Part shown: positions 1 to 64,000 of the stretch, piece after piece
Layout of the letters: each line of letters begins with the position of its first letter
Numbering within the stretch: the stretch's first letter is position 1
Source of the DNA: Liolophura sinensis
Taxonomy: Eukaryota > Mollusca > Polyplacophora > Chitonida > Chitonidae
Reading direction: 5' to 3'
DNA: 64,000 bases
Assembly: GCF_032854445.1 (NCBI RefSeq)
Contig: NC_088300.1
Coordinates: forward strand, 59,992,984-60,056,983
Made by a program: the position numbers and the translations under genes
Notes under the pieces: model-generated
The model's database searches: none
Seen by the model: only the letters and a program-made list of their open reading frames with translations
What the model was told of the DNA's origin: nothing

Positions 1-79
1 TTTGTGTGGTAATAAAAATTTTAATCTTCGCTTTGAAAGTTTACCTTACAAATGTGTCCTTGTTTAATTTCTCTTACAG

Positions 80-3000
80 CATAAAACAATGCACAAAGAA
101 GAACTAACGATGAGTGAAGCAGAGAAAACTGTGAGAAAACAGGTTGAGAAAAATGCTCCAAAAAGCCAACAGAAGAAAACTACTGAGTTAGCTGCCCTTG
201 GGAAAACAGGATTCGCCAAAGAGCAGCCCCAAAAGGGTAATGGCAGAAACTTGAAGGGCATCCTAATCCATGTGAAACAGTAATCATGAAAAGCATACAA
301 ATTGCTGTGTACATTTCTCACATCATGTGAATTTGACATTGCAGTTTTTTAAAACTAAATACTGAAATGTTCATAATTCCTGAATCTTCTGAAGACAATT
401 TGTATTCATGGGCTTATACTCACCTTATTTTAATTTAAATATATACATCATAAATTTTTGTGTGTCAAGATTTTAACGTATTGAATGTTGTTTCCATTAG
501 TATGTATTGGGTATATCCTAGGTGTATTCCAAACACTGAAACATTAAAGAATTTCATGAATGTAATCAGGATACTCTTAGCTGTGTTTGGTGATATAAAC
601 TTATATATGTATATACTTTACCTTGTGTTTGTTTACAACACAGCATATACCTTCTGAAATGATAGGTATGTGATGAAATTTTACATGTTGTTCCCCATAG
701 TTAAGTAGAACTCCCCTCTGTAGAAGGTCAGCCTCCCCACAAGCCAGCGTCCACCTCATCCTCTCCCTCTCACAGCATGTCACGGCCTAGCAACGAGAAG
801 AAGATACGTCTCTCCACATCTGATGGTCGACAGGTCAGCCATGCTTTATGTCTTCAGTTTTCACGTGCGCTTTGTTTAATATAATTGTACATCCTGTATG
901 AATTAAGAAGTTATAAATCATGTTATTCATTCACTCATCAACAAGGTGATGTATTTGGATGCCAGTGTTGTTTTTACCCACATGTTTGGTTTGCCATATC
1001 CACAGCTTGTTGCATTAGGAACCAGGACCTTGTTCCTAGAAACATTACAGGATCAGTATCTCTGAAAGCAATGCTGGAAGAATGAAACAGATCTGAGATA
1101 TAGCTGGACTGTTACATGACCTATAATATTACATCACGTCATGTACACTTGAGGTTAATTTTGAACACCAAGGAGTGTTTCAAAATTATACTAGATAGAT
1201 TATGGAGTAGATAAATCTTGCCTATTTTCTGCAGAATGGTATTTGAAGATGATGAGTGCATGTATACATTGCTCTGTTCATTGTGTTTGGGCAGGTCATG
1301 CTGACGTTCACCTCTGATTGTGACATATCAGGAGTTACAGGAGTTGGTTGAGAAAGAGACCAGCGTTCCTGTGTCAAGGCAAAGGCTACGGTTCAGGGTT
1401 TCCTCCCAGAGAGCTGAAACCTAAGGAAGGGGAGACAATCCAGGCCACAGTGCCTCTACAGCATGGGGATAAGGTCATGCTGGAGATGTTACCCGATCAG
1501 AGTCAAACCACTATCACAAAAGGTAAGTTAGAAACTGTCTGATCAAGAAGGAGCCGGGTGGTAATGAAACCTGCTGGAATGCTTTGAAATAAGGGTAAAT
1601 TAACTTGCTTGGTTTCGTTTATCATGTAAGTTATAGCATGTCTGCCAGCCTGCACTGCATTGTTGTAATTAGCTTTTGATATCTTATAATTCTTCCAAAT
1701 TTGCGATGTAATGTAAGTGTTGACTTTATTGTGAGGTAATTTCTGACTGAATTTTGAACAGCAACAGCTGTGGATGATATGGAGGCAGAAACATCTAGTG
1801 GAGTTAGCTCCCCTAAACACGCCTGGAGTAATTTTGACAAGACGACATTCAGCCAGGGGTCAGAACAGTGGCTGAAAGAATTGAAGGATCTTCCTCAAGG
1901 TCAGTATTTAGCCTTGTCTCCCTCTTGAAGCTACCTTATTTAGTGCTTGTCATATGTGTAGGTGTCTTTTCTAACATTAATAACGGATCTTTTCTTGAGC
2001 TGTGATACCAGCAGAATATGTGTATGTCCAAATATAGATTGCCAGCAAAAAAATTTGAGGAATTAGACATTGACAGTTCTTTTAAATGAAAAAAAACTAG
2101 AACTAATGTGTAAAGCTATGGACACTTTTTGCTTTCATATGTTAGGATTGTCAGTATTTACTGTTTTGTTTTATTTCTCTTGCTTATACTCGTGGATGTG
2201 TTTGTATTCCAGGAGGTGACAGTATTGACATGTCTATAGCCTCATTGGCCCTAATGGCTGCCGTGGCAGGTAAAGACCTTTGGGCCTACGTTCAGAGTAT
2301 GCCGCACCTGTTCTCTGTAGGGGGTCTCTTCTACAAACAAGTGGACAGAGACCTTGGACTAGTGGATGGTAAACACTGCACACTTCCGACATTACCTGGA
2401 AAGGTATGATTAATACTATGTGGTTATAACAATGTGTTGGCCCATATCACCTATTCATAATCAACTAATTTTGACTTTGTATATGGACAGAATTTGTATT
2501 TGGCTTTATTCATTTTGAGGCTGTGCAAAACTGTTTTACAGAAGTAGACAGAATATAGGTTTTAAGATCTGTTGCGTGATATAAACATGGGAAATGGATA
2601 AATACATTCAACGACATGTGGGTATGTGTTTTTTTGTTTTTTTCATGATTTTACATGTAAGAAAAATATACAAAAGTGAATTACTTCTTTGCTTGCTTGA
2701 GTAGCAGAAAACGTCATTGTTCAATATTATAGTGCTATGTTTGTCTGCATCTGATCCTCAGGTGTTTCGTTTCAACTCATCTGCTGATCGGCTGGAGATC
2801 TGTTTAGAGCCTCATGGTCACTTCCCAGTAGAACCTGGGATAGAGAAGCGTGTGTTGGCAGAGAGTAGTATGGCTGCGTCCTCCGCCTCAGGAAGCTCCA
2901 GCCAGTCCCCAAGCTCCAGCCCCTCACACAGCAGACTTCTGACTGTTGGGGGAAGCGGGGTCGTCACTCACGGTGCTGAAGCTGCTCACATTCCCTTCTC

Positions 3001-3979
3001 AGGTCAAGGTCATTCCCTGCGCTCCATGGGGGATAACAGCGCCCGTATGCCCCTCGACTTACCCGACGACTTTCATCGCGGATCTGTAGCGCGTAGAATC
3101 ACTAGTCTTCTGAATCCCAACTCTCACGAGGACTTCATACGAGAAGAGTCTGATGAAGACACAACACCAATGAATGAAGATGTTACGAAATCCGAAACAG
3201 TCAACGACAGTAAAGATAATCCAGAGCAGGCTGAGAGCGTGTCTACTAGTTACAGAAAGCTTGGGCCAGGGTACTGTGTGTTGAATCAGGAGGCTACTAA
3301 CACATCTAATGAGAATGTTGAACTGTTCAGGTCTCTGGCGCAGAGCATTGAAGAAACATTCGATACCAGTTCTATGGAAACTAGCATAGAGGAGAGAAAG
3401 GTAAGATCAATTTCTAGGATTTTTTTGCTGGTGATTTATGCAGTTCATTTACCTTATAGTGATCCGGTTGATGATGAGGATAAAGACAAGGTTTCGGGCA
3501 TCCGCCGCCATTTTTCACACTTTTTTGCGTGTTCTCATCTGCAACGCTAGAAGGGGCAAATAAACTGGCTTAAGTGTCCCTACTTGGCATTCACAGGGGC
3601 TACATCAAACTGGCTCATAGCCACTTTCTCAAGTTGACCCAGCTTATGTTTGCCCGTGTGAACAGGGTGTTATTTTCTATAAACTAATGTCATCCATGTC
3701 AAGAAATATGACAATCACAGTAAAAGTATAGTGTAAGTTATGAAACTCAGTGTTACAGTTAATGACTTTGTTCATTTAAGGTAATGATGTCATTGTGGCA
3801 AAGTAAATGGCAGAGTATCTGTTCTGGAATAGACAAGGATCGTAAGTACACGTGTTTATGTAACTTCGTTCCCTTTACAGGAAGGAAAAGAAGCGAGTCA
3901 TGAGAAAGGGACAGAGAAACAGCTGACTGAGAAAGATGGGAATGAAGACACGGATGATAAGGCTATGGATGTCTCCTGA
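80..3979 (+). CDS. VCPIP1: VCPIP1-like deubiquitinase, C-terminal half (5' part lies before the window)
   Basis: Seven exons read in frame: 80-236, 709-833, 1295-1522, 1762-1899, 2213-2403, 2762-3400 and 3881-3979 (TGA 3977-3979). All have AG acceptors and GT donors. Together they give about 524 residues. Recognised from the order of conserved blocks: KKIRL..SDGRQ, a ubiquitin-like fold ending in FPPREL and PLQHGD, then a helical block with GKDLWAY, GGLFY and DGKHC, then ADRLEICLEPHGHFPVEP, a serine-rich stretch and GQGHSLRS. This is the region after the OTU domain of VCPIP1 (VCIP135). That family is a cysteine deubiquitinase that binds p97/VCP through the UBX-like region and works in Golgi and ER membrane reassembly after mitosis. 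The catalytic OTU domain must lie upstream of base 1. The tail is acidic (EDTDDKAMDVS). Exon 1295-1522 carries two single extra bases (near 1326-1332 and 1391-1398); the total length is divisible by three only after discounting both. They are either assembly errors or real lesions. The other exons are intact. Confidence 0.92.
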
Positions 3980-6900
3980 TCACTTCGTTTTCTCTTTACT
4001 TAACCCTATAGTTTTGTTGGTCAGGCAATAACTCTTCAGTACAATGACGTCATGGCATAAATTTGCATTGCGGGATTTCAAGTCGGGTAAAAAGTAGACA
4101 GTTACTTCTTTTCTTCCCTCCTTTATTAGAAAGGAGAAACTACCCCTGCAGAGTATTTTCCTGAAAGATATCGTGCTCTTTAATAAGTTTCGTGCACAAC
4201 AAAGGCATGGAAAACAAGGCTTAAGTACATGTACTCTAAATGACCATAAAATTTGTCCATGACTGACTTGCCCATTTTTCCTAATTCTGAGAGTTGTATT
4301 GATTTTAGAAAGTTGTTTTGAGGTTTGCTTGGAACATGGGATGATATTCTACTGGAAAAATTGTAATTTTAAGCTCCAAATATAATATTTTATGACATTT
4401 ATTTGCCTCTAAAGATGCAGTTTTGTGGGTGAAATTTGGGGTCATTTAGGGTATGTTATGAAGTGTTTTCAGAAATTGATTTTTCTTCAGAAAAATTGTT
4501 TTGATAGACGAGATCTTGCTGGTCTAAGAAACACCCACATCCAGGATATGTCTATTCTGCCTACTCCTTCAACCATTTCACAGGTTGACCAGGTATTGTT
4601 TTAAACATACTATATTTCACTTAAAGTGTGCTATGTGAAAATGTACTTTCAGAGGGCACAGGTATATAAAGGCCTTGAAATGACACTGAATGAAATTAAT
4701 CATGCTTCACCATAAACTCTGAAGTGGAACCATGAGGTGAATAAATCTATCTGAACTTGAATCAAACATAATGAGAGACTTAGCAGATGTTAAACTTTCA
4801 GTTAAAGACAGAGGATATTTCTCTCTCTCTCTGAACTGTAAGGTTATTGTTTTTGTTAGGCCCAGATGTTGACAAACCATACAAATATGAAATGAATGAT
4901 CACAATTATTTATCCATAAGGTGGACAAATTGCCTTCAAACTTTCCCCTCAACTCTTGAAGACTAGGGTACTGATCAACTCTTACCACACTTCAAATCCT
5001 AACATGCACAGCCTTCAGAATAAGTGAGGTTATTGTGTCCTGGGCCTATCAACATAATAGTTCTAACTTAAGCTGTTGTGTTCATTGCTTACGTGTACAC
5101 TATGTAGATATATCCTGCTCCTTACATAAATGTTATTATGTATGATACGAGTGTGGTAATTAATTTTGCCGGGTTGATTTAAGCCCTGTTTTGTTTTACC
5201 TAATATGACAGGTAACTTATAATTTGATATCTTATTGTTTGAAGTCTTTTTCATGTAAATAGACATTCTTCAAGTTTCCTCTTTGTATACTTCATATTGT
5301 TTGTGATAAACCTGTTGTGGCATTTAACTGTTGGTAAATCAAAATACTTGTACATGTTGTAAATAGCATTTTAAGCTAGTGAGAGTCCTTAAGACCTGCA
5401 CGCAGATAAAATCTTACCTATGAAGTGCAGCCAAGAAGTAACTGACTGCTTTCCGGTTTATTCCACAGAGATTTGAAAGCTCTTTTTCTCTCTAGGATTT
5501 ATGTTTTTTATGAATACATATCAGGAAGTTCCAAAAGCTGGGCACTTCAACGCAAAGTACCAGTGTGGTATATTAAACATTATGTATCACCTGAAAGATT
5601 TGGTTTTTTGGTATTTTCAAATTCTATCAAGCGGATAATACAATTAAAATCACTTTAACGATGGTAAAATCCTAACAAAGCTTATTTGATTGGAGGTAGC
5701 CATATTTGGGGGATTTCCCTCCTTGTCTACGTCAGTTGGGCAGTGTAGCACTCTCCAGTGATGTATATTTAGGAATTTATGTCAGCGGAAGTTTGTCTTT
5801 TTGGCTACTTCGATATACAGTTAGGCTGTTGCCTCATAAGGATATAAACATGGTTGTAAAACCATACTGGCTGTTTGCTAGGGCCCTCTTGAAAGTCAAG
5901 TATGTCCTGGGGCCTCTGTCACAATACTTTGTCAGTCACGTTTCTCGCAACTTCTTTCGTAAAAGACGTTGTCTATGTTATAGTGCCATAAGGTGATGTC
6001 ATTTACGAGAGAAAAGTTATGAACATTTGATGTACGAAGTGAAAATGGCCCTAGAAAGAAAATGTACTTTCATGCATGTGTATGAAAATAACAATGTCAG
6101 ACATTTCTGGAGTTTTGTAAGGTATAATATATCACTAAATAAGTGAGGTTATTCTTTTCTGGTTAATAGCAGGTGAGTTATTCTTAGCATTCGTTTTAGT
6201 TTCCTCTTGTTTTATTTGTGAGTGATATAAATTACATATAGTATGTTGGTTTTTGTGATTACTATGAAACTTGCAAAGAAATAGCCAGAATCCTGATGGA
6301 AAGTTTCCTGTTCAGAATAGTTTTCAATGTATTTTTCATGCCTCAGGTCTGCAGACTAATACATTAAATTGAAGTAAATTCTGACCATCATGGGAAACAA
6401 TAGTGCTAAATTTCTAAATATTTAATGCAATAATTTTTTGTCACCTTCATGACTTAAACAATTATGTGATAAAACAGTATATACAATAGACTTAATGTAC
6501 ATGAGCTTAATTGTGGAAAATTTAGACGTAGATTTAGGTATGTGATTGCAAACTCCTTAGAATATAGCCTTTTTTGTATCACAGGATTTACAGTTTCCTT
6601 TCTTTTGAAATCCATGTAAGCAAGATACTTTGTATTGGAATATTATGTTTGTGATGAAATGGAATGAGGTGTGTTGGAATTAACAGGCTGATATCACACA
6701 ACTGCACCTGATGAGCGTGGTTTGTACGATTGTTCCATTGTAAGACTTGTGTTTAAGGGAAAATATGATTTTTGTCCATTACAAGCATTTAAGGCCTCCA
6801 GCTTGTACATATTATAAATACAATCTAATTTTAACATAAATGTTTTAATGTGGCTTGGTGCATTGTAATTGATCAGATTATTTATCATATTTTGGACTTA

Positions 6901-8240
6901 GGAAGAAGGACTCTATTTTTGTTGATGGTGGAGTGTACAAGGTAAAGGACAGTATATGACTAAAATATTGCTTGTTTTGTGTGAATACTGCGGAATTTGA
7001 CCTGTGGAATATTTCATGCACTGTGTATAACATGTACATTAGGTAAATTTTACCTGTGATCACAGGACTAGGTTCATCATTTCTTCTGTAACCTACTCAT
7101 GAGATTATGTGTACTACTTTGTATTATATTACCTATTCATGTAGCTAACATTAAAGATTGTCCTTTGAAGGTGATGTGTAAAATGAACTGTATCCTCTTG
7201 TACATGATTGTTCTGGACAACACTTCGGCTCAGTCAGGTCCAAGCTGTGTACTTCACTCCTATTTCTCTACTTCTCCATCTGTCTGATCAAGCCATTAGT
7301 GCATACTGTCTGCTACAAATATTCAGCATTCCAGTGGGTCATATCCGTGGCATTGACATACTTATACATTATTTAATGATTCAGTCAACAGTCATCTGAT
7401 TATGTTGATGCAAGCTGCGCATTAAATTGATACCTTTAAAATGCACAAAGAATCAGTGTGGTATGACTAGTACACATCCAGTTGCAGGACCACATGTGGG
7501 GATATCGGGTTAATGTAAAACCTTGGTTGTCAAACAACATGTACATTGAAGGCTACAAGTAGTGTTGAAATTATTATTGATAGTTGACTCTCAATTTAGA
7601 CTGGTTTAACCGAATTTAAATGAGATTGTGTAGATACTGTATGGATCAGTGGAATTAATAGTGATTTAGAGGAAAACAAGAATGAATTAGGCCCTCTTGT
7701 TTAAGTAGTCAAAGATTTAGCAGTCATTTTATTTCATACAAACCACATTCTTGCAGGTTCCACTTAAAGCCCTGTGTTTGTTCTCTGTGTAAGCACAACT
7801 TCTAATTCTTTCACTTTTGCATGGATATAGGGTTTAGTTTAATTACATAGCGGCGGTACTCGAGTGTTTTAAAGTGCGGTTTGAGCTGTGCCTTAAAATT
7901 GTTGCAAATGCCTGAAATCAAGCAGTTATTGTTCTGTTTTGTTTTTTGTTGTACGTTTAAAGTACATGAATAATGTATTTTAAGAACAAAGAGTTTGTTC
8001 AGAAGTGTTGAAAATTATTTGAAAGTGAAAGAAAAATTATGCTATACAGTGAATTAGTATAAGCAACATGTACATGTAGTATTGGCATAAGCACCATATT
8101 TAGATTTGACTGTGATACCTGAAAAATATTATCACTTCTAATTTGATTATGGAAGCCAAATGACCCATTATCTTGGTTTAGTAATGGAACTCTGTCGATA
8201 AATATCTGATCTTATCAATTGTGTTCTTGCTAATGTATTT
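3980..8240. other. 3' UTR / AT-rich flank of the VCPIP1-like gene
   Basis: About 4.3 kb of AT-rich sequence without coding character. Open frames are short and lack splice context. Part is probably 3' UTR. The first well-placed AATAAA signals that I noted on the plus strand are far downstream, at 8928-8933 and 8947-8952, so the end of the transcript is not fixed by the sequence. Confidence 0.4.
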
Positions 8241-8246
8241 AAGGGT

Positions 8247-8380
8247 TTCACACCTTCGTCTTGGTGTTTGTTGTGTAACCCGGCATCGATACGCGCATTC
8301 TCGGGATTTGACTCGGTACGAAACAAGGTTCAGGGGTATCGGGCTACACAACTAACACCAAGACAAAGGCGTTAAAGTCT
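8247..8380. mobile_element. Hairpin (fold-back) element with ~37-base inverted repeats
   Basis: The left arm contains CGTCTTGGTGTTTGTTGTGT and ends in AACCCG. The right arm, read on the other strand, gives TGTCTTGGTGTTAGTTGTGT and then AGCCCG. The arms match over about 37 bases with few mismatches. They enclose a short loop with a further GCATCGATAC / GTATCGGGCT pairing. This is the shape of a small non-autonomous DNA element or a strong hairpin. A run of 14 C follows at about 8386-8399. No target-site duplication is clear. Confidence 0.55.
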
Positions 8381-8927
8381 ATTCTCCCCCCCCCCCCCCT
8401 CGCCCAGACTCCTTCTGCAAAGGTCATTTTCTATAGTTAACCTTTATATAAACCATAAAAGGAAATCTAACAAACTCAAATTCTTTCATTTGTAGAAATA
8501 AACAGCATGGAATGTATTTGGGAAGGTAAACGTACCGGCCGGTGTGTTACCTGACACACTCGATGTGGTTTGAAAGGTCATCTCTATATTAATATGTATA
8601 TTTGCACAGGGCTCGCAATTAACAGGGGGAAGAATTTGATTTAAATCTGACTAAATATCAGATATTTTTTTTTATCGCCTATTATTGTGACAAGAATTTG
8701 TGTAGCGGTTACTAGAAAATAGAAAGAGTAAAACATGTAGACATATTTGTCTTCAGAGTGAGTTACACTTAGGTATGAGATTGGTTTTACTCCATCAAGA
8801 CACAGCGTCTCTGGGTTACTGTTTACTTAACATTGTTCGCTTGTCCACTTTGGAATTGGGCTAATGACTTCTATGTACAATCAAGATGGATATCATTTCT
8901 TGCATATTCGAAAGATGTAATGAAACC

Positions 8928-8952
8928 AATAAAAACTGATGTGCAAAATAAA
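8928..8952 (+). promoter_or_regulatory. Two candidate polyadenylation signals
   Basis: AATAAA occurs at 8928-8933 and again at 8947-8952, downstream of the VCPIP1-like gene on the same strand. If used, the 3' UTR would be nearly 5 kb. The hexamer is common by chance in AT-rich DNA, so this is only a candidate. Confidence 0.25.
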
Positions 8953-9119
8953 TATGCTTTGAAACTTAAAAATAGGCTCTTTTTACTTTTGAATAGAGAA
9001 AAGCACTCTGAAACCTTTTAGATCGTGGCCAGAATATGTGTAACAGTGACCACAGTGTTATGTCTTCTTCCATTTGGTTTTAGGTCAGTTAACACCCATA
9101 ATATACAGACATATAATTA

Positions 9120-9345
9120 AATCCCAAACTCTCATTGGCTCAGACCTTTAAAACGCTGGTTCACTGCGTTTATCAGCCACTTGACAAATGAGATCGCATG
9201 TGCAAATCAAGGTTTTTGCTATTTCCACTGCGGCTTCAAGCCAGGAGGTTTGTCAGTTACCTGGCGGATTTGAAGCTCAGTGGTTACTCGAGACACTCCA
9301 TTTTCTCCACCAATAAACCTCACTGCCGTCGTATATGAAGCTGAA
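9120..9345. repeat. Old, degraded SINE-like copy
   Basis: The stretch CTCCACCAATAAACCTCACT followed by GCCGTCGTATATGAAG resembles the 3' body of the SINEs elsewhere in this window (CCACCATAATGCTGGCCGCC, then GTCGTATAAGTGAAATATTC), with many changes. Limits are approximate. Confidence 0.35.
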
Positions 9346-9813
9346 AATTCTTATTCTTTTGCAATATACAAACAACAACAGTATAATATTAGGTCTATAC
9401 AGGAGATTTTAGCAGAAAATCGTTCAGCATAAATCCAGTAGAATTTTTCCTGTTATTTTATAATAGCCAAAATAATTACCTTTCACAAAATATCAACCTC
9501 GTCTGTGCCCATGTTACTGTTCAAATAGTTCGTAAAAATTATAACGCAGGCCACTTTCATTAATTTTAGAATAATTTAATATTATAAATAAAAAAGGTAC
9601 ATTAACCAGTCTGACATTTCTTGAAAGGCCTTAATTTTAACCATTCTTGGTAAAAAAAAAGTACTGAATATTGTCGAGCAAATCGTGGCTTTTGTGCCAA
9701 AAATCTCCGGTATAGCCTCTTTAAATACTAGTACCAGCACGAAGAATTCATGTTTTTTTTCTATAAATTTCACAAATTGAAATATCCACGTGCAGGTGAG
9801 GATTTACCGTCTT

Positions 9814-12440
9814 CTAGTGATGTGGCTTGCCGTGATGGTCATAGTGTGACCAGGTACGGATCAGAGCGTAGAGACTGTCTCCTGGACAGTCGGTACTTCC
9901 CGCGTCACGGTGCCCGTACAGCTTGTAAGAGCTGGTGATCATCCCTTTGCTGATGGCGCAGCCTAGCCAGGCTTGCGCCGCGTCAAGCGCCGCCTTACCC
10001 GGGTTGTGTGTCATGTAGCTTCCCATGAAGGACAGAGCCAGAGCTACAGAGTTATATCCCTTTGTATGGGCACCCACCTTGTCCCAGCCACGCCCCTCGT
10101 ATATGCGACCGTCCTCTCCGACCAGGAAGCTATAGCCTATGTCACTCCAGCCTGGGTTGAAAGAAAAAATGGTCATTGCATGATAAAAGTCTTAGAATGA
10201 TTAATGCTGATTTGAAGAAATCTCTCTCTATGATGGCTTGAAAAACGCGAGTCTATAAGATGGTTTGAAAACATCCGCTTTATAATGGATTTACGGTATC
10301 CTATTCAAGATTTTAAATCAATCTCAATGTTTTAGAAACATGTATATCATTATTATCAGGTTTAGATATGCTCATAGGAGGCATGTGGCCTGTTGGTATA
10401 TGGGGCTCGTTCACGTTGTCCTTGAAAGATCGTCATAGAATACGGTACATCAACAGTTAAAAAGTTATGATCGAAAATACATGTTATTTGAGTTTTCAAG
10501 TCGTTCCACTATCGATATTTCAAAACATCACAGTCCACCATTCATTTCAAACTCAAGCATGCAGAATGATGACATTTTCAAACAAATGTAGTACGATGAC
10601 ACTCTCAAGTTCTTCATGACGCCGTATCCATTGCCCACAAGCTTACAGTCATGGGATTATAAGCCGTCAATTCTGCCGTAATATGTCCCACAGAGTTAAT
10701 CCAAATCCATGCTTTTCCATATCTTCATGTGATTATAGACCTACGAGACCTTTGTGTCCATAATTGGAAAGCCAATATTGTTTGTATTCTCATATCTATA
10801 TACATGTACTGAAAACGTACAAAATATGCTGTAAAAATAAATAGGCTGATTTGCATTAGCAGCAGGAATGGATCTCTTGCAAAAGAATTCTAAGATCTCT
10901 CCTAGAATGTGCTTTTCATTATCTACGCTAGACCCTGCTTTATATGTAAAATGGTGGCGGGTGCAAGCAGTCGATGTGGACCCCATTTGCATACGAAGAG
11001 ATCAGAGTATTAAAGGACAACAGGCCTATTGTGGGTTATAGTAGCAAGTGTCACCTCTGGAGTCCATGTGGAAGTTCTGTATGCCCCTCATCCTGACGGA
11101 ACAGTCGTGCTCATTAAAACAGGCCGGCGTCTCTGTGTGATGGATGAACACCTGGGACACAGGGTTCCGCAGGTGGGACACGCTCTTCGGGGCCCGGGCA
11201 CCCCACTGGCTCCGACTCACAATCGTCAGCCCCGGACAACCGGAACTGTGGGCTGGGGACAAGACAACAGCAACCTGTGTTTGCTCATATATATAGGGAA
11301 AAAGAACTTTGGGCGATTTAAAATATTTATCTGTCTCAACCGTGAAGTGACGTCATATATTTAGTGAAAAGTTCTTGACTAATAAATATTGTGCCTGGTG
11401 ATGGCAAGATCAATTATGATTTGGCTTGATTGATAGAGACCCTTTTTCTTGCTGATGACACTACAGCGTACGTAATCACAAAATAGGACCTAGCATCAAT
11501 TAGCTTACCTAGAGTCCACGAAGTGTACAAATCTTTAAAGTTCGAAACCAGAAATTAACCCTTTATCCATTTGTTTCCAATTTTACAAAACTTTCAAACA
11601 TTTTTTCGTCCCCGGTATAGTTGGATGACAGGAGTTTCTTTGCATCAAAACTTACATCCTGTGGGCATACAGCAGCGATTGTGGACCCCACCAGGGCAAA
11701 GTCCAGAGTGGTACTCCCCAGAGCAGTGATGATGGTCCTCCTGACACACCCCACCCTCCGGGCTGCAGTGATCAGCCGCTGAAATAACAACAGCACGAAA
11801 TATCGTGTATGTAAAGTTCGGTACCCACACTATATTATATTAATGTCAACTTATTTGGAGTAAAATAGGGATGTCTTTGCATTTTTTTTTATGTTTGCTG
11901 AACCCCGGTCACTGGACTCTTCTTACAACTTCATAAAGGTTTGTTTACTGTGCCCATTTGTTTTGAAGAGCGTTAGCTAATATTGATATTAAATCATATT
12001 TTATATTTAAAAATTTAGCCAAACTCAACAGTCAATGCAGTTCTCCAAAGTTAAAGTTTCACAGCAGCAGTTTAAGCTCATATTTAACGTATTGGTACAC
12101 ACTTTTTTTTAGGCTAAGTACAAAACTGAAGACTTGCCTTAAAGTTAAATCTTGTATTAAGTCTTCAACCAGATTTGAACAACCGGGCCCAGGTACACAT
12201 TTTTTTGGCTAACTACAAAATTGAAAACTTGGTTTAAAGTTGAATATTGTTATTAAATCTTAAACCAGTTTAGAACAACCGGGCCCAGCTGTTCATTACA
12301 CTCTAGAATGGGTCTATATGGGTGTAGAATCATGTTTGGCTTTAACCTACATGACGAAGACGAAGCTATTAATTACGACTATTTAACTCACCTTGAGTAT
12401 GTGCCAGAAGTCCGACCAAACACAACCACATGGAAACCAT
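9814..12440 (-). CDS. Secreted peptidoglycan recognition protein with Cys-rich domain and complete amidase site
   Basis: Four exons on the minus strand: 12440-12392, 11778-11656, 11252-11055 and 10151-9814. They join in phase (all introns phase 1) into 235 residues. Exon 1 encodes a signal peptide (MVSMWLCLVGLLAHTQ). Exon 2 encodes residues 17-57 with six cysteines (21, 28, 35, 44, 52, 53) in the pattern C-GGVC-CSG-SGLCPGG-RCC, a small disulfide module seen fused to invertebrate PGRPs and lysozymes. Exons 3-4 are a PGRP / amidase_2 domain (about 65-225). The expected residues of a zinc N-acetylmuramoyl-L-alanine amidase are present: H95 (HHT), Y130 (DIGY), H204 (YGHRD) and C212 (TDCPG). The conserved C102-C108 disulfide pair is also present. 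Such enzymes cut the lactyl amide bond of peptidoglycan stem peptides outside the cell. The function is inferred from these residues. An AG at the start of a possible 5' UTR exon lies near 12480. Confidence 0.95.
12094..12289 (-). mobile_element. Two tandem copies of a ~98-base GGGCCC-ended MITE-like repeat
   Basis: Two adjacent, similar segments (12094-12192 and 12192-12289) each end in GAACAACCGGGCCCAG. Each contains a related body: GGCTAA(G/C)TACAAAA then TTGAA, and ATTAA(G)TCTTAAACCAG. Read on the minus strand they start GGGCCCGGTTGTTC. The same end is seen again at 62984. They lie within the first intron region of the minus-strand PGRP gene. Confidence 0.6.
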
Positions 12441-14269
12441 CTTGGAATACTGAATCGTTATGTCTCTGGTTATAATATCCCTAGAATCTAAAGGAAATAC
12501 ACAAACCTTTAACCTTGAAAGATAAGTGATATATACGTATATGTATAGATAAAATTTTTCCAGATATCTTGTCAAAAATCCCGTTATCTCTACAGGCTTT
12601 CCACCCATAGGACGTTGTATGAGTTGTGTGTCATCGTAAGAAAACACTAACGTGTTTCTCAACTGCATAAGTTTGAGTGTTATATTAACCACCAATAAAC
12701 CAATCAATCAGTCAGCAAAAGCAGAGTTTCCACTAATCTGACCCTGTGTTAGCTAAACAATTAAACATAAGTTCAAGCAGTACCTGAAAATGGCCAGAAG
12801 TCCTATGAAACTATACACACATGTATGCAAATAAAGAAGCCATATAACTTTAAAGCCATTGCATTTCCCTTTACCGTTCACGGACAAGACATAACACTAC
12901 TCAAGGCCCATGTAAAAAATGAAAAAAAGTATATAATAACCATAATTTTAAGTATTAAAAGACGTTCAGTATAGTGTCGCTTAAAGGAAAGGCAAAGGAT
13001 GAATAATCACCCCGAGGCCTGGTCCCTTCGCATTGTTTTAATGTGATTCCATATTAAATGTGATAACATAGTATTCTGAGTAATTCTATACCAGTGATGT
13101 CAAATAAATTGCAACTAACGTCAGTCCAATGTTTTGATATAATTCTACCATGGGACAAGAGGACGTGTAATTTCCTGCTATTTAAGCATTTACATAAACA
13201 GTTAGGACCAAACCCTGACTGAGGTAAACTGAGGTCGTATTTCACTGGTTACTGTGACCATTTGCCCACTATCACATGCACTCTCGTAGCTGCTCTGGTT
13301 TTACTTTATGCTGTATTAAAAGTATTTTATATTGTCACAAATTCCACAACATGAGCTATATGAGATCCATCCCACAAGATTTAGCTGGTCATGAATTTAT
13401 ATTTAAAGCCATTTGGTAGTTCAAGCCATCAACTGGAGCATAATTAAACACGCTTATCTTTAAAAGCAACGGAACAATCCTCACGAACATAAGGTGGTCA
13501 AATCAACCGTCACATAATCCTGCTGTATGTTCGTGTAATGTTGTAAATGTAGGTTTCATAGGTTGTGCACCAGATAATATTCACATTTTAAATTATCAAT
13601 TAAGATTTCTAATGCATTTATACAATTACAGGTCCCACTCTTAAACACAGCCACAGATGTGTGCAAACCACGCACATCCTTTTGTGGTTATTGCTACATA
13701 CACGACCTATATGGCGAATTTTACATTTGAGGCGGCACAAGTATGCTTTGAGTATATATTCTTAACCTAGTTTTTGTGACATCCCCATTATTCCATCTAC
13801 GAACTGTGGGTAGAACGATATAAAAGACATTTCCAAAGTTTGTACCTTGTTATAAATGTATTCGTGTGCATTCAGGGACTCCAACAAAAAAAAGCAAAGT
13901 TGTGGTGATATATACATTAGTTATATACTACTAGAGCAAGCCTACGAATAACAGACTGTCGCTACTACATTATAGCTCACGATGTAAGAGTTGTATCCTA
14001 GGTGCCTTTGACAAATGGGTAGATCAAGAACTCCGTACATAGGCTGTTGTAGCTAAGTAAATAAACTGGTCACCTGAATATGCACATCTACACTGTAAAG
14101 GGACCACTCTTTCTCTGCACAGTAAATACAAGTATTTAGTGTAAGTAAAGGGTGTATAGGGCCTGTCGTCAGACGTGTTGATACCTCATCCCGGAGCTCT
14201 GCAGAATTTCATCCGGAATCGTTAACGCCTACAGCAGGTACCAGCATATATACAAACCACAGGTAAGTC
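12441..14269. other. Intergenic: nothing recognised
   Basis: Sequence between the two head-to-head PGRP genes. It is AT-rich, with no open frame of coding character and no clear repeat. It should contain the promoter of the minus-strand PGRP gene, but I cannot point to a convincing TATA or initiator element. Confidence 0.4.
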
Positions 14270-14425
14270 GAATATTTATTTATTTGACTGGTGTTTTACG
14301 CCGTACTCAAGTGTATTTCACGTATATGACTGTGGCGAGCATTATGGTGGGAGGAAACTGGACAGAGCCCGAGGGATACCCATGACCATCCTCAGGTTGC
14401 TTTCAGACCTTCTAGCTATAATACT
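14270..14425 (-). mobile_element. SINE copy, 5'-truncated (family A)
   Basis: Minus-strand copy. It begins with a TTTA-type tail, then GACTGGTGTTTTACGCCGTA, CTCAAGTGTATTTCACG and GCATTATGGTGGGAGGAAAC, and ends near TTGCTTTCAGACCTTC. The tRNA-like head is absent. It matches the full copies at 28794, 46257 and 57942. Confidence 0.8.
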
Positions 14426-15918
14426 GATCTCCATCTATATTTCATCTTAGTGCACAACCACTGGTTGACGGTTTGCAAACATTGGTAGATGTGTGTCTGC
14501 ATACCCTTACAATGCACGTCTAACTGACTGACGCACAATCAGAATGAATACGAGTCTCGTCTAGACACCTCCATACAGATTAGCAAATCTCATACAAGTT
14601 TGATCAGTGAAGGAGAAAAGTATAACAAACTGAAAGTATAACTAACGCAGTTACCTGATGTCAAATTTCTGATTCCGTACTTAACTACAGATTTCTGTTA
14701 AAAGGCTGGTATTGTGACATGCCCAAACGGTTCCTATTCCCAATTAGGTAATACTGATCTTTCCAGATGTCACAGAAGAACTATATCAACAGCTACATGT
14801 AAGCCTTTGATGGCATACGTTATGTATGAAGTAGGTTGGTTATATTTACTGAATCTATATACATTTGCCCAGGTACATTGTATATGACATCACCGTTGAA
14901 GGAAGTGAGATATTTGCACAGCCTTTTTGTTTATATATGAAGGCCCCTCCCCCCCCCCATGAATAATGCAAACTGGTTTTGTATGACATCCAAGTGATTT
15001 CGCCCCATCACGTTTGTGACAAGGTTTTTCCATACAGAGGAATGAAGTGGTGGCATGTCTAGCTGAACTCCCATCACATACATAAATAAACTTAAAAGCA
15101 TACCTCATAAGTTTTCACATAACGTATTAGCCTATAATACCTAATCAGAACCACAAAGAACTATTATGGATAAACGCCGTTTGGTGTTATAACGTATATT
15201 TGTTTTGCTTTTAAGCAGAGTTAATTGTCATATGGTTTTCAAGAATTAGGCAAGAGATCAAATTTTTGAAGCGAAAGATTTCGGATACAGATGGATCCAA
15301 AGTGAAATTATGCAGTGTAACTCTATAGGCATATAATAATCTACATATTTTTTTATCTTTTTTTTTAGAATGATACATTCTGTATCAATGGTATGCCAGC
15401 AGATGTCACAGAAAACATTAGGACTATATTTTATTGGAAAGACACAGGAAATCCACGTTCGGTTAATCATGCTTATATAATACTGATAGATATGTTTGAA
15501 TATCGCACAAGTAGAAAGTACCTCGTGAAACCTGGCGTCTCTAAACTTATAATATTGACCCAAGAGAAATAAGTATAAATATGTAAAGACGAAATAGTTT
15601 CAAGGTGTCATCTCAATTTGAAATAGAAAAATACACCGATGATCACATTGTTTTTGTTTGTTTTTTTTTGTTGGTGAAATATATCTTACTTGGTTTTTAT
15701 AATGTTACCACCGAATCAACGTTAATGTGCTGAAAATGTGTTTGTTCCACCTTTCGCAAAAACAAGGCAGATAACTCGCAAAATGTCAGTTAGATTAATA
15801 TTCTTTCCTCATAGAGATCAGAGAAAAATCATAGAAAAATATTCATCTGAAAACTTGGGGAAAAAAATTTTAGCCGTGCAGCCGTTGTGTAAACTGGATT
15901 GGTTTTATACGAACAGAA
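14426..15918. other. Intergenic: nothing recognised
   Basis: Upstream flank of the plus-strand PGRP gene. It is AT-rich, with a short C-run near 14948 and no supported gene. Confidence 0.35.
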
Positions 15919-18900
15919 ATGCAGTGGGAAAAAGAAGTGTGTGGCGGGCGAAGATGCCGGTGGACAAAGATGGACCTGTGCTGTACTGTGCTGTGTCTCA
16001 TTTCTTTCGTCGTTACACTCATTGTCGTGTTTGTAGGTAAGTTACAGCATAATGTAAGTGCCTGCGCACATAACCTACATATGCATAAGCTGGGAATGAA
16101 TCGAGCTCGTGCTTAACAATGGTTGGCCTATATAGGGTAAATTATATTGTCGTAATCGTCCTTCCATCTGTCCATTTCTTTGTTAACATTCTACATCTTA
16201 ATTGAACTCTTACTGTCAGTTTTTACCGAGTACAGAGCACAGGGTGCTTGGGTAGTTATACATTATAAGCGCTTAATTTAAACCTATACCACATGTATCA
16301 TCAGGCATAAAGAGAGAGGCGGTGATCTTGCTCAATTTTGTCAACGTCATTGTTCACCTAATCAGTTGTTGACCATTTCACCGCTGCGGAGATTGAATTG
16401 AGAGAAACAAATTTTTTATTCAGATTCGCGCTTTACATTTATTACCAAGGACCTACTGTGAATTTTAATTTGCTTGATATGTTATTTGCATATATGTTTA
16501 CGAATTGAAAATAGATATAGTGCTTATGTGTTTGAAGGTTAGTGTGGAATAAGGTCTTTGCGTGTCTGGGATTCGTGGAGGTTTGCGTTTCTGAAGGTTC
16601 TTGTAACTGAAAACTGTTCTTTATCAAGGTTCATGTGACTAATGGTTAGTGACCGGAAAGTTCGTGTGTCTGATGGTTTGTGTACCTCGTAAGGGTTCGG
16701 AAGTCTGAGGGGTTTTGTGTAATATCTGAATAAAGTTTAGGTGTCTGAAGATTCCTGTGTCCAGATGTTCATGTGTCTGTAGGTTCTTGCATCTGAAGAA
16801 TACTGTGTCCGGATGTTCTTGTACCTGTAGGTTCTTGCGTCTGAAGATTCCTGTGTCCGGATGTTCTTGTGTCTGTAGGTTCTTGGGTCTGAAGATTACT
16901 GTGTCTGAAGGTTCTTGTGTCTGTAGGTTCTTGCGTCTGAATATTACTCTGTCTGGAGGTTCTTGTGTCTGGAGGTTCTTGCGTCTGATGATTCCTGTGT
17001 CTGGAGGTTCTTGTGCCTGTAGGTTCTTGGGTCTGAAGATTCCTGTGTCTGGAGGTTCTAGTGTCTGTAGGTTCTTGCGTCTGAAGATTACTCTGTCTGG
17101 AGGTTCTTGTATCTAGAGATTCTTGCGTCTGATGATTCCTGTGTCTGAGGGTTCTTGTAGGTTTTTGTGTCTGAAGATTCCTGTGTCTGGAGGTTCTTGT
17201 GCCTGAAGGTTACTGTGTTTGAAGGTTCCTGTGTTTGAAAGTTTCTGACATTCCAGTAGTGTATGTAGTCATCAACTGCATTTTCGATATCACTGGAAAC
17301 TTTTCCAGAATTTTCCAGAAAACGCTGGAGGTTGAATTTCTATACTTGTTGTACTCTGCTCAATGTGCGTGATATTTTATATTTTTTCACATTATGTTTT
17401 CACATTTGTCGTTAGGGTACATGTAAAGCATATAGCACGTATAACAGCAGACAAAGGACAAAATGAGTATCAGGGGTTACATAAACATTGTTCACTGGCA
17501 TCGGAAGTTGTACCACTTTTCAAAGACTGAAAAAAAAATCCAAAGTGAAGTCGAACCAAGCACACGCATGTACACTGTAGATAGTTATAAGAACATGCAA
17601 CTACAATGAATCAACGTAAAGACTATAAATCCTATAAAGCAATATCAGGGCATCTCCAGCTGTCTAGCGTCCCAAAGCTTCCGAAGTCTAGGCGACTTCT
17701 GCACCCTCCCCTTTTTGCGCTGGGATAAAGACGACCGATACCCGTACCCCTTTCACATTGCTTCTGACGCGCCTGTCGTTACATGACGCCTGTAAAAAGA
17801 TTATATGTGTTATTAGCCCTTTACGAAACCAGCACCCAGGAAGAGGATATCTGTAACACCCGAGACACACCAACCCGGATGTTTCCCGTTCACACTAAGA
17901 AACGTGTAAGATACCATCACGAGGACATATGTGGCGCCTTAACACATGTAGTGGTGATACAGATTTGTTATTCTTAATAGCGCTCTATACATAGATATAC
18001 AGATAGACACAAAGTAATGAATAGTGATTAAAGAATTCTGAATAACCGATAAAACTTACAAATTCAAGTACTTAAATATCAAAAAAAAACATTGAAAAGA
18101 GTATGCATTTTCTCGCAGGTGCATGCCATAAAAAATCTAATATGTACCTCAAGTTGATAAATTATAATAAAGTCAGCGCCAAAATCCGCTGTGGGCGAGT
18201 CCATTTTGCTTAAGAACTAGTCCTAAAGTCTTCTGTGTTAGGAGGATAATGGCCGTCGGAAACCTTCGAAGAGCAGTTCGTACATTTCCGGTAGAACTCT
18301 TCTTCCCAGAAGGTAGCGAACAGTACAGTTCGTTTTCCTCTTGACGATCGGAACACCAGAATGTTGGACGTAGGTTCCGAGTTTACATGAACAAGCCGGC
18401 AGTTTTAAACACTCTCACTGGCTGAGAGGCAACACGCCCCCAGTATAAATTACAGGCTTTACGTGTATGGCGAGGAAAAATCGCAAAATTATGCAGCAGG
18501 CACCACCAGATAGAAAAAAGATGTGCTCTTTTCAGCATATAGTGTCATAATTTTAAATTTTATTTCTCCTTAAAGCTTTGTAAATATTCCTTGGTTTTCA
18601 ACTGGGTGAAAACAGCTCTTACCAAGGTGGAATGGTTGTCATATGGAGGAAAAAGCTCTTGCCTTGGTAAAGAAGTTTTCTAACAGGTATAGAATAATGA
18701 GACTCTTTTAACCCACGTGAAACGGTTTCCACACAGCTGAAAACTCCTCTGATACAAAAAGGCCTTGTCGTTATCTCCGGTGTCTTGGACTTAAGATGGC
18801 ACTGCAAGCCATTTTCAAACAACCAGAGCATATAAGTATGAACATATATTCCATCTGATCACACAAAACCAACCTGACTCACTTGTTCCCACTTTTAGAC

Positions 18901-20261
18901 TTTTGAAACCTGCACAATACGCATCTGCTATCACGTGAGTTTCCATCTCGGTGAAAACAGTGACAAACAACACCAAGTCGTAGTTTTATTTATTTTATTT
19001 TTTTTGACATTCATGTTTGTGACCTGTGTGATGGTCAGTTACATCTACATATTCTGGCATTAATTCAAACTTCAAAGTTTGACCGCGCCTTATTCTTACC
19101 TGACTATAGTGTACCAGGGAACGTGTGATGTTACCATAACAACACGTGCCGAATGGGAAGCTCGCGAACCGAGAGACAAGGAGATTAAGGATACTGCGCA
19201 AGTTGGGATCGTTATCATCCACCATACATCCCGAGCTCACTGCGAGAAATCCGAGGATTGCGCCACAGAGATGAGAAAACTGCAGGACTTTCACATGGAC
19301 GAACGTGGTAAGCTCAGAATGCCGGCTCCATTAATTTCACTCCAAAAAATTATCTGTTTAATTTAACAGAAAGTTTGTTGTCTGAGTGTTCCTAGAATGT
19401 ATTCTGCTATTGTAGCAGATTATTCTGTTCAATATTACAAACATATTCTATTAATTCAACATATCCTTTCTATTAGGCTAACATTGTATTTTGTTGAATT
19501 TGACAGAATATTGTGTTATAATTTAACAGATTTATTTTGGAGTGTAGTTACTGCTTGTTCAGTTATATTTTACTTTTATATGTAGCAGCATTATACTCAC
19601 ATCTCTTCTGTCATGTACAAAATCTAGTATATATACGAAATCTAAACGCAAACGCTCTGTTCATTGGTGATACCCTTTGGAACAAGATAATATGTTTTGT
19701 CATCAGTCATACATCTTGTTTTATTCTAAATATACCCGACAGTTTGTTTTTTTCTTGAATACCTCGTAAACCTCGGTCAAAAGTAAACAAACTGGTTGAT
19801 ATGACACTGCATGGCTATACGATCTTCTTGGCGACTTGGGCTGATAATGGCCACGTATCTGCAAATGTTAACATTAACACATGTTGTTCATGTATATTCT
19901 ATAAGGTTGGGACGATATTGCCTACAATTTTCTGGTGGGCGAGGACGGCTCTGTGTACGAGGCCCGTGGCTGGAAGTACCAAGGGGCTCACACTTTCCAG
20001 TGGAATGCCGTGTCCATCGGAATAGCAGTCATGGGTAATTTCCAACAGAAAGAGCTCAGTCAGAAGTCGATGGATGCCCTGCGATCCCTCATCACGTGCG
20101 GGGTGACCAAGGGTTTCATCAGTCCCGACTACAAGCTGTACGGTAGACGCGATATGAACCCCAATACGACAAGTCCAGGAGACAAGTTGTACGCCCAAAT
20201 TAAAACATGGCAACAGTTTGACACAAAGAAACCTGTACATCCTTATAAAGCGGAAGTATAG
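15919..20261 (+). CDS. Membrane-anchored PGRP lacking two zinc ligands (predicted non-catalytic)
   Basis: Three exons: 15919-16036, 19110-19307 and 19906-20261. They join in phase 1 into 223 residues. Exons 2 and 3 form a clear PGRP domain (about 45-212): HHT with H77, the C84-C90 disulfide pair, DIAY with Y112, GEDGSVYEARGW and WNAVSIGIAVMGNF. The zinc-site His and Cys are replaced: YGRRD has R186 where the amidase has His, and TTSPG has S195 where it has Cys. Hydrolysis is therefore unlikely and recognition likely, as in known non-amidase PGRPs. Exon 1 is less certain. It gives a short cationic, Cys-containing N-terminus (GGRRCRW), then a hydrophobic segment at about 19-39. This fits a type II signal anchor, or a signal peptide if translation starts at M18. 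It ends at a perfect GTAAGT donor in matching phase. The 3-kb first intron holds a minisatellite. Exon 2 has exactly the length of its counterpart in the minus-strand gene (198 bases). Confidence 0.88.
16525..17250. repeat. 16/48-base minisatellite in intron 1 of the plus-strand PGRP gene
   Basis: Units such as AGGTTCTTGCGTCTGA, AGATTCCTGTGTCCGG and ATGTTCTTGTGTCTGT follow each other. The 16-base unit groups into a 48-base higher-order unit. The edges, especially before 16750, are degenerate. The 48-base period keeps a 119-residue frame open (C-CRFL-LKI motif); this is a by-product, not a gene. Confidence 0.85.
17251..19109. other. Remainder of PGRP intron 1: nothing recognised
   Basis: No exon can be supported here. 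A GC-richer stretch at about 18170-18450 has no frame or repeat that I recognise. An extra small exon cannot be ruled out. Confidence 0.3.
19336..19547. mobile_element. MITE inside PGRP intron 2 (family with TACACTCCAAAA ends)
   Basis: The left end reads TTCACTCCAAAAAATTATCT and the right end TTATTTTGGAGTGTAG, which are inverted repeats. Inside are GTTTGTTGTCTGAGTG and AGAATGTATTCTGCT, then GTAGCAGATTATTCTG. These also occur in the much longer copy at 42874-43920. It lies between exons 2 and 3 of the PGRP gene. No target duplication is visible. Confidence 0.65.
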
Positions 20262-20476
20262 TCTTTTTCTTCGTGGCTCTTACAATCTAGTTATTACGCA
20301 TAATGCAACTTATTTCATTATTTCAAGTTAAGTTTATATCCATGTGTGTTTCACTTCTTTTCATACACAAAGATGCGCGTATCACTGTTGATCCATACGC
20401 GCTGCGGTTGATTTGATTGTTTGTTTTTAAGACGGATGCAACACTGTTGTTATGTAAAATCATTACACACATCAGT

Positions 20477-20482
20477 AATAAA
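20477..20482 (+). promoter_or_regulatory. Polyadenylation signal of the plus-strand PGRP gene
   Basis: AATAAAG lies 216 bases after the stop codon at 20261, a usual distance, and is followed by a GT-rich stretch (GTGTTGGTGTGATGTGTG). Confidence 0.6.
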
Positions 20483-21085
20483 GTGTTGGTGTGATGTGTG
20501 ATTGGGATTCCCTTAAAAACTAATACATCTTTAAATGATACCCATTGGAACAAGATTATATGTTTGGGCACCAGTTAAACATCTTGTTTTACCCCCTTCC
20601 AGGACGGCATGAAATGGTTCGAGTTTTAGTAAAGACTATATATACTACATGTACACCAGTATACGGGATGGCATTGGGAATGAAATAAATAGCAATACAA
20701 GTAGGCTCTATATTTTCTATTGTGACGTGCAGTTGAAGCGACACCAGATACTATTGCAATAGTTATGACACTCTTCCTGTTCTTATGTAGAATCATTGCA
20801 CGTTGAATTATGTTGTCATACTTTAACATGAGTGTATGTACGCAGAAAATAAATGTTGTATAACTCAAAATTAACTGCGTGTTTGTCGTGAGCTGTAATG
20901 GCATTTCGAGAATTAGCCGAAAAGAAAAAATAATAAATGAAGGCTATACACAAGTATATAGCCAGGTGTGGCCAGATAGTAATTCTTAGCTGATCAGTTT
21001 CGAACAATGTATTGGCAACTGGAAGGGTCTAACGCCGTATATGCCCCTCTGGCATCCGAAAAACAATAGCAATGTCAAAATACAA
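20483..21085. other. Intergenic: nothing recognised
   Basis: AT-rich sequence up to the assembly gap, without supported genes. The phrase CATTGGAACAAGAT...CATCTTGTTTTA at about 20540-20590 resembles 19672-19725 in PGRP intron 2, so a short dispersed repeat or local duplication is possible. Confidence 0.35.
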
Positions 21086-21285
21086 NNNNNNNNNNNNNNN
21101 NNNNNNNNNNNNNNNNNNNNNNNNNNNNNNNNNNNNNNNNNNNNNNNNNNNNNNNNNNNNNNNNNNNNNNNNNNNNNNNNNNNNNNNNNNNNNNNNNNNN
21201 NNNNNNNNNNNNNNNNNNNNNNNNNNNNNNNNNNNNNNNNNNNNNNNNNNNNNNNNNNNNNNNNNNNNNNNNNNNNNNNNNNNNN
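21086..21285. other. Assembly gap (200 N)
   Basis: Exactly 200 undetermined bases. The round size suggests a placeholder gap. It directly abuts the 45-base tandem array, so the true array length is unknown. Confidence 0.99.
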
Positions 21286-22645
21286 TAAGTAACAACCCTG
21301 GCCATATACACTGACATTTTGAACGTCCATATCATCACAACCCAGGCCATATATACTGACATTTTGAACGTCCATATCATCACAACCCTGGCCATATACA
21401 CTGACATTTTGAACGTCCATATCATTACAACCCTGGTCATATACACTGACATTGTGAACGTCCATATCATTACAACCCAGGCCATATACACTGACATTTT
21501 GAACGTCCATATCATTACAACCCAGGCCATATACACTGACATTTTGAACGTCCATATCATTACAACCCTGGTCGTATACAATGACATTTTGAACGTCCAT
21601 ATCATTACAACCCTGGTCATATACACTGACATTTTGAACGTCCATATCATTACAACCAGGTCATATACACTGACATTTTGAACGTCCATATCATTACAAC
21701 CCAGGCCATATACACTGACATTTTGAACGTCCATATCATTACAACCCAGGCCATATCCACTGACATTTTGAACGTCCATATCATTACAACCCTGGTCGTA
21801 TACAATGACATTTTGAACGTCCATATCATTACAACCCAGGTCATATACACTGACATTTTGAACGTCCATATCATTACAACCCAGGCCATATCCACTGACA
21901 TTTTGAACGTCCATATCATTACAACCCAGGCCATATCCACTGACATTTTGAACGTCCATAACATTACAACCCTGGTCGTATACAATGACATTTTGAACGT
22001 CCATAACATTACAACCCTGGTCATATACACTGACATTTTGAACGTCCATATCATTACAACCCTGGTCGTATACAATGACATTTTGAACGTCCATAACATT
22101 ACAACCCTGGTCATATACACTGACATTTTGAACGTCCATATCATTACAACCCTGGTCGTATACAATGACATTTTGAACGTCCATATCATTACAACCCAGG
22201 CCATAAACACTGATATTTTGAACGTCCATATCATTACAACCCAGGCCATAAACACTGACATTTTGAACGTCCATATCATCACAACCCTGGTCGTATACAA
22301 TGACATTTTGAACGTCCATAACATTACAACCCTGGTCATATACACTGACATTTTGAACGTCCATATCATTACAACCCTGGTCGTATACAATGACATTTTG
22401 AACGTCCATAACATTACAACCCTGGTCATATACACTGACATTTTGAACGTCCATAACATTACAACCCTGGTCATATACACTGACATTTTGAACGTCCATA
22501 TCATTACAACCCCTGGTCGTATACAATGACATTTTGAACGTCCATATCATTACAACCCAGGCCATATACACTGACATTTTGAACGTCCATATCATTACAA
22601 CCCAGGCCATAAACACTGACATTTTGAACGTCCATGTCATTACAA
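21286..22645. repeat. 45-base minisatellite, about 30 copies
   Basis: Unit begins AACGTCCATATCATTACAAC and continues CCAGGCCATATACACTGAC, then ATTTTG. There are alternating variants (GGCCATATACAC, GGTCATATACAC, GGTCGTATACAA). Because 45 is a multiple of 3, frames stay open on both strands (up to 521 residues on minus, 283 on plus). They encode only 15-residue repeats such as NVHIITTQAIYTDIL or MDVQNVSVYDQGCND, without other coding features. Confidence 0.97.
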
Positions 22646-22974
22646 AGAATACTCGGAATACTCTTTCTGATTCATAATGTTAAACTCCATATGCTTAGTT
22701 CCGACACCTAGAACTCATTGCCTACCAGGAAATTTTGGTAGCGAACATGATTGATTTTAGAGATAGGTGAATATAGTCGACTGCTTAAGAGAAATAGACT
22801 ATAATACATGTAATCTTTTGATCTCTAATAAAGTTAACAAACACTGGTATGTACATCTGTGCTATGTATAGGCTCTACTCTTCGGACGCAGATGCATAGG
22901 ATGACATGCTATTATCAGGCAGACTAGGTCGTCCGAAATTTGATAACAATATTACATCGTAGTCTACTCAAGAT

Positions 22975-23965
22975 GTCCAGTCGACCACAACACATTGACC
23001 ACAAAAGGACGTCATATGTTGCCCATATCAAGACGTCCAGTCAACCACAAAAGGACGTCCATATGCCGCCCTTATCAAGACGTCCAGTCGACGAAACAAC
23101 AATGATCACAAAAGGGCGTCCATACGTTGCCCATATCAAGACGTCCAGTAACCACAAAACACTGACCACAACAGGACGTCAATACGCTGCCCATATCAAG
23201 ACGTCCAGTCGACCACAAAACACTGACCACAAAAGGACGACCATCAGCTGCCCATATTAAGACGTCCAGTCGACGAAACAACAATGACCACAAAAGGATG
23301 TCCATACGCTACCCATATCAAGACGTCCAGTGACTACAAAACACTGACCACAACAGGACGTCAATACGCTGCCCATATCAAGACGTCCAGTTGACGAATC
23401 AACAATGACCACAAAAGGACGTCCAAACGCTGCCCATATCAAGACGTTCAGTCGACTACACAACAATGACCGCAAAAGGACGTCCATACGCTGCCCATAT
23501 CAAGACGTCCAGTCGACCACAAAACACTGACCACAAATGGACGTCCATACCCTGCCCATATCAAGACGTCCAGTCGATGAATCAACAATGACCACAAAAG
23601 GATGTCCATACGCTACCCATATCAAGACGTCCAGTGACTACAAAACACTGACCACAACAGGACGTCAATACGCTGCCCATATCAAGACGTTCAGTCGACT
23701 ACACAACAATGACCGCAAAAGGACGTCCATACCCTGCCCATATCAAGACGTCCAGTCGATGAATCAACAATGACCACAAAAGGACGTCCATACCCTGCCC
23801 ATATCAAGACGTCCAATCGACGAAACAACAATGACCACAAAAGGACGTCCATACGCTGCCCATATTAAGACGTCCAATCGACGAAACAACAATGACCACA
23901 AAAGGATGTCCATACGCTGCCCATATCCCCGTTCAGTCTACCACAAAACACTGACCACAAAACGC
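22975..23965. repeat. 61-base minisatellite with GACGTC palindromes, about 16 copies
   Basis: Unit: GACGTCCAGTCGACCACAAA, then ACACTGACCACAAAAGGACG, then TCCATACGCTGCCCATATCA, A. Each unit carries two GACGTC cores, one within the 8-base palindrome GGACGTCC. Variants replace GACCACAAAACACTG with GACGAAACAACAATG. The last copies lose the GACGTCC element (about 23925). Confidence 0.95.
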
Positions 23966-25907
23966 TGAATACCGCGTGATAATCCAGAACAACACGAGTG
24001 TAATCCTTACTTCGATACTAAATGAATCAGTGGCCTCCCATTGACACGAAGCCAGAAAACGTACTTTCTACACACAAACGGCAAAGGAATACATTCGAAA
24101 CTATCCGATAAATGTTCTAAATATTCTTAAGGATAGCTGAACCTGCGAAATTTCTGTTTAAATGGTTGAATGACCAAATCTGCAAACCATTCGCACCTGT
24201 GTGTACATCCGGCCTTTCGTCGAACTATATCAATTCAGTATAGTTTTACGGCATTACACTAATCGTCTTAATTATATAGATCTCAACCAGCGTGTGATAG
24301 TCAGCTCTTACTGAACTGTTAGCTTTGCTTGTTTAAATCAAGCTGAATACTAAATGAGATGAGCATACACGGCTGTTAAATATACAAGCCTTGTTAGAGC
24401 AAACTGCAAGTAATTTAATGAGTCCGTTTAAATATGCGTCAGAAACGATAACGAAATTGGTATTCCTTTAGAAGAAGCACCCCTAATCAGCAATATGAGT
24501 TGCACAAATAGTATTAACTGTATTTAGCAGCTTAATGATACTAGCCTATGTAGCTTGGGTAGACAGAAACATTAAGCGATTAAAAACAATACCCAATAAT
24601 CCATAATTTCTAAATATTATTATTTCTATATTGTCCGATTTTCATGTAGGAATCTGATGTTTAGTGAAAACAGGTGAGAAATCAGGCAAATTTTATGCCT
24701 GTTTCACACGCAAACTTTAATGCACGTTTGCTGGTCAGCCTTCTTTTTTTTTTTTTTTTTGCCTCTTTTTCTCAGTCAGTTTCATACCTCGCAACGTAAA
24801 AACCTTTTAGACTACTTTCAATGCCGGGTTATACGGTTAATATACGCTGTCAGTATGGGCAAAAGCGCTTTGATTAGTAAGTAACCCGCAAGGAGATAGG
24901 TACCCCCTCCCTCACCGTACCCATCCCCAAGCCACCACAACGCAACAAACCCTACTTCGTGTACCCAGAGTATAATGGTAGGATTACCGCCTTTATAGAT
25001 TCGACAGCTAATAACTGACCGCACATGCGGTAGTAGGTAATCTGATTTCCGTCTAGATGTCTCGCCGCCAATTATATGGGCGGAATGATCGATGTACATG
25101 ACAGAAGGGCAGACCTAAAGCAAAGATAAACCTATTTTGAAAACACTGACTGAAATAAACATGGGTATGTGTATATGTGTAATAAATCACACCATATAAT
25201 ATGATACTGCGAAATAGGATTATGATATAATATGCACGTATATGCAGTGTTATTAGTCTAAATACAGCAAACACTTTGATGTCATGTTAATAGAACGGCG
25301 AGGCGATTAAGCCATATTTAGATGATGTTTCTTGGAATAATATATTTCACTTATATGCAAGCATGGACATATTTGTGAAGACCCTGAAGATCAAAGAATA
25401 TTATATAAGAGATACATGATTCACATATCAGGATGTAAAAATGGATAAAATATATGACGAAAGAAAGAATGACACATGTTCTTGTCTACTACATGTAGTT
25501 GTACCTCTTTTGCGGATTTAAACCTTTTTTATAGTAATTATATAACCATTATATAGTAATATACATGAACATGTAAAACAGAAATTTACCAGATAACTCA
25601 GTGGTGACGGTTGTGAAGACAGTACAGTTAACATTTATACTGGATTTGAATCTAGGTAATCAGGTGAATAAATTAGGTATAATATAGGCGTAGGCTATAT
25701 TCGGTTTCATCGAAGCCTTTTGTTTTATGGGTTCAGATTTGAAGTTTCGCACCGAGTATTGTGCCTACTTTCTCAAAGGCGTAGAATTCACAACCTGTAG
25801 AGTGATTGGGCTTATGCAAATCAATAGGTTATATGCATGTATACATTTGTTCTGCCTTCACACATTCTGTGACAGTGTAGTTTACAGTAACATAAAAGTC
25901 AGTTCAA
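23966..25907. other. Intergenic: nothing recognised
   Basis: About 1.9 kb, AT-rich, with a T-run near 24745. There are no open frames with coding character on either strand. Confidence 0.35.
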
Positions 25908-26345
25908 GACAAGATCTTGTCTGCATTGTTGTTATTCTAACAGTCTCCTCTAAGGTATTTCTCTTGTCTCCATGTTACAATTGCATGACAAGATCTTGTC
26001 TGCATTGTTGTTATTCTAACAGTCTCCTCTAAGGTATTTCTCTTGTCTCCATGTTACAATTGCATGACAAGATCTTGTCTGCATTGTTGTTATTCTAACA
26101 GTCTCCTCTAAGGTGTTTTTCTTGTCTCCATATTACAATTGTATGACGAGATCTTTTCTGCATTGTTGTTATTCTAACAGTCTCCTCTAAGGTATTTCTC
26201 TTGTCTCCATGTTACAATTGCATGACAAGATCTTGTCTGCATTGTTGTTATTCTAACAGTCTCCTCTAAGGTATTTCTCTTGTTACAATTGTATGACGAG
26301 ATCTTTTCTGCATTGTTGTTATTCTAACAATCTCCTCGAATTCCT
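25908..26345. repeat. 79-base minisatellite with a 14-base palindrome, six copies
   Basis: Copies start at 25908, 25987, 26066, 26145, 26224 and 26295. The step is 79 except the last, which is 71. Most begin with GACAAGATCTTGTC, a perfect 14-base palindrome, followed by TGCATTGTTGTTATTCTAAC and AGTCTCCTCTAAGGTATTTC. The copies at 26145 and 26295 have GACGAGATCTTTTC, which breaks the palindrome. The array ends about 37 bases before the splice acceptor of the next exon. Confidence 0.95.
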
Positions 26346-26382
26346 TTACCCATGTTACAGTTTACCTCATTTTCCAGTACAG

Positions 26383-27024
26383 GTGTATGAAGCGGACCAG
26401 ATTCCACAACGAGAATCCTTACAAAAACTTTATCTACAAAATGGGCGAAGCTACTAAACTGGCATGGCAAGGGAAACGAGCTAGCTTTCGCTCATCTCGA
26501 CATCAGGACGATGGTGTGTGGTACATAGACCTAATATTATGTCATACAGCAGATCGTTGTCATTGGAATCAAACTTGAAAGTAATATTTCGACATGAGCA
26601 GGAGAAACATGTATGGAATGATACTACCTCTACATTGTTGACCGTAAACCTATAAACCTATAAAGCAACGCGAAATACAAGTAATTTGCACTTGAAGATG
26701 GCTGGCCAATATATTAGTTAGTATAAATTGAATGTGTACGTAAACATATGTAAGTACATATGTTTCAACAGTTCAACTAATTCCTTAAATAAAATTTTGG
26801 TATTGCAGCTTCACTAAGAAAGAATCCTCTGTACACTAAAATACATTATAAAGCTATCGAGAGCACCGTGAAGAGCTGGTTGAGACATGTCGCGGACAGG
26901 AACGGTCGGCGGAGATCGCAAAGCAAGGCAACCACCAGACAGTTACCGACATCTCTTACTTATAACAACAACTTCCTTAAAACAGTGTCGGGAAGTGAGT
27001 TCAATCCAGAAACTGGTCACGCAG
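26383..27024 (+). CDS. Two exons of an unrecognised basic protein (partial)
   Basis: Exon 26383-26513 follows TTTCCAGTACAG and exon 26809-27024 follows GGTATTGCAG. They join in phase 1 and end at a GTAGCT donor. If the ATG at 26387 is the start, the product reads MKRTRFHNENPYKNFIYKMG in exon one (42 residues). Exon two gives 72 residues with KNPLYTKIHYKAIESTVKSW, a basic stretch NGRRRSQSK and SEFNPETGHA. The frame is closed in the other phases, and splice signals and phase agree. I do not recognise the family; there is no signal peptide, membrane segment or catalytic motif. The third exon is not identified. The exon at 40718 is in the wrong phase to follow directly. The exon at 27731 would fit the phase but would end after nine residues. 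Confidence 0.6.
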
Positions 27025-28249
27025 GTAGCTTTTTAAAGATTTCCGCATAAGGGTCCTGTGAGACATTAATGTTTGTCGGCATTAAGTCGGACGAAATAAT
27101 GTGACGGTAACCCGTACTGGCAAAGTTATCTGAAAGATCCAAAGGAGTAGCGTCCCTTCCCCTAGGCCAGAGGCGTGCTTTGGGAGTGTTTGTCCTTATG
27201 ACGCTGTCCACACGTGCATCATTCCAGGTCTCTTCCTCATGCTCATTGAACTCAGAAAACTAAGTCGCTGACACAGTTACTAATTTCTATGAATGGGGTT
27301 TGAGAAATCATCGAGTGGATTCATAGATACTAAGCTGACAATTTGTCACGCCTTTTGTGGTTACCAAGGTAACTAGGTTGTCACTTTCCCAAAAAGTCGA
27401 CCATATAAGAAATATATTTGTTCAGCCATACAGACTGTTGAGTTCCCTGAACTCATGTTTATGTACAGATTTATTCTGGAGTATTCTCTGTTTACCCCCT
27501 CACTGCCAATGATGAAGTATATTGTATGAGAAAATTACAACAGGTAAAACATTTAAATGTATTAAGGCAGCGTATGTCACGCTGTAAGCCAGGTAATATA
27601 TGTTCTTGCAACCAGTTCATTACTTCAGCAATATGCATAAATATATCAGTCGGTCTAAGAAATAATTGTTGCCTTGCAAAGATCATGAAGTGAAAACTAA
27701 TCATGTTTGCTTTTTTTATATATCTTTTAGTTGTGGACGAAAATGGAGTACAGTAGTGCCCCAGGTCAACAGGTATGTCAGGTGTAATTCAATAACTTCA
27801 CCTTGTAATGTTGTTATGGAATGGCATTTTGATAATACATGTACTTAAAGTGTAGATTGTTTACAGAGTACACTTGGGCCTTAAAAACCTTGAAAAGTCT
27901 GGAACTTAAAAGTAATTTTTTCAGGCCTTGAAAAGTATGCTGTTGAAAAAGCAGGTGTTTTTGTGGTTCAACCTGGAAAAGCCTTGACACTAAGACTACT
28001 GAACGCACCTGAGCTATTGCTCATTGTAGCTGACATTCTCGTGGAGAAATTTGTTATTTAGAATCTTTGAAATGCTTCATACTCTGTGGTGCATATTTTA
28101 CATAGGTTAAGATCATTTTACTTTGCTTCAAGCCTGTATAAGTGTAGAATATTTCCTTCAAGTAGCCTGTAAAATCATTGTAAAGCCTGGAAGAGCCTTT
28201 TAAAAGCCTGGAAATTTTAAGTCTACATCTGGAACTCTTTGTCTGTCCA

Positions 28250-28792
28250 TTGTGACTGTTTATATGTCCCAACACCAGGCATGTGTCTATCTGTATGTCC
28301 ATATGTCAATCTGTATGTCCATCTTTATGTCCATATGTCTGTCTGTATGTGTATGTGTCTATCTGTATGTCCATCTTTATGTCCGTGTGGCTATCTGTAT
28401 GTCCGTGTGTCTGTCTGTATGTCCATTTGTCTATCTGTATGTCCATCTTTATGTCCATATGTCTGTCTGCATGTCCATATGTCTATCTGTATGTCCATCT
28501 TTATGTCCATGTGGCTATCTGTATGTCAATGTGTCTGTCTGTATGTCCATATGTCTATCTGTATGTCCATCTTTATGTCCATATGTCTATCTGTATGTGT
28601 ATGTGTCTATCTGTCCATGTTGCTATCTGTATGTCCATGTGTCTGTCTGTATGTCCATTTGTGTATCTGTTTGTCCTTGCGTCTATCTGTATGTCCATGC
28701 GTCTGTCTGTGTGTCCATGTGTCTACATGTATGTCCATGCTTCTGTCTGTATTTATGTCCATGTGTTTGTTTGTATGTCCAATGTCAGGTAT
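28250..28792. repeat. Short-unit minisatellite (TGTCTATCTGTATGTCCAT type)
   Basis: Units of about 16-18 bases based on CTATCTGTATGTCCATNT, without a single clean period. Frames of 181-193 residues, rich in Cys, Val, Ser and Met, are open in all three plus frames. That is the mark of a simple repeat, not a gene. It lies in an intron of the dehydrogenase copy. Confidence 0.9.
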
Positions 28793-28793
28793 C

Positions 28794-29068
28794 GGGGGCC
28801 TCCGTGGCTCAGTTGGTTAGCACGCTAGCGTAGCGTAATGACCCAGGAGTCTCTCACCAATGCGGTGAGTGTGAGTTCAAGTCCAGCTCATGCTGGCTTC
28901 CTCTCCGGCCGTACGTGGGAAGGTCTGCCAGCAACCTGCGGATGGTCGTGGGTTTCCCCCGGGCTCTGCCCGGTTTCCACCCACCATAATGCTGGCCGCC
29001 GTCGTATAAGTGAAATATTCTTGAGTACGGCGTAAAACACCAATCAAAAAAAAAAAAAAAAAAAAAAT
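28794..29068 (+). mobile_element. Full-length tRNA-derived SINE (family A) with 14-base target duplication
   Basis: Starts GGGGGCCTCCGTGGCTCAG. The head has a tRNA-like A box (TGGCTCAGTTGGTTAG) and B box (GAGTTCAAGTCC). Then follow the body (CTCTCCGGCCGTACGTGGGA, CCACCATAATGCTGGCCGCC), the conserved 3' end GTATAAGTGAAATATTCTTG and GCGTAAAACACCAATC, and an A-tail of about 23. CAATGTCAGGTATC is repeated exactly at 28780-28793 and 29069-29082, so the insertion is recent and its ends are certain. Confidence 0.97.
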
Positions 29069-29474
29069 CAATGTCAGGTATCTGTCTATTTGTAACATAA
29101 CAGGTGCCAGTAAAAATTATGAGCTTGGAAATATCATAAAATGAATACTGCAGAGAAAGGGTCAGGTATTGACTGTAATGGCATCCTGTACTTGTTATTA
29201 CAGAATGGAGTACCCAGGTTTGGAATTGCAGTGTTTGGAGTTGGACGTATTGGAATAGTCCACGTGAAGAACCTGTGTAATGATAGACAGGCAGGTGTTC
29301 TCTGGTTGGTTGATGAAACGGCGACTTTCCCATGATTAAAGGAGTTATTATTGGAGTGTCGTCTTGACGGCAAGGTAGCATTAACTACACCGGGCTGTGC
29401 AAATGACGTGCTAGCCGATCCTCAGTGAGCTCTTTAATATACATTTGATTAAATCAGTGTAAATGTATAAGTAG

Positions 29475-31040
29475 ATACACGTAGGCATGAGATACAAATG
29501 GGTTCACCCACGCATACTATAAAAGTGGGTTCAGCCAGGCATAGGATAAAAATGGGTCCACCCAGGCATAGGATACCGGTGGATTCACCCAGGCATAGGG
29601 TACAAGTGGGCTCACCCAGGCATAGGATACCAGTGGGTTCACCCAGGCATAGGGTATAAGTGGGTATACCCAGGCATAGGATAGGACCAGGTTCACTCTG
29701 GCATAGGATACAAGTGAGTAAATCAGGTTTAGGATACAAGTGGGTTCACCAAGGCGTAGGATACAAGTTGGCTTGCCCAGGCATGGAAAAAAGTGGTCGA
29801 CTATACCCAGGCACCCTGGCATAGGGTACCAGTGGGTTCACCCAGGCATAGGATACAAGTGGGTTCACCCAAGCATAGGGCACAAGTGGGTTCACCCAGG
29901 CATAGGATATCAGTGGGTTCACCCAGGCACAGGATACAAGTGGGTTCACCCTGGCATAGGATACAAGTGGGTTCACCCAGGCATAGGATATCAGTGGGTT
30001 CACCCAGGCATAGGATACAAGTGGGTTCACCCAGGCATAGGATAGGAGTGTGTTCACTCTGGTATAGGATACAAGTGAGTTAACCAGGTTTAGGATACAA
30101 GTTGGTTCACCCGGGCATAGGATACAAGCAGGTTCGCCCAGGCATGGGATATAAATGGGTTCATTCAGGTATAGGAGACAAGTGGGTTCACCCAGGCTTA
30201 GGAACAAGTAGGTTCACCCTGGCATAGGATACAAGTGGATTCACCCAGGCATAGGGTTCACTCAGGCATAAGATACAGTGAGTCCACCCAGGCACAGAAT
30301 TCAGGTGGGTTCATCCAGGCATAGGATAGAAGTGGGTTCACCCAAGCATAGGATAAAGTGGGTTCACAAGGACATAGGATTCAGGTGGGTTCACCCAGGC
30401 ATAGGATACAAGTGAGTTCATCCAGGCGTAGGGTTCACTCAGGCATAAGATATATTGAGTCCATCCAGGTATAGGATACCAGTGGCTTCACCCAGGCTTG
30501 GGATACAAGTGGATTAACCCCTTCATAAGATAAAGTTGGTTTACCCAGGCATAGGATACAAGTGGGCTCACCAAGGCATCTGATGCAAGTTTGTTCACCC
30601 AGGCACAGTACAAGTGGGTTCACCGAGGTGGAGGATACATGTAGGTTCATGCTGGTATAGGATACAAGTTGATTCACCAAGGTGTAGGATATATGTAGGT
30701 TCAGGCTGGTATAGGATATAAGTGGGTTCACTCAGGTGTACATGTAGGACACAAGTGGGTTCACCCAAGTGTAGGATAGATGTAGGTTCATGCTGGTATA
30801 GGATATAAGTGGATTCACCAAGGTGTAGGATACATGTAGGTTCAGGCTGGTATAGGATACAAGTGGGTTCACCCTGGTGTACATGTGGGATACAAGTGGG
30901 TTCACTCAGGTGTAAGATACATGTAGGTTCAGGCTGGTATAGGATATAAGTGGGTTCACTCAGGTGTACATGTAGGATACAAGTGGGTTCACCAAGGTGT
31001 AGGATTCATGTAGGTTCGTGCTGGTATAGGATACAAGTGG
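29475..31040. repeat. 27-base minisatellite, over 50 copies
   Basis: Unit AGGATACAAGTGGGTTCACC plus CAGGCAT. Later copies (after about 30600) alternate with GGATACATGTAGGTTCAGGC types. Nine-residue frames (HPGIGYKWV on plus, SYAWVNPLV on minus) stay open on both strands. It sits between dehydrogenase fragments. Confidence 0.95.
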
Positions 31041-31139
31041 GATATTTAGGGCCTAATGGATTCATGAAGATTTATGACAGTGAAGAGTCCACCAAAATCA
31101 AGGTATAGTGCATTGATGGGTTCATCATCATATACCTAC

Positions 31140-31270
31140 CTTTGTACAATTTTATTTATTTATTTCATTTACTCGAGAATATTTCACTTATACAATGGCA
31201 GCCAACATTATGGTGGGAGAAAGTTGGGCTGAGCCCCGAGAAAACACACAGCCATCCACAGATTTTGAAC
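31140..31270 (-). mobile_element. Degraded SINE family A fragment
   Basis: TTTATTTATTTCATTTACTC, then GAGAATATTTCACTTATACA, ATGGCAGCCAACATTATGGT and GGGAG match the family 3' half on the minus strand, with several changes. Confidence 0.65.
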
Positions 31271-31789
31271 TCTCAGCAATGGCATAGGTGAGATATTTCC
31301 AATATACTATGGTGGCCAGTTGAAAGAAAACTGGGCATAGCCAGCATATTATGTGTTCAGGTACGTGTACAAGCCAGGATATAATTTTAAGGAGGTGCAG
31401 GACAGAATGGTATTTCTCCCATATGTTCACTTCATTGAAAAAGATACAGTGTTACTTACATGGCAGTTTTTGTCCTGTACCAAACAGCTAGCCTCTGTTA
31501 AAATAATACCTATTGCATAAAAATTGGAAACATAAATTTCAATGAATTTTTCTGTTTTTGTTTTTTGTAAGAGTGATCTTGATATCTGATTGTGGCTCTG
31601 ATTGAGGCTGCCTTAGCTGCAGGTATGTTACAGGAACTTGCTAAATCTAAACTGGAGATACAAATTTAAAACAGCTTTAAATTATTATATTTATATTTAT
31701 TATTCCCAAGTTTTAGCATAAGTAATAAGAATTGACATCCACATCTGAGTCCACAAAGTCGAAACTTAGATACACATTTGATACATTGT

Positions 31790-32935
31790 TTATTTTCTCA
31801 GATGTTGAAATTGTTGTTGGTTTCACACTTTAGTACTTGGTTTAAAAATTCCAGTGGTTTATGACCCTACATGTTGAAATTGTTGTAGGTTTCACCTTTT
31901 AGTACATGTTCTATACATACTGGTAGTTCATGACCCTATGTGTTGAAATTGTGATAGGTTTCACACATTAGTACATGTTTTATACATCCCTGTAGTTTAT
32001 GACCCTACATGTTGAAATTGTTTTAGGTTTCATACATTACAACATGTTTCATACATACTGGTAGCTTATTTACCTTACGTGTTGAAATTGTTTTAGGTTT
32101 CACACATTAGTACATGTTTTATACATCCCCGTAGTTTATGACCGTACATGTTGAAATCGTTGTAGGTTTCTCATGTAAGTACATGTTTTATACATCCCCG
32201 TAGGTTATGACCCTACATGTTGAAATTGTTGTAAGTTTCACACTTTAGTACTTGGTTTAAAAATTCCAGTGGTTTATGACCCTACATGTTGAAATTGTTG
32301 TAGGTTTCATACATTACAACATGTTTCATACATACTGGTAGTTTATTTACCTTACGTGTTGAAATTGTTGTAGGTTTCATACTTTAGTGCATGTTTTATA
32401 CATACTGGTAGTTTATTTACCTTACGTGTTGAAATTGTTGTAGGTTTCATACTTTAGTACATGTTTTATACATACCAGCAGTTTATGACCCTACATGTTG
32501 AAATTGTTGTAGGTTTCACACATTAGTACATGTTGTATACATACCGGTAGTTCATGACCCTACATGTTGAAATTGTTGTAGGTTTCACACTTTAGTAAAT
32601 GTTTTATACATGCCAGTAGTTTATGACTGACCCTACATGTTGAAATTGTTGTACGCTTCACACTATAGTAAATGTTTTATACATACTGGTAGTTTATGAC
32701 CCTACATGTTGAAATTGTTGTAGGTTTCACACATTAGTACATGCCTTATACGTACCGGTAGCTTATGACCCTACATGTTGAAATTGTCATAGGTTTCACA
32801 CATTAGTACATGTTTATACATACCTGTAGTTTACAACCCTACATGTTGAAACTGTCATAGGTTTCACACTTTAGTACTTGCTTTATACATAGTTTATGGT
32901 CCTAGCTGTTGAAATCATTGTAGGTTTCACTGTGT
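31790..32935. repeat. 69-base minisatellite, about 16 copies
   Basis: Unit TGTTGAAATTGTTGTAGGTT, TCACACATTAGTACATGTTT, TATACATACCGGTAGTTTAT, GACCCTACA, with point differences and small length changes among copies. It lies between dehydrogenase pieces 31586-31622 and 33737-33845. Confidence 0.95.
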
Positions 32936-33489
32936 GTCTAATTTTCAAATTCAAATTTTTCAAAAGGGTAAAAAATAAATATCATATTTCATGTTTAAGC
33001 TTTTCACTTCAATAAGTGAAATCCACATCAGAATGCAAATCTGTTATCTTAACATTAATACAAATTACAGTTATAGCAATAGATTTTTTTACTTGCATGA
33101 AATATGATAACATAATATTGAAATGCCTATATTTGGGAACTATTTTAATAAGTGGTCTTCCTAATGATGGACATAAATATTTAACTACTGAAATCGTGAT
33201 ATTCTGGTCCAGAGATGTTACTATGTTGTTGAATTTGCATACATTGTCTTTAATAGACAAAAAGGCATTTTCTTTCAGTTGTTAGGACATATAAGTTGCA
33301 GGTTCAAAACTGGTATGCAGCACAGATTATGTAGACTGTGCTCATTGCTTGCTTTTGGGGCCTTTAATAGTGATAATAAGGGATCAATGGTGCTTGTGTA
33401 GTAGGTTACTTGGTTTGTGTAATGTTTATTGAGGACTATTTGTCTGCTTCCAATATGCTGTGCGTATCTGCACATTACATATGAGAAAG

Positions 33490-33600
33490 TTTGTCAGTGT
33501 CCGGGTCAGTGGTTTATCCCTTTCCACTGCAGTTTCCTCCATCCATAAAACTCAGTTCTATTGCACAAGTGGAAAATTCTTGAGTATGACATGAAAAAAG
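33490..33600 (+). repeat. Very degraded SINE-like fragment
   Basis: The stretch from CAGTTTCCTCCATCCATAAA to GGAAAATTCTTGAGTATGAC resembles the SINE 3' region, with many mismatches. Confidence 0.35.
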
Positions 33601-34784
33601 AGTCAAGTATGTTTCATTTGTATTTTCATGTATGTTTGCCTGCTTATTAGACCAATTTGCCCACGGTTCGTCACATTCCATGTTTGGTAGAACTGCCATT
33701 GATTGTTTTATGAAATGTGTTGATTTGTCCCCTCAGGTAAGCATGTGTTCACAGAGAAACCCATTGCGCTGTCTCTGGAGGCTGCAGACAAACTGTATAA
33801 AAAGGCCAAGCTCAAAAATAAGGTGCTGTTCTGTGCCTTCAATAGGTAGCTGTTTTTTTCTTTTTTACCTCATTTATGATAAACATACCATAAAACATAT
33901 CTTTATTGCAATGTAAAAGACCATGTAGTCCAGTAATAAATAATTACAGCTGAATGCTAATAATCGGATGATATTTGTATTTAATGTTTTATGAAGGAAC
34001 ATTTTTGTCTTAACTATTTAATTTTTTCCCAGGTGTGTATTACCTGAATAATCATCTGACATATTTCTTAGATCCCACTAATGAGTATTGTCAGTGTGGT
34101 GTACATTATAGTGTATTAGAATTAAAACAATTAGAAGAAAGCATTGATTTCTTCATAAAGAAGAAATGACCAGTGAGTTGAGGTATTGCTTGCACTAATT
34201 GAATGGATTAAAAGATTAAAGGGGACAGGGCCTTACACATCATTGGAGACTACATTCAGCATCATCATATGGCATTTGTATCTATATGTCACAGTTACGC
34301 AAAAGTTTGTGTTTACAATCAGGTACTCCAACTTCTACCACCTCTTTTCAATTTCAACCACCTCTAAAACTGAGTACCATCAAGAAAGTATAAAAATGCA
34401 TTAAATAATAATTAAGAGGAAAAAATAAATAAACATTTAAGATTGACCATTCAAATTCTAGTGAAAATATGTTTCTGTTGGCTTATCACAAAAGAGTTTT
34501 GAGATATATGTAAATGCTGTAAGATGTTTCATTCTAATTTCTAAGTTTTAGCTTCATTGCCATGACTAACAGCAGTATGATTTTTAATTCACAGGTTATG
34601 GGATCTAAGGGAATGTTAGTGTCTTCTAACCCCAAAATGTCCTCGTTAGAGAGGTGGACCCCTGATGGCACTACTCAAGAGACAGCTTACTTCAGCTGTA
34701 TGGAAAGATACGCTGACAGCTATGTGCACGAGATTAGACATTTCCTGGATGTGCTAGATGGTAAGGTTGAAAGGTCATGGTGTG

Positions 34785-34992
34785 ATATGAGACACATGTG
34801 CCTGTGTGGTATGAGTTCAAATGAAACTCATGTCAACATGCTTGACTCTCAGGCCAGTGAGGTTGGGTGTTCAATTCCAGCTATTGCTGATTCAGCTGTG
34901 ACTACTCCAGGCAATCCTGTTTCCTCAGCCTTGAAACCTGATCTCCATCATATAAGTGAAAAATTTCAAAACACCAATGAAATAAATAAGTA
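34785..34992 (+). mobile_element. Degraded SINE-like copy
   Basis: The order AGGCCAGTGAGGTTGGGTG, TTCAATTCCAGC, ATCTCCATCATATAAGTGAA and CAAAACACCAATGAAATAAA follows the SINE layout from B box to tail, but with heavy change. It overlaps the 3' flank of the last dehydrogenase piece. Confidence 0.5.
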
Positions 34993-35204
34993 CTGATACA
35001 ATTGAGTAGCACATCATAGTCTTTGTATATGGATGACAACTTCTGATTTATTAATTTACAATGTTTCAGTTTACACTGTAACCTCCCTTTTAAGTAAATC
35101 TGTCCCAATCGCCACACCCCCAAGTTACAGTAGGAATATAGTCATAAACAGTACAAATCTTACAATGTTACTCTTTCTCCTTCCTTTTCAAACAGAATTA
35201 TGCT

Positions 35205-35412
35205 AGCACAGCTCGATGACTCTGGAGCCTCTCACCAATGAGGCCGCTGTGAGTTCAAGTCCAGCTTGTTCCGGCTTCTCCTCCGGCCATATGTGGGCAG
35301 GTCTACCACCAACCTGTTGATGCTTCAAGCAGTTTCTTCCCACTATTATGCTGGCCGTCATCATACAATCTTGAGCATGGTGTAAAGCTCCAATCCAAAA
35401 AAGAAATAAATA
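35205..35412 (+). mobile_element. SINE family A copy, diverged
   Basis: CTCTCACCAATGAGGCCGCT, then GTGAGTTCAAGTCCAGCTTG, CTCCTCCGGCCATATGTGGG, TATTATGCTGGCCGTCATCA and a tail of AAATAAATAAATC. The first part of the tRNA head is lost or altered. Confidence 0.75.
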
Positions 35413-35509
35413 AATCAACAAAAAAAAAACAATTGTAAAGTGATCTGCTTTAATACTGTAGTTTACTGTCAATGGTTTGATGAGTAGGTCCAAAAAATAG
35501 AAACATATT

Positions 35510-35514
<5 letters not shown>

Positions 35515-35541
<27 letters not shown>
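35515..35541. repeat. (AT)n microsatellite
   Basis: Alternating TA over about 26 bases. Confidence 0.9.
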
Positions 35542-35543
<2 letters not shown>

Positions 35544-35599
35544 GACTTTGACATTTTAACTTTTGCTCAGTATACATTGATATATACAATGTAGATGTA

Positions 35600-36305
35600 G
35601 TTTATGCATCATTGGCACACAGTGTGAAATCCATAGGTTGTATTTTCCTTTAGCTGTTGAATTTGTAAGTCATTGTTTTCTTTTTACATTTTGGTGGTAG
35701 CTGACTGTTTTATGCCTCCAGTATTTATATTTTGTTTAATTTTCAAACAGAATAGTTTGCCTGATATTATGTTTGAAATATAAAGAATGAATGAAGACAG
35801 CAACTGTTTCTCATGTCAGGCTGCATTTGTTGCAACTGTTATTGTTTTAAAAACAGATTTAGGTATTTTTCTGATTTTCTCAGAGCAATGAAAACATGCA
35901 AAGTGTCAGTATTGAAAATTAATTTTAGACAAGAGAAATATTTGAACATTGCACACCAAAGTTTGAAAACCTGTAAACATTTGTTGAGCAAGAGAATTCA
36001 TAACAGTTACCTTGTGTATTATTCTATTCATTTATTAATATTTCCATAACAATTTTTTCCTGAATAACATGACTGCAGCATGGGGTGAAAGGTTCATATA
36101 TTTAATCTGACAAAGTCATGCACTGGGGATCCAACATATTTACAACAAATGTGATGTTTTGAAAAAACATTGTGTGGGAAATAATTCCCATTTATATTAA
36201 TAATAAAGCAGTTTATTCTTTTATCTGTATTTTAAGATTTACACAATAAATTGAGATTATGCAGAGAAACTACAAAATCATTATGCTGCCAATGCATTAT
36301 TCATT
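35600..36305. other. AT-rich, nothing recognised
   Basis: No repeat unit, exon or RNA gene can be supported here. Confidence 0.35.
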
Positions 36306-36640
36306 TTTATGTTGGTTAGAGTGTCCGCCTTGAAGTCGGCAGACCCGAGATCAAATCTGGATCTGATCATAGCAAAGATTTCAAAAATGAGGCTTGTCTC
36401 TGCCTTGCTTTGGGGTTCAGTACTGACAGGTTAGAGCAAAAAAACAGGATTGGTTGGCTCTGTGTCAGTATAATTTGACTGGGTGGGGTGTCATGTCTGG
36501 TGTCTTCAGCACGACACTTCAGTGGCAGCAGCACTTTGGCGACATGGACTCACCCTGCCACAAGAGGACACAGCATATGTATATACACCCAATGACTCCT
36601 TGTTGTCATATGACGTCATATTCTTAAGTAAGCAAATCTC
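36306..36640 (+). mobile_element. Second tRNA-derived SINE family (family B)
   Basis: The head GTTGGTTAGAGTGTCCGCCT, TGAAGTCGGCAGACCCGAGA and TCAAATCTGG resembles a tRNA with A-box and B-box positions, but its body differs from family A: GGTTGGCTCTGTGTCAGTAT, AATTTGACTGGGTGGGGTGT and CATGTCTGGTGTCTTCAGCA. The 3' limit is uncertain. Confidence 0.6.
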
Positions 36641-36749
36641 CAAGCATGCATACACAAGTAACTGCGTACATTATATGGTGTGCATTGGCCCCGCATGTAT
36701 CTCTTTCTGGCTTGCTTCCAGTTCTGGTCATTTTTCCTGATGTTCAAAT

Positions 36750-37160
36750 GACGAGTGTGTGTTTACCGAGTGGTTTGTATCCACATTTCCTATCTGTCAG
36801 ACACATAAAGTGTGGGTTCAGTCCCAGCATAAGACATCGAGTTAATTATTGATCTCCAGAGCTTGGTGACAATAAGCAGTCGCCAGAGCGTGTAGGATAT
36901 TTTAGGTAGACTCACATGAAGTTCAGTGGAAAACGCTTTCGTCCATATAATTGGGCTGGCTGTTCATAAGTATAAAAGTTAACGACGGTACGTCACACCT
37001 AGGATAAAATATGGCATTGAATATCAGGTCACACGTGAGAAAGACCCTCAGTCGCTAGCCAAAGGCCGTTGCTCTGGGCTCTCGGGGTTTCTTCACCAAT
37101 AAAACTGACCATTATCTCATGAGTGAAATATTCTTACTGCATTGACTACCAAACAATTAA
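36750..37160 (+). repeat. Further SINE-like fragments
   Basis: At 36768-36870 a tRNA-like phrase ends in GGGTTCAGTCCCAGCATAAG. At 37060-37150, GGGGTTTCTTCACCAATAAA and GAGTGAAATATTCTTACTGC recall the SINE 3' end. Both are diverged, and their limits are approximate. Confidence 0.4.
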
Positions 37161-37459
37161 ATGAAATCAAATTGTGATGTCAGATCGCCGCCATACAACA
37201 TTCCGGTCCATGCGCACTTTTTGTAGACGTATACGCTATGTGCACAGAGTTATCTCCCCTTGCAGGTAAATCAACCCAACACAGTTTTTCGAATAAGATC
37301 TACAGAGTTTGTGTGTATGAAGTGTTACATCTAAACAAAGCAAAGTTGTGCAAATTTTCATGAGATCCTTTGCAAGTATTCTACTTTTAACGACACGCGA
37401 GATAAATTCCGAAAAATTCCAAAGACACCTCCCTAATTTACCCTCCTCACTTCTTGCTC

Positions 37460-37640
37460 TTTCCCTTCAACTTCATCCGTGTTGTACTCAGGGATTTTTT
37501 CACTAAAATGACGATGGTCAGGTTTTTGAGTGGTGGGAACAGGAATAAACCACCGACCTTCGTCAAGCACCTGATCGACAAACCTCCTAACTTAGATTCG
37601 TGTGAGGAGGCAGGCCGCAGATGAGTTGAGGACAACACAC
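37460..37640. repeat. Possible old SINE-like fragment
   Basis: CTCAGGGATTTTTTCACTAA, GACGATGGTCAG and CGACCTTCGTCAAGCACCTG are similar in order to 50570-50680 (CTCAGGAATTTGTCATTCAT, ACAGCGGTCAG, CGACCTTTGCCATCTGGCAA). Weak similarity, seen by eye only. Confidence 0.35.
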
Positions 37641-37649
37641 CTCAAGATC

Positions 37650-39135
37650 ATCGACAGACGTTTATCTTAACCCCATGGTCATCCCAAATAATCTTTATTT
37701 TTCGCTGAAAATGAATCAGAGTGGGCTCCCAAAAAGGTTAAATGAAATCCAGGTCACAATAGTCCGTCTGAACCGAAGCAGAGCGTGGTTCACCAGTAAG
37801 GTGCCCGGTTTCAGTTATCAATCACACAAGGTCTTGGTTCAATCCCGGCCTTAAACTGTGAATCTCTATACTCCTGCCATATAATAAGTAAGCTGGAGTT
37901 ATACTGTAGATACTATACAGATAACACCGTCATTTATTGTCTCTGTTGATGTTTCGGTGTAGATACTAACACCATCAACAAACATTAGCGATACATGAAA
38001 TTGACATACATGCAATGCTACCTGGCATACCTGAGCGCACACGTCGAACTTAAATTCTAAACATATGTAAGTCCTATGCCTATTACGTAGGCCTATATTC
38101 GGAAAACGTACAAATATATATGTAAATCGAAATAGATAAAATTGTATTTTGTGATGTTAATGTTAAGGAGACTGTTTCTTTCTACGGCATTTTACCACTG
38201 TAAATAAAGAATTATAGAATTTATAACGCGACCCAATTACTACCTCTTTATCTGTTTCTACTTCATTTTACCACTGTCAATAGTAAAGGTGCGAGTCTGA
38301 TATTTTTTGAAAAACAACAGTTTGACCTATTGACGGAATATAGAAAAATATTGTCTTTATTAGCGAAATGACTATGCATATTGTTTTTGTTCAAAGGCTT
38401 GAACTTCCGACTAATGGTGTCTAGAGGAGTTTTTTTTTTCAGAAGTCAGTTTTGCATTGGTAAGTCGATCGACACTCAATATATATAACCATTAACTCAG
38501 GCATATTAGATAGTTACTCATGCGTACATATCCCATTTATTAACCCATTTACGTGTGTTGATATAGACAATTACTTTGTATAGTCACCGATGCATACAAA
38601 ACACATTCATTAACCTCTTTTCGTCAGGTCACACTTAGTGACTAAATTAAACATAAAAAAATTGTTTACGCTTGCCCATAGGGCAAAAAATGTATTTACT
38701 ATGTCTCTCCTGCTGGATGAAACCTCGCGAGTAGGGTAAAACTTGTTAGCATAGACCCGTCGACTGACATACCAGAATGCACCAGATCCTGCGTAGGCAA
38801 TCCATCGAGAAACTTTGTGATGAGATTTTGGCGACTGTTTCGTGGTTTAATATAGCCTGAGACGCTGTATACTGTCTGTGTCTCAGCTACAAGACTCATG
38901 CGTAATGTTCTATATGTGTGTTCTCAAGGCCTATACAGAACTACATGTATCTATAAGTCTGCTTTTAAATAGACGTACAGGGTCCCCATTAGGTGAGCAG
39001 TAAAGGTAAAGGTTTACTTCAGGGGAAGTTATTTTTTTTTGTATGGTTCATATGTAAAACCAGTTCACATGCAGTGTATGTATGTATGCTTGGGGTTTTA
39101 CATCTTAACAGTTTTTCATGGATATGAGGAAAAGG
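37650..39135. other. Intergenic: little recognised
   Basis: A tRNA-like phrase CTTGGTTCAATCCCGGCC near 37832 may be a SINE remnant. No gene is supported in the rest. Confidence 0.3.
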
Positions 39136-39139
39136 AGAT

Positions 39140-39595
39140 ATTACGTGTGTGTACATATCACATGAAGTGTGTGAATAGCAGATAAAAGTGACGCATACAC
39201 GGGAAGCAACGTAAAGGTCACACATACACAACGTAAACTTCACACGCACGGTAACGTGGCACACATACGTAACGCATAAACGCTACGAGAACGTAACCCT
39301 CATACACACGTCAGCGAGACGCGCACACGTAACACTACTGATACATGCCAAGACAACCTAACCCTCACAAATACGCAAACTTGACGCACACTCGTAACGC
39401 ATACACGCTAAGACAACATAACATAAGAGACACACACATGCAATGTTAAGGATACACGTTAATACAATGTGCATGTAATTCTCACACATACGAAAACGTT
39501 ACGCTCCTATGCACGTAACGCATACACGCTAAAATACCGTAACCCCCATACGCACTCGCAACGCGACGAACACCATAGTGCGTGCACGTTATACA
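39140..39595. repeat. Degenerate tandem repeat (ACGTAACGCATACACGCTAA type)
   Basis: Repeated words CACACATACGTAACGCATAC, ACGCTAAGACAACGTAACCC and CTCACACACACG recur with irregular spacing. CpG is unusually frequent compared with the surroundings. Confidence 0.65.
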
Positions 39596-39619
39596 TACAA
39601 CAATGCAACGAGTGTTTCA

Positions 39620-39845
39620 CGCTGTAAATACTCAACAATATTTCATGAAGATATATAAAAATCGCCAGCATTATGCTGGAAGGAAACCGGACAGAGCCAG
39701 AAGAAACCTACGACCATCCGGAGGTTGCTGGAAGGCCTTTCCACGTACGGGCGGAGATGAAGACACATGAGCTGGACTTGAACCCACATTGATGAGAGGC
39801 TTCTCTCAGTCAATGTGTCGCGCTGGCACTCTGACCATAGTCACA
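39620..39845 (-). mobile_element. SINE family A copy, diverged
   Basis: CAATATTTCATGAAGATATA, CGCCAGCATTATGCTGGAAG, GAAACCGGACAGAGCC, CACGTACGGGCGGAGATGAA, GAGCTGGACTTGAACCCACA and TTGATGAGAGGCTTCTCTCA match the family on the minus strand as far as the head. Confidence 0.75.
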
Positions 39846-39849
39846 AATG

Positions 39850-40710
39850 CCTCGGCCACGTTTTTCCAATCTCCATGCTCAAGTCGGGATTTGAGAGTGG
39901 CAGAATCATGTATTCATATTTTCTAATGATTGGAGCATTTATAACTCCGGTAAAACTAATTTAATTTGCAGACAGAAAAATGCTCTCTTATTCTTTGCCT
40001 GCATATAACTGATATCCACTACAGTTTCCAATAAAGCAGTTTCTATATACTTTTTGCTAAAATTTATCCACTTTAAATTCAAACTACGCTAAACTAGTAA
40101 AACAATAAAACCACATTGTAGGTTATTGCTGACAAATAATGGTTGAACTAAAGTGCTGAAGTACTCTCTACACATGCAAACAATCAAATATTCACAAAGT
40201 ATCCGAGTCTTCTTACGTGTTACGAGACAGCTGTGAAAACAGTTCTTTATTGCATTTTATAAATAAGAGAGATTTGTGGTTACACGGAAAATTTGTGAGT
40301 GCTTTAAAGTGAAAGTTCTCCGAATTCTCTTGTTTCTCTCAGGCCTTAATGATACATTTGCACCTGCATCAATTAGTAAATTGCATGTCTTCCGATTGTA
40401 TAGCAGATATATCCAAGTTGGGCCTCGATATATACCAGGAAGGGTGCATTGTGATCTGAGGATCTCATGGATGACATTTGGTTCAGACAGACGCTATATA
40501 GTCAAGCAATAAGTAACTAAGAATGTCAGTTCATAAACAGTGCCGTATTAATGAAAAATATATGAATATATATAAGCTTCTTAGGGGTTACTGTGAATAC
40601 ATTATATTCGATAAATAAGAAATCCTCTCTTTATTGACAACATAATAGCTTCGATAGCAATCATAAATATTTATTATTTCCACCAAGGACTTTTAACACC
40701 TGTATGATTT
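39850..40710. other. Intergenic: nothing recognised
   Basis: AT-rich; the 78-residue open frame at 40276-40512 lacks splice context or motif. Confidence 0.3.
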
Positions 40711-40717
40711 ATTTCAG

Positions 40718-40904
40718 GTTCATGGTTATAGGGAACCGGAGTCCCAGGAGAAAACCACCACTATTCGACAGGATGCATAACATAACTCCGGACTTAAAGC
40801 CTTCGCGGCTGGCTGAAAACAGTATACTGCTTGGGCCAACTGATTTCAGGAATGATCCCTACTGGCCGAAGACCCAAAACAGTATAGCTTCTATCCGTCG
40901 GTGA
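40718..40904 (+). CDS. Isolated 3'-terminal-type exon, function unknown
   Basis: Follows TGATTTATTTCAG and ends at TGA 40902-40904. It encodes about 61 residues (FMVIGNRSPRRKPPLFDRMH, ITPDLKPSRLAENSILLGPT, DFRNDPYWPKTQNSIASIRR). The composition (Pro, Arg, Asn rich, no hydrophobic run) resembles real coding sequence, and the exon is phase 2 at its start. I do not recognise the family. It could be the last exon of the gene begun at 26383, but phase shows that at least one unseen exon would be needed, and the broken dehydrogenase lies between. Confidence 0.45.
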
Positions 40905-40909
40905 AATCA

Positions 40910-42470
40910 ACCCTTCAAAGGGTAAGAAGAACGAGATAATAAGAGGACCATATTTTTGTGTATAGATCAGTCGGCAATGCATGCATGGCCTTTTCACAAT
41001 TTTGTCGGATTTATGCTACTGTAATCCTTCAACCATTTCGCATGTTCACAGTCTTTATTCAAAAAAGGCATTATTCTGTGTTGACTGATAAAATTATTGA
41101 TACTGTGAAGCCCCGAAACTAACCAGTCCAGCCAATCGAGTTTTGTCTCAGTCAAATTAAAGACGTGCATAAATTGTATTGAAAGTTGATCTTTCATATG
41201 CGAAAAGGTTGAGGAATTAGGGTATATGTATCCGTTTTGAGCGTGGTATATTATTAGTTTTTATCATATATGTTTGCGTCCATTTCAGCTTTTTCTCGAT
41301 GAATTTTTTCCGTCTATGACAGTAGCTAGACCGTTTCAGTGGAGACATACCGAAAGGTCAATGCACACGTACACATAACTGTAGAGTTTAGCTATAGGCA
41401 CCCACCCGTCTGTTATTATAACGATATGGTATCAATTCAAAGTTTTATGTCTAGGTAAGGTAGTAAATGACTAAAGTGATACTGCGGTATATATAAAAGG
41501 GTGATGAATGTCAAAGTTAATACTCCACTGGTTGCGTTTAAATAATGACACATTAATTTACTGGCGGCATACGATCCTGCCAAAGAAGAATGTCGACCTT
41601 GAAGAAGCTATTCTACATGCAGTTATACTAACTCTATTGTACTTATGTAGTTGAAAAAAATCTGAGCACGTGTTGTAAAGCGTGAGACGTATGCTACATA
41701 ACCTGTCGCGGTCAAAGCTAGAAACGGTATTATTGAGTGTTTCATTTGACTGACTCATTATTTAGATTGTTGTTTTAGTTTAACGCCATGTATACTCCAT
41801 TAAGACGTTTTCCACTTACAGTACAAAGGTAGTCAGTTTTAAGGGTGGGAAATACTATTATTTCTGTGGTAAACCTTTAGCAGGTCAAGACGACAGTTCG
41901 TTGTCGCCAAGGTGGCTGGACCTATAGAAATTCCTGTCTTATCTATACGTCGAAACAGACATTCGTACACTCAACCCTCAACCAATATGAACATTCCAGG
42001 TCAATAATTGCAAGGCCAATTTCTAAAACGACGTTTAACGCAAACCACCAAATAACTAAGTAGTTTATCAAGTATACAAATTAGGACAGAATCATGCCAA
42101 GATATAATCAGTCAGCAGTTTTGAATGATGCTGGAAAGACGCAACGTATGTTCTATAGGTGACTAAGTGAAATCAGTGTTCAAATTGAGTACCATGATAA
42201 AATAGAAGTAGTCGATAATAAAATATGGATCTCAGTTGCGCTTTAATAGCAACTGTTCATATATCTAGCTTGGCGATCTAACTGAAGACGATGAATACAC
42301 ATTCCCTATGGCCACGGGTTAGGCAGAATTAGACACAATCATAAAGCAAATGGCCGTGAATGGACCGTTGTCTCCCGTGCTACTATAGTAGTTAAAGAAG
42401 TCACACACCTTAATTAATACTACTGGGCTATCCATGTTCCTCTCCCCTTACAGTGTATATAGTGTTTGAT
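40910..42470. other. Intergenic: nothing recognised
   Basis: No gene or repeat could be supported in this stretch. Confidence 0.35.
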
Positions 42471-42472
42471 TA

Positions 42473-42559
42473 TTTATTTATATGATTGGTGGGATAACGC
42501 CGTGCTCAAACGGATTTCACTTATCTGACGGCGGGAGGATTTATGGGCGCAGGAAACCA
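42473..42559 (-). mobile_element. SINE family A fragment
   Basis: ATTTATTTATATGATTGGTG, GATAACGCCGTGCTCAAACG, GATTTCACTTATCTGACGGC and GGGAGGATTTATGG correspond to the family 3' end on the minus strand. It is cut off exactly where the GGGCCC MITE begins. Confidence 0.7.
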
Positions 42560-42652
42560 GGGCCCAGTTTCACAAAGATAGGACAACGATACAGCAATAG
42601 TGACAAATGTACCATGAAAAAATGTCGTAAGCCGCTTTGTGAAACTGGGCCC
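42560..42652. mobile_element. 93-base MITE with GGGCCCAGTTTCACAAAG ends
   Basis: Perfect 18-base terminal inverted repeats (GGGCCCAGTTTCACAAAG and CTTTGTGAAACTGGGCCC) enclose about 57 bases with no coding content. It is inserted in or beside a SINE fragment. Confidence 0.9.
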
Positions 42653-42873
42653 AGATGTACATCATTTGGGTGCAAGATGCAGTATTGTCCAAAACAATAT
42701 CATTTGAAATGGCCTTTAACCCAGTAAAGTATAGCTATAACAACCAAGAAAGCCATTTTGCTTAATAATTTCAGAAAACACTCAAGTTAAGCCATATATA
42801 CATTCATGCATGTTGGAGACGTGCAAGTAAGTGAGTACAAGCCACTAAATGTACTATTTTGTCAGCAAAAAAT

Positions 42874-43920
42874 TTACTCTCAAAAATTATCTGTTTAAAT
42901 TTAACCTAAAGTCTGTTGTCTGGGTTATGCTGGAATGTATTCTGTTCTTGGAACAGATTAATCTGCCATTGCAACAGATTATTCTTTTAAATATATCACG
43001 TATTTGCTGTTAATCCCGCATAAAAAATGCATTAGACATGATATTGTGTTGAATGTGACACAGTATTACGTTATTAGACTAACATGATATTGTGTTGAAT
43101 GTAACACAATATTACGTTATTAGATTAACATGATGTTGTGTTGAATGTAGCACAGTACTACGATACTAGACTTGTGTTGAATGTAACACAGTATTACGTT
43201 ATTAGACCAACACGATATTGTGTTGAATGTAACACAGTATCACGTTATTAGACTAGCATGATATTGTGTGGAATGTAACACAGTATTACGTTATTAGACT
43301 AACACGATGTTGTGTTGAATGTAACACAGTATTACGTTATTAGACTAACATGATATTGTGTTGAATGTAACACAGTATTACGTTATTAGACCAACACGAT
43401 ATTGTGTTGAATGTAACACAGTATTACGTTATTAGACTAACATGATGTTGTGTTGAATGTAACACAGTATTATGTTATTAGACTAATATGATATTGTGTG
43501 GAATGTAACACAGTATTACGTTATTAGACCAACACGATATTGTGTTGAATGTAACACAGTATTACGTTATTAGACCAACACGATATTGTGTTGAATGTAA
43601 CACAGTATTACGTTATTAGACTAGCATGATATTGTGTTGAATGTAACACAGTATTACGTTATTAGACTAACACGATGTTGTGTTGAATGTAACACAGTAT
43701 TACGTTATTAGACTAATATGATATTGTGTGGAATGTCACACAGTATTACGTTATTAGACTAACATGACATTGTGCTGAATGTAACAATATTACGTTATCA
43801 GACTAACACGATATTGTGTGGAATGTAACAAAGTATTACGTTATAAAAACAGATACATTCTAGCATCACTCAGACAACAGACTTCCCGTTAAAATTCCTT
43901 GATTACTGTTTTGGAGTGTA
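42874..43920. mobile_element. MITE (TACACTCCAAAA family) expanded by an internal 46-base minisatellite
   Basis: Left end TACTCTCAAAAATTATCTG and, on the other strand, right end TACACTCCAAAACAGTAATC are inverted repeats. They continue with AGTCTGTTGTCTGGGTTATG / AGTCTGTTGTCTGAGTGATG and GGAATGTATTCTGTT / AGAATGTATCTGTT, about 75 bases in all. Between them (about 43025-43850) lie some 17 copies of a 46-base unit (TTAGACTAACATGATATTGT, GTTGAATGTAACACAGTATT, ACGTTA). A short relative without the expansion is at 19336-19547. Confidence 0.8.
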
Positions 43921-46250
43921 GCCCCAACTTCAGTACAACAAATGCCAGAGTAGATATGAATTTATGAAGCCAAGCGCGTTAAGACAAGAATTTTACCTAG
44001 TAGACAACTTACACTCTATATATCCAGTTGAAGTCTGCAGAACGAGCAGACCGAGCAAGTGTAATTTTTAGATGGGGTAAAACTGCGTTCAGTTCAAGGC
44101 TGCCTAGAGACTATATATATATATGTGTGTGTATATTCGTGTATAGCCATGCCTGGCCTCATATAATCTGGAGAGAAAACTCGGTTAATATATGTTACAG
44201 CTGCCCCGAATATGTTATACAGCAAAACACATACCACCGGGTCTGTTGATGTTTTTGGGCAAGCATAGGAGCAATACATATTCGTATGTGCACGTAGCAC
44301 GTATACTGCCTTAAAAATTTCCCGATACATGCATGTTACATTACCTTGTTGGCTATAAAAGATCAAACCAACACATTATGTCAACGGTTGCCTTTTCACA
44401 AAAGTTTTCAATATATCATCGTTGATCAATGTTATCAAAAGAATGACCTGTCTTTTAAGAGATACATAACTGTTATGACAGAGCATAGATCTTAATTCCA
44501 GTAGGATTGCTATTTGCTTGCAGAACCGGAACAATCTGCAAACAAAGCAATTGATGTGAAGTTGTAGTTATGAATCAACGATTAATATGCACGATGCGAT
44601 TTGACAAAGCCTAACGCGTGCGACTATACAGTCGAACTTAAACTGCAAATGTGTTCCATTCGATTTTCAGTACACGACTTTAATTTAGTAGGCCTATCGT
44701 TAGTTCACACGTCGTATATATGTTGTCTTTGAAAGAATTCTAAAAATAGGCACAACAAAAGCATTCCGGTGGACTTAAAAACAATAATATTGTACAACTA
44801 ATTCTATATTCACTTTACCCATATTGTCGGCTGTAAATAATCTTAGTGTGGACAGTGCTTTATATAAGACTATCGCAACATTAGGCCATGTGCAAAAACC
44901 CCATCAAAGATAATCGATCGTCTTTGGTGTAGTGCCTTGTTTGAGAGGTCTTTCAGTATAAAGGCCCATGTACTGCACTTTAGCCAGACCGATCGTCTGA
45001 CCCCAATGTCCATTTCACCTTTTATAAGCTGTCTGAGTCGGCCTCGGTAGGTTAACCAGATCGGCCACCTGCTGACAGGTTGAAATGTATACAATTCATT
45101 AATAGCTGCGAAACAAGATGGCGATGGCTGACACATGCATGCAGTGTACAGTATGTACATCATTTCAACGAAGTTTGTAGTTAGTATATACCGTTGTCTC
45201 AAGGGAATTTTGAGAAAGTATTAATTCAACTTCCCAACTGACATATGGTTAGCATATCACTTCGGAGAAGGTCTAGCGAAAGTTATAGATGCGTTAAAAC
45301 ATCGATACTGATGTAAGAAATGAACATATGAACATATGTCAAAATATTGACATTAAGACTTATATTCCCAATTAACTGTATAAATGCAAAGGATGTGCAA
45401 GCAAATTCAACCTATACCAGTGCATATGTGTATCTTTTTATTGTTTTTTTTTTGTTTTTTTTTGTTTTATTTTGTTTTTTTTTGTGTTTTTTTTGTTGTT
45501 GTTTTCTTTTTAATTTTGAAATTGAAGTTGTATGATCCAATGAAAACGGCATCAGAATATTCCTATTCGTATTTAAAGCCTTCAGTATTTAACCAAAAAA
45601 TGTTTATATGCAGGCTTCTAGCTGTGGAGAACATATATACTTGATGACACTGTATTTTTGCCGTCGTATAATATTTACTCCTCTTAATACTGATAAATGT
45701 GAAAAAAATGTGAAAAAAACAATTCCAGAAATTTTGCTGACCGATTTTAAATAGGACATAAAACGACGTCAGTCAGATTTGAACTCATTCGGTTACACAT
45801 GTGGGACAATTATAGCTGCAACTAGCCCCAAAAGTTTGGGTATTGAAAGTACCAAAACTTTTATACATGTGTAATTATAGCTGAAATACGTATGAAATCG
45901 GAATTCTGTCGCACAAAGACGGCGTCAGCAACGATAATCTTTACAACAGCCCTGTAACGTATTTTTTTTATTTTTATTATTTTTTTTTTGTTCCAGTAAG
46001 GATTAGTCCTGGATAACCGGATAACCGAGCCCCAGACTCCTCAAATCATCAGTTCTTGTAACGCCAACGGTGATTGGTCCATAATGTGGTTAATAGGCCT
46101 GTTCGGTATTCAAGCATGCGTTTGACCTGGTGTTGAGTGAGTCGGTCAAATCGAGGTCACAGGCGGCTTGTATCTAGTCTGAAAGTCGAGCTCTCATACG
46201 GCACATGAGGTCATGTACATATATCAATACATCTAACTATGCGTCAAAAA
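43921..46250. other. Intergenic: nothing recognised
   Basis: Short AT and GT tracts near 44110, T-rich runs at 45436-45515 and 45961-45990. The open frames here are either T-run artefacts or short. No gene supported. Confidence 0.35.
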
Positions 46251-46256
46251 TATATT

Positions 46257-46519
46257 TGTTCATTTATTTGATTGGTGTTTTGCGCCTTACTCAAGAATAT
46301 TTCACTTATACGACGGCGACCAGCATTATGGTGGGAGGAAACCGGCAGAGCCCGGGGAAAACTCACGACCATCCGCAGGCTGCTGCAAGACCTTCCCGCA
46401 CACGGTCGGAGAGGAAGTTAGCACAAGCTGGACTTGAACTCACAGCGATCGCATTGGTGAGAGGCTCCTGAGTCATTACGCTGCGCTAGCGCGCTAACCA
46501 ACTGAGCCACGGAGGCCCG
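46257..46519 (-). mobile_element. Full-length SINE family A
   Basis: Minus-strand copy from the tail (TTATTTGATTGGTGTTTTGC) through AGCATTATGGTGGGAGGAAA and TGGACTTGAACTCACAGCGA to the head GCGCTAACCAACTGAGCCAC and GGAGGCCC. Target duplication is not clear. Confidence 0.92.
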
Positions 46520-48170
46520 CATTTGAAATTTAAGACCCACTTGTAAATATGTCGCAATATATATCATACAGGACACTTATATATTTACATGTACGAAGCA
46601 TGATGCCTTGAATTTCACACATACATACTTTGCACAGTTTAAAAGCGGTTTACATTGAGGTGTAATTGATTTGTATACTTCGAATCATGTTGCCTGACCT
46701 ATATACTAAAAGGTACTGTAACCTCTGTCACGCTCGCGGGTAAACAGTTGTTTTAAAGTCCTGATTTCGATCTGTTGATATTTGACTTATACTGTACATC
46801 TCATTTAAACTGCATGAGTCATACAGGATGATGTATACACTCAAGTAGACATTATAGTCATTTTTGTCTCAGAAAACAGCCCACAAGGGCCTATCTACCA
46901 TATATCTTACCTCATATGTGGATATGACTCATCTGACAAAGGTCTATATACGTCTGTATAAGTGTAGTACTTGCACAGGATATGAGAACTTACATAAATG
47001 TGTGGAATGGCAACATTCGATAAAGACTAAAAAAAAAAAAAAAAAAATCAACGACGTAGTGAGAATATTATAAATCAATTCGCCGATATCTGACTGACGA
47101 ATGAATTCTATACGTTACGTACAACGATAACTGATACCGTAGATACACACATTTATATGTATATTGCATAGGTTATATATGGTTGAACATGATGATATTC
47201 ACTTTGTCCGAAGTTAGTGAAGCGTAAAATACTTTCAGAAATGACTGAGCCGCCATTGTTTTCAGTAATACCATGGTTGACAAGAGGTACGTATATATGC
47301 TATCTGTAAAGAGTCCTTGAAATCAAAATATATGAAAATATATTTAAAAGAAGCAAAGCACAATATATTTAAAAGTATGTGATACTAAGGAGATCATATA
47401 AAAAGGAACCAGAAAAATGTATTTTATTACTTCATGTTGTTTAACGTTATACTCAGAAATTTTTCACTCATACAATGACAGTCAGATTGATGGGTGGGAA
47501 AAAGCCGTGTTAAACCACCGAGTTTTGGCAAGTTACCGACGAACTTTCCGACATCTGACACTCAGCTATGCACACCATATATACTGGTGGAAGCTATAGA
47601 CACACGTTGTCTTCAACGAACCTACGCAGACTGCCAATATGACCACATGCATGCACGAACGTTGTCAATTGTTTTCCATCAGCAATGTCCCATATAGTCA
47701 ATTTCTTGTCAAAAGATGACGATACATACAAAAGACGCATAAGCATTACATACATAGTAAATCAAAGAAGCATAAAAGTGCCAAATATTTAAATCGCGAA
47801 AAGAACAATTTGAGACCATGTATAATGAGCGTACATGAGCATAGCATAATAAAAAACCAGTGTTTTCAGTGACATTTTTTGCCTTTAAAGCACACTAAGG
47901 AGACAAAATTACACTATCTAATAACATGCCAATCTAAGTGGCAAAAAATAACTTGATTTCCGACATAACAGCTGGTATGCCAGGCCCCTAGGCTTACCAT
48001 CCCTGTTATCGAATTGTACCAGGCGAGCTTTATCCGGGGCTCGGGTAATAAATCACCACCCAGCCAGATCTAGCCCGCCAGCCCGGTGGAGGTCGATCCA
48101 TAGTTGACTCTGTTAACCGAGTTTTAAGCCAATGAAAAGACATGCGATTTTATGATGAATTGACAAATGC
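46520..48170. other. Intergenic with an A-run and a SINE trace
   Basis: A-run at about 47029-47047. At 47430-47530 TTAACGTTATACTCAGAAAT, TTTTCACTCATACAATGACA and TGGGTGGGAAAAAGCC recall a heavily changed SINE 3' end. No gene supported. Confidence 0.35.
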
Positions 48171-48174
48171 ACGC

Positions 48175-48562
48175 TCAGTATTTTGGATTTCGCTTCGCGC
48201 TAATGTTGTCGTTTAATTTTAGCAGCTTTTTAAAGGCCTTTACATAGGTTAAAGTCACGACAGAGTCATTCTTTGTATTACTTCCCCTTAACTGACCAGC
48301 CTGCGCCGCTTTGTCGGACATAGTTAAGAAGGTCGTCATGCCTGACCCATTTTTAACAGCGCGACCCACAATCAGCTGGGATGACCTGACCTTCACTAGC
48401 TGTCGCCTCCGTGAATCAACAAATACTTGAAATCTTTTATATGCGCTGTCTACGTGCAGAAACAATATCATGTTGACTGTCACAGCGATGTCTTTTCGAG
48501 AACACCGTTGGGTGACTGAACCACTATTGTTAGTGAAATTATCTTTTAGAAATACCTTTGTG
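48175..48562 (-). CDS. Doubtful open frame, possible exon
   Basis: A minus-strand frame stays open for about 130 residues before it runs into an AT microsatellite. The part away from the microsatellite is basic and not low-complexity (DIAVTVNMILFLHVDSAYKR, SRRRQLVKVRSSQLIVGRAV, ending ISAKRNPKY). I see no family motif, no convincing upstream acceptor and no neighbour that explains it. A chance open frame is at least as likely. Confidence 0.2.
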
Positions 48563-48663
48563 TAGCCCGTGAATAAACATATGCACCCAACATATATGCT
48601 TCTTGGCATATAGTGATTTAAATGTACCTGGGATGTAAAAGATGCAGACATGTAGTCTGTCAA

Positions 48664-48666
<3 letters not shown>

Positions 48667-48731
<65 letters not shown>
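48667..48731. repeat. (TA)n microsatellite, about 64 bases
   Basis: Uninterrupted alternating TA; can extrude as a cruciform and is likely polymorphic. Confidence 0.97.
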
Positions 48732-48733
<2 letters not shown>

Positions 48734-49084
48734 TCTATGCAAATACTCTTCGTCATATAGGCTATATACAATGACTACAAAAGCCTTACGGTGAATACCC
48801 CCATGGAAGCGAGATTCGATCCAGCGGCTTCAATAATATTGTGCTATAGAAGACTTAAGGCACTCTAGCTCCGTACCACCTTTTATATTTCTGACCCATC
48901 TGTTACCATGCCTGTTACATTGTCGTGAGAATGCAACTGTCTTCTGGTTAATGTTGTCGTGTGTTAGAATCTAGTCCCCTTTCTTCATATATACAATAGT
49001 TTAAAAAATGACATTGGTTGGATTCTAACTTATTGTCTTCTAATGGTGTATATGTAGGTAGAGATATTATATTACAAATCTCTT

Positions 49085-49180
49085 TAACGTGTAATGTAAT
49101 GCTGGCCGCTGTCGGCCAGCAAATATTGAAATATTCATGCATGACTACGGCGTAAAACACCAGTCAAATAAATAAATAGA

Positions 49181-49212
<32 letters not shown>

Positions 49213-49215
49213 AAA
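49085..49215 (+). mobile_element. SINE family A 3' end with (AAAT)n tail
   Basis: TAATGCTGGCCGCTGTCGG, GAAATATTCATGCATGACTA, CGGCGTAAAACACCAGTCAA and then AAATAAAT repeats to about 49212. Confidence 0.8.
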
Positions 49216-49416
49216 GCTCTTGACACAAGATGTGGCTGGATGTAAAGTATATTTGTACAAGACGGTCCCTGAACTCACTTGTTACTTAATTATATAAGCT
49301 CTCAGGAAACCCACCTGATGACCTCTACTGGTATGCAAAGAACTGATTTTAGCATCAATCACAATCGTAGTTGATGGGACAAACAACGGACGTCCCCACC
49401 GAGCACGTGTTCCGTC

Positions 49417-49441
49417 ATATATATATATATATATATATATA
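49417..49441. repeat. (AT)n microsatellite
   Basis: Alternating AT of about 24 bases. Confidence 0.9.
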
Positions 49442-49793
49442 CTTGCTACCAACAGCCTTAATTCATATCGACAGGATATGTGGATCTTCTTGATCCATGT
49501 GAATGGATCGTGCGTCACAGCGATTGCATACGCAGATTTGCATCCATTAAACAGTGGAATTTTTCAGTTTAACTTTTAGCCAATTCGAATGCTTAACGCT
49601 CTTGACGTCTGGGCAAGTTTAGCCGTTGTCTTACAGAGCCATACATTACACAAACATTTAGGTGAATAAACATTTAATAAGATATTGCAGTCTTTATTCC
49701 AGACGTAAACCCTGCAAATTCTTCCCTAGGTTGTCATACAAAAGAATAGCGCCGTTGCTAAATCAGTGATTTTATCCAATCTAGGCCCTATAC

Positions 49794-49995
49794 TATGGAA
49801 GCCGGATGATTTAAAGAAGCCAACGCGATTTGCTCCGCCCTAGACCCGCGTGCCGTTGCGCACGAACAGTGCCGTCCTCGTCCCCTCGAGTCGCACCTCG
49901 CGGGCCGCGGCACGAGAACGGCACCATTCGCGCGCGATTTGCACCGTACTAGTGCCTCGGGGAGCGGGGCGATATGTCCTCATCCGGTTTCCATA
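49794..49995. mobile_element. GC-rich fold-back MITE, 202 bases
   Basis: Ends TATGGAAGCCGGATGA and, on the other strand, TATGGAAACCGGATGA are terminal inverted repeats. Inside, GTGCCGTCCTCGT near 49880 pairs with ACGAGAACGGCAC near 49915, and TGCGCACGAACA pairs partly with ATTCGCGCGCG, so most of the element can fold on itself. It is strongly GC- and CpG-rich in an AT-rich neighbourhood, which suggests separate origin. No coding frame is supported and no target duplication is certain. Confidence 0.75.
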
Positions 49996-49999
49996 AATC

Positions 50000-50540
50000 C
50001 AGATTGATTTAAGCATACATACAGGACTATAGTTGCGAAATAGGTTAACCAGTCCATTATAAGTAAGGTTGTTTGGCAATTGTTCAAGCTTGTGTCAGTT
50101 TTGGGAAATAAACACTTTTAGAAGCGCCAAACAACGTGTAGCTATAGGTACATTAGCAGACACAATATGCAATCACGTGATCGCCTGCTGGGTTACCCCG
50201 TGGGTTGAGTGTGTACCCTTCCTCAAGGACAAAAACTTTTCTCAAGATTACACCAAACGGTAACTGTTTCCTTGCGATTGTGGCGGGGTTGGATTCTTTA
50301 CCTCTTTACAAGTTAGAGGTTTCTCATAGATTTAGAGAGATATGGAAGTTAGTACACTAGAAGTTTGACAATTCACCAGCAACTCATAACATTTCACATG
50401 TGAAATGTTCTGGGCATTGATCTGTAAAACGTTGTTCGCTTTGCACCCATTATAAACGGATAGGCTAAGCATTGGAAGACGCAGCTAGTGCACGAAACTG
50501 AATGTGAGATGTCTGGTGTCATCGGCATGGCGTTTTCGTG
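50000..50540. other. Intergenic: nothing recognised
   Basis: No gene or repeat that I can support. Confidence 0.35.
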
Positions 50541-50690
50541 ATTGATTGATTCACTTTTGCTTAACGACATGCTCAGGAATTTGTCATTCATATATGACAG
50601 CGGTCAGTAAGGTTTATAGGTGAAGGAAACCGAATTGCCTGACCCTGAAGCGCCGACCTTTGCCATCTGGCAAACCTCTTAACAAAGCCG
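50541..50690 (-). mobile_element. Diverged SINE-like element
   Basis: TGATTGATTGATTCACTTTT, GCTTAACGACATGCTCAGGA, ATTTGTCATTCATATATGAC and AGCGGTCAG, followed by GAAGGAAACCG, follow the layout of a SINE 3' end on the minus strand but differ from family A. The following minisatellite starts within its presumed tRNA-like head. Confidence 0.5.
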
Positions 50691-50769
50691 GAGTCCAAAC
50701 AGCGAAAACTGAACTACGAAGTGAACACATAACCTTATTTGTCCAGAGCCTGATACTGGTAGCGGTCAA

Positions 50770-51420
50770 CAATGCCCCGGTGTTTAAATGAGCCAGCGCT
50801 TTAACATCTGAGCCAACAATGTCCCGGTGAGCCAGCGCTTTAACCATCTGAGCCAACAATGTCCCGGTGTTTTAGTGAGCCAGCGCTTTAACCATCCGAG
50901 CCAACAATGCCCCGGTGAGCCAGCGCTTTAACCATCTGAGCCAACAATGTCCCGGTGTTTTAGTGAGCCAGCGCTTTAACCATCTGAGCCAACAATGCCC
51001 CGGTGTTTTAGTGAGCCAGCGCTTTAACCATCTGAGCCAACAATGTCCCGGTGTTTTAGTGAGCCAGCGCTTTAACCATCTGAGCCAACAATGTCCCGGT
51101 GTTTTAGTGAGCCAGCGCTTTAATCATCTGAGCCAACAATGTCCCGGTGTTTTAGTGAGCCAGCGCTTTAACCATCTGAGCCAACAATGTCCCAGTGTTT
51201 TAGTGAGCCAGCGCTTTAACCATCTGAGCCAACAATGTCCCGGTGAGCCAGCGCTTTAACCATGTCAGTCAACCATGCCCTGGTGTTTTAGTAAGCCCGC
51301 GTTTTAACCATCTCAGCAAACAATGGCCTGGTGTTTTAGTGAGCCAGCGTTTTGGCCATCTCAGCCAACGATATCCTGGTGTTTTAGTGAACCAGCGTTT
51401 TAACCATCTGATCTAACGAA
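50770..51420. repeat. 48-base minisatellite derived from a tRNA-like SINE head
   Basis: Unit GAGCCAGCGCTTTAACCATC, TGAGCCAACAATGTCCCGGT, GTTTTAGT, about 13 copies, with a 40-base variant lacking GTTTTAGT (for example at about 50829 and 51244). Read on the minus strand, CTCAGATGGTTAAAGCGCTGGCTC resembles a tRNA A-box region of the SINE just upstream. Outer copies after 51270 are degraded. A 16-residue repeat frame (SQRFNHLSQQCPGVLV) is an artefact of the period. Confidence 0.9.
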
Positions 51421-51429
51421 CCCCTGGAT

Positions 51430-52200
51430 AGAATCCTTACAAGCATCATGACTGACGTAGCAATGCACCCCATGCCATACATACTGTTCTCAGTACGATA
51501 AATAAAAAAAAATTCTTTCAAAGAATGGCAAATCGGTACAGTTTAACTTATAAATAAAAAGAATGAACATGTATTTGCAAAGTCTCAGATACAAGTAATT
51601 GATCCTGGAAGAGATCATAGAACGTGTTGGAAAAACACACTTGTTTCAACAAAATCCACCATGCAATAATTGTTCTTCTTCGAACTGTTTATTGTACATT
51701 CCCAATACGTTCTCATAACAACTAAAATTTACGCTTTAAGGTTGTTTAGCACTGGACAAATCTCCAAATCTGCCAGAAGTATATATTACACGTGCATGTT
51801 TAAACACCACCGGAGTTTTCTGTTTTAAGACAGATGGTATCACCCATACTCAACCTGAATCTGTAGTTCCCTGACGTCTGCGCTCACAAACCGCGAATAC
51901 ATGTATAACTGTTAATCTTTATATAACACTACACACGTCTGGCGGAGTAGACCGGAGCTACGTAATTGTACATATATACATGCCACCGAGTTTAATATGA
52001 ACACATGCAACCGTATGTATGCAGGGCCGAGCAAGGCAACACCTACTTATGGTAGATATGTATGCCTAGGAGTTAAGTATATACAGAGTGAGGCTAACCA
52101 TGCATAAGCGTGAGACTGTCATAGGAACTGGACTCTATACTATGTATACATATTGACAGACAAGCCATTATGTATATATTGCGGAGACACTTCGTGTGCG
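51430..52200. other. Intergenic: nothing recognised
   Basis: No gene or clear repeat. Confidence 0.35.
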
Positions 52201-52204
52201 CTGC

Positions 52205-52640
52205 TCAACCAGATATCTTGTGGCAATATTTATATATTAAATTAGATATATGGTGGAGGCACCATCTATTTGTTCAGCCAGATATAAAATAGAGGAGCTA
52301 TATGCGCAGTCAGATATTTGGTGAAGGATCTGTATACTTAGTCAGATATATTGTGGAGGCACTATCTATTTATACAGATATATTGTGAAGCTACGATCTA
52401 TGCATTCAGTCAGATATATATTATGAAGGCATTATCTATATATTCAGTCAGATATATTGTGGTGGCACTATCTATATACTCAGCCCGATATATTGTGGTG
52501 GCACTATCTATATACGCAGCCAGACATATTGTGGAGGAATTATCTACATACTCAGCCAGATGTATAGTGGAAGCGCTAACTATACCCAGTCCGATATATT
52601 GTGGAGGTACAATATCTATACTCAACCAGAAACCCCCAGA
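52205..52640. repeat. 36-base minisatellite
   Basis: Unit CAGATATATTGTGGTGGCAC, TATCTATATACTCAGC; early copies are irregular, 52420-52620 regular. The period is a multiple of three, so frames stay open. Confidence 0.85.
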
Positions 52641-53740
52641 CAACCCCGCGGACACTCCCAGCGTTATCCCAGATATCACACAGGACACCTCCAGTGTTAC
52701 CCAGATAACCCCAGGAAACCCACAGTGTTACCCCACAGGGACACATGATATCACACAGGACACTCCCACTGTTACCTCAGATAACATCGAGGAAACATAA
52801 AGTGTTACCCCAGATATCACACAGGAGACTTCCAGTGTTATTTCAGATATAACACAGGACATTTAAATTTTATTGTTAGCCCAGATAACCCCAATTTTAT
52901 ACCAGATATCACACAGGACACTCCCAGTGTTGTCTCAGATAATCCCATGGACTCCTAGTTTTTTACCCCAGATTTCACACCTGGCACCCCCAGTGTTACC
53001 CCAGATAGCCCCGAGGCCACCCCAGTGTTACCCCAAATAAACACAGGGGCACTCCCAACGTGATCCCAGATATCACACAGGACACTTCCAGTGTTATCTC
53101 AGAAATAACACAGGACACTTTCATTGTTACCTCAGATAACCGCATGGACACTCCCAGTGAGACCCCAGATATCACACAGGACACTTCCAGTGTTATCTCA
53201 GATATAACACAGGACACTTTCATTGTTACCTCAGATAACCGCATGGACACTCCCAGGGTAACCCCAGATATCACACAGGACACTTCCAGTGTTATCTCAG
53301 AAATAACACAGGACACTTTCATTGTTACCTCAGATAACTGCATGGACACTCCCAGTGAGACCCCAGATATCACACAGGACACTCCCAGTGTTACCTCAGA
53401 TAACCCCGTTGAAACACAAAGTGTTACCTCAGATATCACACAGGAGACTTTCAGTGTTATCTCAGACATAACACAGGACACTTTCATTGTTACCCCAGAT
53501 ACGACACAGGACACTCAGTGGTTACCTCAGATAACCCCAGGGACTCCTAGTGCTGCCCAAGATAACACACAGGACACCTCCAGTGTTACCCCAGATAACC
53601 CCAGGGACACCCCCAGTGTTATCCCTGATATCACTCAGGACACCCCACAGTGTTACCCGAGATATCACTCAGGACACCTCCAGTGTTACCCCAGATAACA
53701 CCAGGGACACCCCACTGTGTTACCCTAGTGAATTAAATTA
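52641..53740. repeat. 33-base minisatellite
   Basis: Unit CCAGTGTTATCTCAGATATA, ACACAGGACACTT, alternating with a CATTGTTACCTCAGATAACC, GCATGGACACTCC form, so the higher-order period is 66. Eleven-residue frames (SVISDITQDTF on plus, up to 212 residues; VSCVISEITLE on minus) are open on both strands and are not considered genes. Confidence 0.92.
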
Positions 53741-53892
53741 GCCTGATTTTAAGTACACGTATATACAAATATTACAAAAATATTAGGCTTGCTTTATTCT
53801 GTTTTGTTTTACTTTGATATCGGTCAGCAGCAGTTACAGTTACTAATTGGTATAAACACGTAGTAATATTGACCTCCTTTTTAACCTTTCAG

Positions 53893-54066
53893 GTCCGTCT
53901 ACAGATATAATGACGAGTTAACACAAACAACTAGTGAATGGGGAATGTCAACAAAAACTTGCCTTGTGGCACTGTACGCAATCTATTTACCACTAACGGA
54001 AATGTTGATGCGCCTGCCTGGAAGTCGGCCAATGACGTCACCTATACAGAATGTACCATCCAAGTG
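53893..54066 (+). other. Possible small exon, unsupported
   Basis: After TTTTTAACCTTTCAG (ends 53892), one frame reads SVYRYNDELTQTTSEWGMST. A different frame from an ATG near 53938 gives a 43-residue stretch with GNVDAPAWKSANDVTYTECT before TGA. Both look partly coding, but they are in different frames, so neither can be confirmed. Confidence 0.25.
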
Positions 54067-54795
54067 TGAACGCGACCCACTTTCGTTCTCGAAATCGATT
54101 TCATTGTACGCGATACTCCTCACGTATTAATAATATAATATTTAACATGCATCAGGGTTATGGACAAATCTCTGCAGAATGCCAGACTTCATGAATACAG
54201 TTCAATATCAATGGCTTACCATTCATAAGCCACAGCAAGTGAGGTACGTACTGATACACAAGAAGCCTAGTTAGATCGCATGCAAGGATATACAGTACTA
54301 CGTAGTAAGAAATATTGCAGTGCATCATGCTGGATGTGGGGACCTATTTACGCGGGTGTCATATCCATGCAAATAATGTGTGTGTGTTTGTACCAGTACT
54401 TTAACCACCTATACATACATATCTACAGCTGTCACACACCATGCATTAATTAAAGCACAATCCAGATATTTTTGCCAAAACTATGCACTGCACATGTTGT
54501 TTACAAGCAGCTAGTCGTTGAACGTTGATGAGTTACAATATACGCGTAGATTGTTTTATAACTGAACACAGCTGTACCCGCATACACGCTGGAAGCTTTA
54601 GTATCTCCAGAACAAGCTCGTGTCAGTCAACGCCAGCTCGAATGGGTTCAGTCAGGCGTGGATGACCTCTTTACTGCTAACAGGGAGATTTAAGCATAAT
54701 TGACCGAATTCCACGTCTGTGTTTATCTCTGGTAGCAGTCGGATGCTGGACTATCCGCCCTGTGGTCCTCTGATGGGAGGGGGGTGGCGTGGAGT

Positions 54796-54818
54796 GTGTG
54801 TGTGTGTGTGTGTGTGTG
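54796..54818. repeat. (GT)n microsatellite
   Basis: About eleven GT repeats within a G-rich stretch (GGAGGGGGG). Confidence 0.9.
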
Positions 54819-55104
54819 GAGGGGGGAATATAGGCCTGCTGTCGGCAAGTATAGCCCCACAGCCTATCAATATGTAAACGCACTCTTGTTTTGCTTTCTA
54901 CTGAGCAGTGTGTTGTCAACTGTGCAAAACGTCAGCATGTATAAAATAGGCATGAACTTTGTTGGTGTATATGTGACCAAGGTTAATGATAACTAAGTGA
55001 CCGCATTCTTCCTCATTAATATTAATTGTCCCCGCCCAGATCCACAGAGTACTGTTCATTTCATGAAGGTTTATTCTGCCTAAGTTCGGCATCCCTCACC
55101 TATA

Positions 55105-55320
55105 TACCTAACTGCCGAAATATTCTTGAACACTCCCAAAAAGAACAAGCAAATATAAATAAATAAATAAATAAATGCATTGATTAAGCTGGTGAATAAT
55201 GCAAGGAATACAATAATATACTACTATATATAGGTTTCCCTTAGCTCCTCCCACCATAACGCTGGCCGCCGTCGTATAAGTGAAATATTCTTGAGTACAG
55301 CGTAAAACACCAATCATATA
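55105..55320 (+). mobile_element. SINE family A 3' ends (two partial copies)
   Basis: At 55105-55176 ACTGCCGAAATATTCTTGAA is followed by AAATAAATAAAT. At 55240-55315 CTCCCACCATAACGCTGGCC, GCCGTCGTATAAGTGAAATA and AGCGTAAAACACCAATCA match the family closely. Confidence 0.75.
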
Positions 55321-55324
55321 AGAC

Positions 55325-56720
55325 ACCGCAAGAGAGATCATTCTGTCATCTACATAAAACGTCGAAAATTCGATGGCACAACAACTTGCACACATGTTTA
55401 TTTGTCTCAATATCATCCTTCGTTGTGTGAAAGTTGTGTGCTCCTACAGTCCCACAACATGTTGACATCCATCGACTTGGCGTGACTGTGTGTTGACGTA
55501 CCCTCTGCATTGTAAACAGCGTATATATGTTGTATACATCGACGGGGCAATGGCTGTTGATGCTAGTAAACAGTCTGTACACATGTACCAAGTCCACAAC
55601 CGGCTTACAGGCATAAGGTCAGGATGTAGTGTGGGGAGACAAAAAAGGACACGATGTATTGGTAAACAGCTATGCACAGATCTCGTTGGGCCCAGAATAT
55701 ACTGTTACGTGGAACAGGGTTCTGTTTGCCGCTTTAAACGGTATCAAAATCAGGATCACATTTTAGCGTTCGACATTTTAACTGTTTTGCCTCACACCTT
55801 TTCTTCTCCTCCCTTCCTTCTTTTACCCGTTTATGCATACTTTGCGACTCCAAGTCAGTTTTGTCAGCTCAATCATTTCCATTCATATCATCTCTTATCC
55901 GGTGCGTACTGCATGTGCTACATGGAAAGGGCATCATTTGATCAAAACATACACAAAAGTATAGACTCATTAAAATGTTTGTGGTTAATCCAAGACTGAA
56001 GGTATTACTGCAGAATACTTGGAACACAGTTAAGTACCGTTAACGAATAAGATATGTTCAATACAGTAAAAGCCACGTCCTGTATATGAAAACAAGGTGA
56101 ATTTGTTGTTAAATCCAAGGCTAAAATGTTTGCATGGTGCATCTTTGAAGGACTGAAATGTTATGCATAGCAATAAACCATTTAAGTTATTGTCAGAAAA
56201 TCAGAAAGACATATCAATTAACGTGCTTGCAAACCATGCAAGAGAGTGTTTGCCCCGGGCACTTAAAATCCCAACAATAGGATATAGTCGGTTTCGCCCA
56301 TAAAGCACTGTACTGCAACACGGAAAAACTTGGCTTGCAAGTTATATAAGTTGATTGCAACACTTTTAAAAGAATTTTACTCCGCATACGTGTACAGAAT
56401 AATGCTTTCAAGAAGTGTTTCAAACAGTTTTTACTCTGATTAAAGCTTCTGGTGGCTCGTCTGTTCTTTTGATTTCAACAGAAATGTCTGTAAATAAAAA
56501 GTTCGCATATTTGACAAATACTTGGGCTGAAATTGTGAAATATTCAACTTCAGCAAATTTTGTATATCCAGCCTGAGAGTGTGAGTTCGTGGCTGAATAA
56601 AGCAGAATAGAATGAATAGATCAATTATAGGAGAAAAAGCAAAATTCGGCTCAAATTCCTTCGATTATCAAAGGTTCGAAAATGCAGTCTCATTGGTTAA
56701 CCATTCACTTTTTGGTGGAA
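55325..56720. other. No supported gene
   Basis: A 169-residue open frame at 55490-55999 has no recognisable motif, signal or splice context, and frames on the opposite strand are also open. I treat it as chance. Confidence 0.3.
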
Positions 56721-56729
56721 CATCATCAG

Positions 56730-57000
56730 GCACGGAGACAAGGGATATACTGTCTCCTTCTACTGTCCAAAAATAATAAATTTCCCAGAGAGTCTGTTGT
56801 TTGAGTTATAGAATGTACTATGTTATTGCAGGAGATATAAATATACCAATATAGTTTTATTAATACAACACAAAGATTGTATTAGACTAACAAGATGTTA
56901 TGTTATATTTTACATCATCACAAAGACAACAGATTTTCTGTTGAACAGACTATTTTTTTTGACGGCATGCACAGTTTAAATGCGCTTTATCCATTTCTCA
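56730..57000. repeat. Dispersed repeat, copy 1 (related to the TACACTCCAAAA MITE)
   Basis: ACAAGGGATATACTGTCTCC, ACTGTCCAAAAATAATAAAT, AGAGTCTGTTGTTTGAGTTA, CAACACAAAGATTGTATTAG, and GACGGCATGCACAGTTTAAA also occur, changed, in the same order at 59750-60010. Confidence 0.65.
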
Positions 57001-57930
57001 GAGTGTATACATGTACGAGTGTGTATCTTCTAGAGCAGTGAAGTGTGACATCTTGTGTCCCATCTTTGTCAGGGTGTCAAGATTTGTACACCAGCTCTGT
57101 CTGTACACAACGTGCTTTGACGATGTGAAGATGCTTGTAGCCATGCGCGCCAGGTACAGATACCGTAGGGCTATAACAGGTTATATGGTCATATGTGGCC
57201 GTCACGCATCAGTCCTCTGGTGCCAGTAAGGGTTGTAAACAACAACAGGTGAGGAGATGTACCTGCAAACTGTCACGTCTTACGAGCTCTGTGTGACCTC
57301 TACGTAAACTTCCCATGATGTGTTGACTGAGCCACCATGAGAATGGTGAAATCAAAACAGCAAGCTAAATCAGCTCTAATCCCAAACTGTGTGTATCATA
57401 AAATCGGTCCACATTATAATGACTCAACCACTGTTACATGAAGTTCTTTATTGAAGCATCAAAACGTCACCCAAAAGTCACTATTCTCCATATTATGCAG
57501 ACGAAGAATTCTTCCTCTCCAAGAGAAAGTGTTAGACTTCAATTGAACTCGGTGACCAGAGAGCATAAAAAAGTTATGAAATACGCCTGGTTATTATAGC
57601 AGCGACATTGAAAAGACCTGTTCGACAAGGTCCTGGGACACATACTATAACACTTGACAAGCCTTTTGACATTTAAGGTAGCGGCCGAGAGTAATAGCTG
57701 CTGAATTGGAATACACGACCTCATTGGCCAAGTTGCTGTTATCTTTAGTGAGAGCGACGACTTAGACTGCAAAGCCAGCTTCAGCTCCCCTTTATTTCAT
57801 TTGTGGCTTCAGCGCTAGGGTCAGATAGAGTTGTCGCCGTGTATAGGTTGGTATATACTATTTTGGTGATAAATCTATATATGCCTAAAGGTGACTTTAT
57901 TTTGACATGTAGGTCTTAGATTCAAAAAAC
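57001..57930. other. No supported gene
   Basis: Short open frames only. Confidence 0.3.
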
Positions 57931-57941
57931 TTTTATTTTAT

Positions 57942-58215
57942 TTATTTATTTATTTATTTGATTGGTGTTTTACGCCGTACTCAAGAATATTTCACTTATA
58001 CGACGGCGGCCAGCATTATGGTGGGTGGAAACCGGGCACAGCCCGGGGGAAAAACCCACGACCATCCGCAGGTTGCTGCAAGACCTTCCCACTTACGGCC
58101 GGGAGAGGAAGCCAGCATGAGCTGGACTTGAAACTCACAGCGACCGCATTGGTGAGAGGCTCCTGGGTCATTACGCTGCGCTAGCGCGCTAACCGACTGA
58201 GCCACGGAGGCCCCG
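57942..58215 (-). mobile_element. Full-length SINE family A with 12-base target duplication
   Basis: Minus-strand copy from a (TTTA)n tail and TTGATTGGTGTTTTACGCCG to the head CGCTAACCGACTGAGCCACG and GAGGCCCCG. CTTTTATTTTAT occurs at 57930-57941 and again at 58216-58227, taken as the target duplication. The low complexity of this site makes it slightly less secure than the copy at 28794. Confidence 0.93.
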
Positions 58216-58227
58216 CTTTTATTTTAT

Positions 58228-58750
58228 CCCACAGAGAAATCAGCGATAATGAAAAGTTAAAAAAAAAAAAAAGTACAGCCTCCAGATCAGTGGTCAAGCT
58301 GAATTTACTTTTGACCAATCAAGAGTCAAATAAGATTTAAACTCCTCAATTTTTTTAAACAAGATGGCTATGCAATGTTAAGGTCGCCAGTTCAACGATA
58401 GCAGTAGGTTCCTTCCTGTTTATGCTGCCGCCAATTATGATGAATCTTGTTCTAAGTCAAGGGGAGTTTCTTAATTCAAAGTTCCGCCACTGCATCACAG
58501 AAGCAGTAGTTTCTGTAGGCTTCATGCAAGATAACTGCATATTTTTGGAGAATAAATTCTGTCAGTATATTTTCATCTCCTGTAACCCACTAAACTCTTG
58601 GCTGGATCATTCCGATTGAATGCCTAACTTTTGCTTCAAATATATATCATTCGAGTTGAAGAGGCTGGGCATGTATGACTAATTTGTCTTGGTGTTGCCG
58701 TTTTCTGTAAGAAAGGGCTGTTAAAGTAAATTTAACGTTTTATCATATAT
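58228..58750. other. No supported gene
   Basis: An A-run at about 58259-58272, then AT-rich DNA leading to the possible terminal exon. Confidence 0.3.
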
Positions 58751-58753
58751 CAG

Positions 58754-58831
58754 GACACCAAACCAGAATTGGAACTTGAAGACGTTGGAAAATCAATCGA
58801 AAACCACAAGGGCTACATCATACACAGATGA
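58754..58831 (+). CDS. Possible 3'-terminal exon of an unknown gene
   Basis: After TTTTATCATATATCAG a frame reads DTKPELELEDVGKSIENHKG, YIIHR and stops at TGA 58829-58831. The charged composition looks coding and an AATAAA signal follows at 58908-58913. No upstream exon of the same gene could be found in the window, and the acceptor lacks a strong pyrimidine tract. Family unknown. Confidence 0.35.
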   Translation, partial: DTKPELELEDVGKSIENHKGYIIHR

Positions 58832-58907
58832 ACGACATTGGGTTGGAGGCAGGACCTTTACTATGGTTTTACATGTATTTGTAAACTCGCCATGGAGTTC
58901 TTGGGGA

Positions 58908-58913
58908 AATAAA
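58908..58913 (+). promoter_or_regulatory. Candidate polyadenylation signal
   Basis: AATAAA 77 bases after the stop of the possible terminal exon at 58754-58831. Confidence 0.3.
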
Positions 58914-58919
58914 CTTAAC

Positions 58920-59745
58920 ACAAACCATATATTTGGAGTTAGCTGGTAAACGAAACTACGCCGTCGTTTATAGAAAGAAGCATTTGGCTAAATATCACTA
59001 AATATCGCGTTTTCACGTCATCAAAAATTCATGAAGGATGTTGAAAGAAAAATTAAACATACTCCTTTTGTTATGGTTTTTAATTACCTTTAATTATCTC
59101 AATGTCGAATGCATTGCGTCATTATATACCACGGCTGGCGTTGTGGTTGTCGCCGTGTATATAAGCGGAATTCCTTTGTCCGCGTCACTTGGTTACAAGT
59201 TTAGCTTCACCGCAGCTCGCCACGAGCAGATCACGTCTTGTTCACGCCTTGTTTCAAAGCCATGCTGCACATTTCAGCACGATATTACTCCCTCAGAATT
59301 TCTTCACACCTATATGTCCTGAACGTATATGAATCTAAAACCAGACACCTTCCCTCCAAAACGTCAAATTCATAAATTCACTCACTCACTCACTCACTTT
59401 CACTCATTCTGTCGTGAAGTCGCTTTCTTATATTGTGGTTTCATTATTGCATATAAAGGTTATAAAATATTCTTTCCTCATAGCGCGATAATGGGGCATC
59501 TTTTACCATTAACGTGTGGAATCGTGAATTACAGAGGACTGAATGACAAAGACAATGACAATATATATATATATGTACATGTATATTTTTCTATATATAA
59601 ATTTGTTCTGACTTCTGTTGAACAAACATATACATATTACAGGTGTATTTAGGATCATAATGTAGCAAGTTTATATTAGCACAAGTCAATATACAGCTGT
59701 CCATGTAGGTTCTGCGTGGTGACATATCTCATTTTCTTTGTCACT
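58920..59745. other. No supported gene
   Basis: A 94-residue frame at 59038-59322 begins with a hydrophobic stretch (LNILLLLWFLITFNYLNVEC) that could pass as a signal peptide, but it has no domain or splice support. A (CACT)n-like run is at 59379-59405 and an AT tract at 59559-59575. Confidence 0.3.
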
Positions 59746-59749
59746 TGGC

Positions 59750-60020
59750 TCTAACAGACAAGGAGAGAAGAGATATACTAGCTGTCTCTCATTTCACTCT
59801 AAAAAAAAAGAAAAAAAAACAATAACAACGAACAACCTGTAAAATTTCACAGAAAGTTTCATTAATGCAACACAAAGATTGTATTGGACAAACAATGATA
59901 GTATGTTGAATATGACACAGTATTATGTACGTTCTATAGACAACTGATTTTCTTCTAAAATTAACATACTATTATTCTGACCGCATGCCTAGTTTAATTG
60001 TGTTATATACATTTTCTTTG
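59750..60020. repeat. Dispersed repeat, copy 2
   Basis: Shares with 56730-57000, in order: GAAGAGATATACTAGCTGTC, CACTCTAAAAAAAAAG, AACACAAAGATTGTATTGGA, GACAACTGATTTTCTTCT and GACCGCATGCCTAGTTTAA. Confidence 0.6.
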
Positions 60021-60324
60021 TTATTTAACCGTAACAGAACATAATCTGAAATGAACAAAGAACATGCACAACCACTGGCTGTAGAACGTACAAAAACAAA
60101 ACAAAGCGACAGATTACAAGTCATACATGAGTGGTAAATTGAGCTGATAATACTTCGACTATTCGCCGTAAATTTACACCTTATAAATCACTGATAACGT
60201 TAAAACGAGACATTCTACAATAACCATGCACTGCATCATATTCTGATGTTGTGATTATGAAGAAAACCCTTTTTAAAAGCATCTTATATTTGTGAGTTAC
60301 GTTGGAAGGAAAACTTAAGGTTTC

Positions 60325-60349
60325 ACTAAATATATATATATATATATAA

Positions 60350-60394
<45 letters not shown>

Positions 60395-60485
60395 CATCAT
60401 CGCTACCAATCTTCGTGAAGAACCCAATACATACACACGTACAACCATGTGGGCCTGCATATATATATATATATATATATATACA
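60325..60485. repeat. (AT)n microsatellites
   Basis: AT tracts at about 60330-60392 (interrupted) and 60460-60483. Confidence 0.95.
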
Positions 60486-60489
60486 CACT

Positions 60490-60955
60490 CTGAGCTGTAC
60501 GTTATTACTGTGACCATGAAGCTATCACGCCTTTGACACGCTCGCCCACAGTCAGCTGTTTTTCACTTCCGTCACAATAATTTTAATTCAGCTTAATACA
60601 TATCACGTAATGTACAAAAATATACACATATACATATACCTACATGTACACGCCATGCACACGCCATGCATGCATGCGTGGAATATTGTTTCACGCCCAG
60701 AAAGTGTGCATATATGTTCTATATAGAGATAGGCCCCCATATTAACACAACAAGTCACCACAGCCATGTAAATGTCTTGTATACAATGGACAATGGACAT
60801 ATGAACAGCGTTTTATGAATCTGAAATTATCACATATAAAGTCTCAAAATTACTATCTACATGTAGATGCTTAGAAGAGTCTTATGATTTATTATGTACT
60901 TGTTTGTTTGATAGGTGTTTAACGCCATATCTACATTTTTTCCATTCGTATAATA
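60490..60955. other. No supported gene
   Basis: Contains a short SINE-like trace (TTTGATAGGTGTTTAACGCC at 60907) and tandem CATG words near 60655-60680; nothing else. Confidence 0.3.
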
Positions 60956-60984
60956 TGTATACATACATAACACGACAAAGATGA

Positions 60985-61395
60985 AGTTTTATGCATAGGG
61001 AAAACAGAAAGGTTCATCATCCTGCAGGACGGTACAGTGGAGGATCAAAAAGTTGATCTTTCCCATACTGACTTCGTGATTTTGTTGGAGAACGTGAACT
61101 TGATTAATTTAGGATGGAAAGATTCGGATTTTTTTTTATGGATGAGGAAAACAGCTTCTAGTCAGAATAAGGGTTGATCATCCACTATACAGCGACTTCG
61201 TGATTTTGTTGGAGAACGGAAACTTGATTTAAGTGAGGATGAAAAGATTCCGATTTTTTTATGGATGAGGAAACCAGAAAGGATTCATCTTCATGTCAGA
61301 AAAAATGTTGATCCCCAACTATACAGGGTTCGTGATTTTACTGGAGAACACGAACTTGAGAAAATGAGGATAGGAAGGTTAGGAAGATTCTAATC
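60985..61395. repeat. ~120-base tandem repeat, three copies
   Basis: Three consecutive segments share GACTTCGTGATTTTGTTGGA, GAACGTGAACTTGATT, GGATGAAAAGATTCCGATTT and TTTATGGATGAGGAAA, with CAGAAAGGTTCATCAT between. The third copy is changed and ends near 61395. Confidence 0.8.
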
Positions 61396-61679
61396 CTTTT
61401 GTGGCCAAAAGGCCATGTCCCATGGTACATTTTTGAAAATTAGTGGCCAGGAAACTAATATTTCTGTCATGAATGTCGATAGGCTTGTTATAGATTAACC
61501 TACTCGCGTTATCTCGCTTCGGATAATCCAATAAACAAATCAGATAAACTGTTTACTGTTCCTCCATGTGTGTAAAGTTTTAGAAACAACCGTGGTCTTT
61601 TTGGTCTTGAAAGAAAACGCGTTCCCCAAAAGGTAAGCAATATATACTGTCTTTAATTACTTAAGTATATTTGTGATCA

Positions 61680-62015
61680 TTTCATGCACAAATATTTATA
61701 CATAATACTGATATAGTCGTGTGAATGTTTATGACCATTCCATACATCAATATCTATGGAAAGTGAGATAGTCGTGTGAATGTTAGTGGCCATTTCAAAC
61801 ACCAATATCTACAGAAAATGAGACAGTCGTGCGAATGTTTGTGACCATTCCATACACCAATATCTATAGAAAATGAGACAGTCGTGTGAATGTTTGTGAC
61901 CATTCCATACACCAATATCTATAGAAAATGAGAGAGTCGTGTGAATGTTTGTGACCATTTTATACATCAATATATAGATACCGGTATAGTCATGTGAATG
62001 TTTGTGATTCTAATA
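61680..62015. repeat. 55-base minisatellite, about six copies
   Basis: Unit GTGTGAATGTTTGTGACCAT, TCCATACACCAATATCTATA, GAAAATGAGACAGTC; the outer copies are diverged. Confidence 0.9.
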
Positions 62016-62568
62016 TGGAAGAATTCGATCGGTCAGAAAGTCCGCGGTTTAAACATCGTCAGAATTTTTTCCTCTTCCAAAAAAAAAAAAAAAATACTGG
62101 AAAAAGGTGCACACATTTTATATCACATTTCAGGTAGCACCTGTACCGAGGGAAGCTGATACCAATTCGAGTAAAAAACCTGTCTGTATATGTATATATA
62201 GGTTATATGTTCATGCATGCAGTGGAAATACCTCCGTAATGCCCACTCGCTCAGTCGCATGCATGCAGACACCCACTAACACGTGGTAACACCGAGCATT
62301 TCACGTGGAAATACATTACTCATTCGTGGGGTAACATGGCCCAGTGATTGACAGCAAACGTGACGTGAGTGGGCATGTGGGAATGCTCCGACTTACGTGA
62401 AACGGAATGGATATCAGCTGATAAACAGCCGTTTCCTGTCTGAAGGTTAGACTTCAATAAGAGTTGACTGACCAAAAACCGGTGCAGATACAAGAACCAA
62501 GTAGGCACGTATGTACGCGTACATGCATGTGTAGCAACAGATATAAACGTCATACTGATTTTGACCTG

Positions 62569-62984
62569 CGCCCCGATTGTTCAAAACTGGTTTACAACTT
62601 AATACCAGATTTAACTTCAAGCCAGATCATCAATTTGGCGATTAGCCTAAAAAAAATTGTGTTACATTGTATTAAATATTGACTAAAGCTGCCGTTGTTT
62701 TACTTTGTCTTTAGATAACCTCACTTACTGAAGAGTTAGGTTAAAAATTTAAACTCTCCGGCCGTACGTGGGAAGGTCTTCAGCAACCTGTGGTTGGTCG
62801 TGATTTCTCCCGGGCTCTGTCCGGTTTCCTCTCACCAAAATGCTGGCCGCCGTCATATAAGTGAAATATTCTTGAGTATGGCGTAAAACACCAATCAAAT
62901 AAGCAAATAAATAAAAATTTAAACATAAAATATAACTTAATACCAGTATTAACTTACACACTTTCGAACAACTGGGCCCTGTAC
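62569..62984. mobile_element. GGGCCC-type MITE interrupted by a SINE
   Basis: The left part begins GCCCCGATTGTTCAAAACTG, then TTACAACTTAATACCAGAT. The right part ends, on the other strand, GGGCCCAGTTGTTCGAAAG, then TAAGTTAATACTGGTATTA. Together they form an inverted pair typical of one element, now split by the SINE at 62755-62912. Confidence 0.6.
62755..62912 (+). mobile_element. 5'-truncated SINE family A with 12-base target duplication
   Basis: Begins within the body (TCTCCGGCCGTACGTGGGAA), then CAAAATGCTGGCCGCCGTCA, GTGAAATATTCTTGAGTATG and GCGTAAAACACCAATCAAAT. AAAAATTTAAAC is repeated exactly at 62743-62754 and 62913-62924. The truncation at insertion is typical of target-primed reverse transcription. 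Confidence 0.92.
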
Positions 62985-63351
62985 GTGCCATGTACGGTCC
63001 TCGACAAAGGGCTAGGCCTACACATGCAGCACAATTTCATGTAGATCCGAGATATGATGTATATTATAACATGTACTAATCGGTAAAGCACATCCAAAAT
63101 GGTTCATGGTGATTTTTTTTTAAAAGAGATTTTGACATTACTGAACGTTACAAGTATAAGGACTTAGCTACTAATGAGGATGATTTTGTTGTATATTAAA
63201 TATCCACAAAATAGTAAAACAAAAAGAATATGTCAACAGTATAGACATGTTTGTCATATGGAAAAGACAATTGAAAAGATAACACCCCACTTCTCACCTC
63301 TCAAACATCGACAACATGATGTGATATGCACCTTATTTTTGTGCCTTTATA

Positions 63352-63515
63352 TATATTTATTTGATTGGCGTTTTACGCCGTTCTCAAGAATATTTCACTT
63401 ATACGACGGCGGCCAGCATTATGGTGGGAGGAAACCGGGTAGAGCCCGGTGGAAACCCTCGACCATCCGCAGGGTGGTGGCAGACCTTCCCACGTGCGAC
63501 CGGAGAGGAAGCCAG
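63352..63515 (-). mobile_element. SINE family A copy, head missing
   Basis: Minus-strand copy from TATTTGATTGGCGTTTTACG to GACCGGAGAGGAAGCCAG; the tRNA-like head is absent. Confidence 0.85.
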
Positions 63516-64000
63516 GCCTTCATATGTAGACAAAATACATGCTGTTATTTTACTTGACTATACATGTATGTATATTGCGATATAGAAATGCTGTGTAAAA
63601 ACATACATTTCGGCTCTGACAAGACATATAGGTTATCGTCATCATGAATAACTCATAATATAGACAAGAAAAGATACAAAACACACGTTCAAAACTATAA
63701 ATAGTACTACCCATTTTTAACCATATCTTTTTTATTAGTTAATAACTGAATGTACATGTATTTGAAAATCTATAGCTGTTAATTCGGTTGAGAGATACAT
63801 GGAGATATGTTCATTTGGCAAGTTTGTATTATATACATTATGAACTTAACAACCATTTACATATATACCAACAGGGGTTGGTCTATAGGCGTATATCTTA
63901 ACTTACTAAGGTTTTTAATTTCTCTGGGAGAGTCCTGTTATATGGTGTGAAATTGTTTTTCCATTAGAATACGAGGGGAGGGGGTATACTTGTATTGTGC
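63516..64000. other. No supported gene
   Basis: AT-rich to the end of the window. Confidence 0.35.

Follow-up and report, generated by a model that had tools for sequence, protein, structure and literature searches.

The two PGRP genes which stand head to head in the window (the whole stretch of 64,000 nucleotides of Liolophura sinensis DNA analysed here) belong to the animal PGRP family, probably do different jobs and probably became neighbours through a later rearrangement. Both are ordinary members of this family, and it is their history which is informative. Judged by its sequence, the product of the gene on the minus strand (minus gene) is a secreted zinc amidase, the activity being predicted, and that of the gene on the plus strand (plus gene) a membrane-anchored, zinc-less protein with predicted binding. 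This supports the original prediction of a secreted amidase beside a membrane-anchored binder, and also the details on which it was built could be recovered: both genes with their exons, the exon of 198 bases, the residues H95, Y130, H204 and C212 of one protein and the Arg and Ser replacements of the other. The five introns are all GT-AG and all in phase 1, and the start codons of the divergent genes, which had been placed about 3.5 kb apart, are separated by 3,478 bp (Table 1). An Rfam scan of the whole window gave 0 matches, and of its other open frames ten were compared with Pfam, none of which matched at E <= 0.1.

Table 1. Positions in the window of the exons of both genes, the duplicated segment and the repeat at its edge.
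Feature	Position	Strand	Description
Minus gene exon 1	12440-12392	-	signal peptide MVSMWLCLVGLLAHTQ; ATG to GTGAGT donor, phase 1
Minus gene exon 2	11778-11656	-	six-cysteine module; consensus splice sites
Minus gene exon 3	11252-11055	-	198 bp; first part of PGRP domain, zinc His H95
Minus gene exon 4	10151-9814	-	Y130, H204, C212, stop; Pfam Amidase_2
Plus gene exon 1	15919-16036	+	basic tail of 17-19 aa and membrane anchor; AlphaFold2 helix 18-41
Plus gene exon 2	19110-19307	+	198 bp; H77
Plus gene exon 3	19906-20261	+	Y112, R126, R186, S195 (zinc ligands lost), stop
Duplicated segment	13197-26988	+	inverted copy of C6:44182865-44194875; whole plus gene inside, minus gene outside
Dispersed repeat, ~120 bp	13178-13317	.	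left edge of segment; matches C6 44181209-44181700, 44194763-44194877, 44238938-44239065

The minus gene has four exons and a product of 235 aa. A scan of the 4.1 kb upstream of its exon 2 returned a single candidate for the first exon (12440-12392), and in the 6.5 kb upstream of exon 2 of the plus gene only one 3' end was found (16036); both scans looked for a hydrophobic first exon with a phase-1 donor, using our own thresholds. The zinc site of the minus protein is complete, consisting of the ligands H95, H204 and C212 plus the Tyr Y130, and both the DAP-contacting Arg and the G-W pair are retained. Pfam Amidase_2 is matched by the minus protein with 6e-19 and 69 bits and by the plus protein with 6.5e-20 and 72 bits (cut-off 26), in the latter over one stretch, corresponding to one PGRP domain. 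As each protein in addition matches 33 distinct solved chains at E <= 0.01, a chance match to the family is excluded. The best solved relative of both proteins by sequence is BbtPGRP3 from amphioxus, to which (4z8i) the minus protein is 49.4% identical over 164 columns; its membership of the PGRPs is by sequence.

The plus gene has three exons with an intact frame and a product of 223 aa. The protein retains the first zinc His (H77), the Tyr (Y112), the G-W pair and the DAP Arg; two of the three zinc ligands are lost, the His being replaced by R186 and the Cys by S195. Among the nine PGRP places found in the genome only the plus gene has lost both C-terminal ligands, and this number is a lower bound (Pfam search of 609 Mb, nine exon matches at E <= 0.001). 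The N-terminal membrane anchor, as predicted, shows up as a mean hydropathy of 3.06 over 19 residues and as the helix 18-41 in the AlphaFold2 model (mean pLDDT 77.3). The same model has the PGRP fold: the first 36 of the 50 rows listed by Foldseek are PGRPs (best 2r2k, E 5.2e-19, TMt 0.90). In the cytosolic tail of 17-19 residues no RHIM, the motif in the cytosolic region of IMD-type signalling receptors (PGRP-LC/LE), was seen by eye. An anchor, missing zinc ligands and the absence of a signalling tail make up what we take to be a PGRP-LF-like anchored regulator, and the plus protein, judged by sequence and model and for the tail by eye, has all three. The Arg equivalent to R92 of fly LB and the G-W pair are present in both genes and also in the bumblebee SA and camel rows, so that they do not discriminate within this set.

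Originally one of the two genes was taken for an inverted tandem duplicate of the other, on account of their equal intron phases and the 198-bp exon, and a pairwise identity of 43% over 178 aa could be added in favour of this view. In its strict form this origin is already refuted, and we give it almost no chance. A clade of minus, plus and L012 (one part of a broken copy, see below) is rejected by the AU test (p 0.0017 with 15 rows, 0.00032 with 11 rows). The plus gene is closer to L001, a paralog which keeps all zinc residues (60.5% identity), and the minus gene to L015 (55.1%) than both are to each other (44.6%). Plus, L012, L001 and L005 form a group with a support of 97/98 in the 11-row tree and 74/55 in the 15-row tree; the minus gene as sister to the whole plus/L001/L005 group is weakly rejected with 15 rows (p 0.0435) and not rejected with 11 rows (p 0.162). 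The shared phase-1 intron is a feature of the whole family, and the exon length drifts. Inspection showed a phase-1 intron behind exon A also in the seven other copies with a readable exon A, and the length of this exon, 198 bp in the window pair, is 183 or 210, 186, 186, 186, 196 and 201 bp in six paralogs. An argument from intron phase, exon length and head-to-head orientation can therefore suggest a wrong history when shared introns are a property of the family.

The closest kin of the plus gene, the broken copy L012/L020 and L001/L005, are found at C6:44.17-44.22 Mb, on the same contig as the window and 15.8 Mb away. All three are damaged: L012/L020 is without exon 3, without one acceptor and has lost both His of the first zinc motif, L005 is decayed, and in L001 the frame is shifted by one base within a run of A. 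The plus gene could be decaying too.

The minus and plus genes are adjacent because a segment of about 13.8 kb, with the plus gene but without the minus gene, was duplicated between two places. Its collinear blastn blocks are ~76-89% identical, and in seven selected blocks of non-coding DNA, aligned block-wise, 4239 of 4743 bases are identical. Exon 1 of the plus gene has 111 of 118 bases in common with the duplicate (dN/dS 0.225 on 7 changes), and between the duplicates exons 1 and 2 are conserved no better than non-coding DNA (p 0.13 and 0.56). The neighbouring parts of the window (9000-13196 and 26989-30000) have no counterpart at the 44.19-Mb locus except dispersed repeats and PGRP exons, and in the 101 kb read at that locus there is no copy of the minus gene near the broken plus copy. 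The genome-wide DNA search, which skips common words, covered 18570-19410 of the segment; the piece 18570-19338 was present only here and at 44.19 Mb among the matches listed. A dispersed mobile element was considered for the segment and discarded, as long matches of 18570-19410 were restricted to this place and C6:44.188-44.189 Mb among those listed, the remaining 40 rows being short matches to a repeat at 19331-19410. A circular intermediate was discarded as well, the left flank being only 69% like the right flank of the donor.

The left edge of the segment falls between the two genes, so that the plus gene most probably brought along 2.7 kb of the DNA upstream of it. As to the direction, we infer that the 44.19-Mb PGRP cluster was the source of the copy and the place beside the minus gene its target. 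Sequence alone leaves this direction undemonstrated, because in the 44.19-Mb copy a repeat ends at the left edge. That the segment was instead copied from beside the minus gene into the cluster, which would make the pair the older arrangement, would suit this edge as well as the position of the broken copy at 44.19 Mb, but it seems unlikely to us: exon 2 of the 44.19-Mb copy is ~12 kb away from L001, which of all catalytic genes is the nearest kin of plus, and by our own arithmetic a chance landing near L001 is improbable. Moreover, plus and L001 split much earlier than the segment was copied (dS 1.7, a value near saturation, vs 0.115). The segment also bears on the proposal that a shared region drives both genes as a co-regulated sensor-effector module. 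The divergent orientation and the combination of one amidase with one binder speak for such a module; however, of the 3.5 kb which separate the genes about 2.7 kb belong to the segment and are also found upstream of the broken copy. A shared promoter is unsupported, and the module appears very unlikely. In pairs with a bidirectional promoter the shared intergenic region is usually under 1 kb, here it is 3.48 kb, and between the two genes 0 NF-kB-type sites were found, with 0.15-0.24 expected. On head-to-head PGRP pairs the literature searched held nothing on point.

With respect to function, the minus product, with its signal peptide, six-cysteine module, complete His/His/Cys/Tyr site and DAP-contacting Arg, would cut peptidoglycan, including the DAP type. 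The plus product is predicted to be a type II membrane protein: its cytosolic tail would be short and basic, a single transmembrane helix would follow, and the PGRP domain would face outwards. At the cell surface it most likely binds peptidoglycan but does not cleave it. In fly PGRP-LB the mutants H42A, H152A and C160S are reported still to bind peptidoglycan, and R92 contacts DAP (PMC8124813). As there is no recognisable signalling domain, the plus protein probably acts as co-receptor, tether or decoy. If so, a peptidoglycan enzyme would have turned into a membrane-bound binder while catalytic relatives are still in the same genome.

We are less inclined to believe that the plus gene is heading towards a pseudogene, with the zinc loss as a sign of decay. 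The losses in its duplicate and the damage in L005 and L001 fit such a course, and so does a faster rate than L001 with one out of five outgroups (p 0.008), but the other four show no significant acceleration (p 0.29-1.0). In addition the frame with its GT-AG splice sites and the other key groove residues are intact, and exon B has a dN/dS of 0.145 against L001, although at the dS near saturation this constraint may predate the zinc loss. Similarly doubtful is a secreted plus protein which starts at Met18 and uses the hydrophobic stretch as a cleaved signal. There is a G at +4 of Met18, and short mollusc PGRPs are usually described as secreted in the literature consulted. On inspection, however, ~21 mostly hydrophobic residues follow each other unbroken with no small-residue cleavage motif behind them, the model has the helix 18-41, and the duplicate has Val for Met18, yet keeps Met1 and 56 of the 57 bases of codons 1-19. 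An anchored binder stays our preferred reading. A more far-reaching scenario, for which the chances appear low, is that the segmental transposition, by placing an anchored zinc-less PGRP beside a secreted amidase PGRP, fixed a new surface receptor or decoy for peptidoglycan, and that the anchor exon, which the broken donor copy has retained at C6:44191469-44191352, may now splice onto the catalytic exons of L001 further downstream, giving a membrane-bound amidase.

The six-cysteine module of the minus gene, encoded by a separate exon, had been missed in the original prediction. No Pfam match was reported for it at E <= 10. A beta-defensin was considered and rejected, the best solved chain (Defensin-BvL, E 1.6) being not significant, and nothing on point on a defensin-like PGRP was found in the literature searched. 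Neither by motif nor by tblastn did a second copy of this exon appear in those parts of the paralog loci that were read. BbtPGRP3 (4zxm, 4z8i) is described as a secreted amidase PGRP which carries a small cysteine-rich domain at its N-terminus (PMC4610682), and the phmmer alignment of the minus protein extends into this domain (query 15-60); the module queried alone gave no match to BbtPGRP3 at E <= 10. According to the description the amphioxus module binds chitin and is hevein-like, its core containing four disulfides, whereas that of the minus protein has six cysteines.

For bivalves and gastropods, short secreted amidase PGRPs (ApPGRP-1/-2, Ct-PGRP-S1, Bathymodiolus PGRPs) are reported with a PGRP domain and zinc-binding residues, ApPGRP-2 and the Bathymodiolus CL2060 transcripts also with a signal peptide, and the Bathymodiolus isoforms with a Gly-Trp or Arg-Trp pair (PMC6206172, PMC9570181, PMC4655397). 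The minus protein resembles them in the PGRP domain with its zinc residues and in the signal peptide, but adds the six-cysteine module in its own exon, while Ct-PGRP-S1 is described with an SH3_3 domain. For the plus protein, Drosophila PGRP-LF and the PGRP-LA isoform LAF are transmembrane PGRPs as well, encoded in a PGRP gene cluster; LAF is described with a transmembrane segment and a PGRP domain and without RHIM, and PGRP-LF with two PGRP domains and as not binding peptidoglycan (PMC3724876). The plus protein differs from LF by its single PGRP domain, in which the key groove residues are kept. In Olavius algarvensis, OalgPGRP1, 3 and 5 have an N-terminal transmembrane segment and a cytosolic part described as without known similarity; OalgPGRP1 and 5 keep the amidase residues, and OalgPGRP3 is incomplete with four of five (PMC5117596). 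They are anchored lophotrochozoan PGRPs like the plus protein, which differs in having lost two zinc ligands.

Both PGRP genes of the window were rebuilt from sequence (see table), and the models bear out the residue numbering, the 198-bp exon in each gene, the intron phase of 1 and the Arg and Ser substitutions of the original prediction. The proteins of the minus gene (predicted secreted amidase) and of the plus gene (predicted to be membrane-anchored and zinc-less) both score far over the Pfam Amidase_2 cut-off, and each matches 33 distinct solved chains at E <= 0.01. Because the sole N run in the window (21086-21285) falls to their right, the two genes are neighbours irrespective of any scaffold join. 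Absent from the earlier description was a six-cysteine module encoded by exon 2 of the minus gene, for which no Pfam family was found at E <= 10 and whose top match among solved chains (E 1.6) is not significant.

Positions of the PGRP genes and associated features (window coordinates unless a chromosome is named)
Feature	Position	Strand	Remark
Minus gene, exons	12440-12392, 11778-11656, 11252-11055, 10151-9814	-	rebuilt from sequence; product 235 residues
Plus gene, exons	15919-16036, 19110-19307, 19906-20261	+	rebuilt from sequence; product 223 residues
Duplicated segment	13197-26988		inverted vs C6:44194875-44182865; collinear blocks, opposite strand
L001 / L005	C6, 44.17 / 44.22 Mb		PGRP place by Pfam search
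L002	C8		PGRP place by Pfam search
L006	C1		PGRP place by Pfam search
L007, L008	C2		PGRP places by Pfam search
L009	C9		PGRP place by Pfam search
Anchor exon of broken plus copy	C6:44191469-44191352 (L020 1052-1169)		candidate first exon for L001
Tandem array	16741-17243		inside plus gene intron 1
Tandem arrays	21292-22645, 22998-23968		downstream of plus gene, still within duplicated segment

Searching the 609-Mb assembly (window = C6:59992984-60056983) with Pfam gave nine PGRP places at E <= 0.001, a lower bound: the two window genes and the seven paralogs of the table, which are covered by the longer stretches L010, L011 and L014 to L018. A phase-1 donor at the identical position after exon A, the first exon of the PGRP domain, was seen by inspection in all seven non-window copies with readable exon A (L001, L012, L014-L018; L001, with one extra base within a run of A, was counted ignoring its frameshift). 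The length of exon A varies: 186 bp in L015, L016 and L017, 196 bp in L001, 201 bp in L014, 183 or 210 bp in L018, and 198 bp in L012, a broken copy of the plus gene. Therefore the 198 bp of both window genes are no mark of sisterhood. L016 and L017 on C2 share 98.2% identity over 168 residues about 30 kb apart, probably by recent tandem duplication.

The plus gene has a closer relative elsewhere. A duplicated segment contains all its exons with flanks of 2.7 kb on the upstream and 6.7 kb on the downstream side, and the blocks show about 76 to 89% identity, gaps counted. Seven blocks chosen for good alignment share 4239 of 4743 aligned non-coding bases (89.4%), a Jukes-Cantor distance of 0.115. 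Among the matches listed genome-wide for window 18570-19410, long ones are confined to this place and C6:44.188-44.189 Mb. The remainder, at least 40 scored matches, are short and fall on a dispersed ~75-bp repeat at the right end of the searched piece (19331-19410), within the plus gene's intron 2. No counterpart of the minus gene with its flank (9000-13196) was found within the 101 kb surrounding the second segment copy or in the paralog loci read: apart from a single repeat, the matches there are the exons of the paralogs themselves.

The broken copy is without exon 3, its exon-2 acceptor AG is changed to AA, and both His residues in the first zinc motif have become Asn and Tyr. In exon 1 the duplicates differ by 4 synonymous changes and 3 others, in exon 2 by 5 and 13; in overall identity neither exon differs from non-coding DNA (p 0.13 and 0.56). 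As exon 2 of the broken copy lies about 12 kb from L001, we infer that the segment came from the PGRP cluster at 44.19 Mb; a random landing within 12 kb of L001 would occur in about 4 of 100,000 cases (24 kb / 609 Mb, own arithmetic). In the 44.19-Mb copy a dispersed ~120-bp repeat ends at the left edge of the segment, and this could alternatively mark an edge created in that copy.

Two trees were built, one of 15 rows (ten sequences of this genome and five solved PGRPs) and one of 11 rows. Both cluster the plus gene with L012, L001 and L005 (support 74/55 and 97/98), and a forced clade of minus gene, plus gene and L012 is rejected by the AU test (p 0.0017 and 0.00032). Both results contradict the proposal that the window genes were born from one another by inverted duplication. 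A constraint that unites the minus gene with all of the plus/L001/L005 group meets no clear rejection (p 0.0435 and 0.162), so the minus gene may still be the older cousin of these genes. Identities are 60.5% for plus and L001, 55.1% for minus and L015, 53.3% for minus and L001, and 44.6% for plus and minus. Fly PGRP-LB, a long branch, adjoins the plus group in the 15-row tree (90/89).

When 18 kb upstream of exon A at the L001 locus (L010, C6:44174.4-44176.1 kb) were scanned for candidate first exons, the top donor score (11.0) belonged to the anchor exon from the broken copy of the plus gene, so L001 might borrow this exon; the other 3' end listed scored 6.4. L005 (L011 about 3977-4549) is a decayed L001 copy with 86% identity over 93 residues, split by a SINE-like sequence and with the catalytic-site Tyr changed to Cys.

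In fly PGRP-LB the zinc ligands are H42, H152 and C160, Y78 is required for cleavage, R92 touches DAP, and the mutants H42A, H152A and C160S retain peptidoglycan binding (PMC8124813). In the alignment the minus gene retains all equivalent zinc ligands, the Tyr and the DAP Arg. In the plus gene the first His is retained, as are Tyr, Arg and the G-W pair, and the other two ligand positions are occupied by Arg and Ser; His and Cys at these C-terminal sites are present in the other eight of nine PGRP places. The catalytic Tyr is lost in L005. Arg and the G-W pair are no proof of DAP preference, because the bumblebee SA and camel rows have both. Structure prediction, proposed with the original prediction, was run on the plus protein (AlphaFold2, alignment with seven bacterial rows) and gives a PGRP fold with a helix at 18-41 (mean pLDDT 77.3). 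Solved PGRPs fill the top 36 of 50 Foldseek rows listed for this model, led by 2r2k (E 5.2e-19, target TM-score 0.90). For exon B, which follows exon A, a dN/dS of 0.145 between plus gene and L001 suggests constraint, but at a dS of 1.7, close to saturation.

A control region shared by the two genes had also been considered. Within the 3,478 bp separating them there are no NF-kB-type sites (0.15 to 0.24 expected) and no clear excess of GATA, C/EBP, AP-1 or IRF patterns; TATA-like patterns are in excess in 12441-15918, with 18 against 7.8 expected, a count reached by 2% of 300 shuffles. These counts argue neither way, and nothing supports shared control. A ~140-bp dispersed repeat at 14273-14412, with seven further sites in the window and others in the paralog loci, is presumably a RUDI-like molluscan SINE, which would suggest that the animal is a mollusc. 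RUDI is named as a SINE in the reference list of PMC10294476.

Both genes are known kinds of PGRP, as short molluscan PGRPs with zinc residues (PMC6206172, PMC9570181, PMC4655397), anchored PGRPs of the annelid Olavius (PMC5117596) and of flies (PMC3724876), and an amphioxus PGRP with an N-terminal cysteine-rich domain and solved structure (PMC4610682) have been described. The phmmer alignment of the minus protein extends into the amphioxus cysteine-rich domain, but the six-cysteine module by itself gives no match to that protein.

Elsewhere in the window, an open frame at 34538-34993 (+) weakly matches inositol 2-dehydrogenase (TIGR04380, E 1.9e-8, 33.6 bits, cut-off 355; solved chain 4hkt, E 0.00085; no Pfam match) and is probably an exon of a gene of this type.
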